The notes beneath the pieces were generated by a model. The model was not told the DNA's origin. It was given only the letters and a program-made list of their open reading frames with translations, and made no database searches. Positions 1-64,000 of a stretch of 64,000 nucleotides of DNA are shown here, piece by piece; the stretch's first letter is position 1, and each line of letters begins with the position of its first letter. A program made the translations under genes and the position numbers. Origin of the DNA: Rhodospirillales bacterium (GTDB lineage: Bacteria; Pseudomonadota; Alphaproteobacteria; Rhodospirillales; Shumkoniaceae); NCBI GenBank assembly GCA_018432935.1, contig JAHDSF010000005.1:145259-209258 (forward strand), read 5' to 3'.

Positions 1-2323
1 CCGCCTTCCAGGCATCGATCAATTCGGCCCTTCGATTCTCGATCTCCTTCTGTTCTGCCATGGCCTGCAACGCAGCCGTCTCGGCCGCGCGATGTGTCTC
101 GGCCATCTCTTTACGGTCCGGAGACTTCAGAGCCGTCATCGCCCTGATGAGCTCGCGCCGGGTCCCCTCCGAGGCCTGCTTCTCGTACGCGTTCCAAGCG
201 AGATGCAGATCTCGCAGGCGGCCTTTCGATGGCAAAGAACGCGCCGCAGCCATCGCCTCCATTTGTGGAGGCGTTGCGACCTCACGGTCGAAGGCCGTCA
301 GAGCGGCGAACGCGTCGTCGACGGCGTCGCGGTTTCGCGGCGTGTCGCTCTTCTTCAGCAGCTCGACCCGACCGACCAGTTGGCTCAGACGCGCCCTTGA
401 GGCGGCGACCTCGGCGACCAGGTCCTTCGCCTCCTTGTATGCCGCAGCTTCCGCCGCACCCATTCTTCCCTGCGCCACCCCGTCTACTTTTTCGAGTACG
501 GTCGAAAGCGCATCCAGCCGTTCGAGCGTCTGCTCCGTCCTGTAGCGTTCGAGCGCCGATACCAGGGCACGGTTCCGGTCATCCGCCTCCGCCAGGACGG
601 CGCGCGCCGTCGAGCCAGCTTTCAGGGCTTCCTCCATGCCAGGGCCGACTACGCCGCTCAGATCGAACTGGTTCAGCGTTTCGAACGCCCGTGCGAGGCC
701 GTCGACCGTCAACGCCGAGCGGTCCTGCCGCGACTTCCGATAGGATTCCTCGAGAACCCGGAGCCTTTCGTCGCGTTGGGCCATGTCCCTCCGGCATTGA
801 GCCGAACGCTCGAACGCGGCCTCGTGCTCCCCGTCCCATCGGCTGCGATCCGTCTCGGTAATCGCCTGGGCCTTGTTCACCAAACCCATGCAGCGCGCCA
901 CGGATGATCCCGAGAGCAACTCCGCGTCGGCGATGTTCAATGCCCGCAGCCGGTCGTCGCTGGCCCGCAGTTCCGCGGGATCGAGCTTCGGGCTGGAAAA
1001 CTCCGCGATCAGCAGCGCAGCCGCGATCGCAAGAACCCCGACGCCCGCCCCGGCGGCCAGCGTCCTCCGCAACGGAACGCGTCGCTTTTCGCCCACTCCG
1101 CTCGCCTGCGCTGCGACACTCGAGTCCCCAGTCTCGTCCACCGAGGCCGCACCCGGTTCTTCGGCTTGCCAGAGATCGCTCAGATCATTGACATGGTCGA
1201 CGCTGCGCCATTCGATCCCGAACTGGTTCTTCAGACGGTCCAGACGATCCAGGATCCCCTTCGAGCCCTCGGCAGAGAGCTGCGCCCGAGGAAAAACGAA
1301 GAGGCTGCGTCGCCGTCCATCCCTCTCGATCAGCGCAATCTTGTCTTGAAAGTCTCCGATGGCCCCGACGGCGCCGCGGCCGCCGGACACGATCACGCCC
1401 GTCGCATAGATCGGCCGTGACGAGTTCTCCGACTGGATGCCGTACCGCGCCATTTTGTCTGCTACGGCGATCGCCAAGCCGTAGCTCTCTCCGCGCAATC
1501 CTCGTGCGGGAGCCAGATAGACCTCGGCCCGATCACCAAGCCTGCTGCTTGTCTCTTCCGACCGCCCCTCACGCAAAGCCGCCGCGATCGCCTCCATCGG
1601 CGGAACGACCACGTGGTCCCGCAGTCCTTCAATGGCGCGAACCCTGACGTAGCCGAACTGCGATCCCCCCGATCCGACGACGGGGAAGTACACGACCCCA
1701 GGCCCCGGAGACAGGAGTTCGATCGGTGCCGGTGCTGACGAGGAAGCCGACAAGCCAGGCTCGGCTGCGGCGGCACCCGCCGTCATCTCGGGCGGCGGCT
1801 CCGGCTCGTCAGGCTCCGGCGTCTCAAGATTCTCCTTCTTCGCCGCCATGCGATCGCGGCAGGCCTCCCTTTGTCGCAGAACCTTGCTTGCCGACTCCTC
1901 GAGGCCGAATGCCTTCAGTAAACGATAGGAGTTGTCCAGGAACCGGTAGGTCTCCTCGTTGCTGAGGAGTTCCCCGCGATTCTCCTTGGTGCTGTGCGCC
2001 AGGGCCTTGTTTCGGGCGTCCAGAACCTCCTGCACCCAGCCCATGACCCTGTCCTTGCCGTTCCGGTGCACGGCGTCAAAGACGTCCCGATGGCTCCGGA
2101 TGACATGGCAGATCTGCTGCTCGTCCCAATCAGGCCGGCCGTTCACCATCCGGATCTGCGACGCCTTGGTCTCGGCCCGCTTCCGATTGACAATGTTCAG
2201 CCAGTCCTGCTTCAGCTTGCGCTCAAGCTCCGCCTGCACGACCGGAGAAAGGGCCTCCTGGAGATTCCATAGCGTCTGACGCAAGACGCCGGCATTGAAC
2301 GCCTCAAGCTCCAGCTCGTCCAT
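1..2323 (-). CDS. HEPN (Swt1-like) / Lon-like protease / transmembrane fusion protein (3' end beyond window)
   Basis: 774 codons are readable from ATG 2323 (preceded by GGGGGAGGAA) to the window edge, with no stop. Residues 1-150 form a helical domain containing RNKALAH at 104-110, the R-x4-H motif of HEPN RNases, with a layout like Swt1-type HEPN. Residues 200-385 look like the proteolytic domain of Lon (peptidase S16): GESYG at 278-282 matches the GPSAG nucleophile motif (Ser280), and a Gly-rich stretch leads to DKI with Lys328, giving a Ser-Lys spacing close to that of Lon. FVFP and a final VDHV segment also fit. No AAA+ ATPase domain is present. A transmembrane helix follows at about 421-441, then over 330 residues rich in coiled coil, probably periplasmic. 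It is the last visible gene of a five-gene operon. Inference: a membrane-tethered toxin or effector whose activity is controlled by proteolysis. Confidence 0.8.
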   Translation of the reverse strand, partial: MDELELEAFNAGVLRQTLWNLQEALSPVVQAELERKLKQDWLNIVNRKRAETKASQIRMVNGRPDWDEQQICHVIRSHRDVFDAVHRNGKDRVMGWVQEVLDARNKALAHSTKENRGELLSNEETYRFLDNSYRLLKAFGLEESASKVLRQREACRDRMAAKKENLETPEPDEPEPPPEMTAGAAAAEPGLSASSSAPAPIELLSPGPGVVYFPVVGSGGSQFGYVRVRAIEGLRDHVVVPPMEAIAAALREGRSEETSSRLGDRAEVYLAPARGLRGESYGLAIAVADKMARYGIQSENSSRPIYATGVIVSGGRGAVGAIGDFQDKIALIERDGRRRSLFVFPRAQLSAEGSKGILDRLDRLKNQFGIEWRSVDHVNDLSDLWQAEEPGAASVDETGDSSVAAQASGVGEKRRVPLRRTLAAGAGVGVLAIAAALLIAEFSSPKLDPAELRASDDRLRALNIADAELLSGSSVARCMGLVNKAQAITETDRSRWDGEHEAAFERSAQCRRDMAQRDERLRVLEESYRKSRQDRSALTVDGLARAFETLNQFDLSGVVGPGMEEALKAGSTARAVLAEADDRNRALVSALERYRTEQTLERLDALSTVLEKVDGVAQGRMGAAEAAAYKEAKDLVAEVAASRARLSQLVGRVELLKKSDTPRNRDAVDDAFAALTAFDREVATPPQMEAMAAARSLPSKGRLRDLHLAWNAYEKQASEGTRRELIRAMTALKSPDRKEMAETHRAAETAALQAMAEQKEIENRRAELIDAWKA

Positions 2324-2352
2324 TTCCTCCCCCTTGTCTTCTCCCTCTTGAT

Positions 2353-2366
2353 TACCGGGAGGGGAA
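2353..2366 (-). repeat. 14-bp element TTCCCCTCCCGGTA, copy 1
   Basis: On the minus strand this 14-mer lies 30-43 nt upstream of the start codon of the HEPN-Lon gene, inside the end of the 180-aa gene. An identical copy lies upstream of the first gene of the same operon (5566-5579). It may be a shared operator or promoter element, or chance in GC-rich DNA. Confidence 0.4.
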
Positions 2367-2368
2367 TC

Positions 2369-2911
2369 TCACGGCTCCAGGACCAGACCGTGCTCGCGGA
2401 CGCGATCCAGCGGCGAAACGCCCTTGTGGATCCACTCGCCGCTCAGCTGCCCCTCGGCGTCGGGAGTTCCCGTTATCCAAATCAGTCCGCCGCCATCGCG
2501 CAGGGCCACGGGCATCAATACTGGAAGATGCTCCCGATACGAGGGCTCCAGCTTCAGCGAGATCAGCCAGTCCACGTCCGGCAGGTCCGCCTTGATGACC
2601 GTCACCGAAAAGCTGTCTCCTGCCAAGTAGTGCACGACGTCGTCCGAACCCGCCGCCAGCGCGAACAAGGCCCTTCCCACGCCATGGTCGCTGAGCCGGG
2701 ACGAGACTTCCGACGTGAGCGCCGCCTTGGTCCGTACATACCGATCGCGCGTCGCCGGAGAAGTCCAAAGCACACGGCTCTCCTCCCGGGTCAGTGCCGG
2801 ACCGGTCGTCAGCGCGGCCCGAAATCTCCCTTCCGAGATGAGAGGCTTCTCGTCCAGAGGCTGAAGATCGAGAACCCGCGCCAACAGGTCGAACCGAGGC
2901 CCGACGTTCAT
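2369..2911 (-). CDS. Hypothetical protein, 180 aa, HEPN-Lon operon
   Basis: I do not recognise this family. It is a soluble protein of mixed alpha/beta character, with no signal peptide or transmembrane helix. The C-terminal half has a hydrophobic stretch and a short Gly-rich segment (DGGGLIWITG, about residues 138-147), suggesting a beta-rich fold. Its start overlaps the stop of the upstream 298-aa gene (ATGA, 4 bp), so the two are translationally coupled. The HEPN-Lon gene begins 45 bp downstream. Co-occurrence suggests it is a cytoplasmic partner, sensor or inhibitor of the HEPN-Lon protein. That is inference from position only. Confidence 0.7.
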   Translation of the reverse strand: MNVGPRFDLLARVLDLQPLDEKPLISEGRFRAALTTGPALTREESRVLWTSPATRDRYVRTKAALTSEVSSRLSDHGVGRALFALAAGSDDVVHYLAGDSFSVTVIKADLPDVDWLISLKLEPSYREHLPVLMPVALRDGGGLIWITGTPDAEGQLSGEWIHKGVSPLDRVREHGLVLEP

Positions 2912-3804
2912 GGCCCTTCCTCCGTATCCACGGCTCCGTCGTATGCGCGAACTTCGTCGGCAAACGCCAGCGCGCCTTTCATGCAGTCGTACAACGCCGG
3001 TGCTGCCTTCGTTATCGTGCCGTCGCCCTTCTTCCCGACCACCTGGCTCCCGAGCAGCGCGAGTACGGCATTGGCCAGCTCAGGGTCAGTTCTTCTCAAT
3101 GCCTCGACGCAACCTCGCAGGATCTCGAAGACGTCCACCTGGTTCCGGGTATCGTGATAGAGCGCCCGGAGATCCTCGACGACTAGTGCCTCGCAGTCGC
3201 TGCAGTAGGCCCTGAAGTACTCCTCGACGGTCGCCGCCGTCCTCGGCAGGTTGCGGTCGTCCGGGTGGAACCGGCGAACGTGATCCGCGACGCCCTGCCA
3301 GTGCGCTCTCGAGCAGCGGACCTGAGGCGGTCGATCGTCCGTGTCCTCGATGATGCGATCACTGATGGCTTTGACGCGCCGCCACGTCTTCAGCTTGTCG
3401 ACGCTCGACGGCGAAGCCGTTCTCAGCCCGTCGGTCAGCCATTCATGGACGCATTCACCAAGGACGCCCATTGGCGACGGCGATCGCTCGTCTTTCGAGA
3501 TCAACAGCCGAAGATCGCGATGCACCAGGACGGCAAGCCGATCTCCGTCATGCATCAACGGCATGCCTAGCGCGAAGATACGCGCCTCGTCGTCACGTTC
3601 CCGGACCGCCTGCCATTGCCGCTGCATCGCCTGCAGCAGGGATTGATGCCAAGCGCCTACGACCTCGTCGACCTTCTCATGCCGGTCACGCAGTGGGCCA
3701 AGAAGATCCTCAGCCCGCCCGACGGCCCACCGGGTCAGGCGGCCGCGAAGCCGCGGCCACCCTTCCCGATACCAGTAGTCCTCCTCGACAGCGAATCTGT
3801 TCAC
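2908..3804 (-). CDS. Hypothetical helical protein, 298 aa, HEPN-Lon operon
   Basis: The family is unknown to me. The protein is Trp- and charge-rich at its N-terminus (about residues 1-60) and predominantly alpha-helical, with no signal peptide or membrane span. Several Cys and His residues lie between about 185 and 245 (CSRAHW, YCSDCEAL), which could form a metal site. The start is GTG at 3804, after a G-rich stretch, 24 bp behind the upstream gene. The end overlaps the 180-aa gene by 4 bp. It belongs to a tightly packed operon of two membrane or periplasmic genes and three intracellular ones, and is probably an intracellular component of the same complex. No catalytic motif was seen. Confidence 0.7.
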   Translation of the reverse strand: MNRFAVEEDYWYREGWPRLRGRLTRWAVGRAEDLLGPLRDRHEKVDEVVGAWHQSLLQAMQRQWQAVRERDDEARIFALGMPLMHDGDRLAVLVHRDLRLLISKDERSPSPMGVLGECVHEWLTDGLRTASPSSVDKLKTWRRVKAISDRIIEDTDDRPPQVRCSRAHWQGVADHVRRFHPDDRNLPRTAATVEEYFRAYCSDCEALVVEDLRALYHDTRNQVDVFEILRGCVEALRRTDPELANAVLALLGSQVVGKKGDGTITKAAPALYDCMKGALAFADEVRAYDGAVDTEEGP

Positions 3805-3828
3805 TGCCCGCCCCCCGCGTTACTCTCG

Positions 3829-4671
3829 TCACTTCACATGCAGAAACACGCCCGGGTCGGGTGTCTGCGGCGCGCGCATAGACGGTGTCTTGATCTTCAA
3901 ATTCGCGACAAGCTTTTGGTATACCACCGAATCGGAAGTCCACTGACTGTCCTCATACCTTGTCGAGCACTTGAGAGAGATCGCAATCGGGTACAGACCA
4001 GGCTGTAGATCTACGACGGGCTGGTCCACATAAAGGTCGTTCGCGACTTTCTTGGCGCCTGCTATATGGCGTCCATTCAGTTGGACGTCATAGTTGCAGG
4101 TATGTGGACCGTTATTGGAAAATTTCTTCTCCGCCTCAAAAAGTATGACATGGCTTCCCGCCTCCAGCGCCTTCAGATAGCCAGACCATCTGCTTTCAAG
4201 AACATAGTTGGCCGGCAACTGTGAGTTCCGCTTCAGCGACGGGTCCTCCATGAATTTTGCGAAGACCATAATCGGGACGGACTCGTCCACCATAAAGCCC
4301 GCAGGATACTGCGTCGTCGCCGAGAGATCGTGCTTAGGGATGACATAAAGCTCGTAGATCAGACCCCTCGCCAAGTCTTCCGCCGTCAGGCCTCCAGTCG
4401 CGGGCTTCTGCGTCGCCGCGTTGGAGGTGGGAGCAGCCGATTTCGCAACCGGAACGGAACCACTTTGGGACTTCGCCGGACCCGTCTTCGCCGGGGCACC
4501 ACCCTGACGGCTCAGCATGTCGATGATCGCATCCAGCTTAGTGTCGATCTGGTCAATCCGCTTTTCGTGCTCTTGCAGCTTCGACTGCACCTGATCATCA
4601 GCCGCCCAGACAGGAAAAGCCGCAAAGCACCCGACGATGGCAGAACTACAGACAAGCAACCGGAAACTCAT
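3829..4671 (-). CDS. Secreted periplasmic protein with PA14-like beta-sandwich
   Basis: The 280-aa protein has an N-terminal signal peptide (about residues 1-23, cut after VWA). A short coiled coil follows (24-55: KLQEHEKRIDQIDTKLDAI) and then an Ala/Pro/Ser/Lys linker (56-95). The C-terminal domain (about 100-265) reads like a PA14-type sandwich: a SRWSGYLKAL opening, an FEAEKKFSNNG strand, DVQLNGRHIAG, then VVDLQPGLYPIAISL. PA14 domains generally bind carbohydrate or cell-surface ligands. In this operon it would sit in the periplasm, facing the C-terminal coiled coil of the HEPN-Lon protein and the 254-aa membrane protein. Inference: an envelope-side sensor. It is the most AT-rich gene of its operon. 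Confidence 0.65.
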   Translation of the reverse strand: MSFRLLVCSSAIVGCFAAFPVWAADDQVQSKLQEHEKRIDQIDTKLDAIIDMLSRQGGAPAKTGPAKSQSGSVPVAKSAAPTSNAATQKPATGGLTAEDLARGLIYELYVIPKHDLSATTQYPAGFMVDESVPIMVFAKFMEDPSLKRNSQLPANYVLESRWSGYLKALEAGSHVILFEAEKKFSNNGPHTCNYDVQLNGRHIAGAKKVANDLYVDQPVVDLQPGLYPIAISLKCSTRYEDSQWTSDSVVYQKLVANLKIKTPSMRAPQTPDPGVFLHVK

Positions 4672-4691
4672 GACTCATCCCCCCTCTTTCC

Positions 4692-4730
4692 GCAGATCCG
4701 CCGTTCACACGTAGGTGTCCGGCGGTCTGC
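4692..4730 (-). promoter_or_regulatory. Intercistronic hairpin between coiled-coil and PA14-like genes
   Basis: An 11-bp stem (GCAGACCGCCG pairing with its complement, with one bulged base) contains an inner CACAC/GTGT pairing. There is no U-run after it on the minus strand, so it is more likely an mRNA-processing or stability hairpin than a terminator. Confidence 0.5.
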
Positions 4731-4749
4731 AACCATGAGTGAAAGGTAC

Positions 4750-5514
4750 CTAGTTGGCCGAGCGAAGGAAAGCCTCAAGGTCAGGGTTCTCCTGCTCTTC
4801 CCGAGCGCCCCCGTACGACCCCTCGAGGATCTGCCGAGTCGTGCGGATGAGCGTCTGAGAGTCCGCCAGGCCGCCCTCGCTCATGCGGATGACGTCGTCG
4901 ATCGCCGCCACGTTGATCTTGAAGCCGGCCAGGGCCTGGTTGGCCTTAAGCAGCTCCATCTTCGCCGGGACCATCTGCTTCGCCAGAGACACCTCCGCGC
5001 CCTGGGCCAGGAGGTCGTCGAGTCGCTCCTTGAGCTTGCCCTGAAGCTCTCGCGCTTCCCTGACGCTCCCTTCAAGGCCGGACTTTTCCCGGAGCAGAAG
5101 CTCGAGCTGAGCCTTCAAGGACGTCTTGTTGGGGTACTCGCGCCCTGCGAACGCGATCGGGCCGTCGTCCGCCTTCGACCGGTACAGGTCCCGTCCCTGG
5201 TTCAGCAGCGCAGCGTTCTTCTCGACCAGCATCTGCTGATCCTCGATCATCGCCATCACCCGACCCAGCTCGAGCCGTAACGAGCGCACGGAGACGTCCA
5301 GCGACCGCTCCAGGTCGCGCAGGGTTTCGTAGCGGCTGGCGAGGCATGACAACGGATCCGCCGCGCACGCGCTTTCGCTCCACCCGGTAACGTGCTCGCG
5401 CACGGCCGCATCGAATCTCGACGTGACGCTCGGCGCCACCTCGTCAAGAATCAGATAGCCCACACCCGCCGCGACCGCCAACCCCGCCGCGAAAGTCACA
5501 GTCTTCAGAATCAT
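4750..5514 (-). CDS. Membrane-anchored coiled-coil protein, 254 aa
   Basis: A single N-terminal transmembrane segment (about residues 4-24) is followed by a short Cys-containing region (ACAADPLSCLA, 49-59) and then almost continuous heptad-type helix from about 60 to 225. The two cysteines could form a disulphide if this part lies in the periplasm. No enzymatic motif is seen. It is the first gene of the HEPN-Lon operon: ATG 5514 is preceded by GGGAGGGGGTC and it is divergent from the gene at 5728. The long coiled coil suggests an oligomeric membrane scaffold, possibly pairing with the coiled coil of the HEPN-Lon protein or the PA14-like protein. Function unknown. Confidence 0.7.
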   Translation of the reverse strand: MILKTVTFAAGLAVAAGVGYLILDEVAPSVTSRFDAAVREHVTGWSESACAADPLSCLASRYETLRDLERSLDVSVRSLRLELGRVMAMIEDQQMLVEKNAALLNQGRDLYRSKADDGPIAFAGREYPNKTSLKAQLELLLREKSGLEGSVREARELQGKLKERLDDLLAQGAEVSLAKQMVPAKMELLKANQALAGFKINVAAIDDVIRMSEGGLADSQTLIRTTRQILEGSYGGAREEQENPDLEAFLRSAN

Positions 5515-5565
5515 GACCCCCTCCCGACCACACCGGCAGAACCGATCTCCGCCGCTCTAATCGAA

Positions 5566-5579
5566 TACCGGGAGGGGAA
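5566..5579 (-). repeat. 14-bp element TTCCCCTCCCGGTA, copy 2
   Basis: Identical to the copy at 2353-2366. On the minus strand it lies 52-65 nt upstream of the start of the first gene of the HEPN-Lon operon, in the divergent region shared with the gene at 5728. Position fits an operator, but the evidence is only two copies. Confidence 0.4.
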
Positions 5580-5727
5580 GTGGGTCGAGAACGACAGGGG
5601 CGAAAAAGAAAGTCGCTCCGCGTAGGGTTTCTGCGGGAAGTACCGGCCTCTGGTCTGGTTGCGACGTCTGCAGGATCTTGTTGGGATCGGCGGGCGCGCG
5701 TCAGAAAACGGAAAGGGAGGAAGATCA

Positions 5728-6535
5728 GTGGACGAGCGCGCAAAGCGGTTGCTGGAGCTTGTGGTCTCGTGCTTGTCGCCCGACTTGCCTCGGCCGCCGT
5801 TCGACGCGTATCTGAAACGGGCGCTCGACGTCGACCTATCATCCCGCATCCCGGCTCGCGTCTTGCCGGTATCGACGAAGCCACCAGGCGACTTCGATCT
5901 CCTAGTGGACCGCGAGTACAGGCTAATCGCCGAGCTGCTGAAGCCCGGCAAGCGGAAGCGCGACGAGGCTCGCGCCCGCATACGGGCGCTCCTTGCAATG
6001 GAGGGCCTTGTCGCCGACGAGGTCCAGATCTCCGAGAAGGACATAAACCGAATCGAAAAGGCGGTGAGGGCCGGGAGCGAGCTTGGCGAAGTCTTCCCTA
6101 GGCTGAACACGATCGCCAGCGCGGTCGAGGGTGACGGCCCGGCGATCACGGTGCGCTTCTCAAAAAAAGGACGGTGCGCCTGTCCGGTTTATCGCTAGAG
6201 ACGACCCGCAAGGGGCCGCTGCTGTACGCGAGGTGGACCTGCAGAAGAAGTTTCATATGGGAGCCGCCGAACTCGCCAAGGCGGTCAATCTGAGCGGTCC
6301 GCGGGCGGTAGCTCTCAGGCGGTTCCTGAAGATCGACGACGACCCGTCATGCCGCCACATGTTCGAGTTCGGAAAGGCCAAGCACGACCGCTTCTCCGAC
6401 AACGCCCGAAACAGGATGAAGGTGGCGCTGGACGCCGGCGTCGACATGGAACAGGTCTGGAGAGAGCACAGGCCCGGCATTCGAAGGCGGCAGGAGCCAG
6501 GCGCGAACCCGGCACCGAAACCAAGGGCAGCCTGA
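5728..6535 (+). pseudogene. Frameshifted hypothetical gene (about 268 aa if restored)
   Basis: Two overlapping reading frames join into one protein. The first starts at GTG 5728, with a strong site (AGGGAGGAAG) just upstream, and stops at 6196-6198. The second continues to TGA 6535. The switch is at a run of seven A bases (6162-6168): removing one A gives FSKKDGAPVRF and a continuous protein. The C-terminal part (KFHMGAAELAKAV...ALRRFLKID) looks like a winged-helix or DNA-end-binding-like helical domain, often seen at the end of island restriction-type proteins, but I cannot name the family. It may be a true pseudogene, a homopolymer sequencing error, or a gene expressed by transcriptional slippage. 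It is divergent from the HEPN-Lon operon. Confidence 0.65.
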
Positions 6536-6619
6536 GATGAGACCGTGGAGGAACGGTTCGGCGTCGTCCGGCGCTTCGAAAGCAGGTCGGTGCCGGGGCC
6601 GGTGCGTCCTCGCCTCCGT

Positions 6620-6829
6620 TCATGGGTACCCCGATTCCGCAATACGCGCGACCTGCGCCTTTACGTTTCGGAGTGCACGGACGTCGCTCGGCGTACGGGA
6701 GACGACGACGAACCCTGATCTGAAGGGATGCCAAAGCTTGTCGTGCTTTCCACCCCTTTGGATCCGCCATCCGGTCCGGATTAGATTCGCGATCAACTTG
6801 TTCAAGTCCTTGTTCGATGAGAATCGCAC
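6620..6829 (-). CDS. HicA-like mRNA interferase toxin, orphan
   Basis: The 69-aa protein has the HicA pattern: a short N-terminal helix, then GWRIQRGGKHDKLWHP with the catalytic-type His in GKHDK, a strand (FVVVSRTPSD), and a final helix (ALRNVKAQVARI). HicA proteins are small dsRNA-binding-fold RNases, normally neutralised by an adjacent HicB. The start is GTG 6829, five bases after GGAGG. No HicB-like ORF is found on either side: downstream lies the end of the frameshifted gene, upstream the ankyrin gene. It is therefore either an orphan toxin, a relic, or controlled by an unrelated antitoxin. Confidence 0.65.
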   Translation of the reverse strand: MRFSSNKDLNKLIANLIRTGWRIQRGGKHDKLWHPFRSGFVVVSRTPSDVRALRNVKAQVARIAESGYP

Positions 6830-6904
6830 CGGCGCCTCCAGGATGACCTCTGTTGGAGGTTATCCGGTTTCGCCCGCGATACCGGACACCAGGGCGACAG
6901 CTTT

Positions 6905-9172
6905 TCACGAATTCCCACAGCGCATCCGGCAGGCTGCCAGGACATCAAGCACGGCCTCGCGTTTGTGGGCGAAAGCGATCGTGTACGCGTCCTGATGCGG
7001 CGTCAGAGGCTTGCCGAGGGCGTCCAGGATCGGCTTTGACGGGTTCCCTCCGAACTGCAGCATGATGTCCATCATCGGCCCATCGCCGACCTGGGCCGCA
7101 AACAGGGTGGGCGTCATCCGTGGTCGGCCCGGCCCTGGCGAGACATACTCGTTGGGCTTCGCACCACTATGCAGGAGCATCCTCACGATCTCGCGGAACT
7201 TCGAACGCGCGGTGTACGTCAGAGGAGGCTGACTGTGCTTCATGATTTGGTCGAAGGCGATCCCCCATAGTGGATCACCCCGGCGCTTATGGGGCATGCT
7301 GGCTCGAGTTTCCGCAAGCTCTGATCCGAAAACCGCACCGCCTGCTCGTGCATCCCATATGCTTGGCTCGCCCTCTCCGGCCAGCCAACGGGCATGACCC
7401 TCGCCGGCCATCTCCGGGTCGCGCCACGCCCATGTCAGAAGCGTGTAGTAAAGGGGCGGCCAGCCAAGGCGGCAAGGCTTGTTGGGATCGGCCCTTTGGT
7501 CGAGAAGTCGTTGAACGACCCAGGGCTCCCCGAGTTTGATCGCCAGCGCGATCGGTCTTTCCTTCTCTTCTCCCGCACCCCGGTCCCAACCATCGTTCGG
7601 ATCGCTGGAACCCTGCAGCTTGGGCAATGCGTTGAGAGCGATATGCAGCTTTTCGAGATGCCTGGTTTGGATTGCGTCGCGAAGCGCGCTGTGCAACGCG
7701 TTCTCGCCCGTCTCGGGAATATGCGTGGAGAAGTCTCCACCGCGGTCCAAGAGCGTGGCGACGTCGGTTGTCTCGCCGAGCATGAATGCTAGCATGAACG
7801 GAGTGCGACGCAGCCCTGTAGACTCATCCACAACGCTGACACGGTTTGGGGCGCGTCGGCCTTCTGGTCCCCGGAGGCGGTCTTCCATTTCCGGTATGAG
7901 AACAAGTGCCGGCCGAGTGGATACACGCTGCTGCGGCCGGCGGCCAAACCGTTGTTCCGCAGCGACGGCGAGACGTCGCTCCTCCATCTCATCAATCGCG
8001 GTTTTCTGGAAACCATTCAACTTTAAGAAGAAGGCCCTGTCCCAGGCGGCCTTTGCCTTCGGCCTCATGCCACAAAGGACGGCGTGAAGCAGTGCGTCTT
8101 TGATGAGCGGCTCATGATTCGGCCCGGCCCGCCACCACGCCCGCTTGAGTGCCCTATGAAACAGCGCGGCCGCTGTCGAGTCCTCACCGAGCCTCCCATG
8201 GTGAACGGCCGTCAGCCAATCGTGCAGATAGCCGTTGTTGGTCCGGGCCGGTTCCGGCAGCCGCTCGGTGGCTTCACGTAGGCGCATCAAAGCTTCCTCC
8301 GCCGCGGAAGCGTGGACGGGATTGAATGCCTCATTGATCAGGGTCCAATAACTGCGAAGCTGAACCTCCGGGATAGCCTTTTGCGTCTCCGCGTCGAGGC
8401 TTGCGGCCACTCCAATCGAGCCTTGATCACCCATTTGCAGCGCGTCGCGCCATTCCGGCGACGCGCTTTGCAGCAGCCGCGCGAGCATGAACCAGCCAAG
8501 GATGTTCTCGAGGTCAGTCTTGCTCGGGGCAAAGCTCGCGAGTCGGCTTCTGATCCCTTCGGGCTTGAGCTCAGATATCCGATTGCCCGAGAGCCAACGC
8601 TGCCAACTCCTATGGCTGACCGCGTCGCCAGAAATCACGATCGCGATCTCCTCACCCGAAAGCGGCCGTCCCTCATCTCGAAGCACAATGGTCGTCGTCA
8701 GCCACTCGACCCAACTGCTGAACGGCTCTTTTAGTAATCGCGGAACCGGAGGACCACCGACCATGGCCCCGATTTCAGCGATCTGATTGTGGAAAAACGG
8801 CGCTATGCAAGCGGTGTAATGGTTTCTGCCTATCTTAGGCTCAACAGCGGTTGTATCCACGGCACACACGAGAGCCTTAACGGCATCGCACCCCGCTCGG
8901 ATCAAGGCCGAAGCCCACGACTCCCATTCATCGCCCGCCAGCGCCTTCACCTCTGCACATATTTCCCTGACGGCCAATCTCTCGCTTTGGACGTAATCGG
9001 CCGCCTCGCCAGAGCGCAGTCGCTGGAGTGCCTTGCCAGCAGCGCCAGAGAGCCGAAGACCGAAACCCGAGGTAAGGAACTCAAGAGCCTCGCCAATCGT
9101 CGGAATCGGAAATTCCACGGTGGATAGTCGGGGGCGGTCCTTTGCCGCCCCCTTCGCCGTCTTGCGGCTCAC
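6905..9172 (-). CDS. Ankyrin-repeat protein, 755 aa
   Basis: The N-terminal two thirds (to about residue 480) are helical, with Trp-rich TPR-like segments (SYWTLINEAF, NNGYLHDWLTAVHHGRLG). The C-terminal third has ankyrin repeats: TPFMLAFMLGETTDVATLLDRGGD, then PIALAIKLGEPWVVQRLLDQRADPN, then IVRMLLHSGAKPNE, and TLFAAQVGDGPMMDIMLQFGGNP. I place the start at GTG 9172 because a well-formed 54-aa gene occupies 9169-9333 in another frame and its TGA overlaps this GTG (GTGA). The frame itself stays open upstream to 9361, which would give 818 aa with an implausibly basic N-terminus. Ankyrin proteins bind other proteins; the target is unknown. Confidence 0.7.
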   Translation of the reverse strand: MSRKTAKGAAKDRPRLSTVEFPIPTIGEALEFLTSGFGLRLSGAAGKALQRLRSGEAADYVQSERLAVREICAEVKALAGDEWESWASALIRAGCDAVKALVCAVDTTAVEPKIGRNHYTACIAPFFHNQIAEIGAMVGGPPVPRLLKEPFSSWVEWLTTTIVLRDEGRPLSGEEIAIVISGDAVSHRSWQRWLSGNRISELKPEGIRSRLASFAPSKTDLENILGWFMLARLLQSASPEWRDALQMGDQGSIGVAASLDAETQKAIPEVQLRSYWTLINEAFNPVHASAAEEALMRLREATERLPEPARTNNGYLHDWLTAVHHGRLGEDSTAAALFHRALKRAWWRAGPNHEPLIKDALLHAVLCGMRPKAKAAWDRAFFLKLNGFQKTAIDEMEERRLAVAAEQRFGRRPQQRVSTRPALVLIPEMEDRLRGPEGRRAPNRVSVVDESTGLRRTPFMLAFMLGETTDVATLLDRGGDFSTHIPETGENALHSALRDAIQTRHLEKLHIALNALPKLQGSSDPNDGWDRGAGEEKERPIALAIKLGEPWVVQRLLDQRADPNKPCRLGWPPLYYTLLTWAWRDPEMAGEGHARWLAGEGEPSIWDARAGGAVFGSELAETRASMPHKRRGDPLWGIAFDQIMKHSQPPLTYTARSKFREIVRMLLHSGAKPNEYVSPGPGRPRMTPTLFAAQVGDGPMMDIMLQFGGNPSKPILDALGKPLTPHQDAYTIAFAHKREAVLDVLAACRMRCGNS

Positions 9173-9333
9173 TTCTGACCTGCCTTGCCGGCGGCCCTTG
9201 TCGCGCGCGCCGCGAAACTTCCCTTCTGAACCATTCCGCCGTTTGTCTTTGCCGTCGCCGACTGGATGCGAGCAGCGGCTGTGGCAGTCATTGGCGACTT
9301 GCCCGCGAAACCCCTGGAAGCTGACTTGGCCAT
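9169..9333 (-). CDS. Small SMP-like protein, 54 aa
   Basis: ATG 9333 is preceded by AACAGGAGAG, a clear ribosome binding site. The product begins MAKSASRGFAGKSPMTATAA and contains ARIQSATAKTNGG and KGSFAARATRAAGKAG. From memory this matches a widespread alphaproteobacterial small-protein pattern (MTP-AARIQSA...GSFAARAQSAA), resembling seed-maturation (SMP)-type sequences, often near conjugation genes. The stop overlaps the GTG of the ankyrin gene, so the two are coupled. It is Ala/Lys/Ser-rich, probably unstructured, and too short for routine ORF calling. Function unknown. Confidence 0.6.
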   Translation of the reverse strand: MAKSASRGFAGKSPMTATAAARIQSATAKTNGGMVQKGSFAARATRAAGKAGQK

Positions 9334-9466
9334 CTCGAGATCTCTCCTGTTCTGGGTTCACAACGGAGCAAAGCTACGTCCGATGGCAGAGAGCCGCGTG
9401 ACACGTTCTGGACAGGATTCCGATTTTTCCCATCGGCCCAGTGTTCGCGCTCTCGACGCTGGAGAT

Positions 9467-9532
9467 CTGTGGAGAAGTGGCCTGCCAAAGCGGCCATGCA
9501 GAGTCAAGCTGCGAAGGGCCACTTGTCCACAG
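9467..9532. repeat. 16-bp inverted repeat with DnaA-box-like ends
   Basis: CTGTGGAGAAGTGGCC at 9467-9482 pairs with GGCCACTTGTCCACAG at 9517-9532, with one mismatch and a 34-bp loop. Each arm contains a sequence one base from the DnaA-box consensus TTATCCACA (TTCTCCACA in one arm, TTGTCCACA in the other). It lies in the 346-bp gap (9334-9679) between two divergent genes. The gap also holds a short CCGAT/ATCGG hairpin at 9420-9436 and otherwise no gene. It could be a replication-origin element, an operator, or a second transfer-related structure. Confidence 0.5.
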
Positions 9533-9679
9533 ACATCGGACCTGGATCGAGTGCACAGAAGGCGAAACTCCAGGATTTCCGCCAATTTACAGAACGGGAG
9601 ACGTTGACCTCCTCCTTTTGGAACGGCCACGCGAAACGGACCCAATTCACCTCCGCGCACCAACCCAGAGGAGGTCCGA

Positions 9680-10468
9680 ATGCGTGACGTCGACATCGAC
9701 GACGAAACCACGATCGAACTCATCATCAACCCCGAGCTGTTGGCGGCGGCCACTGGATTTGAGTGGCGGCCGGACCGATGCTCGAAATACGAGCGGGAGA
9801 TCCGCGCCTATCAGTGTTTCCCGGGCGGCCGGATCTGCCGCGTTTCGCTGGCGCTGCCGAGCGAAGGAAAAATCTTGGATCCCATCGTGGTTTGGGAGGC
9901 GACCGAGATCCTCCGGCACCCCGAGGGAGGAAGGTCGGGCGCTGACAGCGTTCCGTCCCTGGTCCTGAGACGCTGCGACACGGCAGAAACCGTGGAGGAG
10001 GCGGCGTGCCTCGCCCTCGCCTATAAGTCGGAATGCAGAGAAATGGCCGGCCGCCTCTGGTATGCGGACGGCGAGCTGAGATACGGCCGCGACTTCGAGC
10101 GGCCGGAGCGCCTCGGTTGGATTTGCCCTGTGGCGGGCGAAGAGGTCGACCTTCGTCCGGCGTCGGAAGGGGATGGCTGGGCATACTCGTATCCCTGTGT
10201 CGCTCTCGAACCGCGGCTCTATGCCCTGGCGGAGATGTTCTCCAGCAAGACCTTCCGTGGCGAGGCCCCCACCCTCGAGGAGGCGGCAATTGCGGCGCTG
10301 TCGGCCCCGACCAGGTTCCGCCAGCTCCTGCTGAAGGTTTTCCACGAAACTGCCGGCGGGGACCTCTACGCGCAAGGCGTTGCGGACGGTCGAACGGCGC
10401 TCTTCGCGGAGATCGCCTCCATCGTGAACTCGAAACCGGCGGCGCAGCCCGAAGAAAGGATGAGCTGA
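9680..10468 (+). CDS. Hypothetical protein, 262 aa, island accessory
   Basis: I do not recognise this protein. ATG 9680 follows GAGGAGGTCCGA, a strong ribosome binding site. The product is acidic, Trp/Cys/Tyr-containing and soluble, with no signal or membrane helix. Its N-terminal part (residues 1-90) looks alpha/beta (FEWRPDRCSKYEREIRAYQCF), and the C-terminal part is helical (APTLEEAAIAALSAPTRFRQLLLK). It is divergent from the SMP/ankyrin pair and convergent with the relaxase gene, separated by a GC-rich hairpin. Position beside the mobilization genes suggests an island maintenance or accessory role, but nothing in the sequence shows it. Confidence 0.65.
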   Translation: MRDVDIDDETTIELIINPELLAAATGFEWRPDRCSKYEREIRAYQCFPGGRICRVSLALPSEGKILDPIVVWEATEILRHPEGGRSGADSVPSLVLRRCDTAETVEEAACLALAYKSECREMAGRLWYADGELRYGRDFERPERLGWICPVAGEEVDLRPASEGDGWAYSYPCVALEPRLYALAEMFSSKTFRGEAPTLEEAAIAALSAPTRFRQLLLKVFHETAGGDLYAQGVADGRTALFAEIASIVNSKPAAQPEERMS

Positions 10469-10484
10469 TCACCTCCCGGCAAGT

Positions 10485-10513
10485 GGGCGGCGGTTTTTCC
10501 GCTCCCGCCGCCC
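10485..10513. terminator. GC-rich hairpin between convergent genes
   Basis: GGGCGGCGG (10485-10493) pairs with CCGCCGCCC (10505-10513) around an 11-base loop containing TTTTT. It lies between the ends of the 262-aa gene and the relaxase gene, which converge here. The downstream T-run is missing, so it may be a weak bidirectional or processing hairpin. Confidence 0.4.
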
Positions 10514-10544
10514 CCAATGCCGATCGTGATTTCTCGTTGTGCAA

Positions 10545-11633
10545 TCACCTCATGCGTAGCCTGGCTCTGGGTTCGGGTTCTCGCAGAACCTCGTCAAGAC
10601 AACTGCAAAATGCCTCGACGGCCGGCACCAGACCGGCTGAAATCAGCCCGCCGGACTTCAATCGGCGCGAGACGAAGACGATAGACCGAAGCTCCCGGGG
10701 CAGCGCCCGTCGCACGGCTCGGGCCAGACGGTGTGGCCAGTTTGCCTCCCAGGCAGTGGCGGCGGTCGTGAACATCGTCTCGAAGGTGGCGGCGCGTGCA
10801 TGGACCGGGACAGGATGATCCTTCGAAATGCGCCTCACCTCCGCGATCGTCTCCTCGACGCGGAGTTCATCCGAGACCGCTTTGAGTTGCCGTGCCTCGC
10901 AATGTAGGCTCGCCAACTGCGTGTTCTGGCGCTTGCGTCGTCTATTGCGGTCGCCCTTCGCCGTTCGTATGCCACGCCGCTCCATCATTGTAGCCGCGGG
11001 GCCAAGCTTCGCGAGCGGCAACCGCGGAGTTTCTCCCGCCTGTTCGCGCGTGCGCATGGACCGACTGTCGACCCGCACGGCAAGGCCGGCCTCCTGCAGG
11101 GCACGGTTGACCATCGCTTCCCATAATTCACGCCATGCGGTGACATGGGCGCTGCTCGAGGGCTTGGTGTCGAGTTCCCTCGTCTTTTCGCCAAGGGCAC
11201 GACCCTCAATAACCCGGCGGGTGGTGACCAACATGTGCGCATGCACGTTTCGGTCGTCGCCCAGCCGGTGGGCTTCGTGAAGATGGACTGACGCCGCCAT
11301 TTGATGACGATGCCCAAGGGCTTCGGCGAACGCTTCGGCGAGCGACCAGTGTTGGCGGGCGTCCAGCTCGTGGGGCAGCGCCAGGGTTATCTCTCGCGCC
11401 ACGACTGAATTCCCCCTCCGCTCCGCGGCTTCGGCGGCGTTCCAGAGCGAGCCGACGCCGCCGCTCCACCCGAAGACGCCACTCCGGATGTGCCCGGCCT
11501 TTCGGGTGTAATCATGCACCAGACCCGTCCGCTCATCGCAAATGCGCTGACAGGCCCGATACGCGGCCGCCGCGACCACGGATCGGCCCGCGGCCCGTCT
11601 GATCGCCGTTACGGCGAAGTGGAAGGTTGCCAT
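10545..11633 (-). CDS. MobA/MobL-type (MobQ) relaxase
   Basis: The 362-aa protein matches the N-terminal relaxase domain of MobQ/TraA proteins. The opening is ATFHFAVTAIRRAAGRS-(V)-AAAAYRA, with Tyr25 the likely nicking residue. A HEAHRLGDDRNVHAHM segment at about 120-135 supplies the metal-binding histidines (the NxHxH part of motif III), and the first His of the usual HxDxxN is shifted to HE. Relaxases nick oriT and remain covalently attached to the transferred strand. This one lacks the helicase domain of full TraA, so it belongs to a mobilization rather than a self-transfer system. The start is ATG 11633, and an oriT-like element lies just upstream at 11653-11681. Confidence 0.85.
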   Translation of the reverse strand: MATFHFAVTAIRRAAGRSVVAAAAYRACQRICDERTGLVHDYTRKAGHIRSGVFGWSGGVGSLWNAAEAAERRGNSVVAREITLALPHELDARQHWSLAEAFAEALGHRHQMAASVHLHEAHRLGDDRNVHAHMLVTTRRVIEGRALGEKTRELDTKPSSSAHVTAWRELWEAMVNRALQEAGLAVRVDSRSMRTREQAGETPRLPLAKLGPAATMMERRGIRTAKGDRNRRRKRQNTQLASLHCEARQLKAVSDELRVEETIAEVRRISKDHPVPVHARAATFETMFTTAATAWEANWPHRLARAVRRALPRELRSIVFVSRRLKSGGLISAGLVPAVEAFCSCLDEVLREPEPRARLRMR

Positions 11634-11652
11634 CCGATGTCTCCAACGCGCC

Positions 11653-11681
11653 GCAATCTCTGATTGCTAAATGCGCGCCCT
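11653..11681. other. Putative oriT: hairpin plus nic-like core
   Basis: A perfect hairpin GCAATC-TCT-GATTGC (11653-11667) is followed at once by TAAATGCGCGCCCT (11668-11681). From memory this resembles the RSF1010/R1162 and Ti-plasmid MobQ transfer origins, in which an inverted repeat precedes a nic region of the TAA(A/G)TGCGCCCT type. Location supports it: the 187-bp gap (11634-11820) is between the divergent relaxase and TraD-like genes, as in Ti-type transfer loci. The rest of that gap holds only short GC hairpins and no gene. Confidence 0.6.
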
Positions 11682-11820
11682 TCATGCCCTTCGGGCCTTC
11701 CGGGGTGGCGCTTTACGTTGGTCACCTGGAGTCGTCCGCAATTCCGTCAAGGTGGAAATCTCTCGCGATACGGGAAGAATCTGCGTTGACGCGGAATCCC
11801 ACACCACCAGTTCCCTGAGT

Positions 11821-12093
11821 ATGGAACGCACACTCCCCACACGGATCGCCGAACTTGAACGGCGCCGCAGCCAGATCGAGGCGGAAATCGGCTCGATCAA
11901 GGCTCGGAACAACGATCAGGAACGCCGGCGCGACACCCGGCGAAAGATCCTCGTCGGTGCGGGGGTGATCGTCCTGGCCAACGAGAGTACCGGCTTCCGG
12001 GCCTGGCTCTTGGCCTCCTTGAAACCGAAGACGGCGTCCCGCGATTGGGCGCTCGTCGAAGAGGCCCTGAGCGGGCCGAAGGAGCAAGAATGA
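11821..12093 (+). CDS. TraD/MobC-like mobilization accessory protein
   Basis: The 90-aa product has an N-terminal coiled coil (IAELERRRSQIEAEIGSIKA) and then RRDTRRKILVGAGVIVLANES, the pattern of the small TraC/TraD proteins that sit opposite TraA relaxases in alphaproteobacteria. These help the relaxase bind oriT. I chose ATG 11821; the frame is open upstream, but that part would run across the oriT-like element. Its stop overlaps the next gene's start (ATGA). Confidence 0.65.
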   Translation: MERTLPTRIAELERRRSQIEAEIGSIKARNNDQERRRDTRRKILVGAGVIVLANESTGFRAWLLASLKPKTASRDWALVEEALSGPKEQE

Positions 12094-12383
12094 ACATCGT
12101 GAACTACGTGAACGCCTTGAAGGCGTTCGACGGCCTTATCTCCCGGCTCGAAACTGAGAACCGGGTGGTTACGGAAGCCCTCGGGGACGGCAGTGCCGTC
12201 GTGGCTCAGCTGGAGAGCTTGCCGGACGGGAAGCGGCTCGCAATCCTGCACGCGATCGTGCAGTGGGCGATTTGGCGGTATTCCAAGCTCGTCCCGCTGC
12301 CGGATCCCAAGCCCACCGACGCGCCCGCGCCGGTCCTCGAGAGGACTCAGAGCCGACGTCAGGCCGATCGCGAGAAATGCTGA
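12090..12383 (+). CDS. Small hypothetical protein coupled to mobilization gene, 97 aa
   Basis: The start ATG 12090 overlaps the stop of the TraD-like gene, after AAGGAGCAAGA. The protein is mostly helical (residues 1-70), with a Pro-rich then basic tail (PLPDPKPTDAPAPVLERTQS). No known domain is recognised. Its gene position next to a relaxosome protein suggests a mobilization accessory role. It ends 8 bp before the converging end of the RelE-UvrD gene. Confidence 0.6.
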   Translation: MNIVNYVNALKAFDGLISRLETENRVVTEALGDGSAVVAQLESLPDGKRLAILHAIVQWAIWRYSKLVPLPDPKPTDAPAPVLERTQSRRQADREKC

Positions 12384-12391
12384 ACGGCGGC

Positions 12392-14476
12392 TCAGGGCAT
12401 CAAGTCGGCGAGGTACTCGGAACCGGGCTCCACTCCGGTGACGACGACCTGATCCCTGGCCCGCGTGCAGGCGACGTAGAGGAGGTGGCGCTCGGTGTTG
12501 TAGATCTCGTCGAGTTCCGCCTCTTCCGCCGCCGATTCGATCCGCTCCTGTAGCGGGATCACCTCGTCGTCACAGGCCATGACGGCGACGGCCTTGAACT
12601 CCAGCCCCTTGGCGAGATGCATGGTCCCGATCGCGACGGCGTTTGCCGTCGCCTCGGCCTTGTCATCGAGGACGATCGATTTCTGGCCGGCGTGCTTCAC
12701 CGCCTGCTTCGCCCGGTCCGCCTGATCCAGCGTCCTCACGAAGACGCCGATCTGCTCGGGCGCGATTCCGTCCGCGACCGCGGCCGCGATCCAGTCGCCG
12801 ACGAAGGCGATCTCCTCCTCTTCCGTGTCGAACGTCCGCACGACGGGTTCCGGCCCGTTGAAGCAGGAAACCGTTCCGCGGCGGCTCTCCTCTATGCCGT
12901 CGACGTCACGCAGATGCACCGGAAGCAGGAGATCGGCCTTGCGACGGATCTGGTGTGACGTCCTGTAGTTCACGCGAAGCGAAAAGGATCGGCCGCGGAC
13001 GTCCACGCCCTGGGACAGCCAGGAATAGGGCTGCTGGAAGATCCGCTGCCCCAGGTCGCCGGCAAAGAACAGTGAGTCGCCGGAGTCGGGGACCAACGCC
13101 CTCAGGAACCGGAGCTGCGGGATGCTGACGTCCTGCGCCTCGTCGATCACGGCATGGGTGAACGGCTTGCGGTCGGACGATCGAAGATGCTCCGTCACCT
13201 TCGCCATGGCCTCGGCCCATGTCACCATGTTGCGCTGCCGAAGCGTCGCGCGCGCCTTGTCGAACACCGACCAGAGGGCCTCCCGCTGGCGACCGCCGAT
13301 ACGGGTCTTCCGGCCAAGCCGGGAGACGTCGCGATAAGCCTCCCACGACTTGATCTGCCAGGCGTCCACAACGAAACGCCACTCGTTTAGGAGAAAGCGT
13401 CGGCTGAACCGCGGCTGCGACAGCTCGGCCGCCGCCGTCATGATGATGTTCTCGATCTGGGCGCCGGACGCCATGTTCGGCTTCGTGCCGAAGATGTCTT
13501 CGTACAGGCGGTAGGCGATGCCATCGACGTGCCCGGTGGTGATCCGAGGGGCCGCCTCGTCGTCTTCAGTCAGCAATCGTCCCAGCTTGGTCTTCAGCGC
13601 GTGGGCGAGGTTCTTCGAGAACGTCGCCAGCAGGACTCTCGCCTCGGCGGACTGCCTCGCCAGATACACGGCCCGGTGAAGCGCGACGACCGTCTTCCCC
13701 GTCCCGGCGGATCCGGTGACGCGTGCCGGGCCGTCGAAGTGCTTCTCTGCGATCTCGCGTTGTGCCGGGTGGAGGAAGACGGTCCATTTCTCCCACGGGA
13801 ACTCCAGGGCGAGCTTGAGTTCTTCGACGTCGTGAACCACGCGGAACCGGCGAAGGGCGTCGGGATGGGAGAAGGGATCGACCTTCTCCGGGACCTGGAC
13901 CGGTTTCCTAGGGACCCCGCCGACGGCCAGTTCTAGAAGGGCCTCTGCGGCTTCTTGCGGCAGGTGCGTGGCCAATTCGAGTAGGGCATCAGCGTCCGCA
14001 GCCCGGACCGCATCTAGCCATTCGGGCGGGACGCCGTAGCTCAACAGATCGTCGCCCAAACACCCTGCGAGTACGGCTGGCCCCGACAGGCGTGGTTCCG
14101 GAGGCACGGTCAGTGCGGCCGCGGCGGCTGGGGAAACCTCCTCCAGTCTCTCGACGACTTCGACGATCTGGGCGGCTCCGGTCGAGGGATGGGTCTCGAT
14201 CTTCCTCCTCTCCGCCCAGCGGTAGGCGGCATCGTGATGATCGACGTAGCAGAGAAGCAGGCTCGCCTGGCTCTTGTGGACGATCAGCCGAATGTCGTCG
14301 CTCACGCGAACGGACCAGAAGTTCGGATCCTTCGAGGCTTCGACCCTATGGAAGTGCAGCGCTGGAGACGAGGGATCAAGCTGGAGGTCGAACGCCGTCG
14401 TCTTGACCGCTTTCTGGAGCTTACCCGGAAGCTTGGTGAGGCTGGCCGTGAACGTCTCGGCGATGCGGAATTCCAT
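12392..14476 (-). CDS. RelE/ParE-like domain fused to UvrD-type SF1 helicase
   Basis: The 694-aa protein has two parts. Residues 1-90 read as a RelE/ParE-superfamily fold: MEFRIAETFTASLTKLP, then a long helix, FHRVEASKDPNFWSVRVSDDIRLIV and LLCYVDHHDAAYRWAERR. The remainder is an SF1 helicase: Walker A GSAGTGKTVVALHR, Walker B AVIDEAQDVSIPQL, GTMHLAKGLEFKAV (motif V) and LLYVACTRARDQV (motif VI). The RelE-type half is normally a ribosome-dependent RNase or gyrase toxin. Here it may instead be a DNA- or RNA-end sensor. It is the last gene of the eight-gene restriction operon, 18 bp after the DUF4145-like gene. ATG 14476 is chosen; TTG 14494 is possible. Confidence 0.85.
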   Translation of the reverse strand: MEFRIAETFTASLTKLPGKLQKAVKTTAFDLQLDPSSPALHFHRVEASKDPNFWSVRVSDDIRLIVHKSQASLLLCYVDHHDAAYRWAERRKIETHPSTGAAQIVEVVERLEEVSPAAAAALTVPPEPRLSGPAVLAGCLGDDLLSYGVPPEWLDAVRAADADALLELATHLPQEAAEALLELAVGGVPRKPVQVPEKVDPFSHPDALRRFRVVHDVEELKLALEFPWEKWTVFLHPAQREIAEKHFDGPARVTGSAGTGKTVVALHRAVYLARQSAEARVLLATFSKNLAHALKTKLGRLLTEDDEAAPRITTGHVDGIAYRLYEDIFGTKPNMASGAQIENIIMTAAAELSQPRFSRRFLLNEWRFVVDAWQIKSWEAYRDVSRLGRKTRIGGRQREALWSVFDKARATLRQRNMVTWAEAMAKVTEHLRSSDRKPFTHAVIDEAQDVSIPQLRFLRALVPDSGDSLFFAGDLGQRIFQQPYSWLSQGVDVRGRSFSLRVNYRTSHQIRRKADLLLPVHLRDVDGIEESRRGTVSCFNGPEPVVRTFDTEEEEIAFVGDWIAAAVADGIAPEQIGVFVRTLDQADRAKQAVKHAGQKSIVLDDKAEATANAVAIGTMHLAKGLEFKAVAVMACDDEVIPLQERIESAAEEAELDEIYNTERHLLYVACTRARDQVVVTGVEPGSEYLADLMP

Positions 14477-14494
14477 CTCACGTACCCCGGCCAA

Positions 14495-15511
14495 TTATGG
14501 GACAGGCGCGCGTTCGATCATGAACTTGATGGTCTTGAGGAATTCGAGAATGACACCTTCATCCGTAGCTGACAGCCTCTTTCTCCGAGAATAGTTGTGG
14601 AGGATGCTGTTGGAATCGTCTGTTAGTCTCCGCAAGCGTTTCCCCTGGACGAAGTCGTATTTCTCGCTGGCCAGGATGATGAGGTCCCCAAGGCCTTTAT
14701 CTCGCGTCCGCCCTTTTTCGTCCTTGAACTGAAAATCCAGTCCGTAGTGCCGCTTGAGGATCATCTCCAGTGCCGCCCTGCAGGTGGCAATGGCGGCCGC
14801 TGGGGCACCGAAGACGAACGAGCGGACGGCGTCATCCAAAAGGTCAGGAAGCGTCCCCCGCTCGCCCATGCCATATGCGTTGGACACGTGCGCCGGCATG
14901 AATATGACAGGTACTCGCCTCCATCTCCGAAAAACGCCGGTTACATCGAGGCCAATCGTGCCAGTCAAGTAGTCGTACGCCTCCAGACCGATCTTGGCCG
15001 CGAAGTCGATCGTCTCGCCCGCGTCTCCCGTTGCCATATCGGCATGGGACTGGACGGCCCAGAAAGCCAGATCGAGTGCTTTGGCGCCGTCGTGGACTAG
15101 TGGATCAAACGAGTCATCAAATTCGGGGTCAGGACTGACCAGTTCGGGAACAGCCTTCTGCTCTTCGCCTGAGAGTTCCACCCCATCCAAGAAATCGGAT
15201 AGGTCCAGGGAAAAATCGATGTCGGAAAATACTGCGGCAACAATGGCGGATTCCCAACGGGACTTGTAGTCCTGATAGGCATCCTCAAATCCCCGGGGAG
15301 CCTGACGGTAGTATTTCCTGGAGCTGTGGAATACACGGCGCTCGAAATCGCCACGGGACAAGAAGGCATAAATTCGGTCTACCGCATCTTTCACCTGCGA
15401 ATTTTGCTTATAAAAGACCTCCAGGCGAGAAGGCTCATCCGAGCTGACGTCCTTTATGCCGTTGAAGAGGATGAGGAACTGCTCAAGGATGCTTGGTCGT
15501 GCTTGCGTCAT
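14495..15511 (-). CDS. DUF4145-like protein, 338 aa
   Basis: ATG 15511 follows GGAGGGAAAGGTC, so the extra N-terminal 88 codons of the open frame are not used. The C-terminal part (about residues 215-335) resembles the DUF4145 helical domain, related to HEPN folds: DDAVRSFVFGAPAAAIATCRAALEM, then a conserved helix pair and SILHNYSRR. The N-terminal half is acidic and unrecognised. DUF4145 proteins are common in restriction and defence loci, with no fixed biochemical role. It is the seventh gene of the operon, between an unknown protein and the RelE-UvrD fusion. Confidence 0.7.
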   Translation of the reverse strand: MTQARPSILEQFLILFNGIKDVSSDEPSRLEVFYKQNSQVKDAVDRIYAFLSRGDFERRVFHSSRKYYRQAPRGFEDAYQDYKSRWESAIVAAVFSDIDFSLDLSDFLDGVELSGEEQKAVPELVSPDPEFDDSFDPLVHDGAKALDLAFWAVQSHADMATGDAGETIDFAAKIGLEAYDYLTGTIGLDVTGVFRRWRRVPVIFMPAHVSNAYGMGERGTLPDLLDDAVRSFVFGAPAAAIATCRAALEMILKRHYGLDFQFKDEKGRTRDKGLGDLIILASEKYDFVQGKRLRRLTDDSNSILHNYSRRKRLSATDEGVILEFLKTIKFMIERAPVP

Positions 15512-15566
15512 GACCTTTCCCTCCGCTGACTTCAGCAGCCGGTTCGTGGTTCTTTGCCCGAGCCTC

Positions 15567-16382
15567 CTAAAACCACGTATCGGACTGCGGAAGCCGTGTA
15601 CCGAGCATGTACAGGCCGCTGTGGACGTCCAAGAGGTTCCACCCCGCGTGGCCCTTGTGTAGCTCCTCGATGAGAGCGTTGTTCTCGTACAGGGCGCCGG
15701 GTTCGAATGCCTCGTCGTCAAGCTCCGTTCCCGAAGGTGGTCGCGAAAGCACCTTCGTTTGATGAAGGATCGCAAGGGCGTTGAAAATCGGCCCGCCTGG
15801 CGGCAACAGGACGATCGGAGTGGTCAAGGTGTCTGCCAGGCCTGGGTTGGAGAACAGCGCTACCATGAACATCGCCGTTGCGTTCCAGCTGCCAATGTAC
15901 CGAGGGCGGTCGCGCGAGATGATGGCGCCAAGCCATCGCTGCTGGGCGTCTCGGTAGCCATTCAGCGTGTTGGGCAGCTCATCCGGCAATCGGACTTTTG
16001 AGAACAGGGTGTGTCCACCAGAGAGGGATTCCTCGACCGGATCCGGGCCACGCTCGAAATGGTGTCGCCGTGCGATCGCGAGGTCGTCGCCGTTCCAGTC
16101 GCTCATCAGCCAAGCGGCGGCGCCGGTGAACTCCAGGTTGATCGGGGCGAAGTGGCCCCAGGATAGGCCCATCGCATAACAGACGTGCCATGGGTTGAAG
16201 TCGGGGTAAGCAGCCAAATGGTCGGCGATCTCCCGCCGGCCGATCGAATTCAGGCTGCTGCCGCTCCAGTGAAGCAGCTCCTGCACCTTCGTTCGGGCCG
16301 GCCCGCCGCCGCGACCCCCTCCCAGGCGGCACAGTTCATGGAAGCGGCGCTGCGTCTCGTTGATGGGCTTCGGAAGAGGCAT
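15567..16382 (-). CDS. Hypothetical protein, 271 aa, restriction-operon accessory
   Basis: I do not recognise the family. ATG 16382 follows GAGGGGAGCAGT, giving 10 bp from the end of the GIY-YIG gene; a longer start at 16418 would overlap that gene. The protein is soluble and Trp-rich, with no signal peptide or clear catalytic motif. The N-terminus is basic and Gly-rich (RLGGGRGGGPARTKVQELLHW), and later segments (SWGHFAPINLEF, IVLLPPGGPIFNALAIL) look globular alpha/beta. Consistent short spacing places it in the same transcript as the methyltransferase and helicase genes. Confidence 0.65.
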   Translation of the reverse strand: MPLPKPINETQRRFHELCRLGGGRGGGPARTKVQELLHWSGSSLNSIGRREIADHLAAYPDFNPWHVCYAMGLSWGHFAPINLEFTGAAAWLMSDWNGDDLAIARRHHFERGPDPVEESLSGGHTLFSKVRLPDELPNTLNGYRDAQQRWLGAIISRDRPRYIGSWNATAMFMVALFSNPGLADTLTTPIVLLPPGGPIFNALAILHQTKVLSRPPSGTELDDEAFEPGALYENNALIEELHKGHAGWNLLDVHSGLYMLGTRLPQSDTWF

Positions 16383-16392
16383 ACTGCTCCCC

Positions 16393-16986
16393 TCAGGCGG
16401 CTTTTCGCGACCGGTCACGGCCCGGCTTCAGCAACATCCAGGGATACACGATCTCGCGCGGCATCCTACCTGCAAACCGGTATCCATCATTCACAATGTG
16501 CCACGCGCGCCCGGGATGTCTGCCCATCCCGGGAAGCGTGTACTGTTTGCGTTCGTTCCACAGATCCCACCACATCGTCCAGATGAAGATGTGCTCGAGC
16601 TCCTCGATGGCCCGACGGTTCTTGGCCAATGCGGTGCGGTAGTTGTGGAAGTCGATGTTCCCGATACTCAGCGCGGTGTCCCCCCGCTTCTTGCAGAACT
16701 CCTCTGCTTTCGGGTGGTCATAGAACCGGTGTTTCAGGTCGTTCGTGATCCCGATGTAGACTATCTTGTCCTTCGTCTTGGCCCGATGATGGTTTCGAAC
16801 CAAGGCGTATAGGTAGCCTGGAGCTTGTTCTGCCAATTCCGTGGGCGCCGGCTTGTCCGGACGCCAGATCTTGGGCTCGGTCCATGTGACCGTCACGTCT
16901 TTGAACAGCGGACTTCCCTTCGCGTTCTGAACGTCTTCGATGTTGTCTCCGTAGTAAGCTGACCGGAAACCATCCAAAGGGCTCAT
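16393..16986 (-). CDS. GIY-YIG nuclease-like protein
   Basis: The 197-aa protein carries a GIY-YIG signature: GYLYALVRN (the GIY strand, about residue 57), then KIVYIGITNDLKHRF (YIG plus the following Arg), with the expected later Glu in IEELEHIFIW. GIY-YIG domains make metal-dependent cuts in DNA and appear in restriction enzymes, UvrC and homing nucleases. The C-terminal part (WWDLWNERKQYTLPGMGRHPG) is unusual and may set specificity. It is the fifth gene of the restriction operon, 42 bp after the HEPN gene. Confidence 0.7.
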   Translation of the reverse strand: MSPLDGFRSAYYGDNIEDVQNAKGSPLFKDVTVTWTEPKIWRPDKPAPTELAEQAPGYLYALVRNHHRAKTKDKIVYIGITNDLKHRFYDHPKAEEFCKKRGDTALSIGNIDFHNYRTALAKNRRAIEELEHIFIWTMWWDLWNERKQYTLPGMGRHPGRAWHIVNDGYRFAGRMPREIVYPWMLLKPGRDRSRKAA

Positions 16987-17028
16987 CTGCTCCTCCCCCT
17001 ATACGAAAATGATTCAAGCCAATCATTC

Positions 17029-17580
17029 CTATGCATGGAACTTGTCGTATTCGGCCACCGGGTCGATTTGCTCATACTTGTCCGCGCTCGCCCCGTTGGA
17101 TAAGCGCTCAAGCACGTGCCGGGCCAAGGATCTCAACCGCTGTACGTCAACTCGCGCCACGAAATTGATGGGCTCTCTCGGGCGTGGGCGATTCCAGACC
17201 AGGAGGTGGGTAAGATCCTGTCCGTCTGCGCTTTCAGGTTTGATGTTCAAGTGGGCGATCGCGTGACGCATGAATTTCGGAATGTCAGCCAGGGATTTCG
17301 GCCACCCCTCGTCACTATGCTTGGAATCCGGAGCCTCTTCCTTTGGCCTAAGGATCTTTACGACCTCTTCGAGGTTAGCCCTTCCGTAGTCTCTTAGAAT
17401 ATCAGCCATGTATTTTCCTGACTCACCTCTCTCATGAGGCAGGACAAAAACCGCCAATAGAAACCCAATCAGGGCCGTATCTTCATATGAGATCGGTCGA
17501 TCCCCCTCGATATCGGACATATTCCTTACGGTTCGTCTCGCAAACTCCTGAATGAACCTTCCGTTCGGATAGCTCGTCAT
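17029..17580 (-). CDS. HEPN-family protein (pEK499_p136-like)
   Basis: The 183-aa helical protein begins with FARRTVRNM and YEDTALIGFLLAVFVLPHE, a pattern I associate with pEK499_p136-type HEPN proteins. It contains RHAIAH, the R-x4-H active-site motif of HEPN RNases, at about residues 106-111. HEPN domains degrade RNA and act as effectors in abortive infection and toxin systems. ATG 17580 is 3 bp after the methyltransferase stop, so the two are tightly linked. Inference: an RNase effector triggered when the modification system is challenged. Confidence 0.7.
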   Translation of the reverse strand: MTSYPNGRFIQEFARRTVRNMSDIEGDRPISYEDTALIGFLLAVFVLPHERGESGKYMADILRDYGRANLEEVVKILRPKEEAPDSKHSDEGWPKSLADIPKFMRHAIAHLNIKPESADGQDLTHLLVWNRPRPREPINFVARVDVQRLRSLARHVLERLSNGASADKYEQIDPVAEYDKFHA

Positions 17581-17583
17581 CGT

Positions 17584-20427
17584 TCACCTCACCGTGAACA
17601 CCCTCATCACTTCATCCCCGAAGTGGTTGATCACCTTCACCGCGATCCGGCCCGTGCACGGCTTCGGGAACGGGCGGGAGACGTCGCGGTAGAGGCTCGC
17701 CCAGGCCTCCTCGTCGATCTCGGCCTTGAGGCTGGTCTTGAGGGCCTTGTACGGATCGTTGGCCCCGAGGAAGTAGGCGTGGCGGACGAAGAAGCTCTCT
17801 TCGTTGTAGTCCGTGTCGATGAACCAAGCGGCAATGTCGTCGGTGTCACCGGAACGGACCTCGCCCTTCTGGGGATCGAACACGTCGACACCGAGGATCC
17901 GCACCTGGATCTGGTGGTCTTCGAGGTCCTTGATCTCGATATCCGGCTCGCCGAACACCACGAAGAGGTTCCCGGCGCCGGTGTTCTTCAGCTCGTCAGC
18001 CATGTGCAGGTCAGGGTTCATGCGCGCCTGAATGACCGTGAGCGCGCCCTGCCGATGGAACTCCGATGCGTGGGCGTCGTAGTTGAAGGCACACGCGATG
18101 AGGACGTCGAACCCGGCCTCCCGGGCCTCGCGAGCCGCGGCCACCATGTCCGGGCGCGAGACGGTCCCGAACTCCGGCCCGATGAACATGCCGGCCTTGC
18201 GCTCCTTGTCCCCCTCCATGAACCGGCCTTCGGCGGCGATGTATCCGTCGCCCGGCCATGGGGTGAGGCTGGTGAAGACGATCCGGTCCTCCTTCTTCGA
18301 CTGCTGAACGCCGGAGCGCTTCAGGTGATCGAGGACCATGTCCGCGAAGTCAGTCGCCTCCTCCCACTGGTGCGGCCTGACGGTGCGGCGCGGAGCGGGA
18401 CGTCCGGCCTCCTCAGCCTCGGAGGCGAGGAGTTCCTCCCAGAGCGTGTCGTCCACGTCCGAAGGCACCACCCGATGGGGTGACAGGCTTTCGACCGTGA
18501 ACGGTCCGGCCACACGGATCGTGCGCTTGTCCTCATAGGGCTTGTCGTAGAGGTATTCGGTTTCGGCGTTGCGGGCGATCGAGGCGTCGATTTCCTGCTG
18601 GCGGGCGATGCGTGCCTCCCACCACTTCGCGTGCGCCTCCTTCGCTGCCGGCGGCCAGCCGGCCTCGGCCTCGCGCGGGATCTCCCAATCCTCCCAGGAT
18701 CTGCCGCGCGCCGCGTTCAGGGTCGCCCGCAGGGGCTCCAGAGTGCCCTGCCACTTGTCCCAGATGACGTCGATCTCGGCATTGTTGGCGATCGACTTCA
18801 GCGTGACGTGCGGCACGCGCCCATAGACGAAGCCCTGGCGGATGTCGCCGTGGGTCGGACGGTCGGCCGACGATCTGCCGGCGACCGCGCCCTCCTTGAG
18901 GAGGCCGGCCCGGGAATCGGCCAAGAGGTAGTAGGGATAGCGCGCGCCCATCAGCCGCGCCCGCGCGAGAGCCAGAGCAACGCGGCTAGTGTCAATGGTG
19001 ATCCACCGACGCCCCCACTGTTCGGCGACAAAAGCCGTGGTACCCGAGCCGCAGGTCGGGTCCAGAACCAAGTCACCGGGATCAGTAGCCATCAGAACAC
19101 AGCGTTCTATTACTTTCGTATTAGTTTGAACTACGTAAAGCTTTGGGTCTCCAAATCCTGCGGTTGTAGTGTCCGACCACTGGTTGTTGTGCGGAAAAAC
19201 ACTGAAATCATCAAAAAAGCGAACGTACCTAAGCGTGTTCCCAAAGGGAATCAGGCGATCTGCTTGCTGGAGGCGATTCATGCCGATACGGTTCGTCTTC
19301 CAACCACCTTTGTTCGGCATGTATTCTCGTCCACTTACGGAGACTGGGAATATAGTTGTCATTCCGACACGAGTCGTTTGTGACGTTAGGTTATCTCCTG
19401 AGAACAATCTCAACCCGGTCAATTGACCTGAAAGTTCATCAGGAAGCGCAGATCGTCGAAGGCCATTTAGCTCTTGCACACGGAAATATGCCGTTCCGCC
19501 AGCACCATCGATTGTCTTTTTCTGGTATAATTGCTTGTATTTGGCTGCTTCTTTTCGCCGAGTAAACCAAATAATATGATTTGAAACGCTTGCGAGCAGG
19601 TTTGTCCCAACTGAAAAGCTACCTGCACCTGTAGTTGTCTTGAACGTTATTTGTGCCGCGAAATTCTCCTCGCCGAAAACTTCATCCATCAGCCCTCGCA
19701 CGCGATGGACATTCTCGTCGCCGATCTGAACGAAAATGGAGCCGCTGTCGGCCAGCAAGTCGCGGCAGACGGTCAGGCGGTCGCGCAGATATGTGAGGTA
19801 GGAGTGGATGCCATCCTTCCAGGTGTCGCGGAAGGCCTTCACCTGTTCCGGCTCACGGGTGATCTGGTCGACCTTGCCGTCCTTGACGTCGCGCGATCGG
19901 GTCGAAACCTGCCAGTTGGAGTTGAACCGGATTCCGTAGGGAGGGTCGATGTAGATGCACTGCACCTGCCCCCGCAAGCCTTCCTTTTCAGCGAGGCTTG
20001 CCATGACCTGCAGAGAATCGCCCAATATCAGGCGGTTGGACCAGTGCTGGTCGTGGGCGTAGAACTCAAGCCGCGCTTCGGGGTCCGGCAGACCGTTGAA
20101 GTCTCCGAAGAGGTCGGGCAGCGCATCGGGTCCCTGCTCGGTTTTCCGTTCCTTCGTCTGCCGGCGTAGATCCTCGATAATGACCTTCGGATGGACCTTC
20201 TCCTGAATGAAAAGCGGCGGGGCCTGGACGACCAAGTCGGACCAATCCTGCTCGTCCTTCCCGCGCCACACGAGCTGCGGATCCAGGTCGGTATTGCGGG
20301 GATACCGCAGCTTCTTCGGTGCCGCGTCCTCGGCCTGCACTAGCGACTGCAACTCGGCGGTCGGGATGTTCTTGCGCGTTGCCGCTCCGTGGGTGAAGGA
20401 CTCGACGTCCAGCCCGTTCTTGACCAT
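17584..20427 (-). CDS. Type III-like DNA methyltransferase (Mod)
   Basis: The 947-aa protein is a beta-class N6-adenine methyltransferase. DPPY lies at residues 161-164 (CIYIDPPYGIRFN), and the SAM-binding LDPTCGSGTT comes later, at about 454-463. Between them (about residues 245-445) is the target-recognition region, encoded by clearly AT-richer DNA (about 19,090-19,680). The long C-terminal extension (600-947) is shared with Mod proteins linked to helicase-type Res subunits. It adds a methyl group to adenine in a specific site, to mark self DNA. It sits between the DUF262 gene (20 bp upstream) and the HEPN gene (3 bp downstream). Confidence 0.9.
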   Translation of the reverse strand: MVKNGLDVESFTHGAATRKNIPTAELQSLVQAEDAAPKKLRYPRNTDLDPQLVWRGKDEQDWSDLVVQAPPLFIQEKVHPKVIIEDLRRQTKERKTEQGPDALPDLFGDFNGLPDPEARLEFYAHDQHWSNRLILGDSLQVMASLAEKEGLRGQVQCIYIDPPYGIRFNSNWQVSTRSRDVKDGKVDQITREPEQVKAFRDTWKDGIHSYLTYLRDRLTVCRDLLADSGSIFVQIGDENVHRVRGLMDEVFGEENFAAQITFKTTTGAGSFSVGTNLLASVSNHIIWFTRRKEAAKYKQLYQKKTIDGAGGTAYFRVQELNGLRRSALPDELSGQLTGLRLFSGDNLTSQTTRVGMTTIFPVSVSGREYMPNKGGWKTNRIGMNRLQQADRLIPFGNTLRYVRFFDDFSVFPHNNQWSDTTTAGFGDPKLYVVQTNTKVIERCVLMATDPGDLVLDPTCGSGTTAFVAEQWGRRWITIDTSRVALALARARLMGARYPYYLLADSRAGLLKEGAVAGRSSADRPTHGDIRQGFVYGRVPHVTLKSIANNAEIDVIWDKWQGTLEPLRATLNAARGRSWEDWEIPREAEAGWPPAAKEAHAKWWEARIARQQEIDASIARNAETEYLYDKPYEDKRTIRVAGPFTVESLSPHRVVPSDVDDTLWEELLASEAEEAGRPAPRRTVRPHQWEEATDFADMVLDHLKRSGVQQSKKEDRIVFTSLTPWPGDGYIAAEGRFMEGDKERKAGMFIGPEFGTVSRPDMVAAAREAREAGFDVLIACAFNYDAHASEFHRQGALTVIQARMNPDLHMADELKNTGAGNLFVVFGEPDIEIKDLEDHQIQVRILGVDVFDPQKGEVRSGDTDDIAAWFIDTDYNEESFFVRHAYFLGANDPYKALKTSLKAEIDEEAWASLYRDVSRPFPKPCTGRIAVKVINHFGDEVMRVFTVR

Positions 20428-20447
20428 GAATCACTCTCCCTCGATGG

Positions 20448-22355
20448 CTAGTCGGCCGCAGCCACGATGCCGGTATCGCGCAAGACGTCGGCCGGCGCCT
20501 CTTCCTCTTCGGCTGGAGCGACGTCCGCGCCGGCGATCGGGTGTCCCGTTGCCTGCGAGACCAATTTGAGGAGGCGGCGCTCCCGATCGGCGTAGAAGCC
20601 GTCGAAATCGTCAGCGCGGAGCAGCGCCGGGTCGATGCAATGGGAGTGAAGGCACCCGTCGATGACGTCCGCCCCGATCGGCGGCGTTCCCGGAGTGCCA
20701 GCCTGGAGGCGGCCGATGTACTTCGAGGGCGCCTCGCCTCCCAAGATCCGGTTGGTCCGATAGCTGAGGGGCGTCTTGTTGATGACCGTGTCATAGACCC
20801 GGACGTCGATCCCCTTCGCCTTGCACCAGGCCTCCGGGAAGATGTGATGGATGTCCACGTACTCGTCGAAGAAAACGGTGTGGCCGTACGCCTGGCCACT
20901 GCGGAAATCCTTCGCGCCTTCCTCCAGCAGGAGCGCATGAATACCCTTGTAGGCGGCGGAGAGCCGGCTGCGCATGGTGCGAAGGCGGTCGGCCCGGAAG
21001 ACGCCGTCCTTGACCGTCGTCGGCTCGGGGCCGCCGTTCAGCCATTCCGGGACCTCCATGATGTCCTTCGCGAAACGGGATTCGACGGCGGAGCCGTAGA
21101 GCTCGCCAAAGATGCCGCACCAGTACCAGCGCGCGAGCCTGGCCTTGACGGCTGCGTGCTCCCACTTCTCGCCGATCTCGGCGAGGACGGCCGCCAGCGG
21201 GACGATCTGCGTCTGGTAGGGCAGGTCGAGCACCCGGAAGATGTTGTGCTGATGCAGGAACTTCGCCGCGGTCACGAAACCCCGCTCGACCGAATCCTTG
21301 TAGGCCTTGTAGGCTTCGAGCGGCAAATCCAGGAGAGATTGCCGGGTCGCACGCACTGCCGGAAGCTCGCTCTCCGGCATCCCCTTGGCCACCGCGTCCT
21401 GGCGAACCTTCTTGGAGTGGATCAGCGCGATCGCCTGCAGGACGTCGGTGCTGGCCACCTTCTCGAGGACGCCGTACCGCTGCTCGGCAACCCGGCCGAA
21501 CGTCTGCAGGCGTTCCTGCAGGCCGGGCTTCTTCCCGTCGCCGAACCAGTCGTCCCGCAGGCGATAGCCTTGGGCGGCATACATGGCGGTGACAAGTTCG
21601 AAGGCATCGAGCGGCTTCCCGCCGGTGTTGACCTTCTCGAAGACCAGACAAACCGCCTCGTGGGACGTCTCCTGATCGAGCGAGATGACGGGGACGCGAT
21701 ACGCCTTGAAGTTCTGCAGGACCTGGTTCTTGAAGGTCTTGAACAGCTCCCGCATCTGCGGCTGGCCTTTGGCAATCCAGTGATCGCCGAACCCGTCCTG
21801 CCAGGCATCCCAGTCGAAGACCTGGTTGAGCGGGAAGAGGAGGCTCTCGTATTCGGCCTCAGGCGTGGAGAGGTCGAGCACGACTTCCCGGTTGAAGTTC
21901 GTGCGGATCGTCTTGTCCTCGTTCACGCCGACGATCGCCTCCTCGCGGTCCACGTCGTCACGCAGGCTGTCGCGGATGTCGATGTAGAACCAGCGCTTCA
22001 CCATCTTCTGCCGGGGCGTGATGGTCTCGACGACCTCCTTCCGCATGCAGGTCTGGTACAGGGACGTCATCCGCTGCTGACCGTCCAGCAGCAGCTGGTC
22101 CGGCATGCGGTCCCCGGCTTCGCGCGGGCTGCCCTGGATGGGACGGCGGGCGAAGGTGTTGGCGGCTCCCGCCTTCATCTCCAGGGTCATCAGGGCGCCG
22201 ATCGGGAACGCCTGCGAGATGGAGGCGATGAGGCTCTTGATCCGGTCCTCGTCCCACACCCAGCTGCGCTGGAAGTCGGGCAGCTGCACCTTGCCAACCG
22301 CGCAGTCGCGGAGGAGTTCCTCCAGGCCGATGGGGTTCGTCTTGAAGCTCGTCAT
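20448..22355 (-). CDS. DUF262 and HNH-domain protein (GmrSD-like)
   Basis: The 635-aa protein opens with the DUF262 (ParB/sulfiredoxin-like) signature: LPDFQRSWVWDEDRI at 25-39 and LLLDGQQRMTSLY at 88-100. Near the C-terminus, DIHHIFP at about residue 501 followed by conserved Asn residues gives an HNH-type (DUF1524-like) nuclease. This is the architecture of GmrSD-type IV restriction enzymes, which use nucleotide hydrolysis to cut modified phage DNA. Its location between the Res-like and Mod genes of a type III-like system is unusual and suggests a combined defence against both unmodified and modified DNA. Confidence 0.85.
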   Translation of the reverse strand: MTSFKTNPIGLEELLRDCAVGKVQLPDFQRSWVWDEDRIKSLIASISQAFPIGALMTLEMKAGAANTFARRPIQGSPREAGDRMPDQLLLDGQQRMTSLYQTCMRKEVVETITPRQKMVKRWFYIDIRDSLRDDVDREEAIVGVNEDKTIRTNFNREVVLDLSTPEAEYESLLFPLNQVFDWDAWQDGFGDHWIAKGQPQMRELFKTFKNQVLQNFKAYRVPVISLDQETSHEAVCLVFEKVNTGGKPLDAFELVTAMYAAQGYRLRDDWFGDGKKPGLQERLQTFGRVAEQRYGVLEKVASTDVLQAIALIHSKKVRQDAVAKGMPESELPAVRATRQSLLDLPLEAYKAYKDSVERGFVTAAKFLHQHNIFRVLDLPYQTQIVPLAAVLAEIGEKWEHAAVKARLARWYWCGIFGELYGSAVESRFAKDIMEVPEWLNGGPEPTTVKDGVFRADRLRTMRSRLSAAYKGIHALLLEEGAKDFRSGQAYGHTVFFDEYVDIHHIFPEAWCKAKGIDVRVYDTVINKTPLSYRTNRILGGEAPSKYIGRLQAGTPGTPPIGADVIDGCLHSHCIDPALLRADDFDGFYADRERRLLKLVSQATGHPIAGADVAPAEEEEAPADVLRDTGIVAAAD

Positions 22356-22368
22356 CCTCTCCCCCCCT

Positions 22369-25300
22369 CTACGCAGGCTCGCGAACCAGGAACGAGTCGA
22401 TCAGCCTTGCCAGCTGGCTTTCCATCTCGAAGACCGCGGTGAACTCGGCAAAAGCCCAACGCCCGAACCGGCCGAGGTTGTTGACCCCCGGAACCCACAA
22501 GGCCCGCATGGTCTCCGCCTTCAGTTGGGCGTCGCCGCCGCGAAAACCCTTGACCTCCATCACCACGTTCAGCAGGTCAGTATGGCCGTCGTCGATCTGG
22601 ACGATGTAGTCGGGCAGGTACTTGCGCGGGGTGGCGCCATCCCGGTACGGAACCTCGAAACCCAAGGCCTGGTTCTTGACGTAAGCGCGAACACGCGGGT
22701 GGGTCTCCAGGGCCAGGGCGAACTGGGCCTCCCAATCGGAGTCGCATACGACCCAGTTCACGTGGCACCGGTCCGGGTTCGTCTTCCAGCGTGTCTTCTT
22801 GCTGGTGTTGAAGTTGACGAACCGGCTGGAGCCGACGGGGTTGTAGGCGTCCAGGATAGCCTTCACGCGGCGGGCGCCGGCATCGGTCCGCTGGCAGGCG
22901 AGATAGATCCGCTCGGCCGCCTGATCGGCGATCTCCTGATACATGAGCTGCGCCGGGAAGGTGCCGCCCGAGCACTTGAGATAGCCGCCGTCGATCCACT
23001 CGCGGGTGATCCGCTTGAGTTGGCCGAACAGGTGCAGCTTCGGCTCCTGACCGGGGTCGCGGAAGTGCTTGAACAGTAGGTGCTTCGCGAGGTTGTAGCA
23101 GACGGTGCTCGGCCGGACCTTCTCGAGGTGCTTGATGTCCAGCGTGACGCCCTCGCCGACGATGCCCTCCAGCAGCACCGTGCACGGCCCGACCCGTTCC
23201 GGGGTCAGATGGAGTACGGAATCCTGCGTAAACCGGGCCTGCAGCCGTTCGTCCGGAAGCTCCACCCGATAGCCTTCGACCCGCGGGAACCTGACTTCCA
23301 GCATCTCCCGTTCGCGGACGGCGAAGACGTGGACGGTTTCGCGGGGCGGTTTGGGTGGCGCGACGACGGGCTTGGCCGTGAAGTCGAAGGGGATACCGAG
23401 GATGTCGGCGTACTCGGCGTTGAACAGGCCGTCATCGTTGAGCTCGTAGGACTGGCGGCGCAAGGCTCGGCCGACCACCTGCTCGCAGAGAAGCTGGGTT
23501 CCGAAAGCCCGGACGCCGAGGATGTGGGTCACGGTGTTTGCGTCCCACCCTTCGGTGAGCATGCTGACGGAGACGACGCAGCGGATCGACTCCCCCAGGC
23601 GGCCGGGCTTCCCGACCGTGTTCATGACCTCCCGCAAGAGATCCTGGTCCGTGATCTTCTCCGCGGCCGCGGCGCCGGACCGCTGGGCAAGTTCACGCTT
23701 GAACTGGTCGATCTCATCCGACGCGACCGCGCGGAAATCCTTGTCCAAGGCGTCGCCCGACTCGAGCTGCTCGGAGTCGATCAGAAGCGTACGGGGGCGA
23801 GGCAGGCGGTTCCCATGCTCGTCGTAGTTCCGGAACAGCTCCAGCCGGCCGTCGTGGAAGTGGGTGTTCCCGTCCTCATCCTCACGCAGGAATCCCGAGA
23901 TGAAGTCATAGAGGAGCTTGGAAGTCGCGGTGTTATTGCAGACGACGATGAAGACCGGCGGGACGCCGATCCCTTCCTTGTCCCATAAGTCGAACGTCTT
24001 CTCGTAGTGGCCGTAGAGCGCGTAAAGGGCCGTCTGAAGTTCAGAGGGCAGCTTGTGCGGATCCAGGCTCTCCGACTTCCCGCGGCCCTTCTTCGGCATC
24101 TTCTTGCCGATGTGTTCCCACAGGTTCCGGTACACCGGCATCTCGGCGTTGGGCAGGTTGTCGGCGACGGGAACGCGCGGCAGCTTGACGATGCCGCATT
24201 CGATTGCATCCATGAGCGAGAAGTCTGAGATCGTCCAAGGGAATAACGTTCCCTCGGCGTAGCCCGAGCCACGCAAGAAGAATGGCGTCGCCGACAGGTC
24301 ATAGACCGCCTGCAGCCCCAGCTTCCGCTTTACGATCTCGATGCCGTTGATCCAGAGCCGGGCGGCTTCGTTGTTTTTCTTCGCCTCGTCCTTCTCCTCG
24401 CCCGACAGACCGGCGCCGCCGTTGGCGCCCGGCTTCTCCCGATAGCAGTGATGAGCCTCGTCGTTGATGACGACGATCCGCTTGATGCCCATCAGGTCCG
24501 GCATCACCCGCTGCAGCATCTGGCCTTCGGTCTCGAGCGTGTTGACGTCGTTGCCGCGGCCCTTCAGCAGGGCGCGGCCGACCTTCGAGACCTCCATGCG
24601 CTCACGCTGCTTCAGCGCGTGGTAATTCGTGATGACGATCTTCGCCCGGTCGATATCGGGCAGCATGTCGGTCGGGACCAGCTCGCGGGTCTTGTAGTAG
24701 CTGTCGGGGTCATTCGGCAGGAGGACCCGCAGCCGGTCGCGGATAGTGATGCCGGGGGTGACGATCAGGAAGCCGCGGCTGTAGCTTTTGGCGTTCGGGT
24801 GCCGGACGGCGTTGGCGACGTGCCAGGCGATCAGCATGGCCATGACGGTCGTCTTGCCGGACCCCGTCGCCATCTTCATCGCCAGCCGGAGCAGCGCGGG
24901 GTTCGCCTGCTCGTTGGCGCCGCGGACGTGATCCCAGAACTTCGCCCCCTGCTTGCCGAGCTTGGGAGCGACCTCGGTCAACCAGATGATGGTCTCGACG
25001 GCTTCGACTTGGCAGAAGAACGGCCGGATCCCCGCGAAAGGATGATGCCGCCAGTGTTGGAGCAGACGCGCGGTGGTCGGCGTAACGTTCCAGTCTGACG
25101 GGTTCGAAAGCTTCCGCCACGCGTCGACATACGTGCGGATCTCGTTGATGATCGGGGTCGGATTGTACTCCTGCTCGGCCGTAGTCAGCCCGTGCTCGTC
25201 GGCGAACACAAAACCGGCTTGCTCGGCCGCCTTCTTCTTGCCCTTCTGCTTCTTCGGCTTGGGGACCGGCGTGATCAGTTCCGAGCGGCGCCGGCCGTGA

Positions 25301-25407
25301 ACCGGGGGGTTGTCGGTCGGCTGCCCGTCGGCGTCGAGGTCATGGTGCCACTGCGGGATTTCGTAGGGAGAATTGAGGATAGGCTGCTCGAAAAAGCGGT
25401 CGCTCAT
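22369..25407 (-). CDS. Type III restriction enzyme-like helicase-nuclease (Res)
   Basis: The protein is 1012 aa from ATG 25407 (GTG 25410 is an alternative; GAGGGAACG precedes both). It has an SF2 helicase core with Walker A MATGSGKTTVMAM at about 177-189 and a DEAH box in VVINDEAHHCY at about 312-322. A C-terminal PD-(D/E)xK nuclease follows at about 930-957 (KYLPDYIVQIDDG, then VVMEVKG). Res subunits use ATP to translocate or signal along DNA and cut when two unmodified sites are met, with the partner Mod giving specificity. It is the first gene of the eight-gene operon. Confidence 0.9.
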   Translation of the reverse strand: MSDRFFEQPILNSPYEIPQWHHDLDADGQPTDNPPVHGRRRSELITPVPKPKKQKGKKKAAEQAGFVFADEHGLTTAEQEYNPTPIINEIRTYVDAWRKLSNPSDWNVTPTTARLLQHWRHHPFAGIRPFFCQVEAVETIIWLTEVAPKLGKQGAKFWDHVRGANEQANPALLRLAMKMATGSGKTTVMAMLIAWHVANAVRHPNAKSYSRGFLIVTPGITIRDRLRVLLPNDPDSYYKTRELVPTDMLPDIDRAKIVITNYHALKQRERMEVSKVGRALLKGRGNDVNTLETEGQMLQRVMPDLMGIKRIVVINDEAHHCYREKPGANGGAGLSGEEKDEAKKNNEAARLWINGIEIVKRKLGLQAVYDLSATPFFLRGSGYAEGTLFPWTISDFSLMDAIECGIVKLPRVPVADNLPNAEMPVYRNLWEHIGKKMPKKGRGKSESLDPHKLPSELQTALYALYGHYEKTFDLWDKEGIGVPPVFIVVCNNTATSKLLYDFISGFLREDEDGNTHFHDGRLELFRNYDEHGNRLPRPRTLLIDSEQLESGDALDKDFRAVASDEIDQFKRELAQRSGAAAAEKITDQDLLREVMNTVGKPGRLGESIRCVVSVSMLTEGWDANTVTHILGVRAFGTQLLCEQVVGRALRRQSYELNDDGLFNAEYADILGIPFDFTAKPVVAPPKPPRETVHVFAVREREMLEVRFPRVEGYRVELPDERLQARFTQDSVLHLTPERVGPCTVLLEGIVGEGVTLDIKHLEKVRPSTVCYNLAKHLLFKHFRDPGQEPKLHLFGQLKRITREWIDGGYLKCSGGTFPAQLMYQEIADQAAERIYLACQRTDAGARRVKAILDAYNPVGSSRFVNFNTSKKTRWKTNPDRCHVNWVVCDSDWEAQFALALETHPRVRAYVKNQALGFEVPYRDGATPRKYLPDYIVQIDDGHTDLLNVVMEVKGFRGGDAQLKAETMRALWVPGVNNLGRFGRWAFAEFTAVFEMESQLARLIDSFLVREPA

Positions 25408-25523
25408 CACGTTCCCTCACCGACGACTCCGCGTGTTCTGATTGCGGATCTTTGACATAACCTATCGCGCCGGTACGCGTTCGATCCAGCCCGAATTTCG
25501 CCGCTGGCGTCGTGCTCGGCGGC

Positions 25524-25608
25524 AAGTTTCGTCCGAAACTTTTGTGCATATGGATTTGCTACCGCCTTGAAATCGCTCAATTCACCGCCGAAGTTTGACC
25601 CGAAACTT
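25524..25608. promoter_or_regulatory. Two palindromes AAGTTT-N6-AAACTT
   Basis: AAGTTTCGTCCGAAACTT (25524-25541, perfect palindrome) and AAGTTTGACCCGAAACTT (25591-25608) lie 67 bp apart, and their right flanks are also similar (ctttTGTNCA-NNTGGAT). They sit 117-201 bp upstream of the Res start, in the 417-bp gap 25411-25827 that holds no gene. The pattern fits a dimeric repressor binding two operators that control the restriction operon. Spacing is about six helical turns, allowing looping. Confidence 0.5.
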
Positions 25609-25827
25609 TGGTCCAAGTGGATGCTGGGTTTTGCGGCGATTGCCTAAGTCTCTGAACCGTCAATGTTTTTCCCGCCCTGCAACACCGCCGCAGGCGCTCG
25701 GCGCCGCGATTTTCGATGCTGGGCCGGCGAAAGCCTCGCAAATGGCTGGTCCCGGGTGGTCCGCCACCTGCAAAGCGGCACCCGGAACGGGTGCTGATAT
25801 CTGATGGCACCGAATGGCACCTGCATG

Positions 25828-27753
25828 TCAGATTGAATCACCCGATCCCGTCGGCTCGAGATCCATCTCAGCGAGAAACCGGGAGGGTTGCCGCGACCAT
25901 CCTCGGTATTGGCTGGCGTACGACAGCACGAGATTCTTTCGGGTGCGCGTGATCGCGACAAAGCAATTCCGCCGCTCCTCCTCCAGCTCGGCCGGTCGCG
26001 CATCCGGCTTGAGGCTCTGCCACGATGGAAGGACCGATTCCGCCAAGCCGATCAGCCAAACGTAATCGAACTCCAAGCCTTTAGCGGCATGGATGGTCAG
26101 GAGGCGCACCGCATTTGGATCGGGCGGAGGTTCCTTCGGCCGAAGTGCGAGTCCCTGCAACAGCTCGTCCAGGTCCGGCTGACTTCCCTTCTCGGCTCTG
26201 ATTGCCTTGGCCGCGACCTCCCAAGCAGCTTTGTCTTCGTCCGCGTCACTCACGTTGCCATTTGGCGCCGCGGCAGTTTGCGGCAGCCATGCGATCGCCT
26301 CCGCAACGATCTTCGGCCAGGTTGCTCGCGCCTGAACCAGCCGGCAGGCAAGCTCTGACAATCGCGATGCCGTTTCATCCCCATTCGTCTTCGCAGCGAG
26401 GGACCAGTGTTCGAGGTACGAAAGGCCGGAAGAGGCTGCTTCGGCCGCAAGTATGGCCGCATCCAGTTCCATACCAGAAATGCGATTGGCGGCTCCGACC
26501 ATGGCTGTGAATACCTGCCTGTCGGTCGGGCGAAGAGCCAGCTCAAGGCAGCTTTGCAGCCATACGAATTGGGCGGAGACGAACCTGTCCCGACGCGTGG
26601 CGATAGAGGCGGGCACGCCGGCTCCACGCAGGGCATCCAGCACGGGCTGAAGAATCGCCCTTGTCCGGCCGAGCACCGCGGTTCGGCCCCATTTTCCCCG
26701 CCCGGATCGAGCGATTTCGGCGCCGACCGATTGCGCCTCGTCAACGTCGGTCTGGAACACCCTTTTGCGGATCGCCGGTCCCTCGTCAGGCAGCGTCGAA
26801 ACGAGAGCGGCCTTTCCGGGGGTGCGATCTGAGTTGTGTGCTACGAGGTTGTTTGCGGCGTTGACGACCTCTGGAGGGCAGCGCCGGTTCTCGACGAGCT
26901 GCATCAGGACCGGAGAGAAGTTCTGGCGGAAGGCGACGATCTGCTGATAGCTCGCACCTGCCCATTGGTAGATGATCTGATCGTCATCCGCGACTGCGAA
27001 GAGGTTCTTGAACTCCGACCCGGCCAGAAACCGAACAAGCCTGTACTGAGCTGGCGTCGTGTCCTGAAATTCGTCGATGAGCCAATACGGGTAGGACTGA
27101 CGAATTCTGGCCGCAACGGCCGGGATACTGTGGACGAGCCGACACGTGTCCAAGATCAAGCCGTTAAAATCCATCAGGTTCCGCGTTCTCAACGCATTCT
27201 CGTAGATCCCGTAGACACGAGCCGCTCGCTCGCCGGCCTTCGGATCCCGGAAACGCTGTGCAGTCTTCTCAGGGCTGACCAAGCTGCTTCGCAACTGGTC
27301 GATGGCCTTCAGCCACCGAACGTCATCCTGTGCGACGGTTTCCCCGTTCTCGGCCGCCTGCCGAATGGCATCCCGCAGCAGTTCCTCACGATCTTGGTCC
27401 TGGTCGTAGATCCCGAAATCCGGTCTGATCCCGAGGTGTGATCCATGTTGCCGAAGAACCTGGGCGCAGAAGCTGTGAAATGTTCCGATGACGGCTCTTT
27501 CCGTCAGGCCAGGCACCATGCCCTCGACCCGAGTTCTCATCTCGTCACCGGCCTTCGTTGTGAACGTGAGGGCGAGAACACGAAAATTGCGGTTCCTGGA
27601 ATTGTCCAAGATCCTCGCGATGCGCGTGGTCAGAACAGTGGTTTTTCCCACTCCGGGACCCGCCAAGACCAGCGCAGCCCCTTCCCCCCAGTCGACGGCT
27701 TGCCGTTGCGTGACGCTCAAGCGGTCAAAAGCTGCCGCGAGTTCGGGTGTCAT
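25828..27753 (-). CDS. gajB: GajB-like UvrD helicase (Gabija)
   Basis: The 641-aa SF1A helicase has Walker A AGPGVGKTTVLTTRIARIL at 31-49, LTFTTKAGDEMRTR, GTFHSFCAQVL (Q-motif region), Walker B WLIDEFQDTTPAQY, LTIHAAKGLEFDYVWLIG (motif V), and CFVAITRTRKNLVLS (motif VI). ATG 27753 overlaps the upstream gajA stop (ATGA). The open frame starts 51 codons earlier, but that part is inside gajA. In the Gabija system GajB senses DNA ends and hydrolyses nucleotides to activate GajA. At 641 aa it is longer than the GajB proteins I recall (roughly 500 aa), so it may be a variant. Confidence 0.8.
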   Translation of the reverse strand: MTPELAAAFDRLSVTQRQAVDWGEGAALVLAGPGVGKTTVLTTRIARILDNSRNRNFRVLALTFTTKAGDEMRTRVEGMVPGLTERAVIGTFHSFCAQVLRQHGSHLGIRPDFGIYDQDQDREELLRDAIRQAAENGETVAQDDVRWLKAIDQLRSSLVSPEKTAQRFRDPKAGERAARVYGIYENALRTRNLMDFNGLILDTCRLVHSIPAVAARIRQSYPYWLIDEFQDTTPAQYRLVRFLAGSEFKNLFAVADDDQIIYQWAGASYQQIVAFRQNFSPVLMQLVENRRCPPEVVNAANNLVAHNSDRTPGKAALVSTLPDEGPAIRKRVFQTDVDEAQSVGAEIARSGRGKWGRTAVLGRTRAILQPVLDALRGAGVPASIATRRDRFVSAQFVWLQSCLELALRPTDRQVFTAMVGAANRISGMELDAAILAAEAASSGLSYLEHWSLAAKTNGDETASRLSELACRLVQARATWPKIVAEAIAWLPQTAAAPNGNVSDADEDKAAWEVAAKAIRAEKGSQPDLDELLQGLALRPKEPPPDPNAVRLLTIHAAKGLEFDYVWLIGLAESVLPSWQSLKPDARPAELEEERRNCFVAITRTRKNLVLSYASQYRGWSRQPSRFLAEMDLEPTGSGDSI

Positions 27754-29666
27754 GCTGTCCCGTCCCGAAGCGCTTTCACCAGGGTGACGAACGGGATCGG
27801 CATCCGCTCCGCGAGAGCGCGATCCTTCGCGACCCGCAATGACAACGCCCCCATGTACCCGGTCTTCCTGTTCTTGAGGCGCGCTCGGAACTCCTCGATT
27901 GGGCAAGTCATGGCAGAGGCACCGCTGATCTCGGCAAGGATCTCCCGAAGAAGTCCCTCGTGTCCATCCTCAAGAAGCTGATCCTCGAGATCGCGAGACG
28001 CCGGCAACGACTGGAGGCGAGATGCCAGTTCGGCTTCCTCAAAACCACGATCCAGAATCTGTTGTCTGAACTTGGCGGCCTCGGCATCTCCGTCGGTGAT
28101 CATCTGCCAGGGGATTCCGAAACCCTGTGCCAACGCCGGGTAAATCGCGGCATTCCCACTCTGCTGAAAATCGATGACGGAGACGCCGTGCGCATCCAAG
28201 GGCCAATCCAATGCCTGTCCAAGTGCGTGAAGGAGGAGGTATTCCGTCACCCCTTCGACAAGGATCCAGCGTCGGGCGAAAAAGATTTCGCCCCGCACCC
28301 TGCGACCGTGGAACCCGAGTTCCTCCTCGTCTTCGCCGGAAGGCAGTATCCGACACTGATGGCGGAATTTGCGTAATGCTTCGGCCCGCGTCTTCGTATC
28401 GGGATCCTTCCGATAACAGCGGAGCAGGTTCTTTGCCATCTCCGTGTCAAACCACGAGCGCGCCGCCACAAGACCACTGCTCGTGTCCCGGTGGAATATG
28501 CGTCCGGCGCCGCCACGAGTGAAGCCGTCGAGGGAACCGTTCCAGGGCAATTCAGAGACGACCTGCCGCGGAATGGAGGTGACCTCCGTGCGACCATTCC
28601 GAAGACAGACCAGACGGAGGTCCCTCAAGGGAACGCGCTGGACGAAATATGGGGAATGGGTCGTCATCAGCTTTTGGCCCGAGAGACCCAGGATCCGCTC
28701 CCAAAGCGTTCGTGCCGCTTGTGGATGCAGGTGGGCCTCCGGTTCCTCGATCGCAAACACGGCTTCCACGCCGGACCGGTCAGCTTCCTCGAGCTGCTGG
28801 AGGACGGCAGCCTGGAACAGGAAGATCACAGCCAAGCTTTGGAGACCTTGGCCGTGATGGTCGAGCGGCAGCCAGGGACGCGGCTCCTCGTTCCGGAGAA
28901 CGATCCCCGTCCTTTGCAGCATGTCCTCGACCCCAAGCGGCAGAGTGTTGAGCCGAGCCGCACCCGGTCCCTCTCCAATGGCCACCCTGGTCGCTTGACC
29001 TATCAGTTCGGCGATTTCCGATAGACGCGGATCGGCAGCGACAATTCGCGCATCCAGTTCGGACAAGATGCGCAGCGCATCCGCCTCCAACTCCTCCGGA
29101 ATGCGTACTCCTCGAAGGAGGCGCCCCCAATGACCGGAACGAGGTGTGAACTCCTCCGCGGCGTCACGCAAGGCGCCAAGCCAGAAGAGGGGCATGTAGC
29201 CGAAAAAGCCGGTCAGGTTGATCGCTCTTCGGCGTTCGGGAAGAGGTTCGCCCGCAGCGTCAAGGAACTGCCAGACGGGGTCGAAAACTTCCTTCTCTTC
29301 ATTCCACGCGCAAGTGACACGGACGGTGAGAACGTTCCGGCCATCCGGCAACACCGGCATGATGTCCTCAAGAGCCGCGACCATGTCAGCGTCCCAAGCG
29401 CCCGGCGCCGGCTCCTCCATCACGAGCGTGATCCTTACGGCAGGGAGCGTGCGGGGGTCATCTCCCGGTCCAGGCCGATGTACGTCGTTCTCGGAAAACC
29501 CTGTCCCGCGCTGCCCCCAGCGTCTGCTCAATACGATCCGTACGGCATCGAGAATGGCCGTCTTCCCGGAGTTATTCGGCCCGATGAAGACCGTTGTTTC
29601 ATTTAGGTCCACTTCAAGACTGCGGATGGACCGGAAGTTCTCGATGTGAAGGCGAGCTATCCGCAT
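27750..29666 (-). CDS. gajA: GajA-like OLD-family ATPase/TOPRIM nuclease (Gabija)
   Basis: The 638-aa protein starts with an SMC/RecF-type ATPase: IENFRSIRSLEVDL and Walker A FIGPNNSGKTAIL at about 27-40, then a Walker B region AIEEPEAHLHPQA at about 302-314 and the THSPYFV segment. A C-terminal TOPRIM nuclease follows, with WILVEGVTEYLLLHAL at about 466-481 and DGDAEA at about 524. The order ATPase then TOPRIM, followed directly by a UvrD helicase, defines Gabija-like class 2 OLD systems, which cleave phage DNA when host nucleotides fall. ATG 29666 is preceded by a candidate promoter with a TATAAA box. Confidence 0.85.
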   Translation of the reverse strand: MRIARLHIENFRSIRSLEVDLNETTVFIGPNNSGKTAILDAVRIVLSRRWGQRGTGFSENDVHRPGPGDDPRTLPAVRITLVMEEPAPGAWDADMVAALEDIMPVLPDGRNVLTVRVTCAWNEEKEVFDPVWQFLDAAGEPLPERRRAINLTGFFGYMPLFWLGALRDAAEEFTPRSGHWGRLLRGVRIPEELEADALRILSELDARIVAADPRLSEIAELIGQATRVAIGEGPGAARLNTLPLGVEDMLQRTGIVLRNEEPRPWLPLDHHGQGLQSLAVIFLFQAAVLQQLEEADRSGVEAVFAIEEPEAHLHPQAARTLWERILGLSGQKLMTTHSPYFVQRVPLRDLRLVCLRNGRTEVTSIPRQVVSELPWNGSLDGFTRGGAGRIFHRDTSSGLVAARSWFDTEMAKNLLRCYRKDPDTKTRAEALRKFRHQCRILPSGEDEEELGFHGRRVRGEIFFARRWILVEGVTEYLLLHALGQALDWPLDAHGVSVIDFQQSGNAAIYPALAQGFGIPWQMITDGDAEAAKFRQQILDRGFEEAELASRLQSLPASRDLEDQLLEDGHEGLLREILAEISGASAMTCPIEEFRARLKNRKTGYMGALSLRVAKDRALAERMPIPFVTLVKALRDGTA

Positions 29667-29718
29667 GTGGGTGCCTTGTTGGCGGCTTGATGTTTTGCAT
29701 TCGTCAAAGCTACCTGAC

Positions 29719-29724
29719 TTTATA
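29719..29724 (-). promoter_or_regulatory. Candidate -10 box of gajA promoter
   Basis: On the minus strand TATAAA lies 53 bp upstream of the gajA start. A weak TGGTGA is 17 bp further up, at the -35 position. The short gap here (29667-29765) is AT-richer than its neighbours. Confidence 0.35.
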
Positions 29725-29765
29725 CCTTTTCTTGCGGACCCTCACCAGACGGCAACCGCAATTCG

Positions 29766-30194
29766 TTACCCCATTTGCCACACGGCGTTCAGTACGATCT
29801 CGACGGCGATCTGAAGGCTTTCCGCCCTACCGTGCAAGTCTCCGCGCTGATTCACGACCCGAAATCGCCATCCATTTTGGGCTCGCTCCACGACGACGTC
29901 CGAACCATCGCGCCTGAACTGGACAGCGCCGTCGAGCAGACTGTCCCAGTCAATGAAAGCATTGCTTGGGCGGCCGGCTGCGAGTACCTGGGCGCTCCTC
30001 CACTCCAGTTCGGCCCGTGGATCTTCGTACTTCGCGAGGTTGATGTGGTGATTCGATGCAAAGAACTTCCAAACACATTCAGAAATTGCGCTGTCATACT
30101 CAATGCGCTGCAGACACGCTGAAGCTATATTTCCGTCCAATTCGAGTTCTGCCCTGATCATGGAATCGTTATTCTGCCCAAAGGTCCATCTCAC
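29766..30194 (-). CDS. Hypothetical protein, 142 aa
   Basis: I do not recognise this protein. GTG 30194 follows AAAGGAACAGAAC, 12 bp after the Rep gene, suggesting co-transcription with rep. It has no signal or membrane helix. It is alpha/beta in character, with a strand-rich second half (VQFRRDGSDVVVERAQNGWRFRVVNQRGD). The following gap to gajA is about 100 bp. It could be a regulator or accessory of rep or of the Gabija genes; nothing in the sequence decides this. Confidence 0.6.
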   Translation of the reverse strand: MRWTFGQNNDSMIRAELELDGNIASACLQRIEYDSAISECVWKFFASNHHINLAKYEDPRAELEWRSAQVLAAGRPSNAFIDWDSLLDGAVQFRRDGSDVVVERAQNGWRFRVVNQRGDLHGRAESLQIAVEIVLNAVWQMG

Positions 30195-30206
30195 GTTCTG
30201 TTCCTT

Positions 30207-31238
30207 TCAACTCGGGTTGTTGATTGCCGTCCAGTGACGTTTCACCGTGCGAAGCGACAATCCCGTCCGCTCGGCGATCTCGGCCTGGGTTTCACATCGG
30301 CCTTCGGCCACGACCTCAAACCTCGCGCGCCGGAGTGTATCGGTGGTCGTCCGAGACCGTTTCCTCGCGGTGTAAAGAGCGCCGAGCGCCTGCCTCTCCG
30401 GCAAGGACAAGTCCATGTCGGGGCGCAGACCGACGGCGCCCCTGTCCTTCTCTTTCGCACCCCTCCCGGTGTAGCGCGTCCAAACCCAATTGCTGACCGA
30501 CCGCGCCGTCGCCCGGACCTCGCTCGCGGAAAGGGGTACCGGAAATGCATTGAATTCCGTGGCTCGCTCGAACACGGCGTGGCGGAATTCCTCCGCCGAG
30601 GTAAAGCGCGCCTTCGCGCTGTAAGCCCAGGTGCGAAGGCGATCGAACAGGGTGCAATTTCGCCCGAGGCCAACGCTTGCGACAGAACCGCGTGGAGAAG
30701 AAGGAAGATCGAGACCCCGGGCAAGAGCGCCAAGGCTGTAGGCCCGATCGGCGGCGGCCCTCACGCACCATTGCGGGTGAAGAGGATTCTTCGCCAGCAA
30801 TCTCGCATATCCAGGATCCGCCCCCAACGCCTGCGTCAAGGCCGCCTCGATCGCGGCCGCGTACCTGATCGGTTTCGCTCGGGCGGCTTCAGTCGTCGCG
30901 ACGGGAGCCGAAAGGAGATAGTACAGGTGGGCGGTGCCCAACGGCGCCCCCGCTTCCCTCGGCATTGAGGCGACGATCAAGTTGGGCGCGGGCACCCGGC
31001 CATCCATCCACGCGAGCGGCGCGCCCGGTGTGTCGATGTCGAACACCAGCCAGCTTATGAGGCCCGGCGCATTCGGTTGGACGTACGCAAATGCGGCCGC
31101 GTGCTCGCGCGATCTGATGATGGGATAGGCTTTGATGGCGGAAACGTACGGCCTTCGGGGCAGCTTCGCCGCGAATTCGGCCAGCATTCTTTCTGTCCGC
31201 GTATCGTGCGGGCCAGCGGCCGATAGGAGAGCGTGCAT
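30207..31238 (-). CDS. ColE2-type replication initiation protein (Rep/primase)
   Basis: The 343-aa protein fits the plasmid Replicase family of ColE2-type Rep proteins: FDIDTPGAPLAWMDG at the catalytic acidic motif, then HLYYLLSAPV, YAAAIEAALTQALGADPGYARLLAKNPLHPQW (the characteristic primase core), a PriCT-like helical region, and a C-terminal helix-turn-helix (QAEIAERTGLSLRTVKRHW). These proteins both bind the origin and make the primer. I prefer ATG 31238 (MHALLSAAG) because homologs begin near that point; TTG 31313 would add 25 residues. Together with the integrase it suggests the island can also replicate after excision. Confidence 0.8.
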   Translation of the reverse strand: MHALLSAAGPHDTRTERMLAEFAAKLPRRPYVSAIKAYPIIRSREHAAAFAYVQPNAPGLISWLVFDIDTPGAPLAWMDGRVPAPNLIVASMPREAGAPLGTAHLYYLLSAPVATTEAARAKPIRYAAAIEAALTQALGADPGYARLLAKNPLHPQWCVRAAADRAYSLGALARGLDLPSSPRGSVASVGLGRNCTLFDRLRTWAYSAKARFTSAEEFRHAVFERATEFNAFPVPLSASEVRATARSVSNWVWTRYTGRGAKEKDRGAVGLRPDMDLSLPERQALGALYTARKRSRTTTDTLRRARFEVVAEGRCETQAEIAERTGLSLRTVKRHWTAINNPS

Positions 31239-31362
31239 CCGAGGGGATCCGTTTGAACCGACGGCCCGAGACGGCCGCCGACGCTCAAATAGACCCCTCC
31301 GAATGTCCGACAAGCGCGCGAGAACGCCGGATGGCTATCAGCGGTCCGCGCGAAAGTCAACC

Positions 31363-33288
31363 TCACGCAGCTTCCGCCTGGGGAAGCGCGTCGGCGCTCG
31401 GCTCGAAGTATATCGATACCTCAGTCCCGGACCGTCTGACGCGCAGACCGAAATCCAACCGGTCAACGTACTCCTTGAGCACGCGCATGGAATCGCCGGT
31501 CGGATCGTAAGGCCCGTCGGTCATGTCTTCAATCACATGGCCCAAGAGCCGCTTACGCGAAGACCACGGGACGCCCTTTCCCTTGAGCTCGACGTTAAAG
31601 TCCTTTCTCAGGGAGTGGAAGTCCCGCTGAGGGTCATAGACGCCTTGACGGAAGCGGTAGTGGCTGAAGCGCTTGCTGAAAATTTCCGAGAGGCTGTCCG
31701 ACGACATTCCGCGGTCGATATCGGTGAACAGCCATTGCGATCCTTCCGCTTTCCGCCGTTCCACAAATTCGAGGAATCCAAGCTCTATGACGTGCTTGTG
31801 GATGGGAACATCGCGCACGCTGCTGCCCGTCTTTAGCTTCTTTCCTGGTCCTCGTCTGATTCGAATGCACGGAACGCCATCAACACGTTCGATGTCGGAT
31901 GTGTAAAGCTGGAGGGTCTCCTCTTCACGGAAGCCGTGGAAAACGGAGAGAATAGGTGCCCAGAACAGTGAGTCGGTGCGGTCCGCCAACGACCCCGAGA
32001 ATGCCGTCGTCGAAAAGAGCCTGCGGAGGTTTTCCGGTCCCCACGCCAGCCGCTCGGTCGGCGGAATCGACGCCTTGATCTCCTCAATCTCAGTCCGGCT
32101 CAGCTTGACTCCTTTCGCCGGGTTGATCCTTTCCGTCTTCATGATTTCCTCTGCAGCGAAATCGAAGACGGCGTGGATGCGCTGGATGTGAAGTCCGATC
32201 GTCGTCGGACTCAATCGGGGGATCCTCACCTTGTCCCTCTGGAGAGCGAATTCCTTGCGGTCAATGCGGCCCTCGTCCCGTAGCTGCTCGAGTTGCTCGA
32301 TCTTGTCCTTCTCCGCGTTATCCAGGTCCTCGACAATCTCGAGGATCGTCCGCCGATCTCGTGAGCTCTTTCCATGATTGTTCGGCAGCCTGCGCACTAG
32401 GCTCAGGAATTGCCGCACTTCGCCGCGCGTGTACGTGTCGACGGAACGATCGCCAAACGCCTCCAGGAACAGCCGCACGCTCGCATCGTGTTTGCGCACC
32501 ATGTCGCCCTTGTCCGTCCAAGACTTCAGCCGAGTCGCCGCCTCGGCGGCAAGCGCAGCGGCGGCTTCTGAGAAGAGGGGCCATCTTGACGTCCGGGGCG
32601 GAGTCTCTTCGGCGACAGGTTCGGGCGAGACTGGTCCAACGGCGGGAATGGCCCTTGCGATTGGGAAGACGGCCGCTGGAACGCCAACGATGGGCGTGGG
32701 GATGGTGGGGACGGGGACGAAAGCTGACGCGTCCTCCTCGTAAATGCCGTTTTCTCGCTTTTCATTGATCGCGGCAGCCTGAATCAATCCCCGAGCCGCC
32801 CAACGGTGGAGCGCCTTGCCATCATCGGAGTTGATGTCAACCGGCAGCCCCGCTCTTGCGAGAGCGGCCACGAGCGGCTGACGCACATGCTCCAGACGTC
32901 CGAGGCGTAGACATTCCCGAAGGATCTCGGCCTTCGCTCTCTCAGCCGCTGCTGCGGCGTCAGCCTCAGCAGGCTCCCGCGCCGGACGCAACGCGCGCTC
33001 CCGTTCTGCGACCTCGAGCGCATCCCGCATGATGTCGGCGGCAATGGCCTGCATGGCGCCCGGTGTAAGACTGAGTCCCTGAAACATGAGTCTCTCGACT
33101 TCCTCGAACAGGGCGTCCGTGACGACCCGTAGACGGGCCGCTCGATTCGCCGCGACAGCCGAGAGATGGGTTCGAGTTGAAACGCGAATCCCAGAGGTGG
33201 GGAAGAAGGATTCGAGCCGCTTCGGAATGCGTCGCCGCCACCAAAAGATGATCCCGCGGCGATAGAGTCCCAGGGTGCCCCGCATCAT
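31363..33288 (-). CDS. int: Site-specific tyrosine integrase
   Basis: The 641-aa protein has a tyrosine-recombinase C-terminal half: the Arg I region in HGFREEETLQL, then FHSLRKDF (the H-x-x-R pair), LLGH (the second His) and the final Tyr in DGPYDPTGDS. The N-terminal half is long, with an RRRIPKRLESFFP opening typical of integrases with a DUF6538-type N-terminus. The catalytic set looks complete. ATG 33288 is chosen because GAGGAAGGCA precedes it. It is the last island gene before tRNA-Gln and reads away from the tRNA, the normal layout for an integrase acting at the tRNA 3' end. Confidence 0.88.
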   Translation of the reverse strand: MMRGTLGLYRRGIIFWWRRRIPKRLESFFPTSGIRVSTRTHLSAVAANRAARLRVVTDALFEEVERLMFQGLSLTPGAMQAIAADIMRDALEVAERERALRPAREPAEADAAAAAERAKAEILRECLRLGRLEHVRQPLVAALARAGLPVDINSDDGKALHRWAARGLIQAAAINEKRENGIYEEDASAFVPVPTIPTPIVGVPAAVFPIARAIPAVGPVSPEPVAEETPPRTSRWPLFSEAAAALAAEAATRLKSWTDKGDMVRKHDASVRLFLEAFGDRSVDTYTRGEVRQFLSLVRRLPNNHGKSSRDRRTILEIVEDLDNAEKDKIEQLEQLRDEGRIDRKEFALQRDKVRIPRLSPTTIGLHIQRIHAVFDFAAEEIMKTERINPAKGVKLSRTEIEEIKASIPPTERLAWGPENLRRLFSTTAFSGSLADRTDSLFWAPILSVFHGFREEETLQLYTSDIERVDGVPCIRIRRGPGKKLKTGSSVRDVPIHKHVIELGFLEFVERRKAEGSQWLFTDIDRGMSSDSLSEIFSKRFSHYRFRQGVYDPQRDFHSLRKDFNVELKGKGVPWSSRKRLLGHVIEDMTDGPYDPTGDSMRVLKEYVDRLDFGLRVRRSGTEVSIYFEPSADALPQAEAA

Positions 33289-33419
33289 TGCCTTCCTCGC
33301 GTTTGCCGGAGGCGGCACATCCGTGTGGCACAGCAAGCGCGCACACGAGCAATTCCGGGCGCCTCCGGCCGGTTACGACCGGTGAAACGCCTGGGATTTA
33401 CTGGGATTCTGCTGGGCTC

Positions 33420-33493
33420 TGGCTGGGGCGCCAGGATTCGAACCTGGGATCACGGGACCAGAGCCCGTTGCCTTACCGCTTGGCCACACCCCA
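33420..33493 (-). tRNA. tRNA-Gln(CUG)
   Basis: The minus-strand sequence folds as a full tRNA. The acceptor stem TGGGGTG pairs with CGCCCCA. The D arm is GCC-AAGCGGTAA-GGC. The anticodon arm is ACGGG-CTCTGGT-CCCGT with anticodon CTG, and the T arm is CCAGG-TTCGAAT-CCTGG. The discriminator is G, followed by an encoded CCA, for 74 nt in total. It reads CAG codons. Its 3' half lies at the island junction, so it is the probable integration target. Confidence 0.95.
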
Positions 33494-33655
33494 ACCGAAG
33501 GCTCCGCGGAGAGGAAGGTCCCCGGCGCGGAGGAATGGTCTTCTAGCACGCCCTCCGGCGTCTGTTAAGCACAAACGCGCATCGCCGGCGCACTTCGTGG
33601 CGCTATCCCGGACGACGGTGCGTCCGGCGCGTCCGGCGCGACGGGTGCCGCCGCC

Positions 33656-34126
33656 TCACGGCTTCCACAGGCGATAGGGCCGGGCGACCAGGCTGGCGTT
33701 GTAGTAGCGGGGATCGTCGGTCACCTCGTCGCCGACCCACGGCGGCAGCGCCACCGGCTGTTCCGGGTGGTCGAGCTCGACCTCGGCCATCACCAGGCCC
33801 TCGTTGTCGCCGAAGAACTCGTCGACCACCCAGGTCAGGCCGGCATGAGCGATCTCGCGCCGCTCCTTGTCGATCAGCGGCCGCTGGCAGAGGCCGTCGA
33901 GCAGGGCGTCGGCATCCGCACGCGGGATCGGGTACTCGAACTCGGGCCGCGACGGCCCGCGGCCGGCGCCCTTGATGGTGATCCAGGCCTGCTCGCCCGC
34001 CGTCCGCACCCGGACGACCCGTTCGGGATCCGCCGACAAATAGCCCTGGCGGTAGCGGACCGGCGTCCCCTGCGACCGCCAAGCCTCGCCGCGCACCAGG
34101 AACTTGCGTTCCACCTCGACGCCCAT
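33656..34126 (-). CDS. CYTH-domain (triphosphate tunnel metalloenzyme) protein
   Basis: The 156-aa protein opens with VEVERKFLV, the E-x-E-x-K signature of CYTH domains, and continues with YLSADPERVVRVRT, AWITIKG, EFEYPIP and VDEFFGDNEGLVMAEVEL. The paired Glu, Arg and Lys residues line a tunnel that binds triphosphates with Mg2+ or Mn2+. Bacterial members of this length (YgiF- or NeuTTM-like) hydrolyse inorganic triphosphate, and others form adenylate cyclase class IV. The exact substrate is not evident. ATG 34126 is chosen; the upstream open frame overlaps the neighbouring divergent region. Confidence 0.85.
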   Translation of the reverse strand: MGVEVERKFLVRGEAWRSQGTPVRYRQGYLSADPERVVRVRTAGEQAWITIKGAGRGPSRPEFEYPIPRADADALLDGLCQRPLIDKERREIAHAGLTWVVDEFFGDNEGLVMAEVELDHPEQPVALPPWVGDEVTDDPRYYNASLVARPYRLWKP

Positions 34127-34259
34127 GGTGACCCAACTTCTGCCACGATTGGGCCCATGATGGGGGGCGCCGGCGGCGCTGTCAAACCGCCGCACGGGGA
34201 CTGTGGAGACGCGGGACGTCTCCCCACATCTCCCGGGTGGGAAAAAGGACAAGACGACC

Positions 34260-35258
34260 ATGGCTTTGACGTGGATGCGCCTCGGCGCCGCCGCCGGCGT
34301 GGCGCTTTCGGCATTGTGGCCGTTCGCCGCCGCCGCCCAGGACGACGACAAGTGGATGTTCAACCTGCAGGTCGAGAACGACCTGTTCGCAGGCTCCGAC
34401 GCCCACTACACCAACGGCATCCGGCTCTCCCTGCTGTCGCCCGAGGGCGCGGTGCCGGAGTGGGTGCGTTCGGGAGCCGACCTGATCCCGATGTTCCCGA
34501 TCGGCGGCAGGCTCAGGGTCGCCTACTCGCTGGGCCAGAACATGTACACGCCGTCCGACATCCAGACCGCGAACCCCGACCCCCGCGACCGCCCCTACGC
34601 CGGCTGGCTCTACGGCGGCATCGGGCTGGTCTCCGACACCGGCCGCCGCCTCGACAGCATCGAGCTCGACCTCGGCGTGATCGGTCCGTGGTCGCAGGCC
34701 GAGCCGACCCAGAAATTCGTCCACGAGATCATCGGCTCGCCGCGACCGCAGGGCTGGGACTACCAGCTCGAGAACGAGCCCGGCGGGGTCCTGTTCTACG
34801 AGACCAAATGGCGAAACGTGAAGGAGTTCGAGGTGCTGGGGCTGGGGGTCGACTTCACCCCCCACGTCGGCGCCGCGCTCGGCAACGTGTTCACCCACGC
34901 CGCGGTCGGCGGCACCGTGCGCGTCGGCCGCGACCTGCCCGCCGACTACGGCCCGCCGCGCATCCGGCCCAGCCTGCCGGGCTCCGGCTTCTTCACCCCC
35001 AGCAGGAATTTCGGCTGGTACCTGTTCTTCGGCGCCGAGGGCCGCGCGGTGGCCCGCAACATCTTCCTCGACGGCAATACCTTCGACGACAGCCGCAGCG
35101 TCGACAAGAAGATCCTGGTCGGCGACCTCGAAGCCGGCATCGCCATCACCTTCGGCGACGTCCGCCTCTCCTATACCCACGTCTACCGGACCGAGGAGTT
35201 CCACGGCCAGGAGGCCGCCGACCTGTTCGGCACCCTCAACCTGACGATCCGTTTCTGA
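34260..35258 (+). CDS. LpxR-family lipid A deacylase (DUF2219)
   Basis: The 332-aa outer-membrane protein has a signal peptide (about 1-26, ending FAAAAA). Next comes NLQVENDLFAGSDAHYTNGIRLS, the LpxR signature, with the active-site Asn-Asp pair and the YTNG turn. KFVHEIIGSPRPQGWDYQL supplies the conserved His. Alternating beta strands run to a terminal Phe (LTIRF). LpxR removes the 3'-acyloxyacyl chain from lipid A. ATG 34260 has AAGGAC upstream; a longer start at 34203 would place basic residues before the signal peptide. Confidence 0.85.
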   Translation: MALTWMRLGAAAGVALSALWPFAAAAQDDDKWMFNLQVENDLFAGSDAHYTNGIRLSLLSPEGAVPEWVRSGADLIPMFPIGGRLRVAYSLGQNMYTPSDIQTANPDPRDRPYAGWLYGGIGLVSDTGRRLDSIELDLGVIGPWSQAEPTQKFVHEIIGSPRPQGWDYQLENEPGGVLFYETKWRNVKEFEVLGLGVDFTPHVGAALGNVFTHAAVGGTVRVGRDLPADYGPPRIRPSLPGSGFFTPSRNFGWYLFFGAEGRAVARNIFLDGNTFDDSRSVDKKILVGDLEAGIAITFGDVRLSYTHVYRTEEFHGQEAADLFGTLNLTIRF

Positions 35259-35300
35259 TACAACCCTCCTCGACGCATGCGAAGACATCGGGAGGGGACG

Positions 35301-36068
35301 ATGGAGGGCATCGAACGGGTGGTGCTGATCACGGGGGCCAGCGTCGGCATCGGGGCCGCGACCGCGCGCCGCCTTGCCGGGCCGACAACGGCCCTGGCGC
35401 TGCACGCGCTGGGTGCGGGACGTGACGGAGAGGCCCTGGAAACCATCGCCGCCGAGCTGTCGGCGACCGGCGCCCCGGTGCTGGTCCTGCACGGCGATCT
35501 CGCCGAGCGCGGCACCGCCGAGGCCCTGGTGCGCGATACCCTCGCCCGTTTCGGTCGCATCGACCAGATCGTCAGCAACGCCGGGTTTGCCAATCGCAGC
35601 CCGTTCGGCGAAGCCGATGCCGCCGTCCTCGAGAAGGCACACCGCATCATGGTCGAGGCATTCTTCTCGCTGGTGACGGCCGCCCTGCCCTCGCTGCAGA
35701 CCTCCGCCTGGGGCCGGGTGGTGGCCGTCAGCTCGTTCGCCGCCCGGCTGTTCCGCCCCGACGGCCTCTATCCCGTCACCGGCTCGGCCAAGGCGGCGCT
35801 GGAGGCGCTGGCCAAGGCGCTGGCGATCCAGCTGGCGCCCAAGGGAATCCCGGTCAACGTCGTCGCCCCCGGCTATACCCGGAAGGATGCCGCCGGCCAT
35901 TCGGCGATCTCGGCCGACGCCTGGAAGCACGCTGCGGCGATCACCCCGATGGGCCGCCTCGCCGAGCCCGACGATATCGCTGCCGCGATCGTCTTTCTCT
36001 TGTCGCGCGAGGCCCGGCACATCACCGGCCAGGTGCTGGCGGTCGACGGCGGCCTGACGCTGACCTGA
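35301..36068 (+). CDS. SDR-family oxidoreductase, divergent active site
   Basis: The 255-aa protein has a Rossmann dinucleotide-binding motif TGASVGIGAATA (residues 10-21) and SNAG, and ends with QVLAVDGGLTL. The active-site segment reads YPVTGSAKAALEA: the Lys is present, but the Tyr is seven residues before it rather than four, and Thr occupies the usual Tyr position. The protein may therefore use a shifted Tyr or be catalytically weak. VSSFAAR supplies a Ser. ATG 35301 follows GGGAGGGGACG. The substrate is unknown. Confidence 0.8.
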   Translation: MEGIERVVLITGASVGIGAATARRLAGPTTALALHALGAGRDGEALETIAAELSATGAPVLVLHGDLAERGTAEALVRDTLARFGRIDQIVSNAGFANRSPFGEADAAVLEKAHRIMVEAFFSLVTAALPSLQTSAWGRVVAVSSFAARLFRPDGLYPVTGSAKAALEALAKALAIQLAPKGIPVNVVAPGYTRKDAAGHSAISADAWKHAAAITPMGRLAEPDDIAAAIVFLLSREARHITGQVLAVDGGLTLT

Positions 36069-36199
36069 TCGGGGACCCCCGGTTCGCCATCTCTCTTATT
36101 ATCAGTCCCGGCCCGCCGGGCCTGTCCCCATAAGAGGCTGGGGTTTCGCGGCGAGCGGGAATCCATTAGGGTCGCGGGGGCGGAGGGAATCCGGAAGTC

Positions 36200-36835
36200 A
36201 TGGACACGTTCTCCGGCAGCGGGCTGGCGTGCCTCCGGGGCGGCAGGGTGGTGTTCGCCGGCCTCGACTTCGCGCTGCGCGCCGGCGAGGCGATGCTCCT
36301 GGTCGGCCCCAACGGCAGCGGCAAGTCGACCCTGCTGCGCCTGATGGCCGGCCTGCTCCGCCCCATGGAGGGCGAACTGCGCTGGAACGGTCAGCCGATC
36401 GGCGACGACCCCGACGGCCACCGCGGCCGCCTCGCCTACCTCGGCCACCACGATCCCGTGAAGCCGGTGCTGTCGGCGGCCGAGAACCTCGCGTTCTGGG
36501 CCGCCCTGGACGGACGCCCGAGAGCATCGGTGGAGGGCGCCCTGGAGCGGTTCGGCATCGCCCACCTTGCCGAGGTGCCGGGGCGCTTCCTGTCGGCTGG
36601 CCAGAAGCGCCGCGTCAACCTTGCGCGCCTGTTGCTGTCGGGCGCGTCGCTGTGGCTGCTCGACGAGCCGACCACGGCGCTCGACCAGCAGGCGGCGGCC
36701 GCATTCCGCGAGGCGACGGCGGCCCACTGCGAGGCCGGCGGCATGGCCGTGCTGGCAACCCACGTCGAGCTCGGCCTGCCCGCCGTCCGCCGGCTGGCGC
36801 TCGACGCCTTCGCACCGACAGAGGCGATGCCGTGA
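36200..36835 (+). CDS. ccmA: Heme exporter ATP-binding protein CcmA
   Basis: The 211-aa ABC ATPase has Walker A GPNGSGKSTLLRLM at about 36-49, the signature LSAGQKRRVNLARLL, and Walker B LWLLDEPTTALD. CcmA forms the CcmAB(C) complex, which helps release holo-CcmE during cytochrome c maturation. It is the first gene of the complete ccm cluster, and its stop overlaps the GTG of ccmB (GTGA). The start ATG follows GGGAATCCGGAAGTC. Confidence 0.93.
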   Translation: MDTFSGSGLACLRGGRVVFAGLDFALRAGEAMLLVGPNGSGKSTLLRLMAGLLRPMEGELRWNGQPIGDDPDGHRGRLAYLGHHDPVKPVLSAAENLAFWAALDGRPRASVEGALERFGIAHLAEVPGRFLSAGQKRRVNLARLLLSGASLWLLDEPTTALDQQAAAAFREATAAHCEAGGMAVLATHVELGLPAVRRLALDAFAPTEAMP

Positions 36836-37497
36836 GGGGCCTCGCCGCCATCGTGCGCCGCGACCTGCGGCTGGCGCTGCGCCAGGGCATGGACAGCGTG
36901 ATGGTGGTGGCCTTCTTCGTGCTGGCCACCATGCTGTTCCCGTTCGGCGTCGGACCCGACGCCAACCTGCTGGCGCGGATCGGCGCCGGGGTCGGGTGGG
37001 TCGCCGCCCTGCTGGCTTCGCTTTTGGCCCTGGAGCGGCTGTTCCAGGCCGACTACGAGGACGGCTCGCTGGAGCTGCTGGCGCTGTCGCCGCTGCCGCT
37101 CGAGGGCATCGTGCTGGCCAAGGTGGGCGCCCACTGGCTCACCACCGGCCTGCCGCTGATCGTCGCCTCGCCGCTGATCGCATTATTGATGAACGTCGGC
37201 GCCGAGGGTTGCGGCGCGCTGGTGCTGACGCTGCTGATCGGCACCACGACCCTCAGCCTGATCGGCGCGGTCGGGGCGGCGCTGACGCTGGGCGCGCGGC
37301 GCGGCGGCGTGCTGCTGTCGCTGCTGGTCCTGCCGCTCTACATCCCGACGCTGATCTTCGGGGTCGGCACGGTGGCCGCGGTGATCGACGGCTTCCCCGC
37401 CTGGGCCAACGTGATGATGCTGGCGGCGATCGCCGTTGGGGCGCTCGCGCTTTGCCCATGGGCAGCCGCAGCAGCATTGCGGCAGGCCCTGGAGTAG
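36832..37497 (+). CDS. ccmB: Heme exporter membrane protein CcmB
   Basis: The 221-aa protein starts RGLAAIVRRDLRLALRQG, a typical CcmB opening, and has six predicted membrane helices. LERLFQADYEDGSLELL is the conserved cytoplasmic segment. It partners with CcmA at the inner membrane. The start is GTG 36832, within the ccmA stop. The 67-bp gap to ccmC shows no clear terminator. Confidence 0.92.
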   Translation: MRGLAAIVRRDLRLALRQGMDSVMVVAFFVLATMLFPFGVGPDANLLARIGAGVGWVAALLASLLALERLFQADYEDGSLELLALSPLPLEGIVLAKVGAHWLTTGLPLIVASPLIALLMNVGAEGCGALVLTLLIGTTTLSLIGAVGAALTLGARRGGVLLSLLVLPLYIPTLIFGVGTVAAVIDGFPAWANVMMLAAIAVGALALCPWAAAAALRQALE

Positions 37498-37564
37498 TAG
37501 GAACATTGTCGGGGGCCGGCGGCCTCCTATTTCTATCGCTCTGCAAAACGAGTTCTGATATCCA

Positions 37565-38314
37565 GTGGCACTGATGCTTAAAATCGTTCTTCAACCCGAC
37601 GCCTTTTCTCGGCTGGGCGCCAAGGCGTCGCCGTGGCTGGCGGGCATCACCGCGGTGCTGCTGACGGCGGGTGTTTTCCTCGCCCTGTTCGTCTCGCCCC
37701 CCGATTTCCGCCAGAGCGAGAGCGTGCGCATCATGTACGTGCACGTCCCAGCCGCCTGGATGTCGCTGTTCTGCTACACCTTCATGGCCGCCGCCGGAGG
37801 TGCCGCGCTGGTCTGGCGCGCGCCGCTCGCCCACATGGCGGCCGAGGCCACGGCCCCCGTGGGGGCGGCCTTCACCCTGCTCGCCCTCGCCACCGGCTCG
37901 TTGTGGGGCAAGCCGATGTGGGGCGCGTGGTGGGTGTGGGATGCCCGCCTAACCAGCGAGCTGATCCTCCTGTTCCTGTACCTCGGCTTCATCGCCCTGA
38001 ACACCGCCTTCGACGATCCGACCCGCGGCGCCCGGGCGGCAGCGACCCTGGCCGTCGTAGGCATCGTCATGGTGCCGATCATCAAGTACTCGGTCGACTG
38101 GTGGAGCACCCTGCACCAGCCGGCCAGCGTGTTACGCATGTCGGGTCCGACCATCGCCGCCGAGATGCTGGTGCCGCTGCTGATCATGGCGGTCGGCTAC
38201 ACCACCTTCTTCCTGTACGTGCTGCTGATCCGCATGGCGACCCTGCTCAACAACGCGCGGATCCGCGCGCTGCGCCAGCGCCAGGTCCGAACCGGCTGGG
38301 AGGCGGCACGATGA
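37565..38314 (+). CDS. ccmC: Heme-handling membrane protein CcmC
   Basis: The 249-aa protein has six membrane helices and the tryptophan-rich WWVWDARLTSELILLFLYLG motif of the heme-handling proteins (WWD domain), plus YVHVPAAWMS and conserved His residues. CcmC loads heme on CcmE. The start may be GTG 37565 or ATG 37574. The stop overlaps the ccmD start. Confidence 0.94.
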   Translation: MALMLKIVLQPDAFSRLGAKASPWLAGITAVLLTAGVFLALFVSPPDFRQSESVRIMYVHVPAAWMSLFCYTFMAAAGGAALVWRAPLAHMAAEATAPVGAAFTLLALATGSLWGKPMWGAWWVWDARLTSELILLFLYLGFIALNTAFDDPTRGARAAATLAVVGIVMVPIIKYSVDWWSTLHQPASVLRMSGPTIAAEMLVPLLIMAVGYTTFFLYVLLIRMATLLNNARIRALRQRQVRTGWEAAR

Positions 38315-38496
38315 GCGCCCTGGAATCCTTCCTCGCGATGGGCGGCTACGGTGCCTTTGTTTGGCCCAGCTACCTTTTGTCTCTCCTCGTCCTCGGTGGC
38401 GTCCTGGTGACCAGCCGACGCGCCCGCCGCCGAAGCGAGCAGGCGCTCGCGGCACTGCGGGAACAGACGTCCCGGATCAGGCGCCATGCGCCCTAG
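38311..38496 (+). CDS. ccmD: Heme exporter protein CcmD
   Basis: A 61-aa single-span protein: MSALESFLAMGGYGAFVWPSY, a transmembrane helix at about 20-38, then a basic cytoplasmic tail (SRRARRRSEQALAALREQ). This is the usual CcmD pattern. It stabilises CcmE and the CcmABC complex. The stop lies 11 bp inside ccmE. Confidence 0.9.
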   Translation: MSALESFLAMGGYGAFVWPSYLLSLLVLGGVLVTSRRARRRSEQALAALREQTSRIRRHAP

Positions 38497-38956
38497 ACAG
38501 CGGCGGCTTACGTTCGTCGTGATCGGCGTCGGCCTGCTCGGCATCGCAGCGGCGCTTGCCCTGAACGCTCTGGAATCGGGCATCGTATTCTTCCACAGCC
38601 CGAGCGAAGTAACCGAGAAGGCGTTCCCGCCCGATCGCCGGATCCGCATCGGCGGCCTCGTCGAACAGGGCAGCGTGAACCGCTCCGGCGGCTCCACCGT
38701 CGCGTTCAAGATCACCGACATGGCCCATGCGGTTCCGGTCCGCTACACCGGGCTGCTGCCCGACCTGTTCGCCGAGGGCCAGGGGGTGGTCGCCGAAGGC
38801 TTCCTGAAAGGCGGCGTGTTCATGGCCGACGAGGTCCTGGCCAAGCACGACGAGAACTACATGCCGCCCGAGGCCAGCGCGGCGTTGAAGGAGTCCGGCT
38901 TCTGGCAGCACATGAAGGATCAGCAGGCGAACAAGGCTTCCGGGAAGGCGAAATGA
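38486..38956 (+). CDS. ccmE: Heme chaperone CcmE
   Basis: The 156-aa protein has an N-terminal anchor (about residues 8-28), an OB-fold periplasmic domain (IRIGGLVEQGSV, GLLPDLFAEGQGVVAEG), and the heme-binding AKHDENYMPPE, with the His that bonds heme covalently. It carries heme from CcmC to CcmF. It overlaps ccmD and is followed by ccmF. Confidence 0.95.
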   Translation: MRPRQRRLTFVVIGVGLLGIAAALALNALESGIVFFHSPSEVTEKAFPPDRRIRIGGLVEQGSVNRSGGSTVAFKITDMAHAVPVRYTGLLPDLFAEGQGVVAEGFLKGGVFMADEVLAKHDENYMPPEASAALKESGFWQHMKDQQANKASGKAK

Positions 38957-39017
38957 TGCAGGCCGGTGCACTCTCCCAACTCCCGCCCGGATTTTCTCCC
39001 GCACGGCAGGGCCCGCC

Positions 39018-41003
39018 ATGATCGTCGAGCTCGGCCACTTTGCCCTTGTCCTCGCCCTATTCGCGGCGCTGGCGCAGTGTGCGCTGCCGCTGGCCGGCGC
39101 GGCGCGGGGATCGGAACCCTGGATGGCAGTGGGGCCGCCGGCGGCGGCCGCCCAGGCGGCCTGCCTGGCGATCGCCTTCGCCGCCCTGGTCCACGCCTAC
39201 GTTACCAGCGACTTCTCGGTGCTCGCGGTGGCGCAGAACTCGCATTCGCTGAAGCCGCTCGTCTACAAGGTTGCCGGCACCTGGGGGAACCACGAGGGGT
39301 CGATGCTCCTGTGGGTGCTGGTGCTGGCCTTGTTCGGAGCTGCGGTGGCGTTGTTCGGCCGCCGGCTGCCGGCCAGCTTCCGCGCCCGCGTGCTGGGGGT
39401 GCAGGGCGCGGTCGGTGCCGGGTTCCTGCTGTTCATCCTGTTGACCTCGAACCCGTTCGCGCGGCTGCTGCCGCCCCCTCCCGACGGCAACGGCCTCAAC
39501 CCGCTGCTGCAGGACCCGGCGCTGGCCCTCCACCCGCCGTTCCTGTACCTCGGCTACGTCGGCTTCTCGGTCGCCTTCGCGTTCGCCATTGCCGCCCTGC
39601 TGGAGGGCCGCGTCGACGCCGCCTGGGCGCGCTGGGTGCGGCCGTGGAGCCTCGCCGCCTGGTGCTTCCTGACAATCGGAATCGCGCTCGGATCGTGGTG
39701 GGCCTATTACGAGCTCGGCTGGGGTGGTTGGTGGTACTGGGACCCGGTCGAGAACGCCTCGTTCCTGCCGTGGCTCGCCGGCACCGCCCTGATCCATTCG
39801 GCGGTGGTCGTCGAGAAGCGCGACGCCCTGAAGGGGTGGACAGTGTTCCTGGCGATAGTCGCCTTCTCGCTCAGCCTGCTCGGCACCTTCCTGGTGCGGT
39901 CCGGCGTGCTGACCTCGGTCCACGCCTTCGCCACCGACCCGGAGCGCGGCGTCTTCATCCTGGTGCTGCTGGCAATCGCCATCGGCGGCTCGCTCGCCCT
40001 GTTCGCCTGGCGTGGCCCGCAGCTGGCCGGCGGCGGCGTGTTCCAGCCGATCTCTCGCGAGGGCGGGCTGCTGCTCAACAACCTGTTGATGACCACCGGC
40101 GCCGCCGTGGTCCTGCTCGGCACGCTCTATCCGCTGCTGGTCGACGCCCTGGGCGCCGGCAAGGTGTCGGTGGGAGCGCCGTTCTTCGAGGCCACCTTCG
40201 TGCCCCTGATGGGGCCGATGATCGCGGCGATGGCGATCGGCCCGCATTTGTCCTGGAAACGCGCCGACCTCGCGGGCGCGTTCGCCCGCATGCGGCTGGC
40301 CGGGGTTGCGATGATCGCCGCTCTGGCCGCCACCCTGGTGCTGCAGGACAAACTCTCGATCGGCGCCGTGGCCGGCATGGGGCTGGCGGCATGGCTGGCC
40401 GGCGGCACCCTGGCCGACCTGGTCGAGCGGGCGCGGCTGTTCCGCGAACCGCTGGCCAGCAGCCTGTCGCGGATCGGCCGCATGCCACGGGCGGCGTTCG
40501 GCATGACGCTGGCGCATCTCGGCCTGGCGGTGGCGATCGTCGGCATGACGGGCGCCTCGGCCTGGAAGATCGAGAGCATCCAGAGCATGGCGCCGGGCGA
40601 TACCGTCGAGGTCGGCGGCTACGCCTTCACCTTGGTCGGCGCGGGCGAGGTCCGGGGCCCCAACTACCTCGCCCTGCGCGGCACCTTCGAGGTGCGCGAC
40701 AAGGCCGGCCGGGTGGTCGCCGTGCTGGCACCCGAGCGCCGCGATTACCCGGTCGAGCAGCGCCAGACCACCGAGGCGGCGCTGCAGGCGACCTGGCTGC
40801 GCGACCTTTACGCGGTGATCGGCGAGCCGACCCAGGGGGGTGCCTTCGTCACCCGATTCTACGTCCACCCCTTCGTGGCCTGGATCTGGGCCGGGTGCGT
40901 GATGATGGCGGGCGGCGGCTTCGTCAGCCTGTCCGACCGCCGCCACCGCCTCGGCGCGCCTGCCGCCCGCAGGCGAGACACGGCGATCGAGGCCGCCCGA
41001 TGA
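39018..41003 (+). CDS. ccmF: Cytochrome c heme lyase subunit CcmF
   Basis: The 661-aa protein has about 15 membrane helices. It has NSHSLKPLVYKVAGTWGNHEGS, the WGGWWYWDPVENASFLPWL heme-handling (WWD) motif, and PISREGGLLLNNLLM. CcmF, with CcmH and CcmI, joins heme to apocytochrome c. Its stop overlaps the start of ccmG (ATGA). Confidence 0.95.
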   Translation: MIVELGHFALVLALFAALAQCALPLAGAARGSEPWMAVGPPAAAAQAACLAIAFAALVHAYVTSDFSVLAVAQNSHSLKPLVYKVAGTWGNHEGSMLLWVLVLALFGAAVALFGRRLPASFRARVLGVQGAVGAGFLLFILLTSNPFARLLPPPPDGNGLNPLLQDPALALHPPFLYLGYVGFSVAFAFAIAALLEGRVDAAWARWVRPWSLAAWCFLTIGIALGSWWAYYELGWGGWWYWDPVENASFLPWLAGTALIHSAVVVEKRDALKGWTVFLAIVAFSLSLLGTFLVRSGVLTSVHAFATDPERGVFILVLLAIAIGGSLALFAWRGPQLAGGGVFQPISREGGLLLNNLLMTTGAAVVLLGTLYPLLVDALGAGKVSVGAPFFEATFVPLMGPMIAAMAIGPHLSWKRADLAGAFARMRLAGVAMIAALAATLVLQDKLSIGAVAGMGLAAWLAGGTLADLVERARLFREPLASSLSRIGRMPRAAFGMTLAHLGLAVAIVGMTGASAWKIESIQSMAPGDTVEVGGYAFTLVGAGEVRGPNYLALRGTFEVRDKAGRVVAVLAPERRDYPVEQRQTTEAALQATWLRDLYAVIGEPTQGGAFVTRFYVHPFVAWIWAGCVMMAGGGFVSLSDRRHRLGAPAARRRDTAIEAAR

Positions 41004-41539
41004 TCCGCCGCCTGCTGTTTCTCGTCCCCCTCGCGGTGTTCGCGGTGCTGGTGGCCTACTTCGCCCTCGGCCTGACCAAGGACCCGCGCAAGCTTGATTC
41101 GGTCCTCATCAACCAGCCCTTCCCCGAACTGAAGCTGGCCGCGATCGAGGGTCGCAAGGAAGGCTTCTCCACCGCCGACCTCAGGGGGCAGGTGACGCTG
41201 GTCAACATCTGGGGCTCGTGGTGCGCCGCGTGCCGCATCGAACACCCGTTCCTGATGCAGCTGAAGGAGAAGAACCTGGTGCCGGTGTACGGCATCGACT
41301 GGCGCGAGAAGGACCCCCGCGACGGGCCGGAGTGGCTGAAGCGTTTTGGCGACCCCTACCAGCGGATCGGCGTCGACCCCGAAAGCAAGGCGGCGATCGC
41401 GCTCGGCGTCACCGGGGCGCCCGAGACCTTCGTCGTCGACCGCAACGCGGTCATCCGCTACAAGGTGGTCGGCCCCCTGGTGCCCGAAGTCTGGGACCAG
41501 ACCGTGGGACCGCTGGTCGAGAGGCTGCGGAAGGGATGA
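41000..41539 (+). CDS. ccmG: Periplasmic thioredoxin CcmG/DsbE
   Basis: The 179-aa protein has an N-terminal membrane anchor (about 4-24) and a thioredoxin domain with WCAAC in [14 protein letters not shown]. The later cis-Pro segment [12 protein letters not shown] is present, as are the acidic residues typical of CcmG. It reduces the cysteines of apocytochrome c. The gene overlaps ccmF and ccmH. Confidence 0.93.
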
Positions 41540-42054
41540 GGCGCATCATTCCCCGGGCATCGGCACTCCTCTCTCCCCCCCTTCGAAGGGGAGGGTTTCT
41601 GTCCCTGCTCTTCGCTGTGCTGTTCGCCATCTCCAGTTCGGCCTACGCCGTCGAGCCCGACGAGGTGCTGAAGGACCCGGCCCTGGAGGCGCGGGCGCGC
41701 GCCATCAGCCAGGAGCTGCGCTGCCTGGTGTGCCAGAACCAGTCGATCGACGATTCCGACGCCGACCTCGCCCGCGATCTCCGCGTATTGGTGCGCGAAC
41801 GCCTCCAGGCCGGCGACGGCGATGAGGCGGTTCTCGACTACGTCGTCTCGCGCTACGGCGACTTCGTCCTGCTGAAGCCGCCGTTCAAGGCCACGACCTA
41901 TGTCCTTTGGCTGGCGCCGGCCTTCATCCTGATCGTGGGCGCGCTGGCGATCGTGCTGTTCTTCCGCCGCCGCGCCGGGATCTCCGAGCCCGCCCCGCTG
42001 ACGCCCGAGGAACGACGCCGCCTGGCGCGCCTGACCGGAGAGGAGGGAACGTGA
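41536..42054 (+). CDS. ccmH: Cytochrome c biogenesis protein CcmH (CycL)
   Basis: The 172-aa protein has a signal peptide, a helical domain with the redox motif [19 protein letters not shown] (Cys pair), [11 protein letters not shown], and a C-terminal membrane helix. This matches the N-terminal CcmH/CycL family; CcmI is a separate gene here. It receives reducing power from CcmG. ATG 41536 overlaps the ccmG stop. Confidence 0.93.
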
Positions 42055-42938
42055 TGGCGGGGTTCTGGCTGCCCGCCCTGGTGATGGCGGCAGTCCTCGC
42101 CGCCGCGATTGGCTGGCCGCTGGTGCGCTCCCGGGCCGGCGCCGCCGGCGCTGCGGACGTCGAAGTGTTCCGCGACCAGCTTCGCGACCTCGACCGCGAA
42201 GTCGAGCGGGGCGTCATCGGCGGCGACGAGGCGCGCAGCCTGCGGCTCGAGATCCAGCGCCGGCTCTTGGCCGCCGATGCCCGGGCGGCGCGCCGCCAGC
42301 CCGCTTCCGGATGGTTGCCGCGCGGCTGGCCCTTTGCCGCGGCGCTCGGCCTCCTGCTGATCGCCGGCAGTGTCGTCGCCTACGTCACCCTCGGCGCGCC
42401 GGGGGTGCCCGACCAGCCACTGGCGCAGCGCCAGGACGGCCCGGCCGCGCACCAGATGGCCGACGTCGCCCGCATGGCCGAGGCGCTGCGGGCGCGGCTG
42501 GAGCAGGACCCCGACCAGGTCGAGGGCTGGCTGCTGCTGGGGCGCACCTATCGCACCCTCGAACGGCTGCGGGCCTCGGCCGAGGCGTTCGGCAGGGCGG
42601 TGCAGGCCGGCGGCCGCAGCGCCGAGTTGCTGTCGGCGTACGGCGGTGCCCTGGTGCTGGCGGACGACGGCATCGTCTCGCAGGAGGCGCGCGCCGCCTT
42701 CGAGGAGGCGGTCGCCAAGGAGCCGTTCGACGGCCGCGCCCGGTTCTACATCGGGCTCGCCGCCGCCCAGGCGGGGGACACCCGCCAGGCGATGCAGACG
42801 TGGACCGACCTGATCGCCCTCTCCCCGCCCGACGCACCCTGGCTGCCCCAGGTACGCAGCCGGCTTGCCGACCTCGGCGCCAAGTCCGGCATCGACCCCG
42901 CCGCGATCAAGCCCTCCCCCGGCCTGCCGAAGCGGTAG
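42054..42938 (+). CDS. ccmI: Apocytochrome chaperone CcmI (CycH)
   Basis: The 294-aa protein has an N-terminal membrane helix, then FRDQLRDLDREVERGVIGGDEA (the CcmI N-terminal domain), a second helix at about 85-110, and TPR repeats (EGWLLLGRTYRTLERLRASAEAFGRA). It presents apocytochrome c to CcmFH. TGATG links it to ccmH. It ends the ccm operon. Confidence 0.92.
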   Translation: MAGFWLPALVMAAVLAAAIGWPLVRSRAGAAGAADVEVFRDQLRDLDREVERGVIGGDEARSLRLEIQRRLLAADARAARRQPASGWLPRGWPFAAALGLLLIAGSVVAYVTLGAPGVPDQPLAQRQDGPAAHQMADVARMAEALRARLEQDPDQVEGWLLLGRTYRTLERLRASAEAFGRAVQAGGRSAELLSAYGGALVLADDGIVSQEARAAFEEAVAKEPFDGRARFYIGLAAAQAGDTRQAMQTWTDLIALSPPDAPWLPQVRSRLADLGAKSGIDPAAIKPSPGLPKR

Positions 42939-43067
42939 TCCCTTCCCGCCCAGCCGTTGCGCCAGAAACCGCCACTGGAAGTATGGTTTCGGCCGGCGGA
43001 GTTGGTTATGCTGCGGCGCCCTTGGCAAAGGGCCGTACGTCCAGAAGCGACAGGGAGCCTGCCGTCC

Positions 43068-44906
43068 GTGAACGTTGTCACCAAGTCCCCCTCCAATACC
43101 GCCCTCCTCCTTTCCGGCAACGAGGCCGTCGCGCGGGCGGCGTGGGAGTCCGGAGTGGCGGTCGCGTCCGCCTACCCGGGCACCCCGTCGACCGAGATCC
43201 TGGAGGCGATCAGCGCCTACGCGGAGGTGCGCGCCAACTGGGCGCCCAACGAGAAGGTCGCGCTCGAGATCGCGATCGGCGCCTCGCTGGCTGGCGCACG
43301 GGCGCTGGCGGCGATGAAGCACGTCGGGCTCAACGTCGCCTCCGACGCCCTGATGTCGCAGACGCTGGCCGGGGTGGCGGGCGGCCTAGTGCTGGCGGTG
43401 GCCGACGACGTCGGCCTGTCGTCGTCGCAGAACGAGCAGGATTCCCGCTACTGGGGCCGCTTCGCCCACCTGCCGATCCTGGAGCCCTGCGACTCCCGCG
43501 AGGCCTACGAACTGACCAGACGCGCCTTCGCGCTGTCCGAGGAGTACGGCTGCCCGGTCATCCTGCGGCTGACGACGGCGGTCTGCCACGTCAAGTCGCT
43601 GGCCGAGGTCGGCCGGCGCGAGGAGCATCCGGCCGGCGGCTTTGCCCGCGATCCATCCCGCTACGTGCTGGTCCCCGCCAACGCACGCCGGCGCCTGCCG
43701 GTGCAGCAGGAGCGTGACCGCCGGCTGCGTGCGCTCTCCGCCTCGGGCGAGCTGTTCCGCATCGAGGAGGGCAGCGACGCCCGGGTCGGCTTCATCACCT
43801 CCGGCCCCGCCTACCTGTACGTCAAGGAATGCTTCCCCGAGGCGCCGGTGTTCAAGATGGCGCTCACCCATCCGCTGCCGGTCGAGGCTATCCGCGAGTT
43901 CACCGCCGAGGTCGGCACCGCGGTGGTGGTCGAGGAGACCGAGCCGCTGGTCGAGACCGAGCTGAGGGCGGCCGGGGTCCCGGTGCGCGGCAAGGACCTG
44001 CTGCCGGCGGTGGGCGAGCTGACGCCGCCGGTGCTGCGCCCCGCGGTCGCTCCGCTGCTGGGCGGCGCCGCGGCGGCGGCCCCGGCCACGCCTGCGCAGG
44101 TATTCCCGCGGCCGCCGACTCTGTGCGTTGGCTGCCCCCACCTGTCGGCCTACTACTGCCTGTCGCGGCTGCACAAGCAGACCATCATCGCCGGGGACAT
44201 CGGCTGCTATACCCTGGGCGCCGGGCATCCCTGGAACGCGCTCGACACCACCACCTGCATGGGCGCCTCGATGGGAATGGCGCTGGGCCTCGACCTCGGG
44301 CGCGGCGAGACCGACAAGGACAAGGGCGTGATCGCGGTGATCGGCGATTCGACGTTCCTGCACATGGGCATGCAAGGCCTGCTGGCACTGGCTTACAACC
44401 GGGCCAACGTCACCGTCCTGATCCTCAACAACGACGCCACCGGGATGACCGGCGGCCAGGAACACCCGGGCACCGGCAAGGACCTGCGCGGCCAGCCCGC
44501 GCCGCGCGTCGACCTGGCGGCAATCTGCAGGGCGCTGGGGGTGCGCGACGAGCGCATCCACGTCCTCGACCCCTACGAGATGCCGACCTTCTTCAAGGTC
44601 CTGAAGCAGGAGGTCGCGACGCCGGAACCGTCGGTCGTCATCACCACCCGGCCCTGCACGCTGACTTCGGTGTTCCAGCGCCGGCCGCCCTACACGGTGG
44701 TCGACGATGCCTGCACCGGCTGCGGCAACTGCCTGAATGCCGGCTGCCCGGCGATCAGCGTGACGCGACGGGAAACCGAACGGACCAGGGGCGGCAAGGA
44801 GGTGGTGCGCAGCTACGTCGCCATCGACACCATGGCCTGCACCGGCTGCAGCCTGTGCGCCGAGGCGTGCGGGCCCGGGGCGATCCAGCTGGCAGCGCAG
44901 GAGTGA
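43068..44906 (+). CDS. iorA: Indolepyruvate:ferredoxin oxidoreductase, alpha subunit
   Basis: The 612-aa protein is a thiamine-diphosphate enzyme. It has AYPGTPSTEI at the N-terminus, TLCVGCPHLSAY, GDIGCYTLG, GDSTFLHMGMQGL and NNDATGMTGGQEHPGTG (TPP-binding), then two 4Fe-4S clusters near the C-terminus (CTGCGNCLNAGCP and CTGCSLCAEACGP). It converts aryl pyruvates, from aromatic amino acids, to aryl-acyl-CoA with ferredoxin. The start is GTG 43068 (CAGGGAGCC upstream). iorB follows after 5 bp. Confidence 0.92.
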   Translation: MNVVTKSPSNTALLLSGNEAVARAAWESGVAVASAYPGTPSTEILEAISAYAEVRANWAPNEKVALEIAIGASLAGARALAAMKHVGLNVASDALMSQTLAGVAGGLVLAVADDVGLSSSQNEQDSRYWGRFAHLPILEPCDSREAYELTRRAFALSEEYGCPVILRLTTAVCHVKSLAEVGRREEHPAGGFARDPSRYVLVPANARRRLPVQQERDRRLRALSASGELFRIEEGSDARVGFITSGPAYLYVKECFPEAPVFKMALTHPLPVEAIREFTAEVGTAVVVEETEPLVETELRAAGVPVRGKDLLPAVGELTPPVLRPAVAPLLGGAAAAAPATPAQVFPRPPTLCVGCPHLSAYYCLSRLHKQTIIAGDIGCYTLGAGHPWNALDTTTCMGASMGMALGLDLGRGETDKDKGVIAVIGDSTFLHMGMQGLLALAYNRANVTVLILNNDATGMTGGQEHPGTGKDLRGQPAPRVDLAAICRALGVRDERIHVLDPYEMPTFFKVLKQEVATPEPSVVITTRPCTLTSVFQRRPPYTVVDDACTGCGNCLNAGCPAISVTRRETERTRGGKEVVRSYVAIDTMACTGCSLCAEACGPGAIQLAAQE

Positions 44907-44911
44907 CGGCG

Positions 44912-45517
44912 ATGAAGGCGAACGGCATCACCAACATCCTGGTCGTCGGGATCGGCGGCCAGGGCGTCATGACGGCCTCCGAGATCCTGGCCCAGGCCGC
45001 CCGCGCGCAAGGCTACGACGTCAAGAAGACCGAAGTCGCCGGAATGGCGCAGCGGGGTGGCGTGGTAACCTCGCACGTCCGCTTCGGGGCGCGCGTCTAC
45101 GCCCCCGGCTTCGGCGTCGGCCAGGGCCATGTCCTGGTCGGCTTCGAGCCGGCCGAGGCGATGCGTTGGAGGCACTACCTGACAGCCGAGGGGATCGCGC
45201 TGGTCAACACCCAGCGGATCCCGCCGCCGGTGGTGTCGACCGGGCTCCACCCCTATCCCGACGACCCGATCGGCGCCATGCGCGACGCCGGGACCCGGGT
45301 GCGCGCCTTCGACGCCGGCAGCATCGCCCGCGACCTGGGCGACGCACGGATGGTCAACACGGTGATGATGGGCGCCATCGCCGACCACCTGCCGTTCGCC
45401 CCCGACGTCCTCAAGGAGATCATCGTCGAGGGCTTCCGAGCGCGTAAGCCGAAGGTGGCCGAGCTCAACGGCCTCGCCTTCGATGCCGGACGCAAGGCCG
45501 CGCACGCGGCCGGATAG
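44912..45517 (+). CDS. iorB: Indolepyruvate:ferredoxin oxidoreductase, beta subunit
   Basis: The 201-aa protein has the gamma-type domain of 2-oxoacid:ferredoxin oxidoreductases: VVGIGGQGVMTASEIL, KKTEVAGMAQRGGVVTSHVRFG, and a C-terminal conserved segment (MVNTVMMGAIADHLPF). It pairs with IorA. ATG 44912 lies 5 bp after the iorA stop. Confidence 0.92.
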   Translation: MKANGITNILVVGIGGQGVMTASEILAQAARAQGYDVKKTEVAGMAQRGGVVTSHVRFGARVYAPGFGVGQGHVLVGFEPAEAMRWRHYLTAEGIALVNTQRIPPPVVSTGLHPYPDDPIGAMRDAGTRVRAFDAGSIARDLGDARMVNTVMMGAIADHLPFAPDVLKEIIVEGFRARKPKVAELNGLAFDAGRKAAHAAG

Positions 45518-45613
45518 GTCTGGCACGCCCCGTCTGGCCCCGGGCAGCCGCCGAACGATCGAGCCTCGCCGCAACTCTTCCTCCCGACGCTGCGAAGGGA
45601 TACATTCCGCCCC

Positions 45614-46336
45614 ATGGACAGACCGCTGATCGGGATCACCCTCGACGCGGAGGAGCCGGGCGGCTACTCCAAGTTTCCCTGGTACGCCCTGCGCCGCAAC
45701 TACTGTGGCGCCGTGGCCGAAGCGGGAGGGCTGCCGGTCGCCCTGCCCCACGAGCCCGACCTGGCGGACGACTACCTGCGCGCCATCAGCGGCCTGCTGG
45801 TGACCGGCGGCGCGTTCGACATCGATCCGGCGCTGTTCGGAGCCACCACCCGTCACCGCACCGTCAGGACCAAGGACCGCCGCACCGCCTTCGAGCTGGC
45901 GATGGTGCGCGGTGCGCTGTCTCGCAATCTGCCGCTGCTCGGGATCTGCGGCGGGCAGCAGCTGCTGCACGTCGTCCTCGGCGGCACCCTGATCCAGCAC
46001 ATCCCCGACGAGGTGCCCGAGGCGCTCGCCCACGAGCAGCCGAACCCCCGCGACGAGGCCGGCCACGAGGTCGCCGTGCTGCCGGGAACCAGGCTGCGGG
46101 CGATCGTCGGCGCTGATACCCTGAACGTCAACAGCGGCCACCATCAGGCGGCCAAGAACGCGCCGCCCGGAATCAAGGTCAACGCGGTCGCGTCCGACGG
46201 CGTCATCGAAGGCATCGAGGCCCCCGACAAGACCTTCTGCATCGGCGTGCAATGGCATCCCGAGTTCGCCATCAGCGACGGCGACCGTCACCTGCTGCAG
46301 GCGTTCGTCGCCGCTGCGGCGGAGTTCCGGCGTTGA
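45614..46336 (+). CDS. Class I glutamine amidotransferase-like, PuuD-type gamma-glutamyl hydrolase
   Basis: The 240-aa protein begins RPLIGITLDAEEPGGYS, contains the nucleophile elbow LLGICGGQQLLHVVLGG and VNSGHHQA, and ends with a catalytic VQWHPEF. This is the pattern of PuuD-type gamma-glutamyl-gamma-aminobutyrate hydrolases and related peptidase C26 enzymes. The exact substrate is not shown. Its stop overlaps the TTG start of the next gene. Confidence 0.85.
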   Translation: MDRPLIGITLDAEEPGGYSKFPWYALRRNYCGAVAEAGGLPVALPHEPDLADDYLRAISGLLVTGGAFDIDPALFGATTRHRTVRTKDRRTAFELAMVRGALSRNLPLLGICGGQQLLHVVLGGTLIQHIPDEVPEALAHEQPNPRDEAGHEVAVLPGTRLRAIVGADTLNVNSGHHQAAKNAPPGIKVNAVASDGVIEGIEAPDKTFCIGVQWHPEFAISDGDRHLLQAFVAAAAEFRR

Positions 46337-47076
46337 GCGAAGCGGAAACCCGCGGCGAGCGCGTCGCCAAGGTGATCGCCCGGGCGGGCGTATGCTCGCG
46401 CCGCGATGCCGAGCGCCTGGTCGGCGAGGGACGGGTTGCGGTCAACGGCCGTATCCTCGACAGCCCGGCAGTCGTGGTCGGCGAGGGTGACATCGTCACC
46501 GTCGACGGCAAGCCGCTGCAGGCGCCGGAGGCGACCCGGCTGTGGCGCTACCACAAGCCGGCCGGTCTGGTGACCAGCCACCGCGATCCGCGCGGCCGCG
46601 CCACCGTGTTCGAGAGCCTGCCGGCGGAGCTGCCGCGGGTGGTCTCGGTGGGCCGCCTCGACCTCACATCGGAAGGGCTGCTGCTGCTGACAAACGATGG
46701 CGCGCTGGCCCGGCGGCTCGAGCTGCCGGCCACCGCATGGACCCGGCGCTACCGCGTGCGCGCCCACGGCCGCGTTGACGAGACGGCGCTGGCGAAGCTG
46801 GCAAAGGGGCTGACGCTTTCGGGCATCGCGTACGGACCGGTGCAAGCCGAGCTGGAGAAGATCCAGGGCTCCAACGCCTGGCTGACGGTGGCCCTCAAGG
46901 AGGGCAAGAACCGCGAGGTCCGCCTCATCCTCGAGCATCTGGGGCTGATCGTAAACCGGCTGATCCGAGTCGCCTACGGACCGTTCCAGCTCGGCAACCT
47001 GAAGCCCGGCACGGTCGCCGAGGTACCCCGCAAGGCCTTGCGCGAGCAGCTCGGCAGCTTCATGAGCGGCCGATGA
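46333..47076 (+). CDS. RluB-type pseudouridine synthase
   Basis: The 247-aa protein has an N-terminal S4 domain (RVAKVIARAGVCSRRDAERLV...VAVNGRI) and a catalytic domain with VVSVGRLDLTSEGLLLLTNDG, the Arg-Leu-Asp active-site motif. EGKNREVRLILEHLGL and LIRVAYGPF are conserved. It modifies a uridine in rRNA, likely 23S near 2605 (RluB) or 16S (RsuA); the family fits RluB better. The start is TTG 46333, within the previous stop (TTGA). Confidence 0.85.
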   Translation: MSEAETRGERVAKVIARAGVCSRRDAERLVGEGRVAVNGRILDSPAVVVGEGDIVTVDGKPLQAPEATRLWRYHKPAGLVTSHRDPRGRATVFESLPAELPRVVSVGRLDLTSEGLLLLTNDGALARRLELPATAWTRRYRVRAHGRVDETALAKLAKGLTLSGIAYGPVQAELEKIQGSNAWLTVALKEGKNREVRLILEHLGLIVNRLIRVAYGPFQLGNLKPGTVAEVPRKALREQLGSFMSGR

Positions 47077-47642
47077 GGATCGTCGCCGGGCGCCACAAGG
47101 GCCGGGCGCTGGCAGCCCCGCCAGGCCACGACATCCGGCCAACCTCGGACCGGGCGCGGGAAGCGGTTTTCAACATCCTGGTCCACGGCTTCGCCGACTT
47201 CGAGATCGAAGGGGCGACGGTGGTCGACGTGTTCGCCGGCACCGGAGCGATGGGGCTGGAAGCGATGTCGCGAGGCGCCGTCCGCACCACCTTCATCGAC
47301 AGCGACGCCCGCGCGCAGCGCTGCATCAAAGAGAACGCGGCCAAGCTGGGCGAATGGCGCAACGTCCTGGTGCTCGGGCTCGACGCCAGCCGGCTGCCTC
47401 CCCCTCCCCGCCCGGCTCGCGCCCCCTGCACCCTCGGCTTCCTCGACGCGCCCTATGGCCAGGGCCTGACGCAACCGGCCCTGCTCGCCCTGTCGCATCG
47501 CGGCTGGCTCGCCGACGGTTCGCTGTGCGTGGTCGAGATCGGCGCCGGCGAGACCCTTGAGGCGCCCCGCGCCTATGAGACCCTCGACACCCGCACCTAC
47601 GGCGCTGCCGAGATCAGGTTCCTGAGGCACGGAAAGGCCTGA
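47073..47642 (+). CDS. rsmD: 16S rRNA (guanine966-N2)-methyltransferase RsmD
   Basis: The 189-aa protein starts RIVAGRHKGRALAAPPG, the RsmD signature, then RPTSDRAREAVFNIL and the SAM site VVDVFAGTGAMGLEAMSRGA. The usual (D/N)PPY is FLDAPYGQGL, with Ala in place of the first Pro. ATG 47073 overlaps the preceding stop. Confidence 0.88.
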   Translation: MRIVAGRHKGRALAAPPGHDIRPTSDRAREAVFNILVHGFADFEIEGATVVDVFAGTGAMGLEAMSRGAVRTTFIDSDARAQRCIKENAAKLGEWRNVLVLGLDASRLPPPPRPARAPCTLGFLDAPYGQGLTQPALLALSHRGWLADGSLCVVEIGAGETLEAPRAYETLDTRTYGAAEIRFLRHGKA

Positions 47643-47646
47643 GCGG

Positions 47647-48867
47647 TCACTCCAGCGGCAGCGAGATCATGCCGTCGGCGAGCTTGGGCTCGAACCAGGT
47701 CGACTTGGGCGGCATGATCGCACCCGCGTCGGCGACCGCGATCAGATCCTCCATGCTGGTCGGATGCAGCGAGAACGCGGCCGCGAAGCCCTCGCCGTCG
47801 ACCTTGTGCTCGAGGCTCTCCAGCCCGCGGGCACCGCCGACGAAGTCGATGCGGGGGTCGGTACGCGGATCGCCGATGCCGAGGATCGGCTCCAGGATGT
47901 GCCGGGTCAGCAGGGCGACGTCGAGCTGCTCCTGCGGTAGCGCCGCCGGGTCGAGCGGCGCCCGCAGCGTCAGCCGGCGCCAGCGGCCGCCGAGGTAGAG
48001 GCCGAAGATGGCACGCCGCTCGGGGCGCACCGGCCCCGCCGACGGGGCGATCTCGAATGCCGCTCCGAGGCGAGACAGGAACTCGGCCTCGCCCAGCCCG
48101 CCGAGATCGCGGACCACCCGGTTGTAGTCGAGGATGCGGACCTCGGGCACTGGAAAGCTGACGAGCAGGAAACGGTCGCACTCGGGACGTTCGGCGGCGA
48201 CCCGTGCCGCCGCAGCGGAACGGTGGTGGCCGTCGGCGATGTAGATCGCCTCCATGTCTTCGAAGGCGGCGGTGACGGCGGCGATCTCCGCCGGCTCGGA
48301 GACCACCCAGAGCTGGTGGCGCACGGCGCCGACGTGGGCGTCGGCGGCGGGCGTGCCGGCGGTTGCCCGGGCGAGAACGGCATCCAGCGCCGGGCTGGAC
48401 GGGTGGGCCGCGAACACCGGTCCGGTGTGAGCCTCAACCGCCAGGATCTGCCGCACCCGGTCGGTTTCCTTGTCGGGCCGGGTCAGCTCGTGGCGGCGGA
48501 TCCGGTTGGTCGCGTAGTCGGCCAGCGAGCCGGCGGCGGCGATGCCGGTCTGCACGTGGCCGGCGGCGGAAACCCGGTAGGCGTAGTAGCAGGGAGCGTG
48601 GTCGCGGATCAGCAGGCCCCGCTCCTGCATCGCCTTCAGGTTGGCCGCCGCCTTGGCGTAGCAATCGTCGGCGTGGGGATCGATGCCGGGGGGGAAGTCG
48701 ACCTCGGGCCGCGACACCCGCAGGAAGCTCCACGGCTTCGCCCGCACCAAGGTGCGTGCTTCCCCCTCGGTGACGACGTCGTAGGGCGGCGCCGCGATGT
48801 CTGCGGCCCGCCCCGGCGCCGGCCTCAGGCCGGCGAAGGGACGGACGATGCCGGGGGAGCGCGCCAT
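47647..48867 (-). CDS. DUF1015-family protein
   Basis: The 406-aa protein matches DUF1015: PFAGLRPAPGRAADIAAPPYDVV, a PWSFLRVSRPE segment, IADGHHRSAAAARVA and VRDLGG. This family is conserved, but its biochemistry is not known. It may be a HEPN-unrelated serine/PLP-linked enzyme. ATG 48867 is selected, 7 bp after trpB2. The two are likely co-transcribed and converge on rsmD (4-bp gap). Confidence 0.8.
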   Translation of the reverse strand: MARSPGIVRPFAGLRPAPGRAADIAAPPYDVVTEGEARTLVRAKPWSFLRVSRPEVDFPPGIDPHADDCYAKAAANLKAMQERGLLIRDHAPCYYAYRVSAAGHVQTGIAAAGSLADYATNRIRRHELTRPDKETDRVRQILAVEAHTGPVFAAHPSSPALDAVLARATAGTPAADAHVGAVRHQLWVVSEPAEIAAVTAAFEDMEAIYIADGHHRSAAAARVAAERPECDRFLLVSFPVPEVRILDYNRVVRDLGGLGEAEFLSRLGAAFEIAPSAGPVRPERRAIFGLYLGGRWRRLTLRAPLDPAALPQEQLDVALLTRHILEPILGIGDPRTDPRIDFVGGARGLESLEHKVDGEGFAAAFSLHPTSMEDLIAVADAGAIMPPKSTWFEPKLADGMISLPLE

Positions 48868-48874
48868 GGCCGTC

Positions 48875-50239
48875 TCAGCCCTCGACCTGCGGCAGTTCGG
48901 CGAACGCCTTCTGCAGCAGCCGTTCGTCGTGCTCCTGGTCGACCAGCTTGCCGCCCAGGTAGTCCGAATAGGCCTGCATGTCGAAATGGCCGTGGCCAGA
49001 GAAGTTGAAGAAGATCGAGCGCGCCGCCCCTTCCTCCTTGCAGGCGAGCGCCTCGTCGATGGCGGCGCGGATCGCGTGCGTGGTCTCGGGCGCCGGGATG
49101 ATGCCTTCGCAACGCGCGAACTGGACACCCGCCTCGAAGCAGGTGTTCTGATGGTAGTTGCGGCCCTCGATGTGGCCGAGACGGGCGATATGGCTGACCA
49201 GCGGCGCCATCCCATGGTAGCGCAGACCGCCGGCGTGGATGCCGGCCGGCATGAAGGTCGAGCCCAGGGTCAGCATCTTCATCAGCGGCGTCAGGTGCGC
49301 GGTGTCGCCGAAGTCGTAGGCGTAGCGGCCGCGGGTGATGGTGGGGCAGGCCGCCGGCTCGACCGCTACGATACGGACCTTGCGGCCGCCGCGCAGCTGC
49401 TCGCCCAGGAACGGGAAGGCGGCGCCGGCGAAGTTGCTGCCGCCGCCGGCGCAGCCGATCACGACGTCGGGGTAGTCGTCGGCCATCTCGAACTGCGCCA
49501 TCGCCTCGAGCCCGATCACCGTCTGGTGCAGCAGCACGTGGTTCAGCACGCTGCCAAGGGCATACTTGGTGTCGTCCCGCTGGGAGGCGACCTCGACCGC
49601 CTCCGAGATGGCAAGACCGAGGCTGCCGGTGCAGTTCGGGTCCTGCGCCAGCATGCGGCGGCCGGCTTCGGTCTCGGTGCTCGGGCTCGCCACGCAGCGG
49701 GCGCCGAAGGTCTCCATGATGGCGCGCCGGTACGGCTTCTGGTTGTAGCTGACCTTGACCATGTAGACGTCGACGCCGAGGCCCAGGAAGGCGCCGGAAA
49801 GGGCAAGCGAGGTTCCCCACTGCCCGGCGCCGGTTTCCGTGACCAGCCGCTTGACGCCTTCCTGCTTGTTGTAGAAGGCCTGTGCGACGGCGGTGTTCGG
49901 CTTGTGGCTGCCGCCTGGGCTGACGCCCTCGTACTTGTAGTAGATGCGCGCCAGGGTGCCCAACGCCTTCTCGAGCCGGCGGGCACGGAACAGCGGCGAC
50001 GGCCGCCACAGGCGCAGGATTTCGCGGACCGGCTCGGGAATCTCGATCTCGCGCTCGGTGCTGACCTCCTGGGCGATCAGCGCCATCGGGAACAGCGGCG
50101 CCAGATCCGAAGGCCCGATCGGCTTGCCGGTCGCCGGGTGGAGCACCGGGGGAAGCGGCTCCGGCAGGTCGGCGGCGATGTTGTACCAGAAGCGCGGGAG
50201 CTTCTCTTCCGGAAGCAGATACTTGACGGTCTCGCCCAT
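48875..50239 (-). CDS. TrpB2-type tryptophan synthase beta-like protein
   Basis: The 454-aa PLP enzyme has [23 protein letters not shown] with the PLP lysine, [13 protein letters not shown], a [11 protein letters not shown] phosphate cup, and an N-terminal extension ([20 protein letters not shown]) characteristic of TrpB2. TrpB2 enzymes make tryptophan from indole and serine without a dedicated TrpA partner, or salvage indole. There is no trpA nearby. ATG 50239 is chosen; GGGAGGGG is upstream. Confidence 0.87.
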
Positions 50240-50335
50240 GGCTGTGTTCGCCCCTCCCTTCCCGAAAACGGTGAATTGCCCCTTTCTAGCGTCTGCCCGC
50301 CGCGAATTCCACATCTCTCCGCCGCCCGGCGGGCA

Positions 50336-50366
50336 AGAAAAAGGCCGACGCTCGCGCGCCGGCCTT
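50336..50366 (-). terminator. Rho-independent terminator after TRAP operon
   Basis: On the minus strand AAGGCCG pairs with CGGCCTT around a GC-rich loop, followed by TTTTTCTT. It lies 25 bp after the dctM stop and separates the TRAP operon from trpB2. Confidence 0.8.
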
Positions 50367-50390
50367 CTCCAACCATTTCGTTTCGATCCC

Positions 50391-51674
50391 TCAGTTGAGG
50401 AATGTCTGCGGGATCCACAGGGTCACTTCGGGGACGTAGACGATGACGGCGAGCGCCGCCAGCATCGCGATGTAGAACGGCCACAGCTCGCGGACCACCT
50501 TTTCCATCGGCAGACCGCTGATGGCGCAGCCGACGAACAGGGTCGAGCCGACCGGCGGCGTGACCAGACCCATGCCCAGGTTGACCATCATGAAGATGCC
50601 GAAGTGCACGGGGTCGATGGCGAAGCTCTTGATCACCGGTAGCAGGATGGGCGTGCAGATCAGGATCAGCGGCGCCATGTCCATCAGCGTCCCAAGGACC
50701 AGGAACATGATGTTGATCAGCAGCAGGATCACGTACTTGTTTTCGGAAACGGTCAGGAAGGCGTTCGTGATGAGGGCGGGGATCTGCATCATCGCCATCA
50801 GGAAGCCGAAGCCCGAGGCGAACCCGATCAGGATCATCACCATGCCGACGGTCTTGACGACCCGATGGACCAGCAGCGGCATGTCGCTCCACTTGTAGTC
50901 CTTGTACACGACCATGGTGACGAAGAAGGCGTACAGGCAGGCGACCGAAGCCGATTCGGTCGCCGTGAAAATGCCCGACAGGATGCCGCCGAGAATGATG
51001 ACGACGGTGAACAGCGCCCACAGGCCGTTGCCGAGGATTCGCAGCGCCTCGCGAAGCGGGATGACCTCGCCCTTGGGATAGTTGCGCTTGTGGGCGAAGA
51101 TCATGCACAGGGTCATCAGCGAGAGGCCGAGCAGAAGCCCCGGGCCGACGCCGCCCAGGAACAGGTGCGCAATCGAGACCGTGCCGCCGGTGGCGAACGA
51201 ATAGATGACCGCATTATGGGACGGCGGGATCAGGATCGCCTGTACCGAGCCGCAGATGGTGACGTTGGTGGCGAACACCTTCGGGTATCCGGCACGCTCC
51301 ATTTCCGGAATCATCACCGACCCGACCGATGCCGTATCGGCGATCGACGAGCCGGACAGGCAGCCGAAGAAGGTCGAGGCCAGGATGTTCACCAGCGACA
51401 GGCCGCCGCGGATGAACCCGACGAAGACCCGCGCCAGGTTGACCAGCCGCAGCGCGAGACCGCCCTCGGCCATGATCGCGCCGGCCAGGACAAAGAACGG
51501 GATGGCGAGCAGCGCGAAGTCGTCGACGCCGTCGGAGATCTTCAGTACCACCGCCTCAAGAGGGATGTCCGCGTAGATCGCGGCGGCTACGGACGCCATG
51601 CCGAGGGCATAGGCGATCGGCACGCCGATCGCCACGAGGACAGCGAAGGTCCCGAGAAGAACAAGAGGCTCCAT
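50391..51674 (-). CDS. TRAP transporter large permease DctM (system 1)
   Basis: The 427-aa protein has about 12 membrane helices and begins [42 protein letters not shown] and [26 protein letters not shown] are the conserved DctM segments. It is the ion-coupled channel subunit. The start is ATG 51674; TTG 51686 is possible. It lies 24 bp after dctQ. Confidence 0.92.
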
Positions 51675-51698
51675 GAGCGGGTCCAATCCTGCGCGAGG

Positions 51699-52214
51699 TC
51701 AATCGCTGCTCGCCGGGGAGCCGGCGGCAGAGGACGAAGGGAAGAAGTTGCGGGTCCACAGGCGTTCGATGACGAACAGGACCGTGACCAGGGCTCCGAT
51801 GGGAAGCGGCAGGTAGGTCTGCCCGAAGCTGACCATCGGGAATTCGGCCACCTGATTGTACCAGGTGGTCTGGATGAGCAGGATTCCGAAGTAGAGGACA
51901 AACAGGTTGAAGGCGATCATCAGGAGTTCGGTCACCCAGGCGACGGCAGTCAGCCGCCACCCCTTCATGGAATTCACCAGCAGCATGACCGCGATGTGCA
52001 CGCCCGACCGGTAGCACACGGCGCCGGCAAAGAACGTGAACACGATCATCAGGATGACGGCCATCGGCTCCGGCCAGCTCAGGCCGCGGTTCATGACGTA
52101 GCGCATGAAGACGTTGTACGGAATGATCGTGGTCAGGAGGATCAGCGCCAGCCCCGCGATCCACATGCACACGAAGTACAGCTTATCCATCGCGGCGACG
52201 TAGAGTTGCTTCAT
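51699..52214 (-). CDS. TRAP transporter small permease DctQ (system 1)
   Basis: The 171-aa protein has four membrane helices and the DctQ signature MRYVMNRGLSWPEPMAVILMIVFTFFAGAVCYRSG. It forms the membrane complex with DctM. It is in the operon dctP-dctQ-dctM, 85 bp after dctP, with a hairpin between them. Confidence 0.9.
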   Translation of the reverse strand: MKQLYVAAMDKLYFVCMWIAGLALILLTTIIPYNVFMRYVMNRGLSWPEPMAVILMIVFTFFAGAVCYRSGVHIAVMLLVNSMKGWRLTAVAWVTELLMIAFNLFVLYFGILLIQTTWYNQVAEFPMVSFGQTYLPLPIGALVTVLFVIERLWTRNFFPSSSAAGSPASSD

Positions 52215-52246
52215 TGATGCCTCGGGTGTGCTTGCCCCAACAACAG

Positions 52247-52280
52247 ACCGGCACGGGCCTCCGGGGAGGACCGCGCCGGC
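52247..52280 (-). promoter_or_regulatory. dctP-dctQ intercistronic hairpin
   Basis: A 10-bp stem (GCCGGCGCGG with CCGTGCCGGT, two G-U pairs) surrounds an inner CCTCC/GGAGG stem. No U-run follows on the minus strand, so it probably stabilises dctP mRNA or partly blocks read-through, as is common when the binding protein must exceed the permease. Confidence 0.5.
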
Positions 52281-52299
52281 CTCTGGACATGTCAGTCGA

Positions 52300-53298
52300 T
52301 TACTTCACGGCGCTGATGCGCTCGATCATCTTGGTGTACTTGGCGCCGTACTTGTCCCACACCGGCTTCACGGCCTTCTGGAAGGCCGACGGGTCCTGCA
52401 CCTCGTTGACCTGGACGCCGGGGGTCTTCTTCATGGTCTCCATGGCCTCGCCGACCTTCTTGTCCCACAGGACCCGCTCTTCCTGCTGGGCCTCGAAGCC
52501 GAGCTTCATCACCATCTTCTGCTCGTCGGGGGTCATCGAGTTGTAGACCTTCTTCGACATGACGACGATCTCGGGGATCATCAGGTGCCGGGTGAAGGAA
52601 TAGTACTTGGCGACGCTGATCAGGTTGAACGAAACGTAGGACGGCTGGTTATTCTCGGCGCCGTCGACAACGCCGGTCGCGATGCCGTTGTAGACCTCGG
52701 GCATCGGCATCGGCACGCCGGTGCCGCCCAGCGCGTTCATGGTGTCGACGTAGAGCGGGTTGCCCATCATGCGGATCTTGAGGCCCTTGAGGTCCTCGGG
52801 CTTGGTGATGGGACGGACCTTGTTGAACACCGAGCGGGTGCCCGAGTCCATCCACGCCAGGCCGATCAGATTCGCCGTCGGGTGATCCGAGATCTTCTTC
52901 AGCAGCTCCTTGCCGATCTCGCCGTCGATCACCTTACGCATGTGCTCTTCGCTGCGGAACACGAACGGAAGGTTGAACACGTTCACTTCATCGACGATCG
53001 GGCCGACCGGGCCGACGCTGACGCGGGTCATGGCCAGGGCGCCGATCTGGACCTGCTGCAACGTCGCCTCTTCCGAGCCGAGCTGCATCGCCGGGAACAT
53101 CTGGAGGTCGTACTTGCCGTTGGTCGCCGCCGACAGCTTCTTGCCCATGCTGATGACGGCTTCGACGGTCGGATAGCCCAGCGGATGGACGTCCGCCGCC
53201 TTGAGAACGATCTTGTCCGCGGCCACGGCGGCGCCGCCAGCGGCCATCAGGCCAAACGCCATCGCGGCGCCGGCGAGAAGTGCATCGCGTCGATTCAT
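52300..53298 (-). CDS. TRAP substrate-binding protein DctP (system 1)
   Basis: The 332-aa periplasmic protein has a signal peptide (residues 1-26, ending GAAVAA). It has DLKGLKIRMMGNPLY with the substrate-carboxylate Arg, then EVYNGIATGVVDGAENNQPSY. The ENNQPSY segment resembles TRAP binding proteins for sugar acids such as uronates. ATG 53298 follows AGGAGAGATGGC. It is the first gene of its operon. Confidence 0.9.
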   Translation of the reverse strand: MNRRDALLAGAAMAFGLMAAGGAAVAADKIVLKAADVHPLGYPTVEAVISMGKKLSAATNGKYDLQMFPAMQLGSEEATLQQVQIGALAMTRVSVGPVGPIVDEVNVFNLPFVFRSEEHMRKVIDGEIGKELLKKISDHPTANLIGLAWMDSGTRSVFNKVRPITKPEDLKGLKIRMMGNPLYVDTMNALGGTGVPMPMPEVYNGIATGVVDGAENNQPSYVSFNLISVAKYYSFTRHLMIPEIVVMSKKVYNSMTPDEQKMVMKLGFEAQQEERVLWDKKVGEAMETMKKTPGVQVNEVQDPSAFQKAVKPVWDKYGAKYTKMIERISAVK

Positions 53299-53590
53299 TT
53301 GCCATCTCTCCTGTTTATGGCCGCAAACGCGGCTAAGAATTGCAGCTGACTTACCGATGAGCCCAGGGTCGGTAGAGCCCCGTCCGATCGGTCGAGGGTG
53401 CAGGAAGCAGGGCGCTCCCCGCCTGCTGTCTCGATCATCTTGCGGATCGTTTCTTCCCTCCAGAATCAGGCGGAACTTGACCGTTCCTGCAGCCTTGATA
53501 ACCCGCCGAGGCATAAGTTGTCATGACTCTTTTTGGCCCGGCGCACGAACCCTATCACCTGTGGCGTATGCTGACAACGGCCAAGCGGCT

Positions 53591-53607
53591 AAGTGGCAGT
53601 GCCACTT
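53591..53607. promoter_or_regulatory. 17-bp palindrome upstream of dctP (system 1)
   Basis: AAGTGGCAGTGCCACTT is a perfect palindrome around a central base. It lies about 290 bp upstream of dctP, beside a weak minus-strand promoter (TTGTCA, 17 bp, TAGGGT). The 414-bp gap 53299-53712 between the regulator and dctP holds no gene. A likely operator of the nearby FadR-type regulator. Confidence 0.4.
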
Positions 53608-53712
53608 GCCGAGCCCGTTCGGCACGGCACCCACCGACCGGGACGACGCAGTACTGACACCCGGCCGACGGTCCGGGCAGCTCCTGTCGCCGCCAACCGC
53701 GGGAGGTCCCGG

Positions 53713-54423
53713 TCAGTCGTCCCGCAGCAGGTAGATCTGCACCTGATCGAGATGCTGGTGCATGGCAGCCCTCGCGCCGGCGGCGTCGCCGGCCATCACG
53801 CGTTCGAGAATCGCGTGATGCTCGCTGCAGCTGGTCTTCGCCGAGTTGGGAAGGTTCATGCGTTCGCTGATGGTCTTGAACAGCGGCGTGCGCATGTTGT
53901 CCCAGAGGTTGCGCACGATACCCTCCAGAACCTGGTTCTCGGTCGCTGCGGCAAGGCGGACGTGGAACAGGAAATCGCCGTTGTTCTCGTCGAAGCAGTT
54001 GTGGATGCCAAGCGTCCATTCCCGCTCCAGCTGGACGATCGAGGCCTCGATCCCGGCGGCGGCCTCCTCGCTGACGTGGCCGGCCGCGATCGCCGCCACC
54101 TCGCCCTCGATGGCGCGGCGGGCCGCCAGGGTGTCGAAAGCGCTGGGCCCGATGTCGCCGTTCTGGTTGCCGTTATTGTTGGCAGGAGTCGCCCAGCCGC
54201 GGACGTAGGTTCCGGCGCCCGAGCGTACCTCGACGAGGCCGCCCAGCTCGAGGGCGAGCATCGCCTCGCGGACGGTGGGCCGGCTGACCCCGAGCAGGCG
54301 CGCGATATCGCGCTCGGGCGGAAGCCGCGATCCCGGCGACCACTCGCCGTTGCGGATCATGCCGGCGATTTGGGCCGCAATCTGCTGATACAGGCGTTGC
54401 GATTCGATCGCGCGCAGCGGCAT
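53713..54423 (-). CDS. FadR/GntR-family transcriptional regulator
   Basis: The 236-aa protein has an N-terminal winged helix (YQQIAAQIAGMIRNGEWSPGSRLPPERDIARLLGVSRPTVREAML) and a C-terminal FCD ligand domain (about 90-230), with metal-binding residues such as FLFHVRLAAAT, SEHHAILERV and MHQHL. These regulators usually repress sugar-acid catabolism and are released by substrate. The start is ATG 54423 (GGAG upstream); 54474 is possible. The neighbours are the TRAP operon and the SDR. Confidence 0.88.
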   Translation of the reverse strand: MPLRAIESQRLYQQIAAQIAGMIRNGEWSPGSRLPPERDIARLLGVSRPTVREAMLALELGGLVEVRSGAGTYVRGWATPANNNGNQNGDIGPSAFDTLAARRAIEGEVAAIAAGHVSEEAAAGIEASIVQLEREWTLGIHNCFDENNGDFLFHVRLAAATENQVLEGIVRNLWDNMRTPLFKTISERMNLPNSAKTSCSEHHAILERVMAGDAAGARAAMHQHLDQVQIYLLRDD

Positions 54424-54589
54424 TTTGACTCCGGTCGTGCTGTGAATACCCGTCTGGTCGGCATGCTCAAGCATCGTCGTTCATCCGGCCACGGTCAAGG
54501 GACATGGCAGTCCGACCGCCGTGGACAGCCTCCCCCAAACGGTGTATGTGCCCGGCTTTCCTCGTGGACCTTCGATGGGAGCGTGCCAA

Positions 54590-55357
54590 ATGTCCTTGCG
54601 GCTTTTCGACCTGACCGGAAAAGTGGCGTTCGTCACGGGATCCGCTCGCGGCCTCGGCTTCGCCATGGGCCGCGGCCTCGCCCGGTGCGGCGCCACGGTA
54701 GTGCTGAACGACATCGACGAGGGACGGCTGGCCGGTGCCGTGAAAAGCGTGCGCGACGAGGGGCTGAAGTGCGACGGGGTCGTCTTCGACGTCACCGACG
54801 AGGCCGCGGTCGCCGAAGGCATCGCCGAGGTCAACGCCCGCCACGGCAGCGTCGACATCCTGCTCAACAATGCCGGCATCAATATCCGCTATCCCCTCGA
54901 GGATTTCCCGTACGATGAATGGAAGAAGGTGCTCGACGTCAACCTCAACGCCGCCTTCCTGGTGACCCGGTCGGTGGTCAAGGGGATGATCGCCAGGAAG
55001 GCCGGCAAGATCGTCAACACCTGCTCACTGACCAGCAGCGTCACCCGCCCCACCATCGCCGCCTACACCGCGGCCAAGGGCGGCATCTTCATGCTGACGC
55101 GCTCGATGTGCATCGAGTGGGCGAAGCACAACATCCAGGCCAACGGCATCGGCCCCGGCTTCGTCGCGACCGAGATGAACACGGTCCTGGTCCAGAACCC
55201 CGAATTCGACAACTGGGTGAAGACGCGCACCCCGGCCGCCCGCTGGGCGACCCCGGAGGACATGGTGGGCGCCGCGATCTTCCTGTCCTCGGACGCCTCC
55301 AACTACGTGAACGGCCATCTGATCTACGTCGACGGCGGCTTCACGGCGGCGATGTAG
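54590..55357 (+). CDS. SDR dehydrogenase, gluconate 5-dehydrogenase-like
   Basis: The 255-aa protein is an intact SDR: TGSARGLGFAMGRG, LLNNAGINIRYPLEDF, the catalytic Ser and YTAAKGG (Tyr-x3-Lys), and a C-terminal IYVDGGFTA. Overall similarity to gluconate 5-dehydrogenase fits the sugar-acid setting, but the substrate is not proven. ATG 54590 follows GATGGGAGCG. It is divergent from the FadR regulator. Confidence 0.85.
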   Translation: MSLRLFDLTGKVAFVTGSARGLGFAMGRGLARCGATVVLNDIDEGRLAGAVKSVRDEGLKCDGVVFDVTDEAAVAEGIAEVNARHGSVDILLNNAGINIRYPLEDFPYDEWKKVLDVNLNAAFLVTRSVVKGMIARKAGKIVNTCSLTSSVTRPTIAAYTAAKGGIFMLTRSMCIEWAKHNIQANGIGPGFVATEMNTVLVQNPEFDNWVKTRTPAARWATPEDMVGAAIFLSSDASNYVNGHLIYVDGGFTAAM

Positions 55358-55361
55358 CGGC

Positions 55362-56306
55362 TCAGCCCTCCGGACGGCGCGTTGCCGCCAGGAAGGCATC
55401 GACCTCGGCCGCGGTCGGAATTGACGGCTGCGCGCCGAGGCGGGTGACCGAAAGGGCGGCCGCCGCCTGGGCACGCGTCACCGCCTCGCCCAGGGGCAGG
55501 CCGCCCGCCATGGCGACGGCAAAGGCGCCGACGAAAGTGTCGCCAGCCGCCGTGGTATCGAGAGGAGTGACGGCGAACGCCGGATGGCGGGACGTCGTGC
55601 CCGCGACGCGAGCGACCAGGCCGCGACCGCCAAGGGTCACGAGCACGCCCCCTGCACACCGCGCCGCCAGGGCCTCGGCGGCCTGCACGGCCGACCCCTC
55701 GTCAATGACGGTGAACCCGGACAGCATTGCCGCTTCGGATTCATTGACGACCAGGATATCGGCGAGGGCGACCAGGGACTGCGCCGACCACGAGGCCGGC
55801 GCCGGGTTGAAGATCACCCTGCAGCCGGCAGCGCGGGCCCGCCGCATTGCCTCCGCCACGCCATCGGCCGGGGTCTCCATCTGGCACAGCAGGACCGCGG
55901 ACGAGGTCAGCAACGCGGCGCACTCGGCGATCCACTCGGGCGATACGGCCGCGTTGGCGCCGGGCGAGACGACGATGCTGTTCTGACGATCGTCGTCGAG
56001 CAGGATCACGGCGACGCCGGTGCTGGTGCCGGGCATCGTCCGCAGGCCGCGGTCGTCGATCCCTTCGGCCAGCATGGCCGCGCGCTGGGCGGCGCCGAAA
56101 TCGTCGGCCCCGATGCAGCCGATCATCGTCACCGCCGCGCCCTGGCGGGCAGCCGCGACCGCCTGGTTCGCCCCCTTTCCTCCCTGGGCGATGAAGAAGT
56201 CGCCGCCGGTCAGGGTCTCGCCGGGGCGGGGCATGCGCGGCGTGCGGATGACAAGGTCCGTATTGAGACTGCCGACGACAGCGATACGGGGTGGCGTGCT
56301 GGACAT
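55362..56306 (-). CDS. rbsK: Ribokinase
   Basis: The 314-aa PfkB-family kinase has VVGSLNTDLVIRTPRMPRPGETL, QGGKGANQAVAAARQGA and DTTAAGDTFVGAFAVAMAGG with the catalytic Asp. These are the ribokinase signatures. It phosphorylates ribose or a related sugar. It ends 4 bp after the converging SDR gene and may act on sugars from the same pathway. Confidence 0.88.
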   Translation of the reverse strand: MSSTPPRIAVVGSLNTDLVIRTPRMPRPGETLTGGDFFIAQGGKGANQAVAAARQGAAVTMIGCIGADDFGAAQRAAMLAEGIDDRGLRTMPGTSTGVAVILLDDDRQNSIVVSPGANAAVSPEWIAECAALLTSSAVLLCQMETPADGVAEAMRRARAAGCRVIFNPAPASWSAQSLVALADILVVNESEAAMLSGFTVIDEGSAVQAAEALAARCAGGVLVTLGGRGLVARVAGTTSRHPAFAVTPLDTTAAGDTFVGAFAVAMAGGLPLGEAVTRAQAAAALSVTRLGAQPSIPTAAEVDAFLAATRRPEG

Positions 56307-56455
56307 CGATGGACCTCCTCCTCCCGGCGGCCTGCCGTGTCACCGCGATCGCTTCGCGCCGATGCCGGGTGCGCGGCATCGTGCCATCGCGGGCAATGCA
56401 AAGGAAGAGCATCCTGGACGTTGGGCGGCCGCCCGCCCGGGGCGGCCGCCCCCGT

Positions 56456-57589
56456 TCACGTGATGTGGGCCCCTCTGGTCTCGACGTAGACGGCGTAGAG
56501 CGATTGGCTCGCGGTCATGAAGAGCCGGTTGCGCTTGGCCCCGCCGAAGCACACGTTGGCGCAGATCTCGGGCAGCCGGATCTGGCCGATCCGCTCGCCG
56601 CCGGGGGCGAACACGTGGACGCCGTCGTAGCCGTCGCCCACCCACCCGGCACCAACCCAGACGTTGCCGTCCTCGTCGCATCGGAGACCGTCGCCGAACC
56701 CCGATTTGCCGTTCAACTCCATGTCGGCGAAGATGCGCGGGTTCTTCAGTCCGGGGCCGTCGATGTCGAAGGCCCAGATGACGTTCTTGGCTTCGGGGTA
56801 ATGGGACGATCCGCTATCGGCGACGTACAGCTTCGTGTAGTCGTTGGAGAAGCAGAGACCGTTCGGCTTGAACGGCTGGTCAGCGACCTTTGCCAGCTTC
56901 CCCGACTGGGCGTCGATACGATAGATCGCCTCCTTCTGGAACGGCTGCACCGAGTTCGCGCCGACGCGATGGCCCTCGTAATTCATCAGGCTGCCGTACC
57001 CGGGATCGGTGAACCAGATGGCGCCGTCATTCGGATGGACGACGGCGTCGTTCGGCGCGTTGAGCTGCTTGCCATCGAACGAGTCGGCCAGCACCTTGAT
57101 CGAGCCGTCCGATTCGTAGCGCACGACCCGCCGGTTACCGTGTTCGCAAGCGATCTGCCGGCCCTGGAAGTCGAAGGTGTTGCCGTTGCTGTTCCCGGAC
57201 GGATAGCGGAAACGGCGCCCGACGTGGCCGTCCTCCTCCATCCAGCGAAGCTGCTCGTCGTTGGGAATGTCGCTCCACAAGAGGTAGCGGTCGACGGCGC
57301 TCCAGGCGGGGCCTTCGGCCCACAGGGTGCCCCGGTACAGGCGCTGGATCGGCGTATTGCCGAGCTTGTACTTGAACCGCTTGTCGAGCACCACGACGTC
57401 GGGATCGGGATAGCGCACCGGCTCTTCGCCGGACCCGAAGTTGCGCGCGAAGGCGGCGGGCGCCATGGCGGTCAGCCCGGCAAGAGCGGTCGCCGCCTTC
57501 AGGAAGCTCCGTCGATCGATGGAAGCGGGCCGCCGTCGGGCCGCCGGTACGGCAAGGTCCTCGAACCTGTGGAGTTGGATGCGTTCCAT
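56456..57589 (-). CDS. SMP-30/gluconolactonase-family protein with Tat-type signal
   Basis: The 377-aa protein has a twin-Arg signal (DRRSFLKAATALAGLTAMAPAAFA) in the first 48 residues, so it is exported folded. The SMP-30-type propeller follows: TLWAEGPAW, QLNAPNDAVVHPNDGAIWFTDPGYG, FKPNGLCFSND, and FGDGLRCDEDGNVWVGAGW with metal-binding Asp/Asn. It likely hydrolyses a sugar lactone in the periplasm. ATG 57589 follows GGGAGGAGATCCC. The upstream gap (57590-57851) holds a CGTGCG/CGCACG repeat. Confidence 0.87.
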   Translation of the reverse strand: MERIQLHRFEDLAVPAARRRPASIDRRSFLKAATALAGLTAMAPAAFARNFGSGEEPVRYPDPDVVVLDKRFKYKLGNTPIQRLYRGTLWAEGPAWSAVDRYLLWSDIPNDEQLRWMEEDGHVGRRFRYPSGNSNGNTFDFQGRQIACEHGNRRVVRYESDGSIKVLADSFDGKQLNAPNDAVVHPNDGAIWFTDPGYGSLMNYEGHRVGANSVQPFQKEAIYRIDAQSGKLAKVADQPFKPNGLCFSNDYTKLYVADSGSSHYPEAKNVIWAFDIDGPGLKNPRIFADMELNGKSGFGDGLRCDEDGNVWVGAGWVGDGYDGVHVFAPGGERIGQIRLPEICANVCFGGAKRNRLFMTASQSLYAVYVETRGAHIT

Positions 57590-57851
57590 GGGATCTCCTC
57601 CCCTTTCTGCTGAACGGGTGGCCTTCCGGCCGGGCCCCCATGCCGGCCGACTACATGCCGTTTGTCGGACTTGTCGTTGTGCGGACACCTTCGTTTTCGA
57701 TCGTGCCGGGTCGTGCGTCCGCATTCCGCACGTTGTGCTGCAATCCTAATCCCGATCTTCTACCGGCCGAAATGGCCACAAGAGGTAGCTTGCCGGCGCT
57801 TGAGGCGGGCCGGCCGAGACGGATCACCCGTTTCGGGTTTTGCGCGACAGC

Positions 57852-59153
57852 CTAGTTGGTGGCGTACCCCATGGCCTCCGGCAGCCACAACGCCAGCCCC
57901 GGCTCGATGATGACGAGCACCATCGACACCGTCATCGCGCCGAGCAGCCACAGCACCCAGCGGAACGTCGAATCGATGGTCACGCCGCCGATCTTGCAGG
58001 TGACCATCAGGTTGACCGCCACCGGCGGCGTGAACTGCCCGATCGCGATGTTCATGGCCATCAGGACGCCGAACCAGGTGGGGTTCCAGTGATACGCGTC
58101 CATGAGGGGGATCAGGATCGGCAGCGTGATCAGGTAGATCGAGATCCCGTCCAGGACCATGCCGGCAAGCAGCAGGACGGCCATGACGATCGCCAGGACG
58201 ACGTAGCCGTTGCTCGACAGGCCGAACATCGCATTCGCTGCCAGTTCGAACGAACCGAGCGTGCTTCCCGCCCAGGCGAAGATGCCGGCCAGCGAGATGA
58301 TGATCATGATCACCGCCGATACCTCGGCGGAATCCGCCAGCACGCGGTAGAGCTCCTTCCAGCCCATCGAACGGTAGATGAAGAAGCCCACGAACAGGCC
58401 GTAGAAGACGGCCACCGCGGCGGCCTCGGTCGGCGTGAACAGGCCGCTGCGCAGTCCGCCCAGGATGATCACCGGGGCCAACAGGCCCGGCAGCGCCTCG
58501 AGGAAGCTCGACCACAGCCGCGGCCGCGCCTGCGTCTCCTGATTACCGAAATCGTGCCGGTGCGAGAGCAGGATCGTCGGCACGATCAGCGAGATGCCGG
58601 CCAGCAGGCCGGGCACCAGGCCGGCCGCGAACAGCGCCCTCAGATCCATCCCCGGCACGATGATCGAGTAGACGACGAGGGCGATCGACGGCGGGATCAG
58701 GATCGCGGTCGAGGCGGCTGCGGCGATCACGCTGGCCGAGAACTCGCGCGGGTAGCCGGCCTTCAACATGCTGGGGATCATGACCACGGCGACCGCCGCC
58801 GCATCCGCCGGGCCCGATCCCGACATGCCGCCCAGCAGGATGCACACCAGGATCGCCACCGTCGCGAGACCGCCGCGCCGGGGGCCGACGATCGCCGAGG
58901 CGAAGGTAACGAGCTTGGCCGCAACCCCCGATCGCTCGAAGATCATGCCGGTCAGCACGAACAGCGGAATTGCAATCAGCGGGTACTTGGCGATCCCGTT
59001 GTAGGTGTTGGTGCCCACCGTGCCGAGCGCGTAGATGTCGAGGCCCAGGAGGATGCCGATGATGCCGGCAAGCCCAAGGCTGACCGCGATCGGCACTCCC
59101 GCCACCAGCAGCACCACGAACGAGGCCAGCATGAGGACGTTGGCTTCCATCAT
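57852..59153 (-). CDS. TRAP transporter large permease DctM (system 2)
   Basis: The 433-aa protein has about 12 membrane helices. It opens MMEANVLMLASFVVLLVAG and has PLFVLTGMIFERSGVAAKLV and CILLGGMSGSGPADAAAVAVVMIPSM, the DctM family segments. The start overlaps the dctQ stop (ATGA). Follows dctP-dctQ in the usual order. Confidence 0.92.
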   Translation of the reverse strand: MMEANVLMLASFVVLLVAGVPIAVSLGLAGIIGILLGLDIYALGTVGTNTYNGIAKYPLIAIPLFVLTGMIFERSGVAAKLVTFASAIVGPRRGGLATVAILVCILLGGMSGSGPADAAAVAVVMIPSMLKAGYPREFSASVIAAAASTAILIPPSIALVVYSIIVPGMDLRALFAAGLVPGLLAGISLIVPTILLSHRHDFGNQETQARPRLWSSFLEALPGLLAPVIILGGLRSGLFTPTEAAAVAVFYGLFVGFFIYRSMGWKELYRVLADSAEVSAVIMIIISLAGIFAWAGSTLGSFELAANAMFGLSSNGYVVLAIVMAVLLLAGMVLDGISIYLITLPILIPLMDAYHWNPTWFGVLMAMNIAIGQFTPPVAVNLMVTCKIGGVTIDSTFRWVLWLLGAMTVSMVLVIIEPGLALWLPEAMGYATN

Positions 59154-59656
59154 GGCCGGCGCCTCAGCTTCCTGATCCCGGCCTGAAGGGCGCGCAGCAG
59201 AACGACGCAGCCGAGCACCGGCAGCCAAACGCTGTAGATCCAGGTCGGATAGCCAAGCCCGGCGGAGGTCTCGTCGAACGCCCACTGGTCGTACGCGAAC
59301 GTGGCCCCGTAGAAGACGACCAGGGAGAAGACCAGGGTCGTCGAGGCCAGGGCGATGGCCTCGAGGATCCAGCGCACCTTCGGCCCGAACCGCGTCAGCG
59401 CGAAGGTGATCCGGATATGGTTGTCGGTGGCGAATGCGAGCGAGGTTCCGGTCATCGTCATGACGACCAGCAGGAAGACCGAGAACTCCTCGGTGAAGGC
59501 GAACGAGATGTTGGTCGCGTACCGGACGACGACGTTGGCGAAACTGATCAGGCAGATGACCGCCATCGCGGCGGCGCCGACCGCCTCGTCGATTCTCAGC
59601 CAGCCCGTGACGGTCGGTGCAGGCCGCTCGGTCGTGTCCGGTGGCAGTTCACTCAC
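59150..59656 (-). CDS. TRAP transporter small permease DctQ (system 2)
   Basis: The 168-aa protein has four membrane helices and the DctQ pattern NVVVRYATNISFAFTEEFSVFLLVVMT. N-terminal residues 1-18 are hydrophilic and cytoplasmic. It lies 74 bp after dctP and overlaps dctM. Confidence 0.9.
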   Translation of the reverse strand: MSELPPDTTERPAPTVTGWLRIDEAVGAAAMAVICLISFANVVVRYATNISFAFTEEFSVFLLVVMTMTGTSLAFATDNHIRITFALTRFGPKVRWILEAIALASTTLVFSLVVFYGATFAYDQWAFDETSAGLGYPTWIYSVWLPVLGCVVLLRALQAGIRKLRRRP

Positions 59657-59730
59657 GGTGTCTCACTCGGCAGAAAGCAATGCCGCCGCCGTGCGGGACG
59701 CCCCGGCACGGCGGCGGGAACGGATAACGG

Positions 59731-60735
59731 CTACCGCTTGGCGATCGCGCCTTCGGCCATCTTGACCAGCTCGGGGCCGATCTTCTTCGACCAGTCGGCA
59801 TAGACGCCGCGGGTCGCGGCCACGAACTTGGCGCGCTGCTCGGCGGTCAGGGTGGTGATCTTCACGCCGGCGGAGACCAGGTGCTTGGCAGCGGCGTCGT
59901 CGCCGTCGCGAGAGGCCTTGATGCCGACCATGCCGGCCTCGGCTGCCGCGTCCTTCAGCAGCTTCTGGTCGGCGGCGCTGAAGCTCTTCCACACCCGCGG
60001 GTTGATCGCAAAGATCAGCGGATCGGCGACATAGTCCCAACGGGTCAGGAACGTCTGCCCGACCGTCTCGATCTTCGCGATCTGGATCACCGTGAGCGGG
60101 TTCTCCTGGCCGTCGACCGCCTTGGTGGTCAGGGCCGGCTTGGCGTCGGCCCAGCTCATCTGGGTCGGGTTGGCGCCCAGCGCGGTGAAGATGTCGTTGT
60201 AGAGCGGCGAGCCGACGACGCGGATCTTCAATCCCTTGAGATCGTCCGGCGTCTTGATCTCGTGCTTGGAGTTGGTGACCTGCCGGAACCCGTTCTCGGC
60301 CCAGCCGATCGGCTCCGCTCCCTTGTCGCGGATGGCATCGAACAGCTTCGCCTCGACCGTGCCGCGGGTCAGGGCATCCATCGCCTTGTGGTCGGGCATC
60401 AGGAACGGCAGCGAGAACAGGTTGAGCTCGACGACCTGCGGCGACCAATTGATGGTCGAGCCCAGCGCCATGTCGATGATGCCCTGACGCAGGGCGGTGA
60501 ACTCCTTGGTCTGGTCGCCCTGAACCAGCTGGGCATTGGCGTAGACCTTGAGGTTGATCTTGCCGCCGCTCTTCTCCTTGACGATCTCGGCCCACTTCTC
60601 GGCCGCAACTCCCCACGGAAACGGCGTCCCCAGGACCGTGGACACCTTGTATTCCGGCTTGTAGTCGGCGGCGCCCGCCGAGGCCGCCAGGGCGGCGATT
60701 GCGGCAGCGGCCGCCAGGGACGACAGAATGCGCAT
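59731..60735 (-). CDS. TRAP substrate-binding protein DctP (system 2)
   Basis: The 334-aa periplasmic protein has a signal peptide (1-23, ending ASAGAA). It has DDLKGLKIRVVGSPLYNDIF with the conserved Arg and AVDGQENPLTVIQIAK. Unlike system 1 it has the QENPL segment, found in DctP proteins for smaller acids. It may bind a hydroxy acid, since LarA is divergent from it. ATG 60735 follows AGGAGGAAACC. Confidence 0.9.
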   Translation of the reverse strand: MRILSSLAAAAAIAALAASAGAADYKPEYKVSTVLGTPFPWGVAAEKWAEIVKEKSGGKINLKVYANAQLVQGDQTKEFTALRQGIIDMALGSTINWSPQVVELNLFSLPFLMPDHKAMDALTRGTVEAKLFDAIRDKGAEPIGWAENGFRQVTNSKHEIKTPDDLKGLKIRVVGSPLYNDIFTALGANPTQMSWADAKPALTTKAVDGQENPLTVIQIAKIETVGQTFLTRWDYVADPLIFAINPRVWKSFSAADQKLLKDAAAEAGMVGIKASRDGDDAAAKHLVSAGVKITTLTAEQRAKFVAATRGVYADWSKKIGPELVKMAEGAIAKR

Positions 60736-60860
60736 GGTTTCCTCCTCCTTGGATGTGCGGCGCATGTCCTTGGGAGCGGCAGGCAGATCTGCCAGGACGG
60801 CCTATGGTTCTGTCCGACTCTCGAACAAGAATCAACGTTTTTTGGCAGGATTCGGAAACG

Positions 60861-60888
60861 ATATTAGATTTTTGGCGGTGCCGGCACC
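60861..60888 (-). promoter_or_regulatory. Candidate promoter and operator of TRAP system 2
   Basis: On the minus strand TAATAT (60861-60866) is a good -10 box. The -35 position (TTGGTG, 18 bp away) overlaps the perfect palindrome GGTGCCGGCACC at 60877-60888, a place where a repressor would block transcription. The gap 60736-60976 lies between dctP and larA, so it may control both. Confidence 0.4.
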
Positions 60889-60976
60889 AACTGCGTTGCG
60901 TCGGCGAGATGCTTGCCGCCGCGTCAGGGTCGGCTATGCTCCCCCCGACACAGTGGCGCCAAGGATGGAAGAAACC

Positions 60977-62260
60977 ATGCGGATACGGATGAGCTACGGT
61001 CGCCGGGGCCTGGACGTCGACCTCCCCGAGAATCTCGCTGTCAGCGTCATCCGCAAGCCCCAGATGCCGGTCGCGGAGGATCCCGCCGGGGCAGTGGCGC
61101 GGGCGTTGGACGCACCGGTGGGATGCCGCCCGCTGGCGGCCGAGGCGGCCGCGCGAAAGACCGCCTGCATCCTGATCTGCGACATCACTCGGCCGGTCCC
61201 GAACGGGATCCTGCTGCCGCCGCTGATCCGCACCCTTCTCGGCTCCGGAATGCGAGCCGAGGACATCACCGTTCTGGTGGCCACCGGCCTGCATCGCCCC
61301 AACGAGGGGGCCGAGCTGGAGGAGCTGGTCGGCGACCCCTGGGTGCTGAAGACGGTCAAGGTGGTCAACCATTTCGCCCGCGACGACGCTGCCCACGCCG
61401 ACCTTGGACGGACCCCGCGCGGCACCCGGGTCCGCCTCGACCGCCGTTTCGTCGAGGCCGACCTCCGCATCGTCACCGGTCTGGTCGAGCCGCACTTCAT
61501 GGCCGGATACTCGGGCGGCCGCAAGGTGATCGCGCCCGGCATCGCCCATGCCGAGACCATTACCACCTTCCACAACGCCGCCTTCATGGAGCACCCGAAC
61601 GCGACCAACTGCGTGCTCGACGGCAATCCGCTACACGAGGAGCAGCTCGCCATCGTGGGCATGCTCGGCGGCGCGTTCGCCGTCAACACGGTGATCGACG
61701 AGCACCGCCGGCTCGGCTTCGTCAACTTCGGCGAGATCGTGCAAAGCCACGCCGAGGCGGTCGCCTTCATGCGACGCTTCGCCGAGGTCCCGGTGCGCCG
61801 CCGGTTCGGCACCGTGCTCACCAGCTCGGCCGGCTATCCGCTCGACAAAACCTATTATCAGACGGTGAAAGGCATGGTGGCGCCGCTCGAGATCCTCGAG
61901 CCCGGCGGCAATCTGATCATCGTCTCCGAGTGTTCCGAGGGGATCGGCTCGGCGGAGTACATCGAGGCCCAGAAGCGCCTGCTGGAGCTCGGACCCGACG
62001 CCTTCCTGCGCGCCATCCAGGCCCAGAGCCACGCCAGGATCGACGAATGGGAGACCGAGATGCAGCTCCGGCCGATGCGGGTCGGCGCGATCCACCTGCT
62101 GAGCGGGCTTTCGGAAGCGCAGCGCGCCCTGACCGGGGTCGCCACCATCGACGCCGCATCCCTCGGCGACACCATCGCCGCCTGCGTCGACCGCTCTCCC
62201 GACAAGGCTGTCGCCGTGATCCCCGAAGGCCCCTACGTGGTGCCCAGGCACGCGACCTGA
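60977..62260 (+). CDS. larA: LarA-family nickel-dependent racemase/epimerase
   Basis: The 427-aa protein matches LarA: CDITRP at the cofactor site, VATGLHRP (His106), NHFARDD, and EPHFMAGYSGGRKVIAPG (His173, Lys183) followed by His199. These line up with the four LarA residues that bind or act with the nickel-pincer cofactor. LarA-type enzymes racemise or epimerise 2-hydroxy acids. No cofactor-synthesis genes (larB, larC, larE) are in the window. ATG 60977 is preferred over 60965. Confidence 0.85.
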   Translation: MRIRMSYGRRGLDVDLPENLAVSVIRKPQMPVAEDPAGAVARALDAPVGCRPLAAEAAARKTACILICDITRPVPNGILLPPLIRTLLGSGMRAEDITVLVATGLHRPNEGAELEELVGDPWVLKTVKVVNHFARDDAAHADLGRTPRGTRVRLDRRFVEADLRIVTGLVEPHFMAGYSGGRKVIAPGIAHAETITTFHNAAFMEHPNATNCVLDGNPLHEEQLAIVGMLGGAFAVNTVIDEHRRLGFVNFGEIVQSHAEAVAFMRRFAEVPVRRRFGTVLTSSAGYPLDKTYYQTVKGMVAPLEILEPGGNLIIVSECSEGIGSAEYIEAQKRLLELGPDAFLRAIQAQSHARIDEWETEMQLRPMRVGAIHLLSGLSEAQRALTGVATIDAASLGDTIAACVDRSPDKAVAVIPEGPYVVPRHAT

Positions 62261-62413
62261 CGCCGCGCTCCGCGTCGCAAACGCCCGCCGCACCGCTCCA
62301 TTCGACGTCGCCGCATCGCCGGGCCGTTCCGCGCGTCCCCGGTAAGCAGTTGTGAAGGCCTTCGTGTTATGCTCGCAAACCGAGGGGCTCACAAATCGAC
62401 ATAAGAGGCGATC

Positions 62414-64000
62414 ATGCAGACGGGAGCCAGGGTGGCAGCGGGTTTTGCGGCGGTTTTGGTGCTGACGGCCGTAGTCGGGGCGATCGGCTGGAAGGGGTTG
62501 CAGGATTACTCGGTGCGGGTCGACGAGACCCAACGCATGAAACAGCTCGGCGATTACCTGACGGCAGCCGCCGCCGATGCGGCGCGCTATCACCTGACCC
62601 AAGACGTCGCAGCTGCGGATTCGGCGCGTGGCCAGATCGATGCGGTGCAAGCCGTCCTGCAGCCGATGCGCGAGCACGACACAAGCGACGAAATCGGAAA
62701 GCTGCTCGAAACGGCGGCGTGGTTCCGGATGGGGATCGATCGCTTCGTCGCCGTCGATGCCGCCAACCGCGGGCGCCTGTCAGAGATGCGGCGCAAGATC
62801 GCCGATATCGAGGCCGCGGTGGCCGACATCGTGAAGGCCCAGGACGACCAGTACGCGCGGCTCTACGGCGCCCTGATGAAAAGCACCGAGGAGCAGAAGA
62901 CCCGGATCCAGATGACCGACGTCATCAACCAGATCCTTGGCGCCGTCCTCGCGTCGCGCGAGATCACCGCGCGCTTCGAATCCTCACCCACGGAAGAAAG
63001 CGCGAATGAGTTCGTCCAGCTCATCACGAGCGCCGAGGGCACCGCGACGACGTTGTGGCAGGTCGCTGCCAGAACCGATCTCGGCAAGCGGGCCGACGAA
63101 CTAACCGGGGCGCTTCCCCCCTACCGCAAGCTGTTCGAGCGTCTCCGCGACATCCTCCTCGGCAACGCCGGCTACGGCGAATTGCCGAACGTCATCCTCG
63201 CGCTGCGGGACGCCGGCGACAAGCTGCTGAAGATGACCGCGGAGTTCGCGGCCGAGAACCGCAAGGCCCAGATGGTCGCCATCGACGCCGCCGAGAGCAA
63301 TCGGTATGCGGTAAACGTCGGGATGACGGCACGAAGCGACTCGATGCGGCTGATCGCCCTCGTGCGCAAGATGCAGGCGGTGGCGCAGCAGGTGGTGTTC
63401 GAGAACGGCGCCCCCGAGGTGGTGGCGGAATCGCGAGCCATCGTGGCGGAGGTGCCAAAGCTCGCCGGGAGCCTGAAGTCGTCGTTGCGCGACGAGGGAT
63501 CGCGCAAGCTGGCGGAGCGGATCGAGGCGCGGGGTGAAGAGTTCGGGGGGTTGATGGAGGCGGTCGTGGCGGCGCTCGATGAGCGCGGCCGCGCCATCGA
63601 AGGCATGAACGACGCCCGCGATTCCGCCTTGCAGGCAGCCAACGCGATCGCCGCCGCCCAGGTCGATCGGATGCGCGAGGGACACGATTTCAGCGGGATG
63701 ATGATGGGAATCGTAACCGCGGTGGCGCTGCTGGGCGGGCTTGCCCTGGCGTACGTGATCGGACGCAGCGTGTCGGGACCGATCCGGCGGATGACGGCGG
63801 CGATGCGGCGGCTGGCCGATAGCGAGCAGGCCGTCGAGGTCCCCGATCGCCAGCGCCGCGACGAGTTCGGGGCGATGGCGGCTGCGGTCCAGGTGTTCAA
63901 GGAGAACGCCGAGATGATGGGCCGGATGGAGGAGCAGCAGGCGGCGGAACGCCGCCAGGCCGAAGAGGAGAAGCGGAAGGCGCTCCACGAGCTTGCCGAC
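62414..64000 (+). CDS. Methyl-accepting chemotaxis protein (3' end beyond window)
   Basis: 529 codons are readable from ATG 62414 (AAGAGGCG upstream) to the window edge. The first transmembrane helix is at about residues 6-26, a long helical periplasmic sensor (about 30-425) follows, then a second helix at about 430-452 (GIVTAVALLGGLALAYVIG) and a HAMP domain (SVSGPIRRMTAAMRRLADSE...RRDEFGAMAAAVQVFKENA). The methyl-accepting signalling domain should follow. The ligand is unknown; the LarA-TRAP neighbours hint at an acid. Confidence 0.82.
   Translation, partial: MQTGARVAAGFAAVLVLTAVVGAIGWKGLQDYSVRVDETQRMKQLGDYLTAAAADAARYHLTQDVAAADSARGQIDAVQAVLQPMREHDTSDEIGKLLETAAWFRMGIDRFVAVDAANRGRLSEMRRKIADIEAAVADIVKAQDDQYARLYGALMKSTEEQKTRIQMTDVINQILGAVLASREITARFESSPTEESANEFVQLITSAEGTATTLWQVAARTDLGKRADELTGALPPYRKLFERLRDILLGNAGYGELPNVILALRDAGDKLLKMTAEFAAENRKAQMVAIDAAESNRYAVNVGMTARSDSMRLIALVRKMQAVAQQVVFENGAPEVVAESRAIVAEVPKLAGSLKSSLRDEGSRKLAERIEARGEEFGGLMEAVVAALDERGRAIEGMNDARDSALQAANAIAAAQVDRMREGHDFSGMMMGIVTAVALLGGLALAYVIGRSVSGPIRRMTAAMRRLADSEQAVEVPDRQRRDEFGAMAAAVQVFKENAEMMGRMEEQQAAERRQAEEEKRKALHELAD

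Follow-up and report, generated by a model that had tools for sequence, protein, structure and literature searches.

What kind of system is encoded by five co-directional genes of a Rhodospirillales bacterium, one of which joins an HEPN domain, a Lon-like domain and a membrane helix in a single chain, and which of these genes belong together? A sequence-only reading had proposed a five-gene operon acting as an envelope-sensing defense device, in which proteolysis releases or activates the HEPN toxin. We followed up this proposal with profile searches, fold comparisons and the inspection of related loci.

Gene layout of the locus

The window is the whole 64,000-nt stretch analyzed here (contig positions 145259-209258 of a 5.05-Mb genome). 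The genes G1 to G5 are open frames, all on the minus strand, with a high GC content at codon position 3 (0.67-0.85), and G3 and G4 overlap by 4 bp (2908-2911); both the common direction and the overlap had been read correctly from the sequence. The features are as follows.

4750..5514, minus strand: G1, 254 aa, N-terminal membrane anchor and helical region
3829..4671, minus strand: G2, 280 aa, predicted secreted, N-terminal hydrophobic segment (hydropathy)
2908..3804, minus strand: G3, 298 aa, without visible membrane segment (hydropathy), conserved partner
2369..2911, minus strand: G4, 180 aa, predicted helical N-terminal half and beta-sandwich C-terminal half, conserved partner and candidate protease substrate
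2..2323, minus strand: the part of G5 inside the window, residues 1-774 of 1,185 (HEPN, Lon-like domain, membrane helix, start of the stalk)
L002:14025-17582, minus strand: the whole G5 gene, running beyond the window, 1,185 aa
1910..2272, minus strand: HEPN_Swt1 domain of G5, residues 18-138 (Pfam PF18731)
1154..1723, minus strand: likely Lon-like domain of G5, about residues 201-390
1484-1486, minus strand: codon of G5 Ser280
1340-1342, minus strand: codon of G5 Lys328
1004..1066, minus strand: single membrane helix of G5, about residues 420-440 (hydropathy)
2..1003, minus strand: window part of the helical-repeat stalk of G5, predicted to be periplasmic; the stalk extends beyond the window to about residue 915

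Domain organization of G5

Profile matches and hydropathy give the order HEPN_Swt1, Lon-like Ser-Lys domain, one membrane helix, helical-repeat stalk and FGE-sulfatase domain; the C-terminus, including the FGE-sulfatase domain, falls outside the window and is visible only in the whole genome. Residues 18-138 match HEPN_Swt1 above the Pfam cut-off (E 9.6e-9; 36 bits versus 27.5). The RNKALAH motif noticed earlier is present at residues 104-110, with Arg104, Asn105 and His110 as the motif residues, and its Rx5H spacing fits the range Rx4-6H given for the HEPN catalytic motif in an excerpt of PMC11229360. The HEPN-Lon query matched 6 of 297 genomes of the host's order, its own included; four of the five others matched the HEPN part in frames of 1,095-1,126 aa, and one matched residues 143-231. 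HEPN_Swt1 was found at E <= 0.001 in 12 of 289 genomes of the class, again including the host. Aligning 16 of the 18 HEPN places found (one with stops and one short fragment were dropped) shows the motif Arg and His in 16/16 and the Asn in 15/16, with a spacing of Rx4H in the aligned places versus Rx5H in G5. Five of the 10 long HEPN frames were scanned, and all five combine HEPN_Swt1 with DUF499; HEPN-DUF499 proteins are described for BREX-related systems in a passage of PMC12839542. The HEPN_Swt1-DUF499 proteins (type-1 BREX-related systems) resemble G5 in being long and in having an N-terminal domain of this HEPN family, but they join this domain to a DUF499 ATPase, unlike the Lon-like domain, stalk and FGE of G5. 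At E <= 0.05, no Lon-like, stalk or FGE match was present in 19 HEPN loci, each spanning only 2.2-3.4 kb.

The GESYG (Ser280) and DKI (Lys328) motifs, on which the Lon-like assignment was originally based, lie at residues 278-282 and 327-329. This region has no Pfam match even at E 10 and no Lon among its PDB matches, and a Lon profile aligned with G5 alone puts the dyad in register only at E 0.09, with 32/300 shuffles equally good. Searching residues 200-388 against 398 genomes of the phylum gave matches at E <= 0.05 in 28 genomes, the best one outside the host being in genome G900 (E 3.4e-6). Two of the 30 match places are in the host genome and six of the other 28 were compared; we accepted those in G900 (L057) and, more weakly, in G586 (L063). 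The second-best place, in G791 (L058, E 9.3e-5), has three internal stops, and its open frames gave no match. Between G5 and the G900 protein, Ser280, Lys328, Gly278 and Gly282 are invariant in a Lon-like part of 22% identity. A two-row profile of these proteins matches canonical Lon (19 Lon domains, from 19 of 30 loci) at E 0.0044 with a score of 25.4 (shuffle maximum 22.1, 0/100 as good), placing GESYG on GPSAG and the Lys on the Lon Lys and continuing into the C-terminal part. The G586 relative (E 0.006) keeps the Lys but lacks the dyad Ser; adding it to the profile gives E 0.012 (0/100 shuffles), with only the Lys half aligned. An AlphaFold2 model of the HEPN-Lon part, made without homologues, reached a mean pLDDT of 42.7, too poor for a fold search. 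Because the G900 relative keeps both catalytic positions, the Lon-like reading has gained support despite the lack of a Pfam match, and, as judged from sequence comparison, the middle domain of G5 is likely a Lon-like Ser-Lys protease domain.

The transmembrane helix reported earlier is seen as a single hydrophobic segment, and by hydropathy there are five Arg/Lys among the 15 residues before it, from which the HEPN and Lon-like parts are predicted to be cytosolic and the remainder periplasmic. All three Lon-like proteins (those of the host, G900 and G586) carry a hydrophobic helix after the Lon-like part, with 3-5 Arg/Lys before it. For what had been called a coiled-coil tail, helical repeats spaced by about 62 aa are the better description; five similar segments start at residues 521, 584, 646, 703 and 833, with a summed score of 310 versus a shuffle maximum of 270 (0/500), a generous control because the segments were picked by eye. 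The stalk has no match in the G900 or G586 loci.

Residues 937-1162 match the FGE-sulfatase family (PF03781, E 1.5e-50; 172.6 bits versus a cut-off of 23.3). The match spans positions 1-203 of 255, and the rest is encoded beyond an insertion sequence (IS). PvdO is a periplasmic protein, and its structure (5hha, E 5.4e-45) is the closest solved relative of the G5 FGE domain. This C-terminal domain, predicted to be periplasmic, leaves the idea of an envelope-facing sensor better supported than it was when proposed. FGE/C-type-lectin domains are put forward as sensors in some conflict systems in a passage of PMC10907252, while an excerpt of PMC7159879 places the FGS (FGE) domain among effector, not sensor, domains. 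A query with whole G5 returned six proteins at E <= 0.001 among 7,994 scored, namely itself and five proteins (P0002-P0006) that all have kinase and FGE Pfam domains. They cover 14-19% of G5, presumably the FGE part, and their FGE domains are 30-40% identical to that of G5. As in G5, the FGE domain of these proteins is C-terminal, but their output is a kinase, not HEPN plus protease. In P0002, as judged by eye, a hydrophobic segment separates the kinase from the FGE domain. A search of the host genome for a second copy of the FGE tail, as a link to DGR, returned a single match, the tail itself.

An IS21-family insertion in G5

An IS21-family element (istA, istB) is inserted inside the FGE domain. 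Its arms, at L002:11720-11779 and 14012-14071, are 72% complementary, and TTGTT flanks it on both sides (by eye), a probable target-site duplication. Plasmid records matching the element number 28, and its eight best relatives among them share 74-76% identity with it. As a result of the insertion, the encoded G5 lacks the end of the FGE domain and finishes in element-derived residues, and this copy of G5 is damaged, probably left without a working sensor; its cytosolic part (residues 1-400) is intact. Beyond the element, about 15 bases past the remainder of the FGE domain, lie a gene for a 215-aa protein predicted to be secreted and then one for a 75-aa predicted lipoprotein, and the operon likely extends to both.

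G3, G4 and a Lon-like protein recur together in another bacterial order

G900 is another genome of the class but of a different order, probably a Blastomonas. Homologues of G3, G4 and the Lon-like protein are adjacent there, in the same order as in the host. Phmmer searches give E 2.4e-16 for G3, 7.6e-21 for G4 and 5.7e-8 for the Lon-like protein, calculated over the frames of that locus; the G4 homologue is 32% identical and the G3 homologue 25%, the best stretch of G3 being residues 121-208. The Lon-like protein of G900 is 368 aa long and consists of the Lon-like part, a membrane helix and Sel1-type repeats (Pfam E 0.0014, below cut-off). G1, G2, HEPN and the stalk have no match in this locus, and Pfam found no FGE in eight scanned proteins, six of them from it. 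A DUF4384 protein (E 7.9e-9) is encoded downstream of the Lon-like gene, and Pfam, the only resource used here, revealed no named defense system in the scanned part of the locus. Since G900 has these three genes in order without HEPN or FGE, the core of the system would comprise G3, G4 and the membrane Lon-like protein, with HEPN and FGE as putative add-ons found only in the host. The five-gene operon proposed before thus persists as three genes in order in one genome, whereas the five-gene set as a unit is not conserved. The PA14-like label given to G2 finds no PA14-family match in Pfam, NCBIfam, PADLOC, PHROGs or a PDB sequence search, which returned only weak matches and no known domain for this protein.

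A G4 profile picked out three proteins among 4,106 candidates: G4 itself, P0009 and P0007. The last is a cluster with 27 member sequences, encoded on 34 contigs, and is almost the same protein as the G4 homologue of G900. Sampling 289 class genomes and 176 from G900's order brought up no further convincing G4 homologue, which indicates that the trio is rare. Weak G4 matches in G025, G491 and G1038 were rejected, since in the 20 kb around each of them no frame resembled G3 or the Lon-like protein at an E-value below 0.017. The G586 relative (context L095) has 640 aa and combines the Lon-like part with a membrane helix and a different C-terminus. The gene preceding it, in the position of G4, encodes 187 aa and matches G4 at E 0.04 over 29 columns (0/100 shuffles as good), a tentative lead to a G4 relative; a 682-aa neighbour was ruled out as G3-like, 24/100 shuffles being as good. 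Besides itself, the G586 relative has one weak match, a 64-aa frame, among 48 genomes of its class.

Genomic setting and rarity

Known defense genes lie within 30 kb of the locus. They include a Gabija system, with GajB (PADLOC E 1.8e-249) and, where GajA would be expected, an OLD-like AAA-TOPRIM protein of 638 aa, and a type III restriction-modification locus whose genes include a pEK499-type HEPN and a GmrSD-type protein; both are upstream of G1, at a distance of about 12-24 kb. The same 30 kb also include a MobA/L relaxase and another GajB-like helicase. The defense role claimed for the locus is suggested by this location alone, that is, by the Gabija and type III restriction-modification neighbourhood.

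Among the sequences searched, no protein besides G5, itself a broken copy, combines HEPN, Lon-like and FGE domains. Residues 1-410 of G5 found only themselves among 7,992 scored candidates from 5.8 billion proteins; neither of the two large protein searches with G5 could find the G900 protein, because its 368 aa fall below their length limit. Scans of genome contigs yielded no relative of G5 (1-410) or G3, and no relative was found on viral contigs or plasmids or, for the HEPN-Lon part, in phages. The architecture and the trio are undescribed in the titles and abstract starts listed by the searches, a body of literature with bioRxiv and most subscription journals outside its scope. Because the protease part and two neighbour genes recur together in another bacterial order, the system probably represents an undescribed kind of membrane alarm.

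Proposed function and alternative explanations

Our preferred reading, held tentatively, is that G5 is a membrane receptor turning a signal outside the inner membrane into the cutting of protein and RNA in the cytosol, via G4 and G3. The FGE domain, predicted to be periplasmic, would sense the signal and pass it through the helical stalk and the one membrane helix to the likely Lon-like Ser-Lys protease in the cytosol. The protease may then cut G4, encoded just upstream, thereby freeing or switching G3; we infer this role for the two proteins as target and relay because only these two of the tested neighbours are conserved alongside the protease. In the host variant, the N-terminal HEPN would add an RNase output leading to growth arrest during attack, and G1 and G2 may be envelope helpers specific to this variant. 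A wider version, which we regard as doubtful, is a new class of transmembrane immune receptor, in which a periplasmic C-type-lectin-like (FGE) sensor directly drives a one-chain cytosolic Lon-like protease and HEPN RNase with the conserved G3-G4 relay as protease target; it would match Ire1 in plan and CRISPR Calp with an envelope trigger, and its sensor and RNase modules would be swapped between relatives. Ire1 has a lumenal sensor, and both Ire1 and C6orf70 resemble the G5 plan, by analogy only, in tethering an HEPN-superfamily RNase to a membrane; both belong to the eukaryotic ER and have no protease, unlike G5. C6orf70 is likened to Ire1-like proteins in a passage of PMC3710099.

The layout of the locus also resembles that of CRISPR CalpL, CalpT and CalpS, where a Lon-family protease with a C-terminal sensor is encoded with two partners. 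Action of the protease on a partner is reported by others for Calp, whereas for G5 it is our proposal. The sensor of CalpL is SAVED, of which a Pfam scan of whole G5 at E 0.1 found none, whereas G5 has FGE beyond the membrane helix and an added HEPN. The likeness of G3 and G4 to CalpS and CalpT is one of layout. A transcription switch of the Calp type, with a sigma-like G3, an anti-sigma G4 cut by G5, an accessory HEPN and the envelope rather than cyclic oligoadenylate as trigger, would account for this shared layout, and we consider it unlikely. The G4 model (pLDDT 73) matched CalpT10 weakly in a fold comparison (Foldseek, VIA-align); the other fold matches were taken as chance sandwiches, and CalpT10 is possibly one too. 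A G3 profile matched ECF sigma factors over 24 columns, with 5/100 shuffles equally good. Release of the HEPN toxin by proteolysis, as originally proposed, is an unlikely core function, given that G900 has the same partners without HEPN. For the same reason, we find it improbable that the Lon-like domain regulates the fused HEPN RNase or, as an autoprotease, frees it from the membrane by self-cleavage, even though HEPN adjoins the Lon-like domain in one chain and an Ala/Pro/Glu-rich linker is visible by eye at residues ~165-200. G4 is a better candidate substrate than the fused HEPN.

An operon for envelope stress or cell-surface signalling, without a role against phage and placed near defense genes by the mobile island, would agree with the CsgG/DUF4384 and OmpA-like genes (the latter assigned by eye) surrounding the G900 locus and with the fact that G1-G5 have 0 PADLOC matches at E <= 1. 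The RNase-type HEPN fusion and the Gabija and type III restriction-modification neighbourhood speak against such an operon, which we judge unlikely. The receptor reading names G3, G4 and the membrane Lon-like protein as a conserved trio, and if it is true, bacteria would use one protein to link proteolysis and RNA cleavage directly to what is sensed outside the inner membrane.

Further Lon-related matches, and a protein near the relative's trio

The match to the Lon-like part of G5 at L058, a place in genome G791 (G791:C1:1531075-1531455, E = 9.3e-5), is interrupted by three internal stops, and it is possibly a decayed relative. An additional, divergent Lon_C match was seen on another contig of the source genome (G000:C7:25744-26346, E = 3.4e-6), where it lies within a 716-aa frame. 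Separately, a fusion protein was observed near the trio of G3, G4 and Lon-like homologues in the relative, probably a Blastomonas (locus L086, 6346-8241); it joins a DNA/RNA non-specific endonuclease (E = 4e-23) to a zincin-like part.

Genes around the operon

The following features were located in the window:

6620-6829, minus strand: HicA-like candidate frame, 69 aa, likeness judged by eye
6908-9361, operon's strand, upstream of the operon: ankyrin-repeat protein, 818 aa
10548-11633: MobA/MobL relaxase (E = 5e-42)
12395-14494: second GajB-like helicase
17032-25410: type III restriction-modification genes
25831-29666: Gabija pair, GajB and an OLD-like AAA-TOPRIM protein
33420-33493: tRNA-Gln

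In PADLOC, the GajB of the Gabija pair was matched at E = 1.8e-249, and the ankyrin-repeat protein matched PDC-M72A weakly (E = 0.0013). Among the type III restriction-modification genes, a pEK499-type HEPN protein adjoins the methylase, and a GmrSD-type protein sits between the methylase and the Res subunit. Because the region carries both the MobA/MobL relaxase and the tRNA-Gln, it may be a mobile island.
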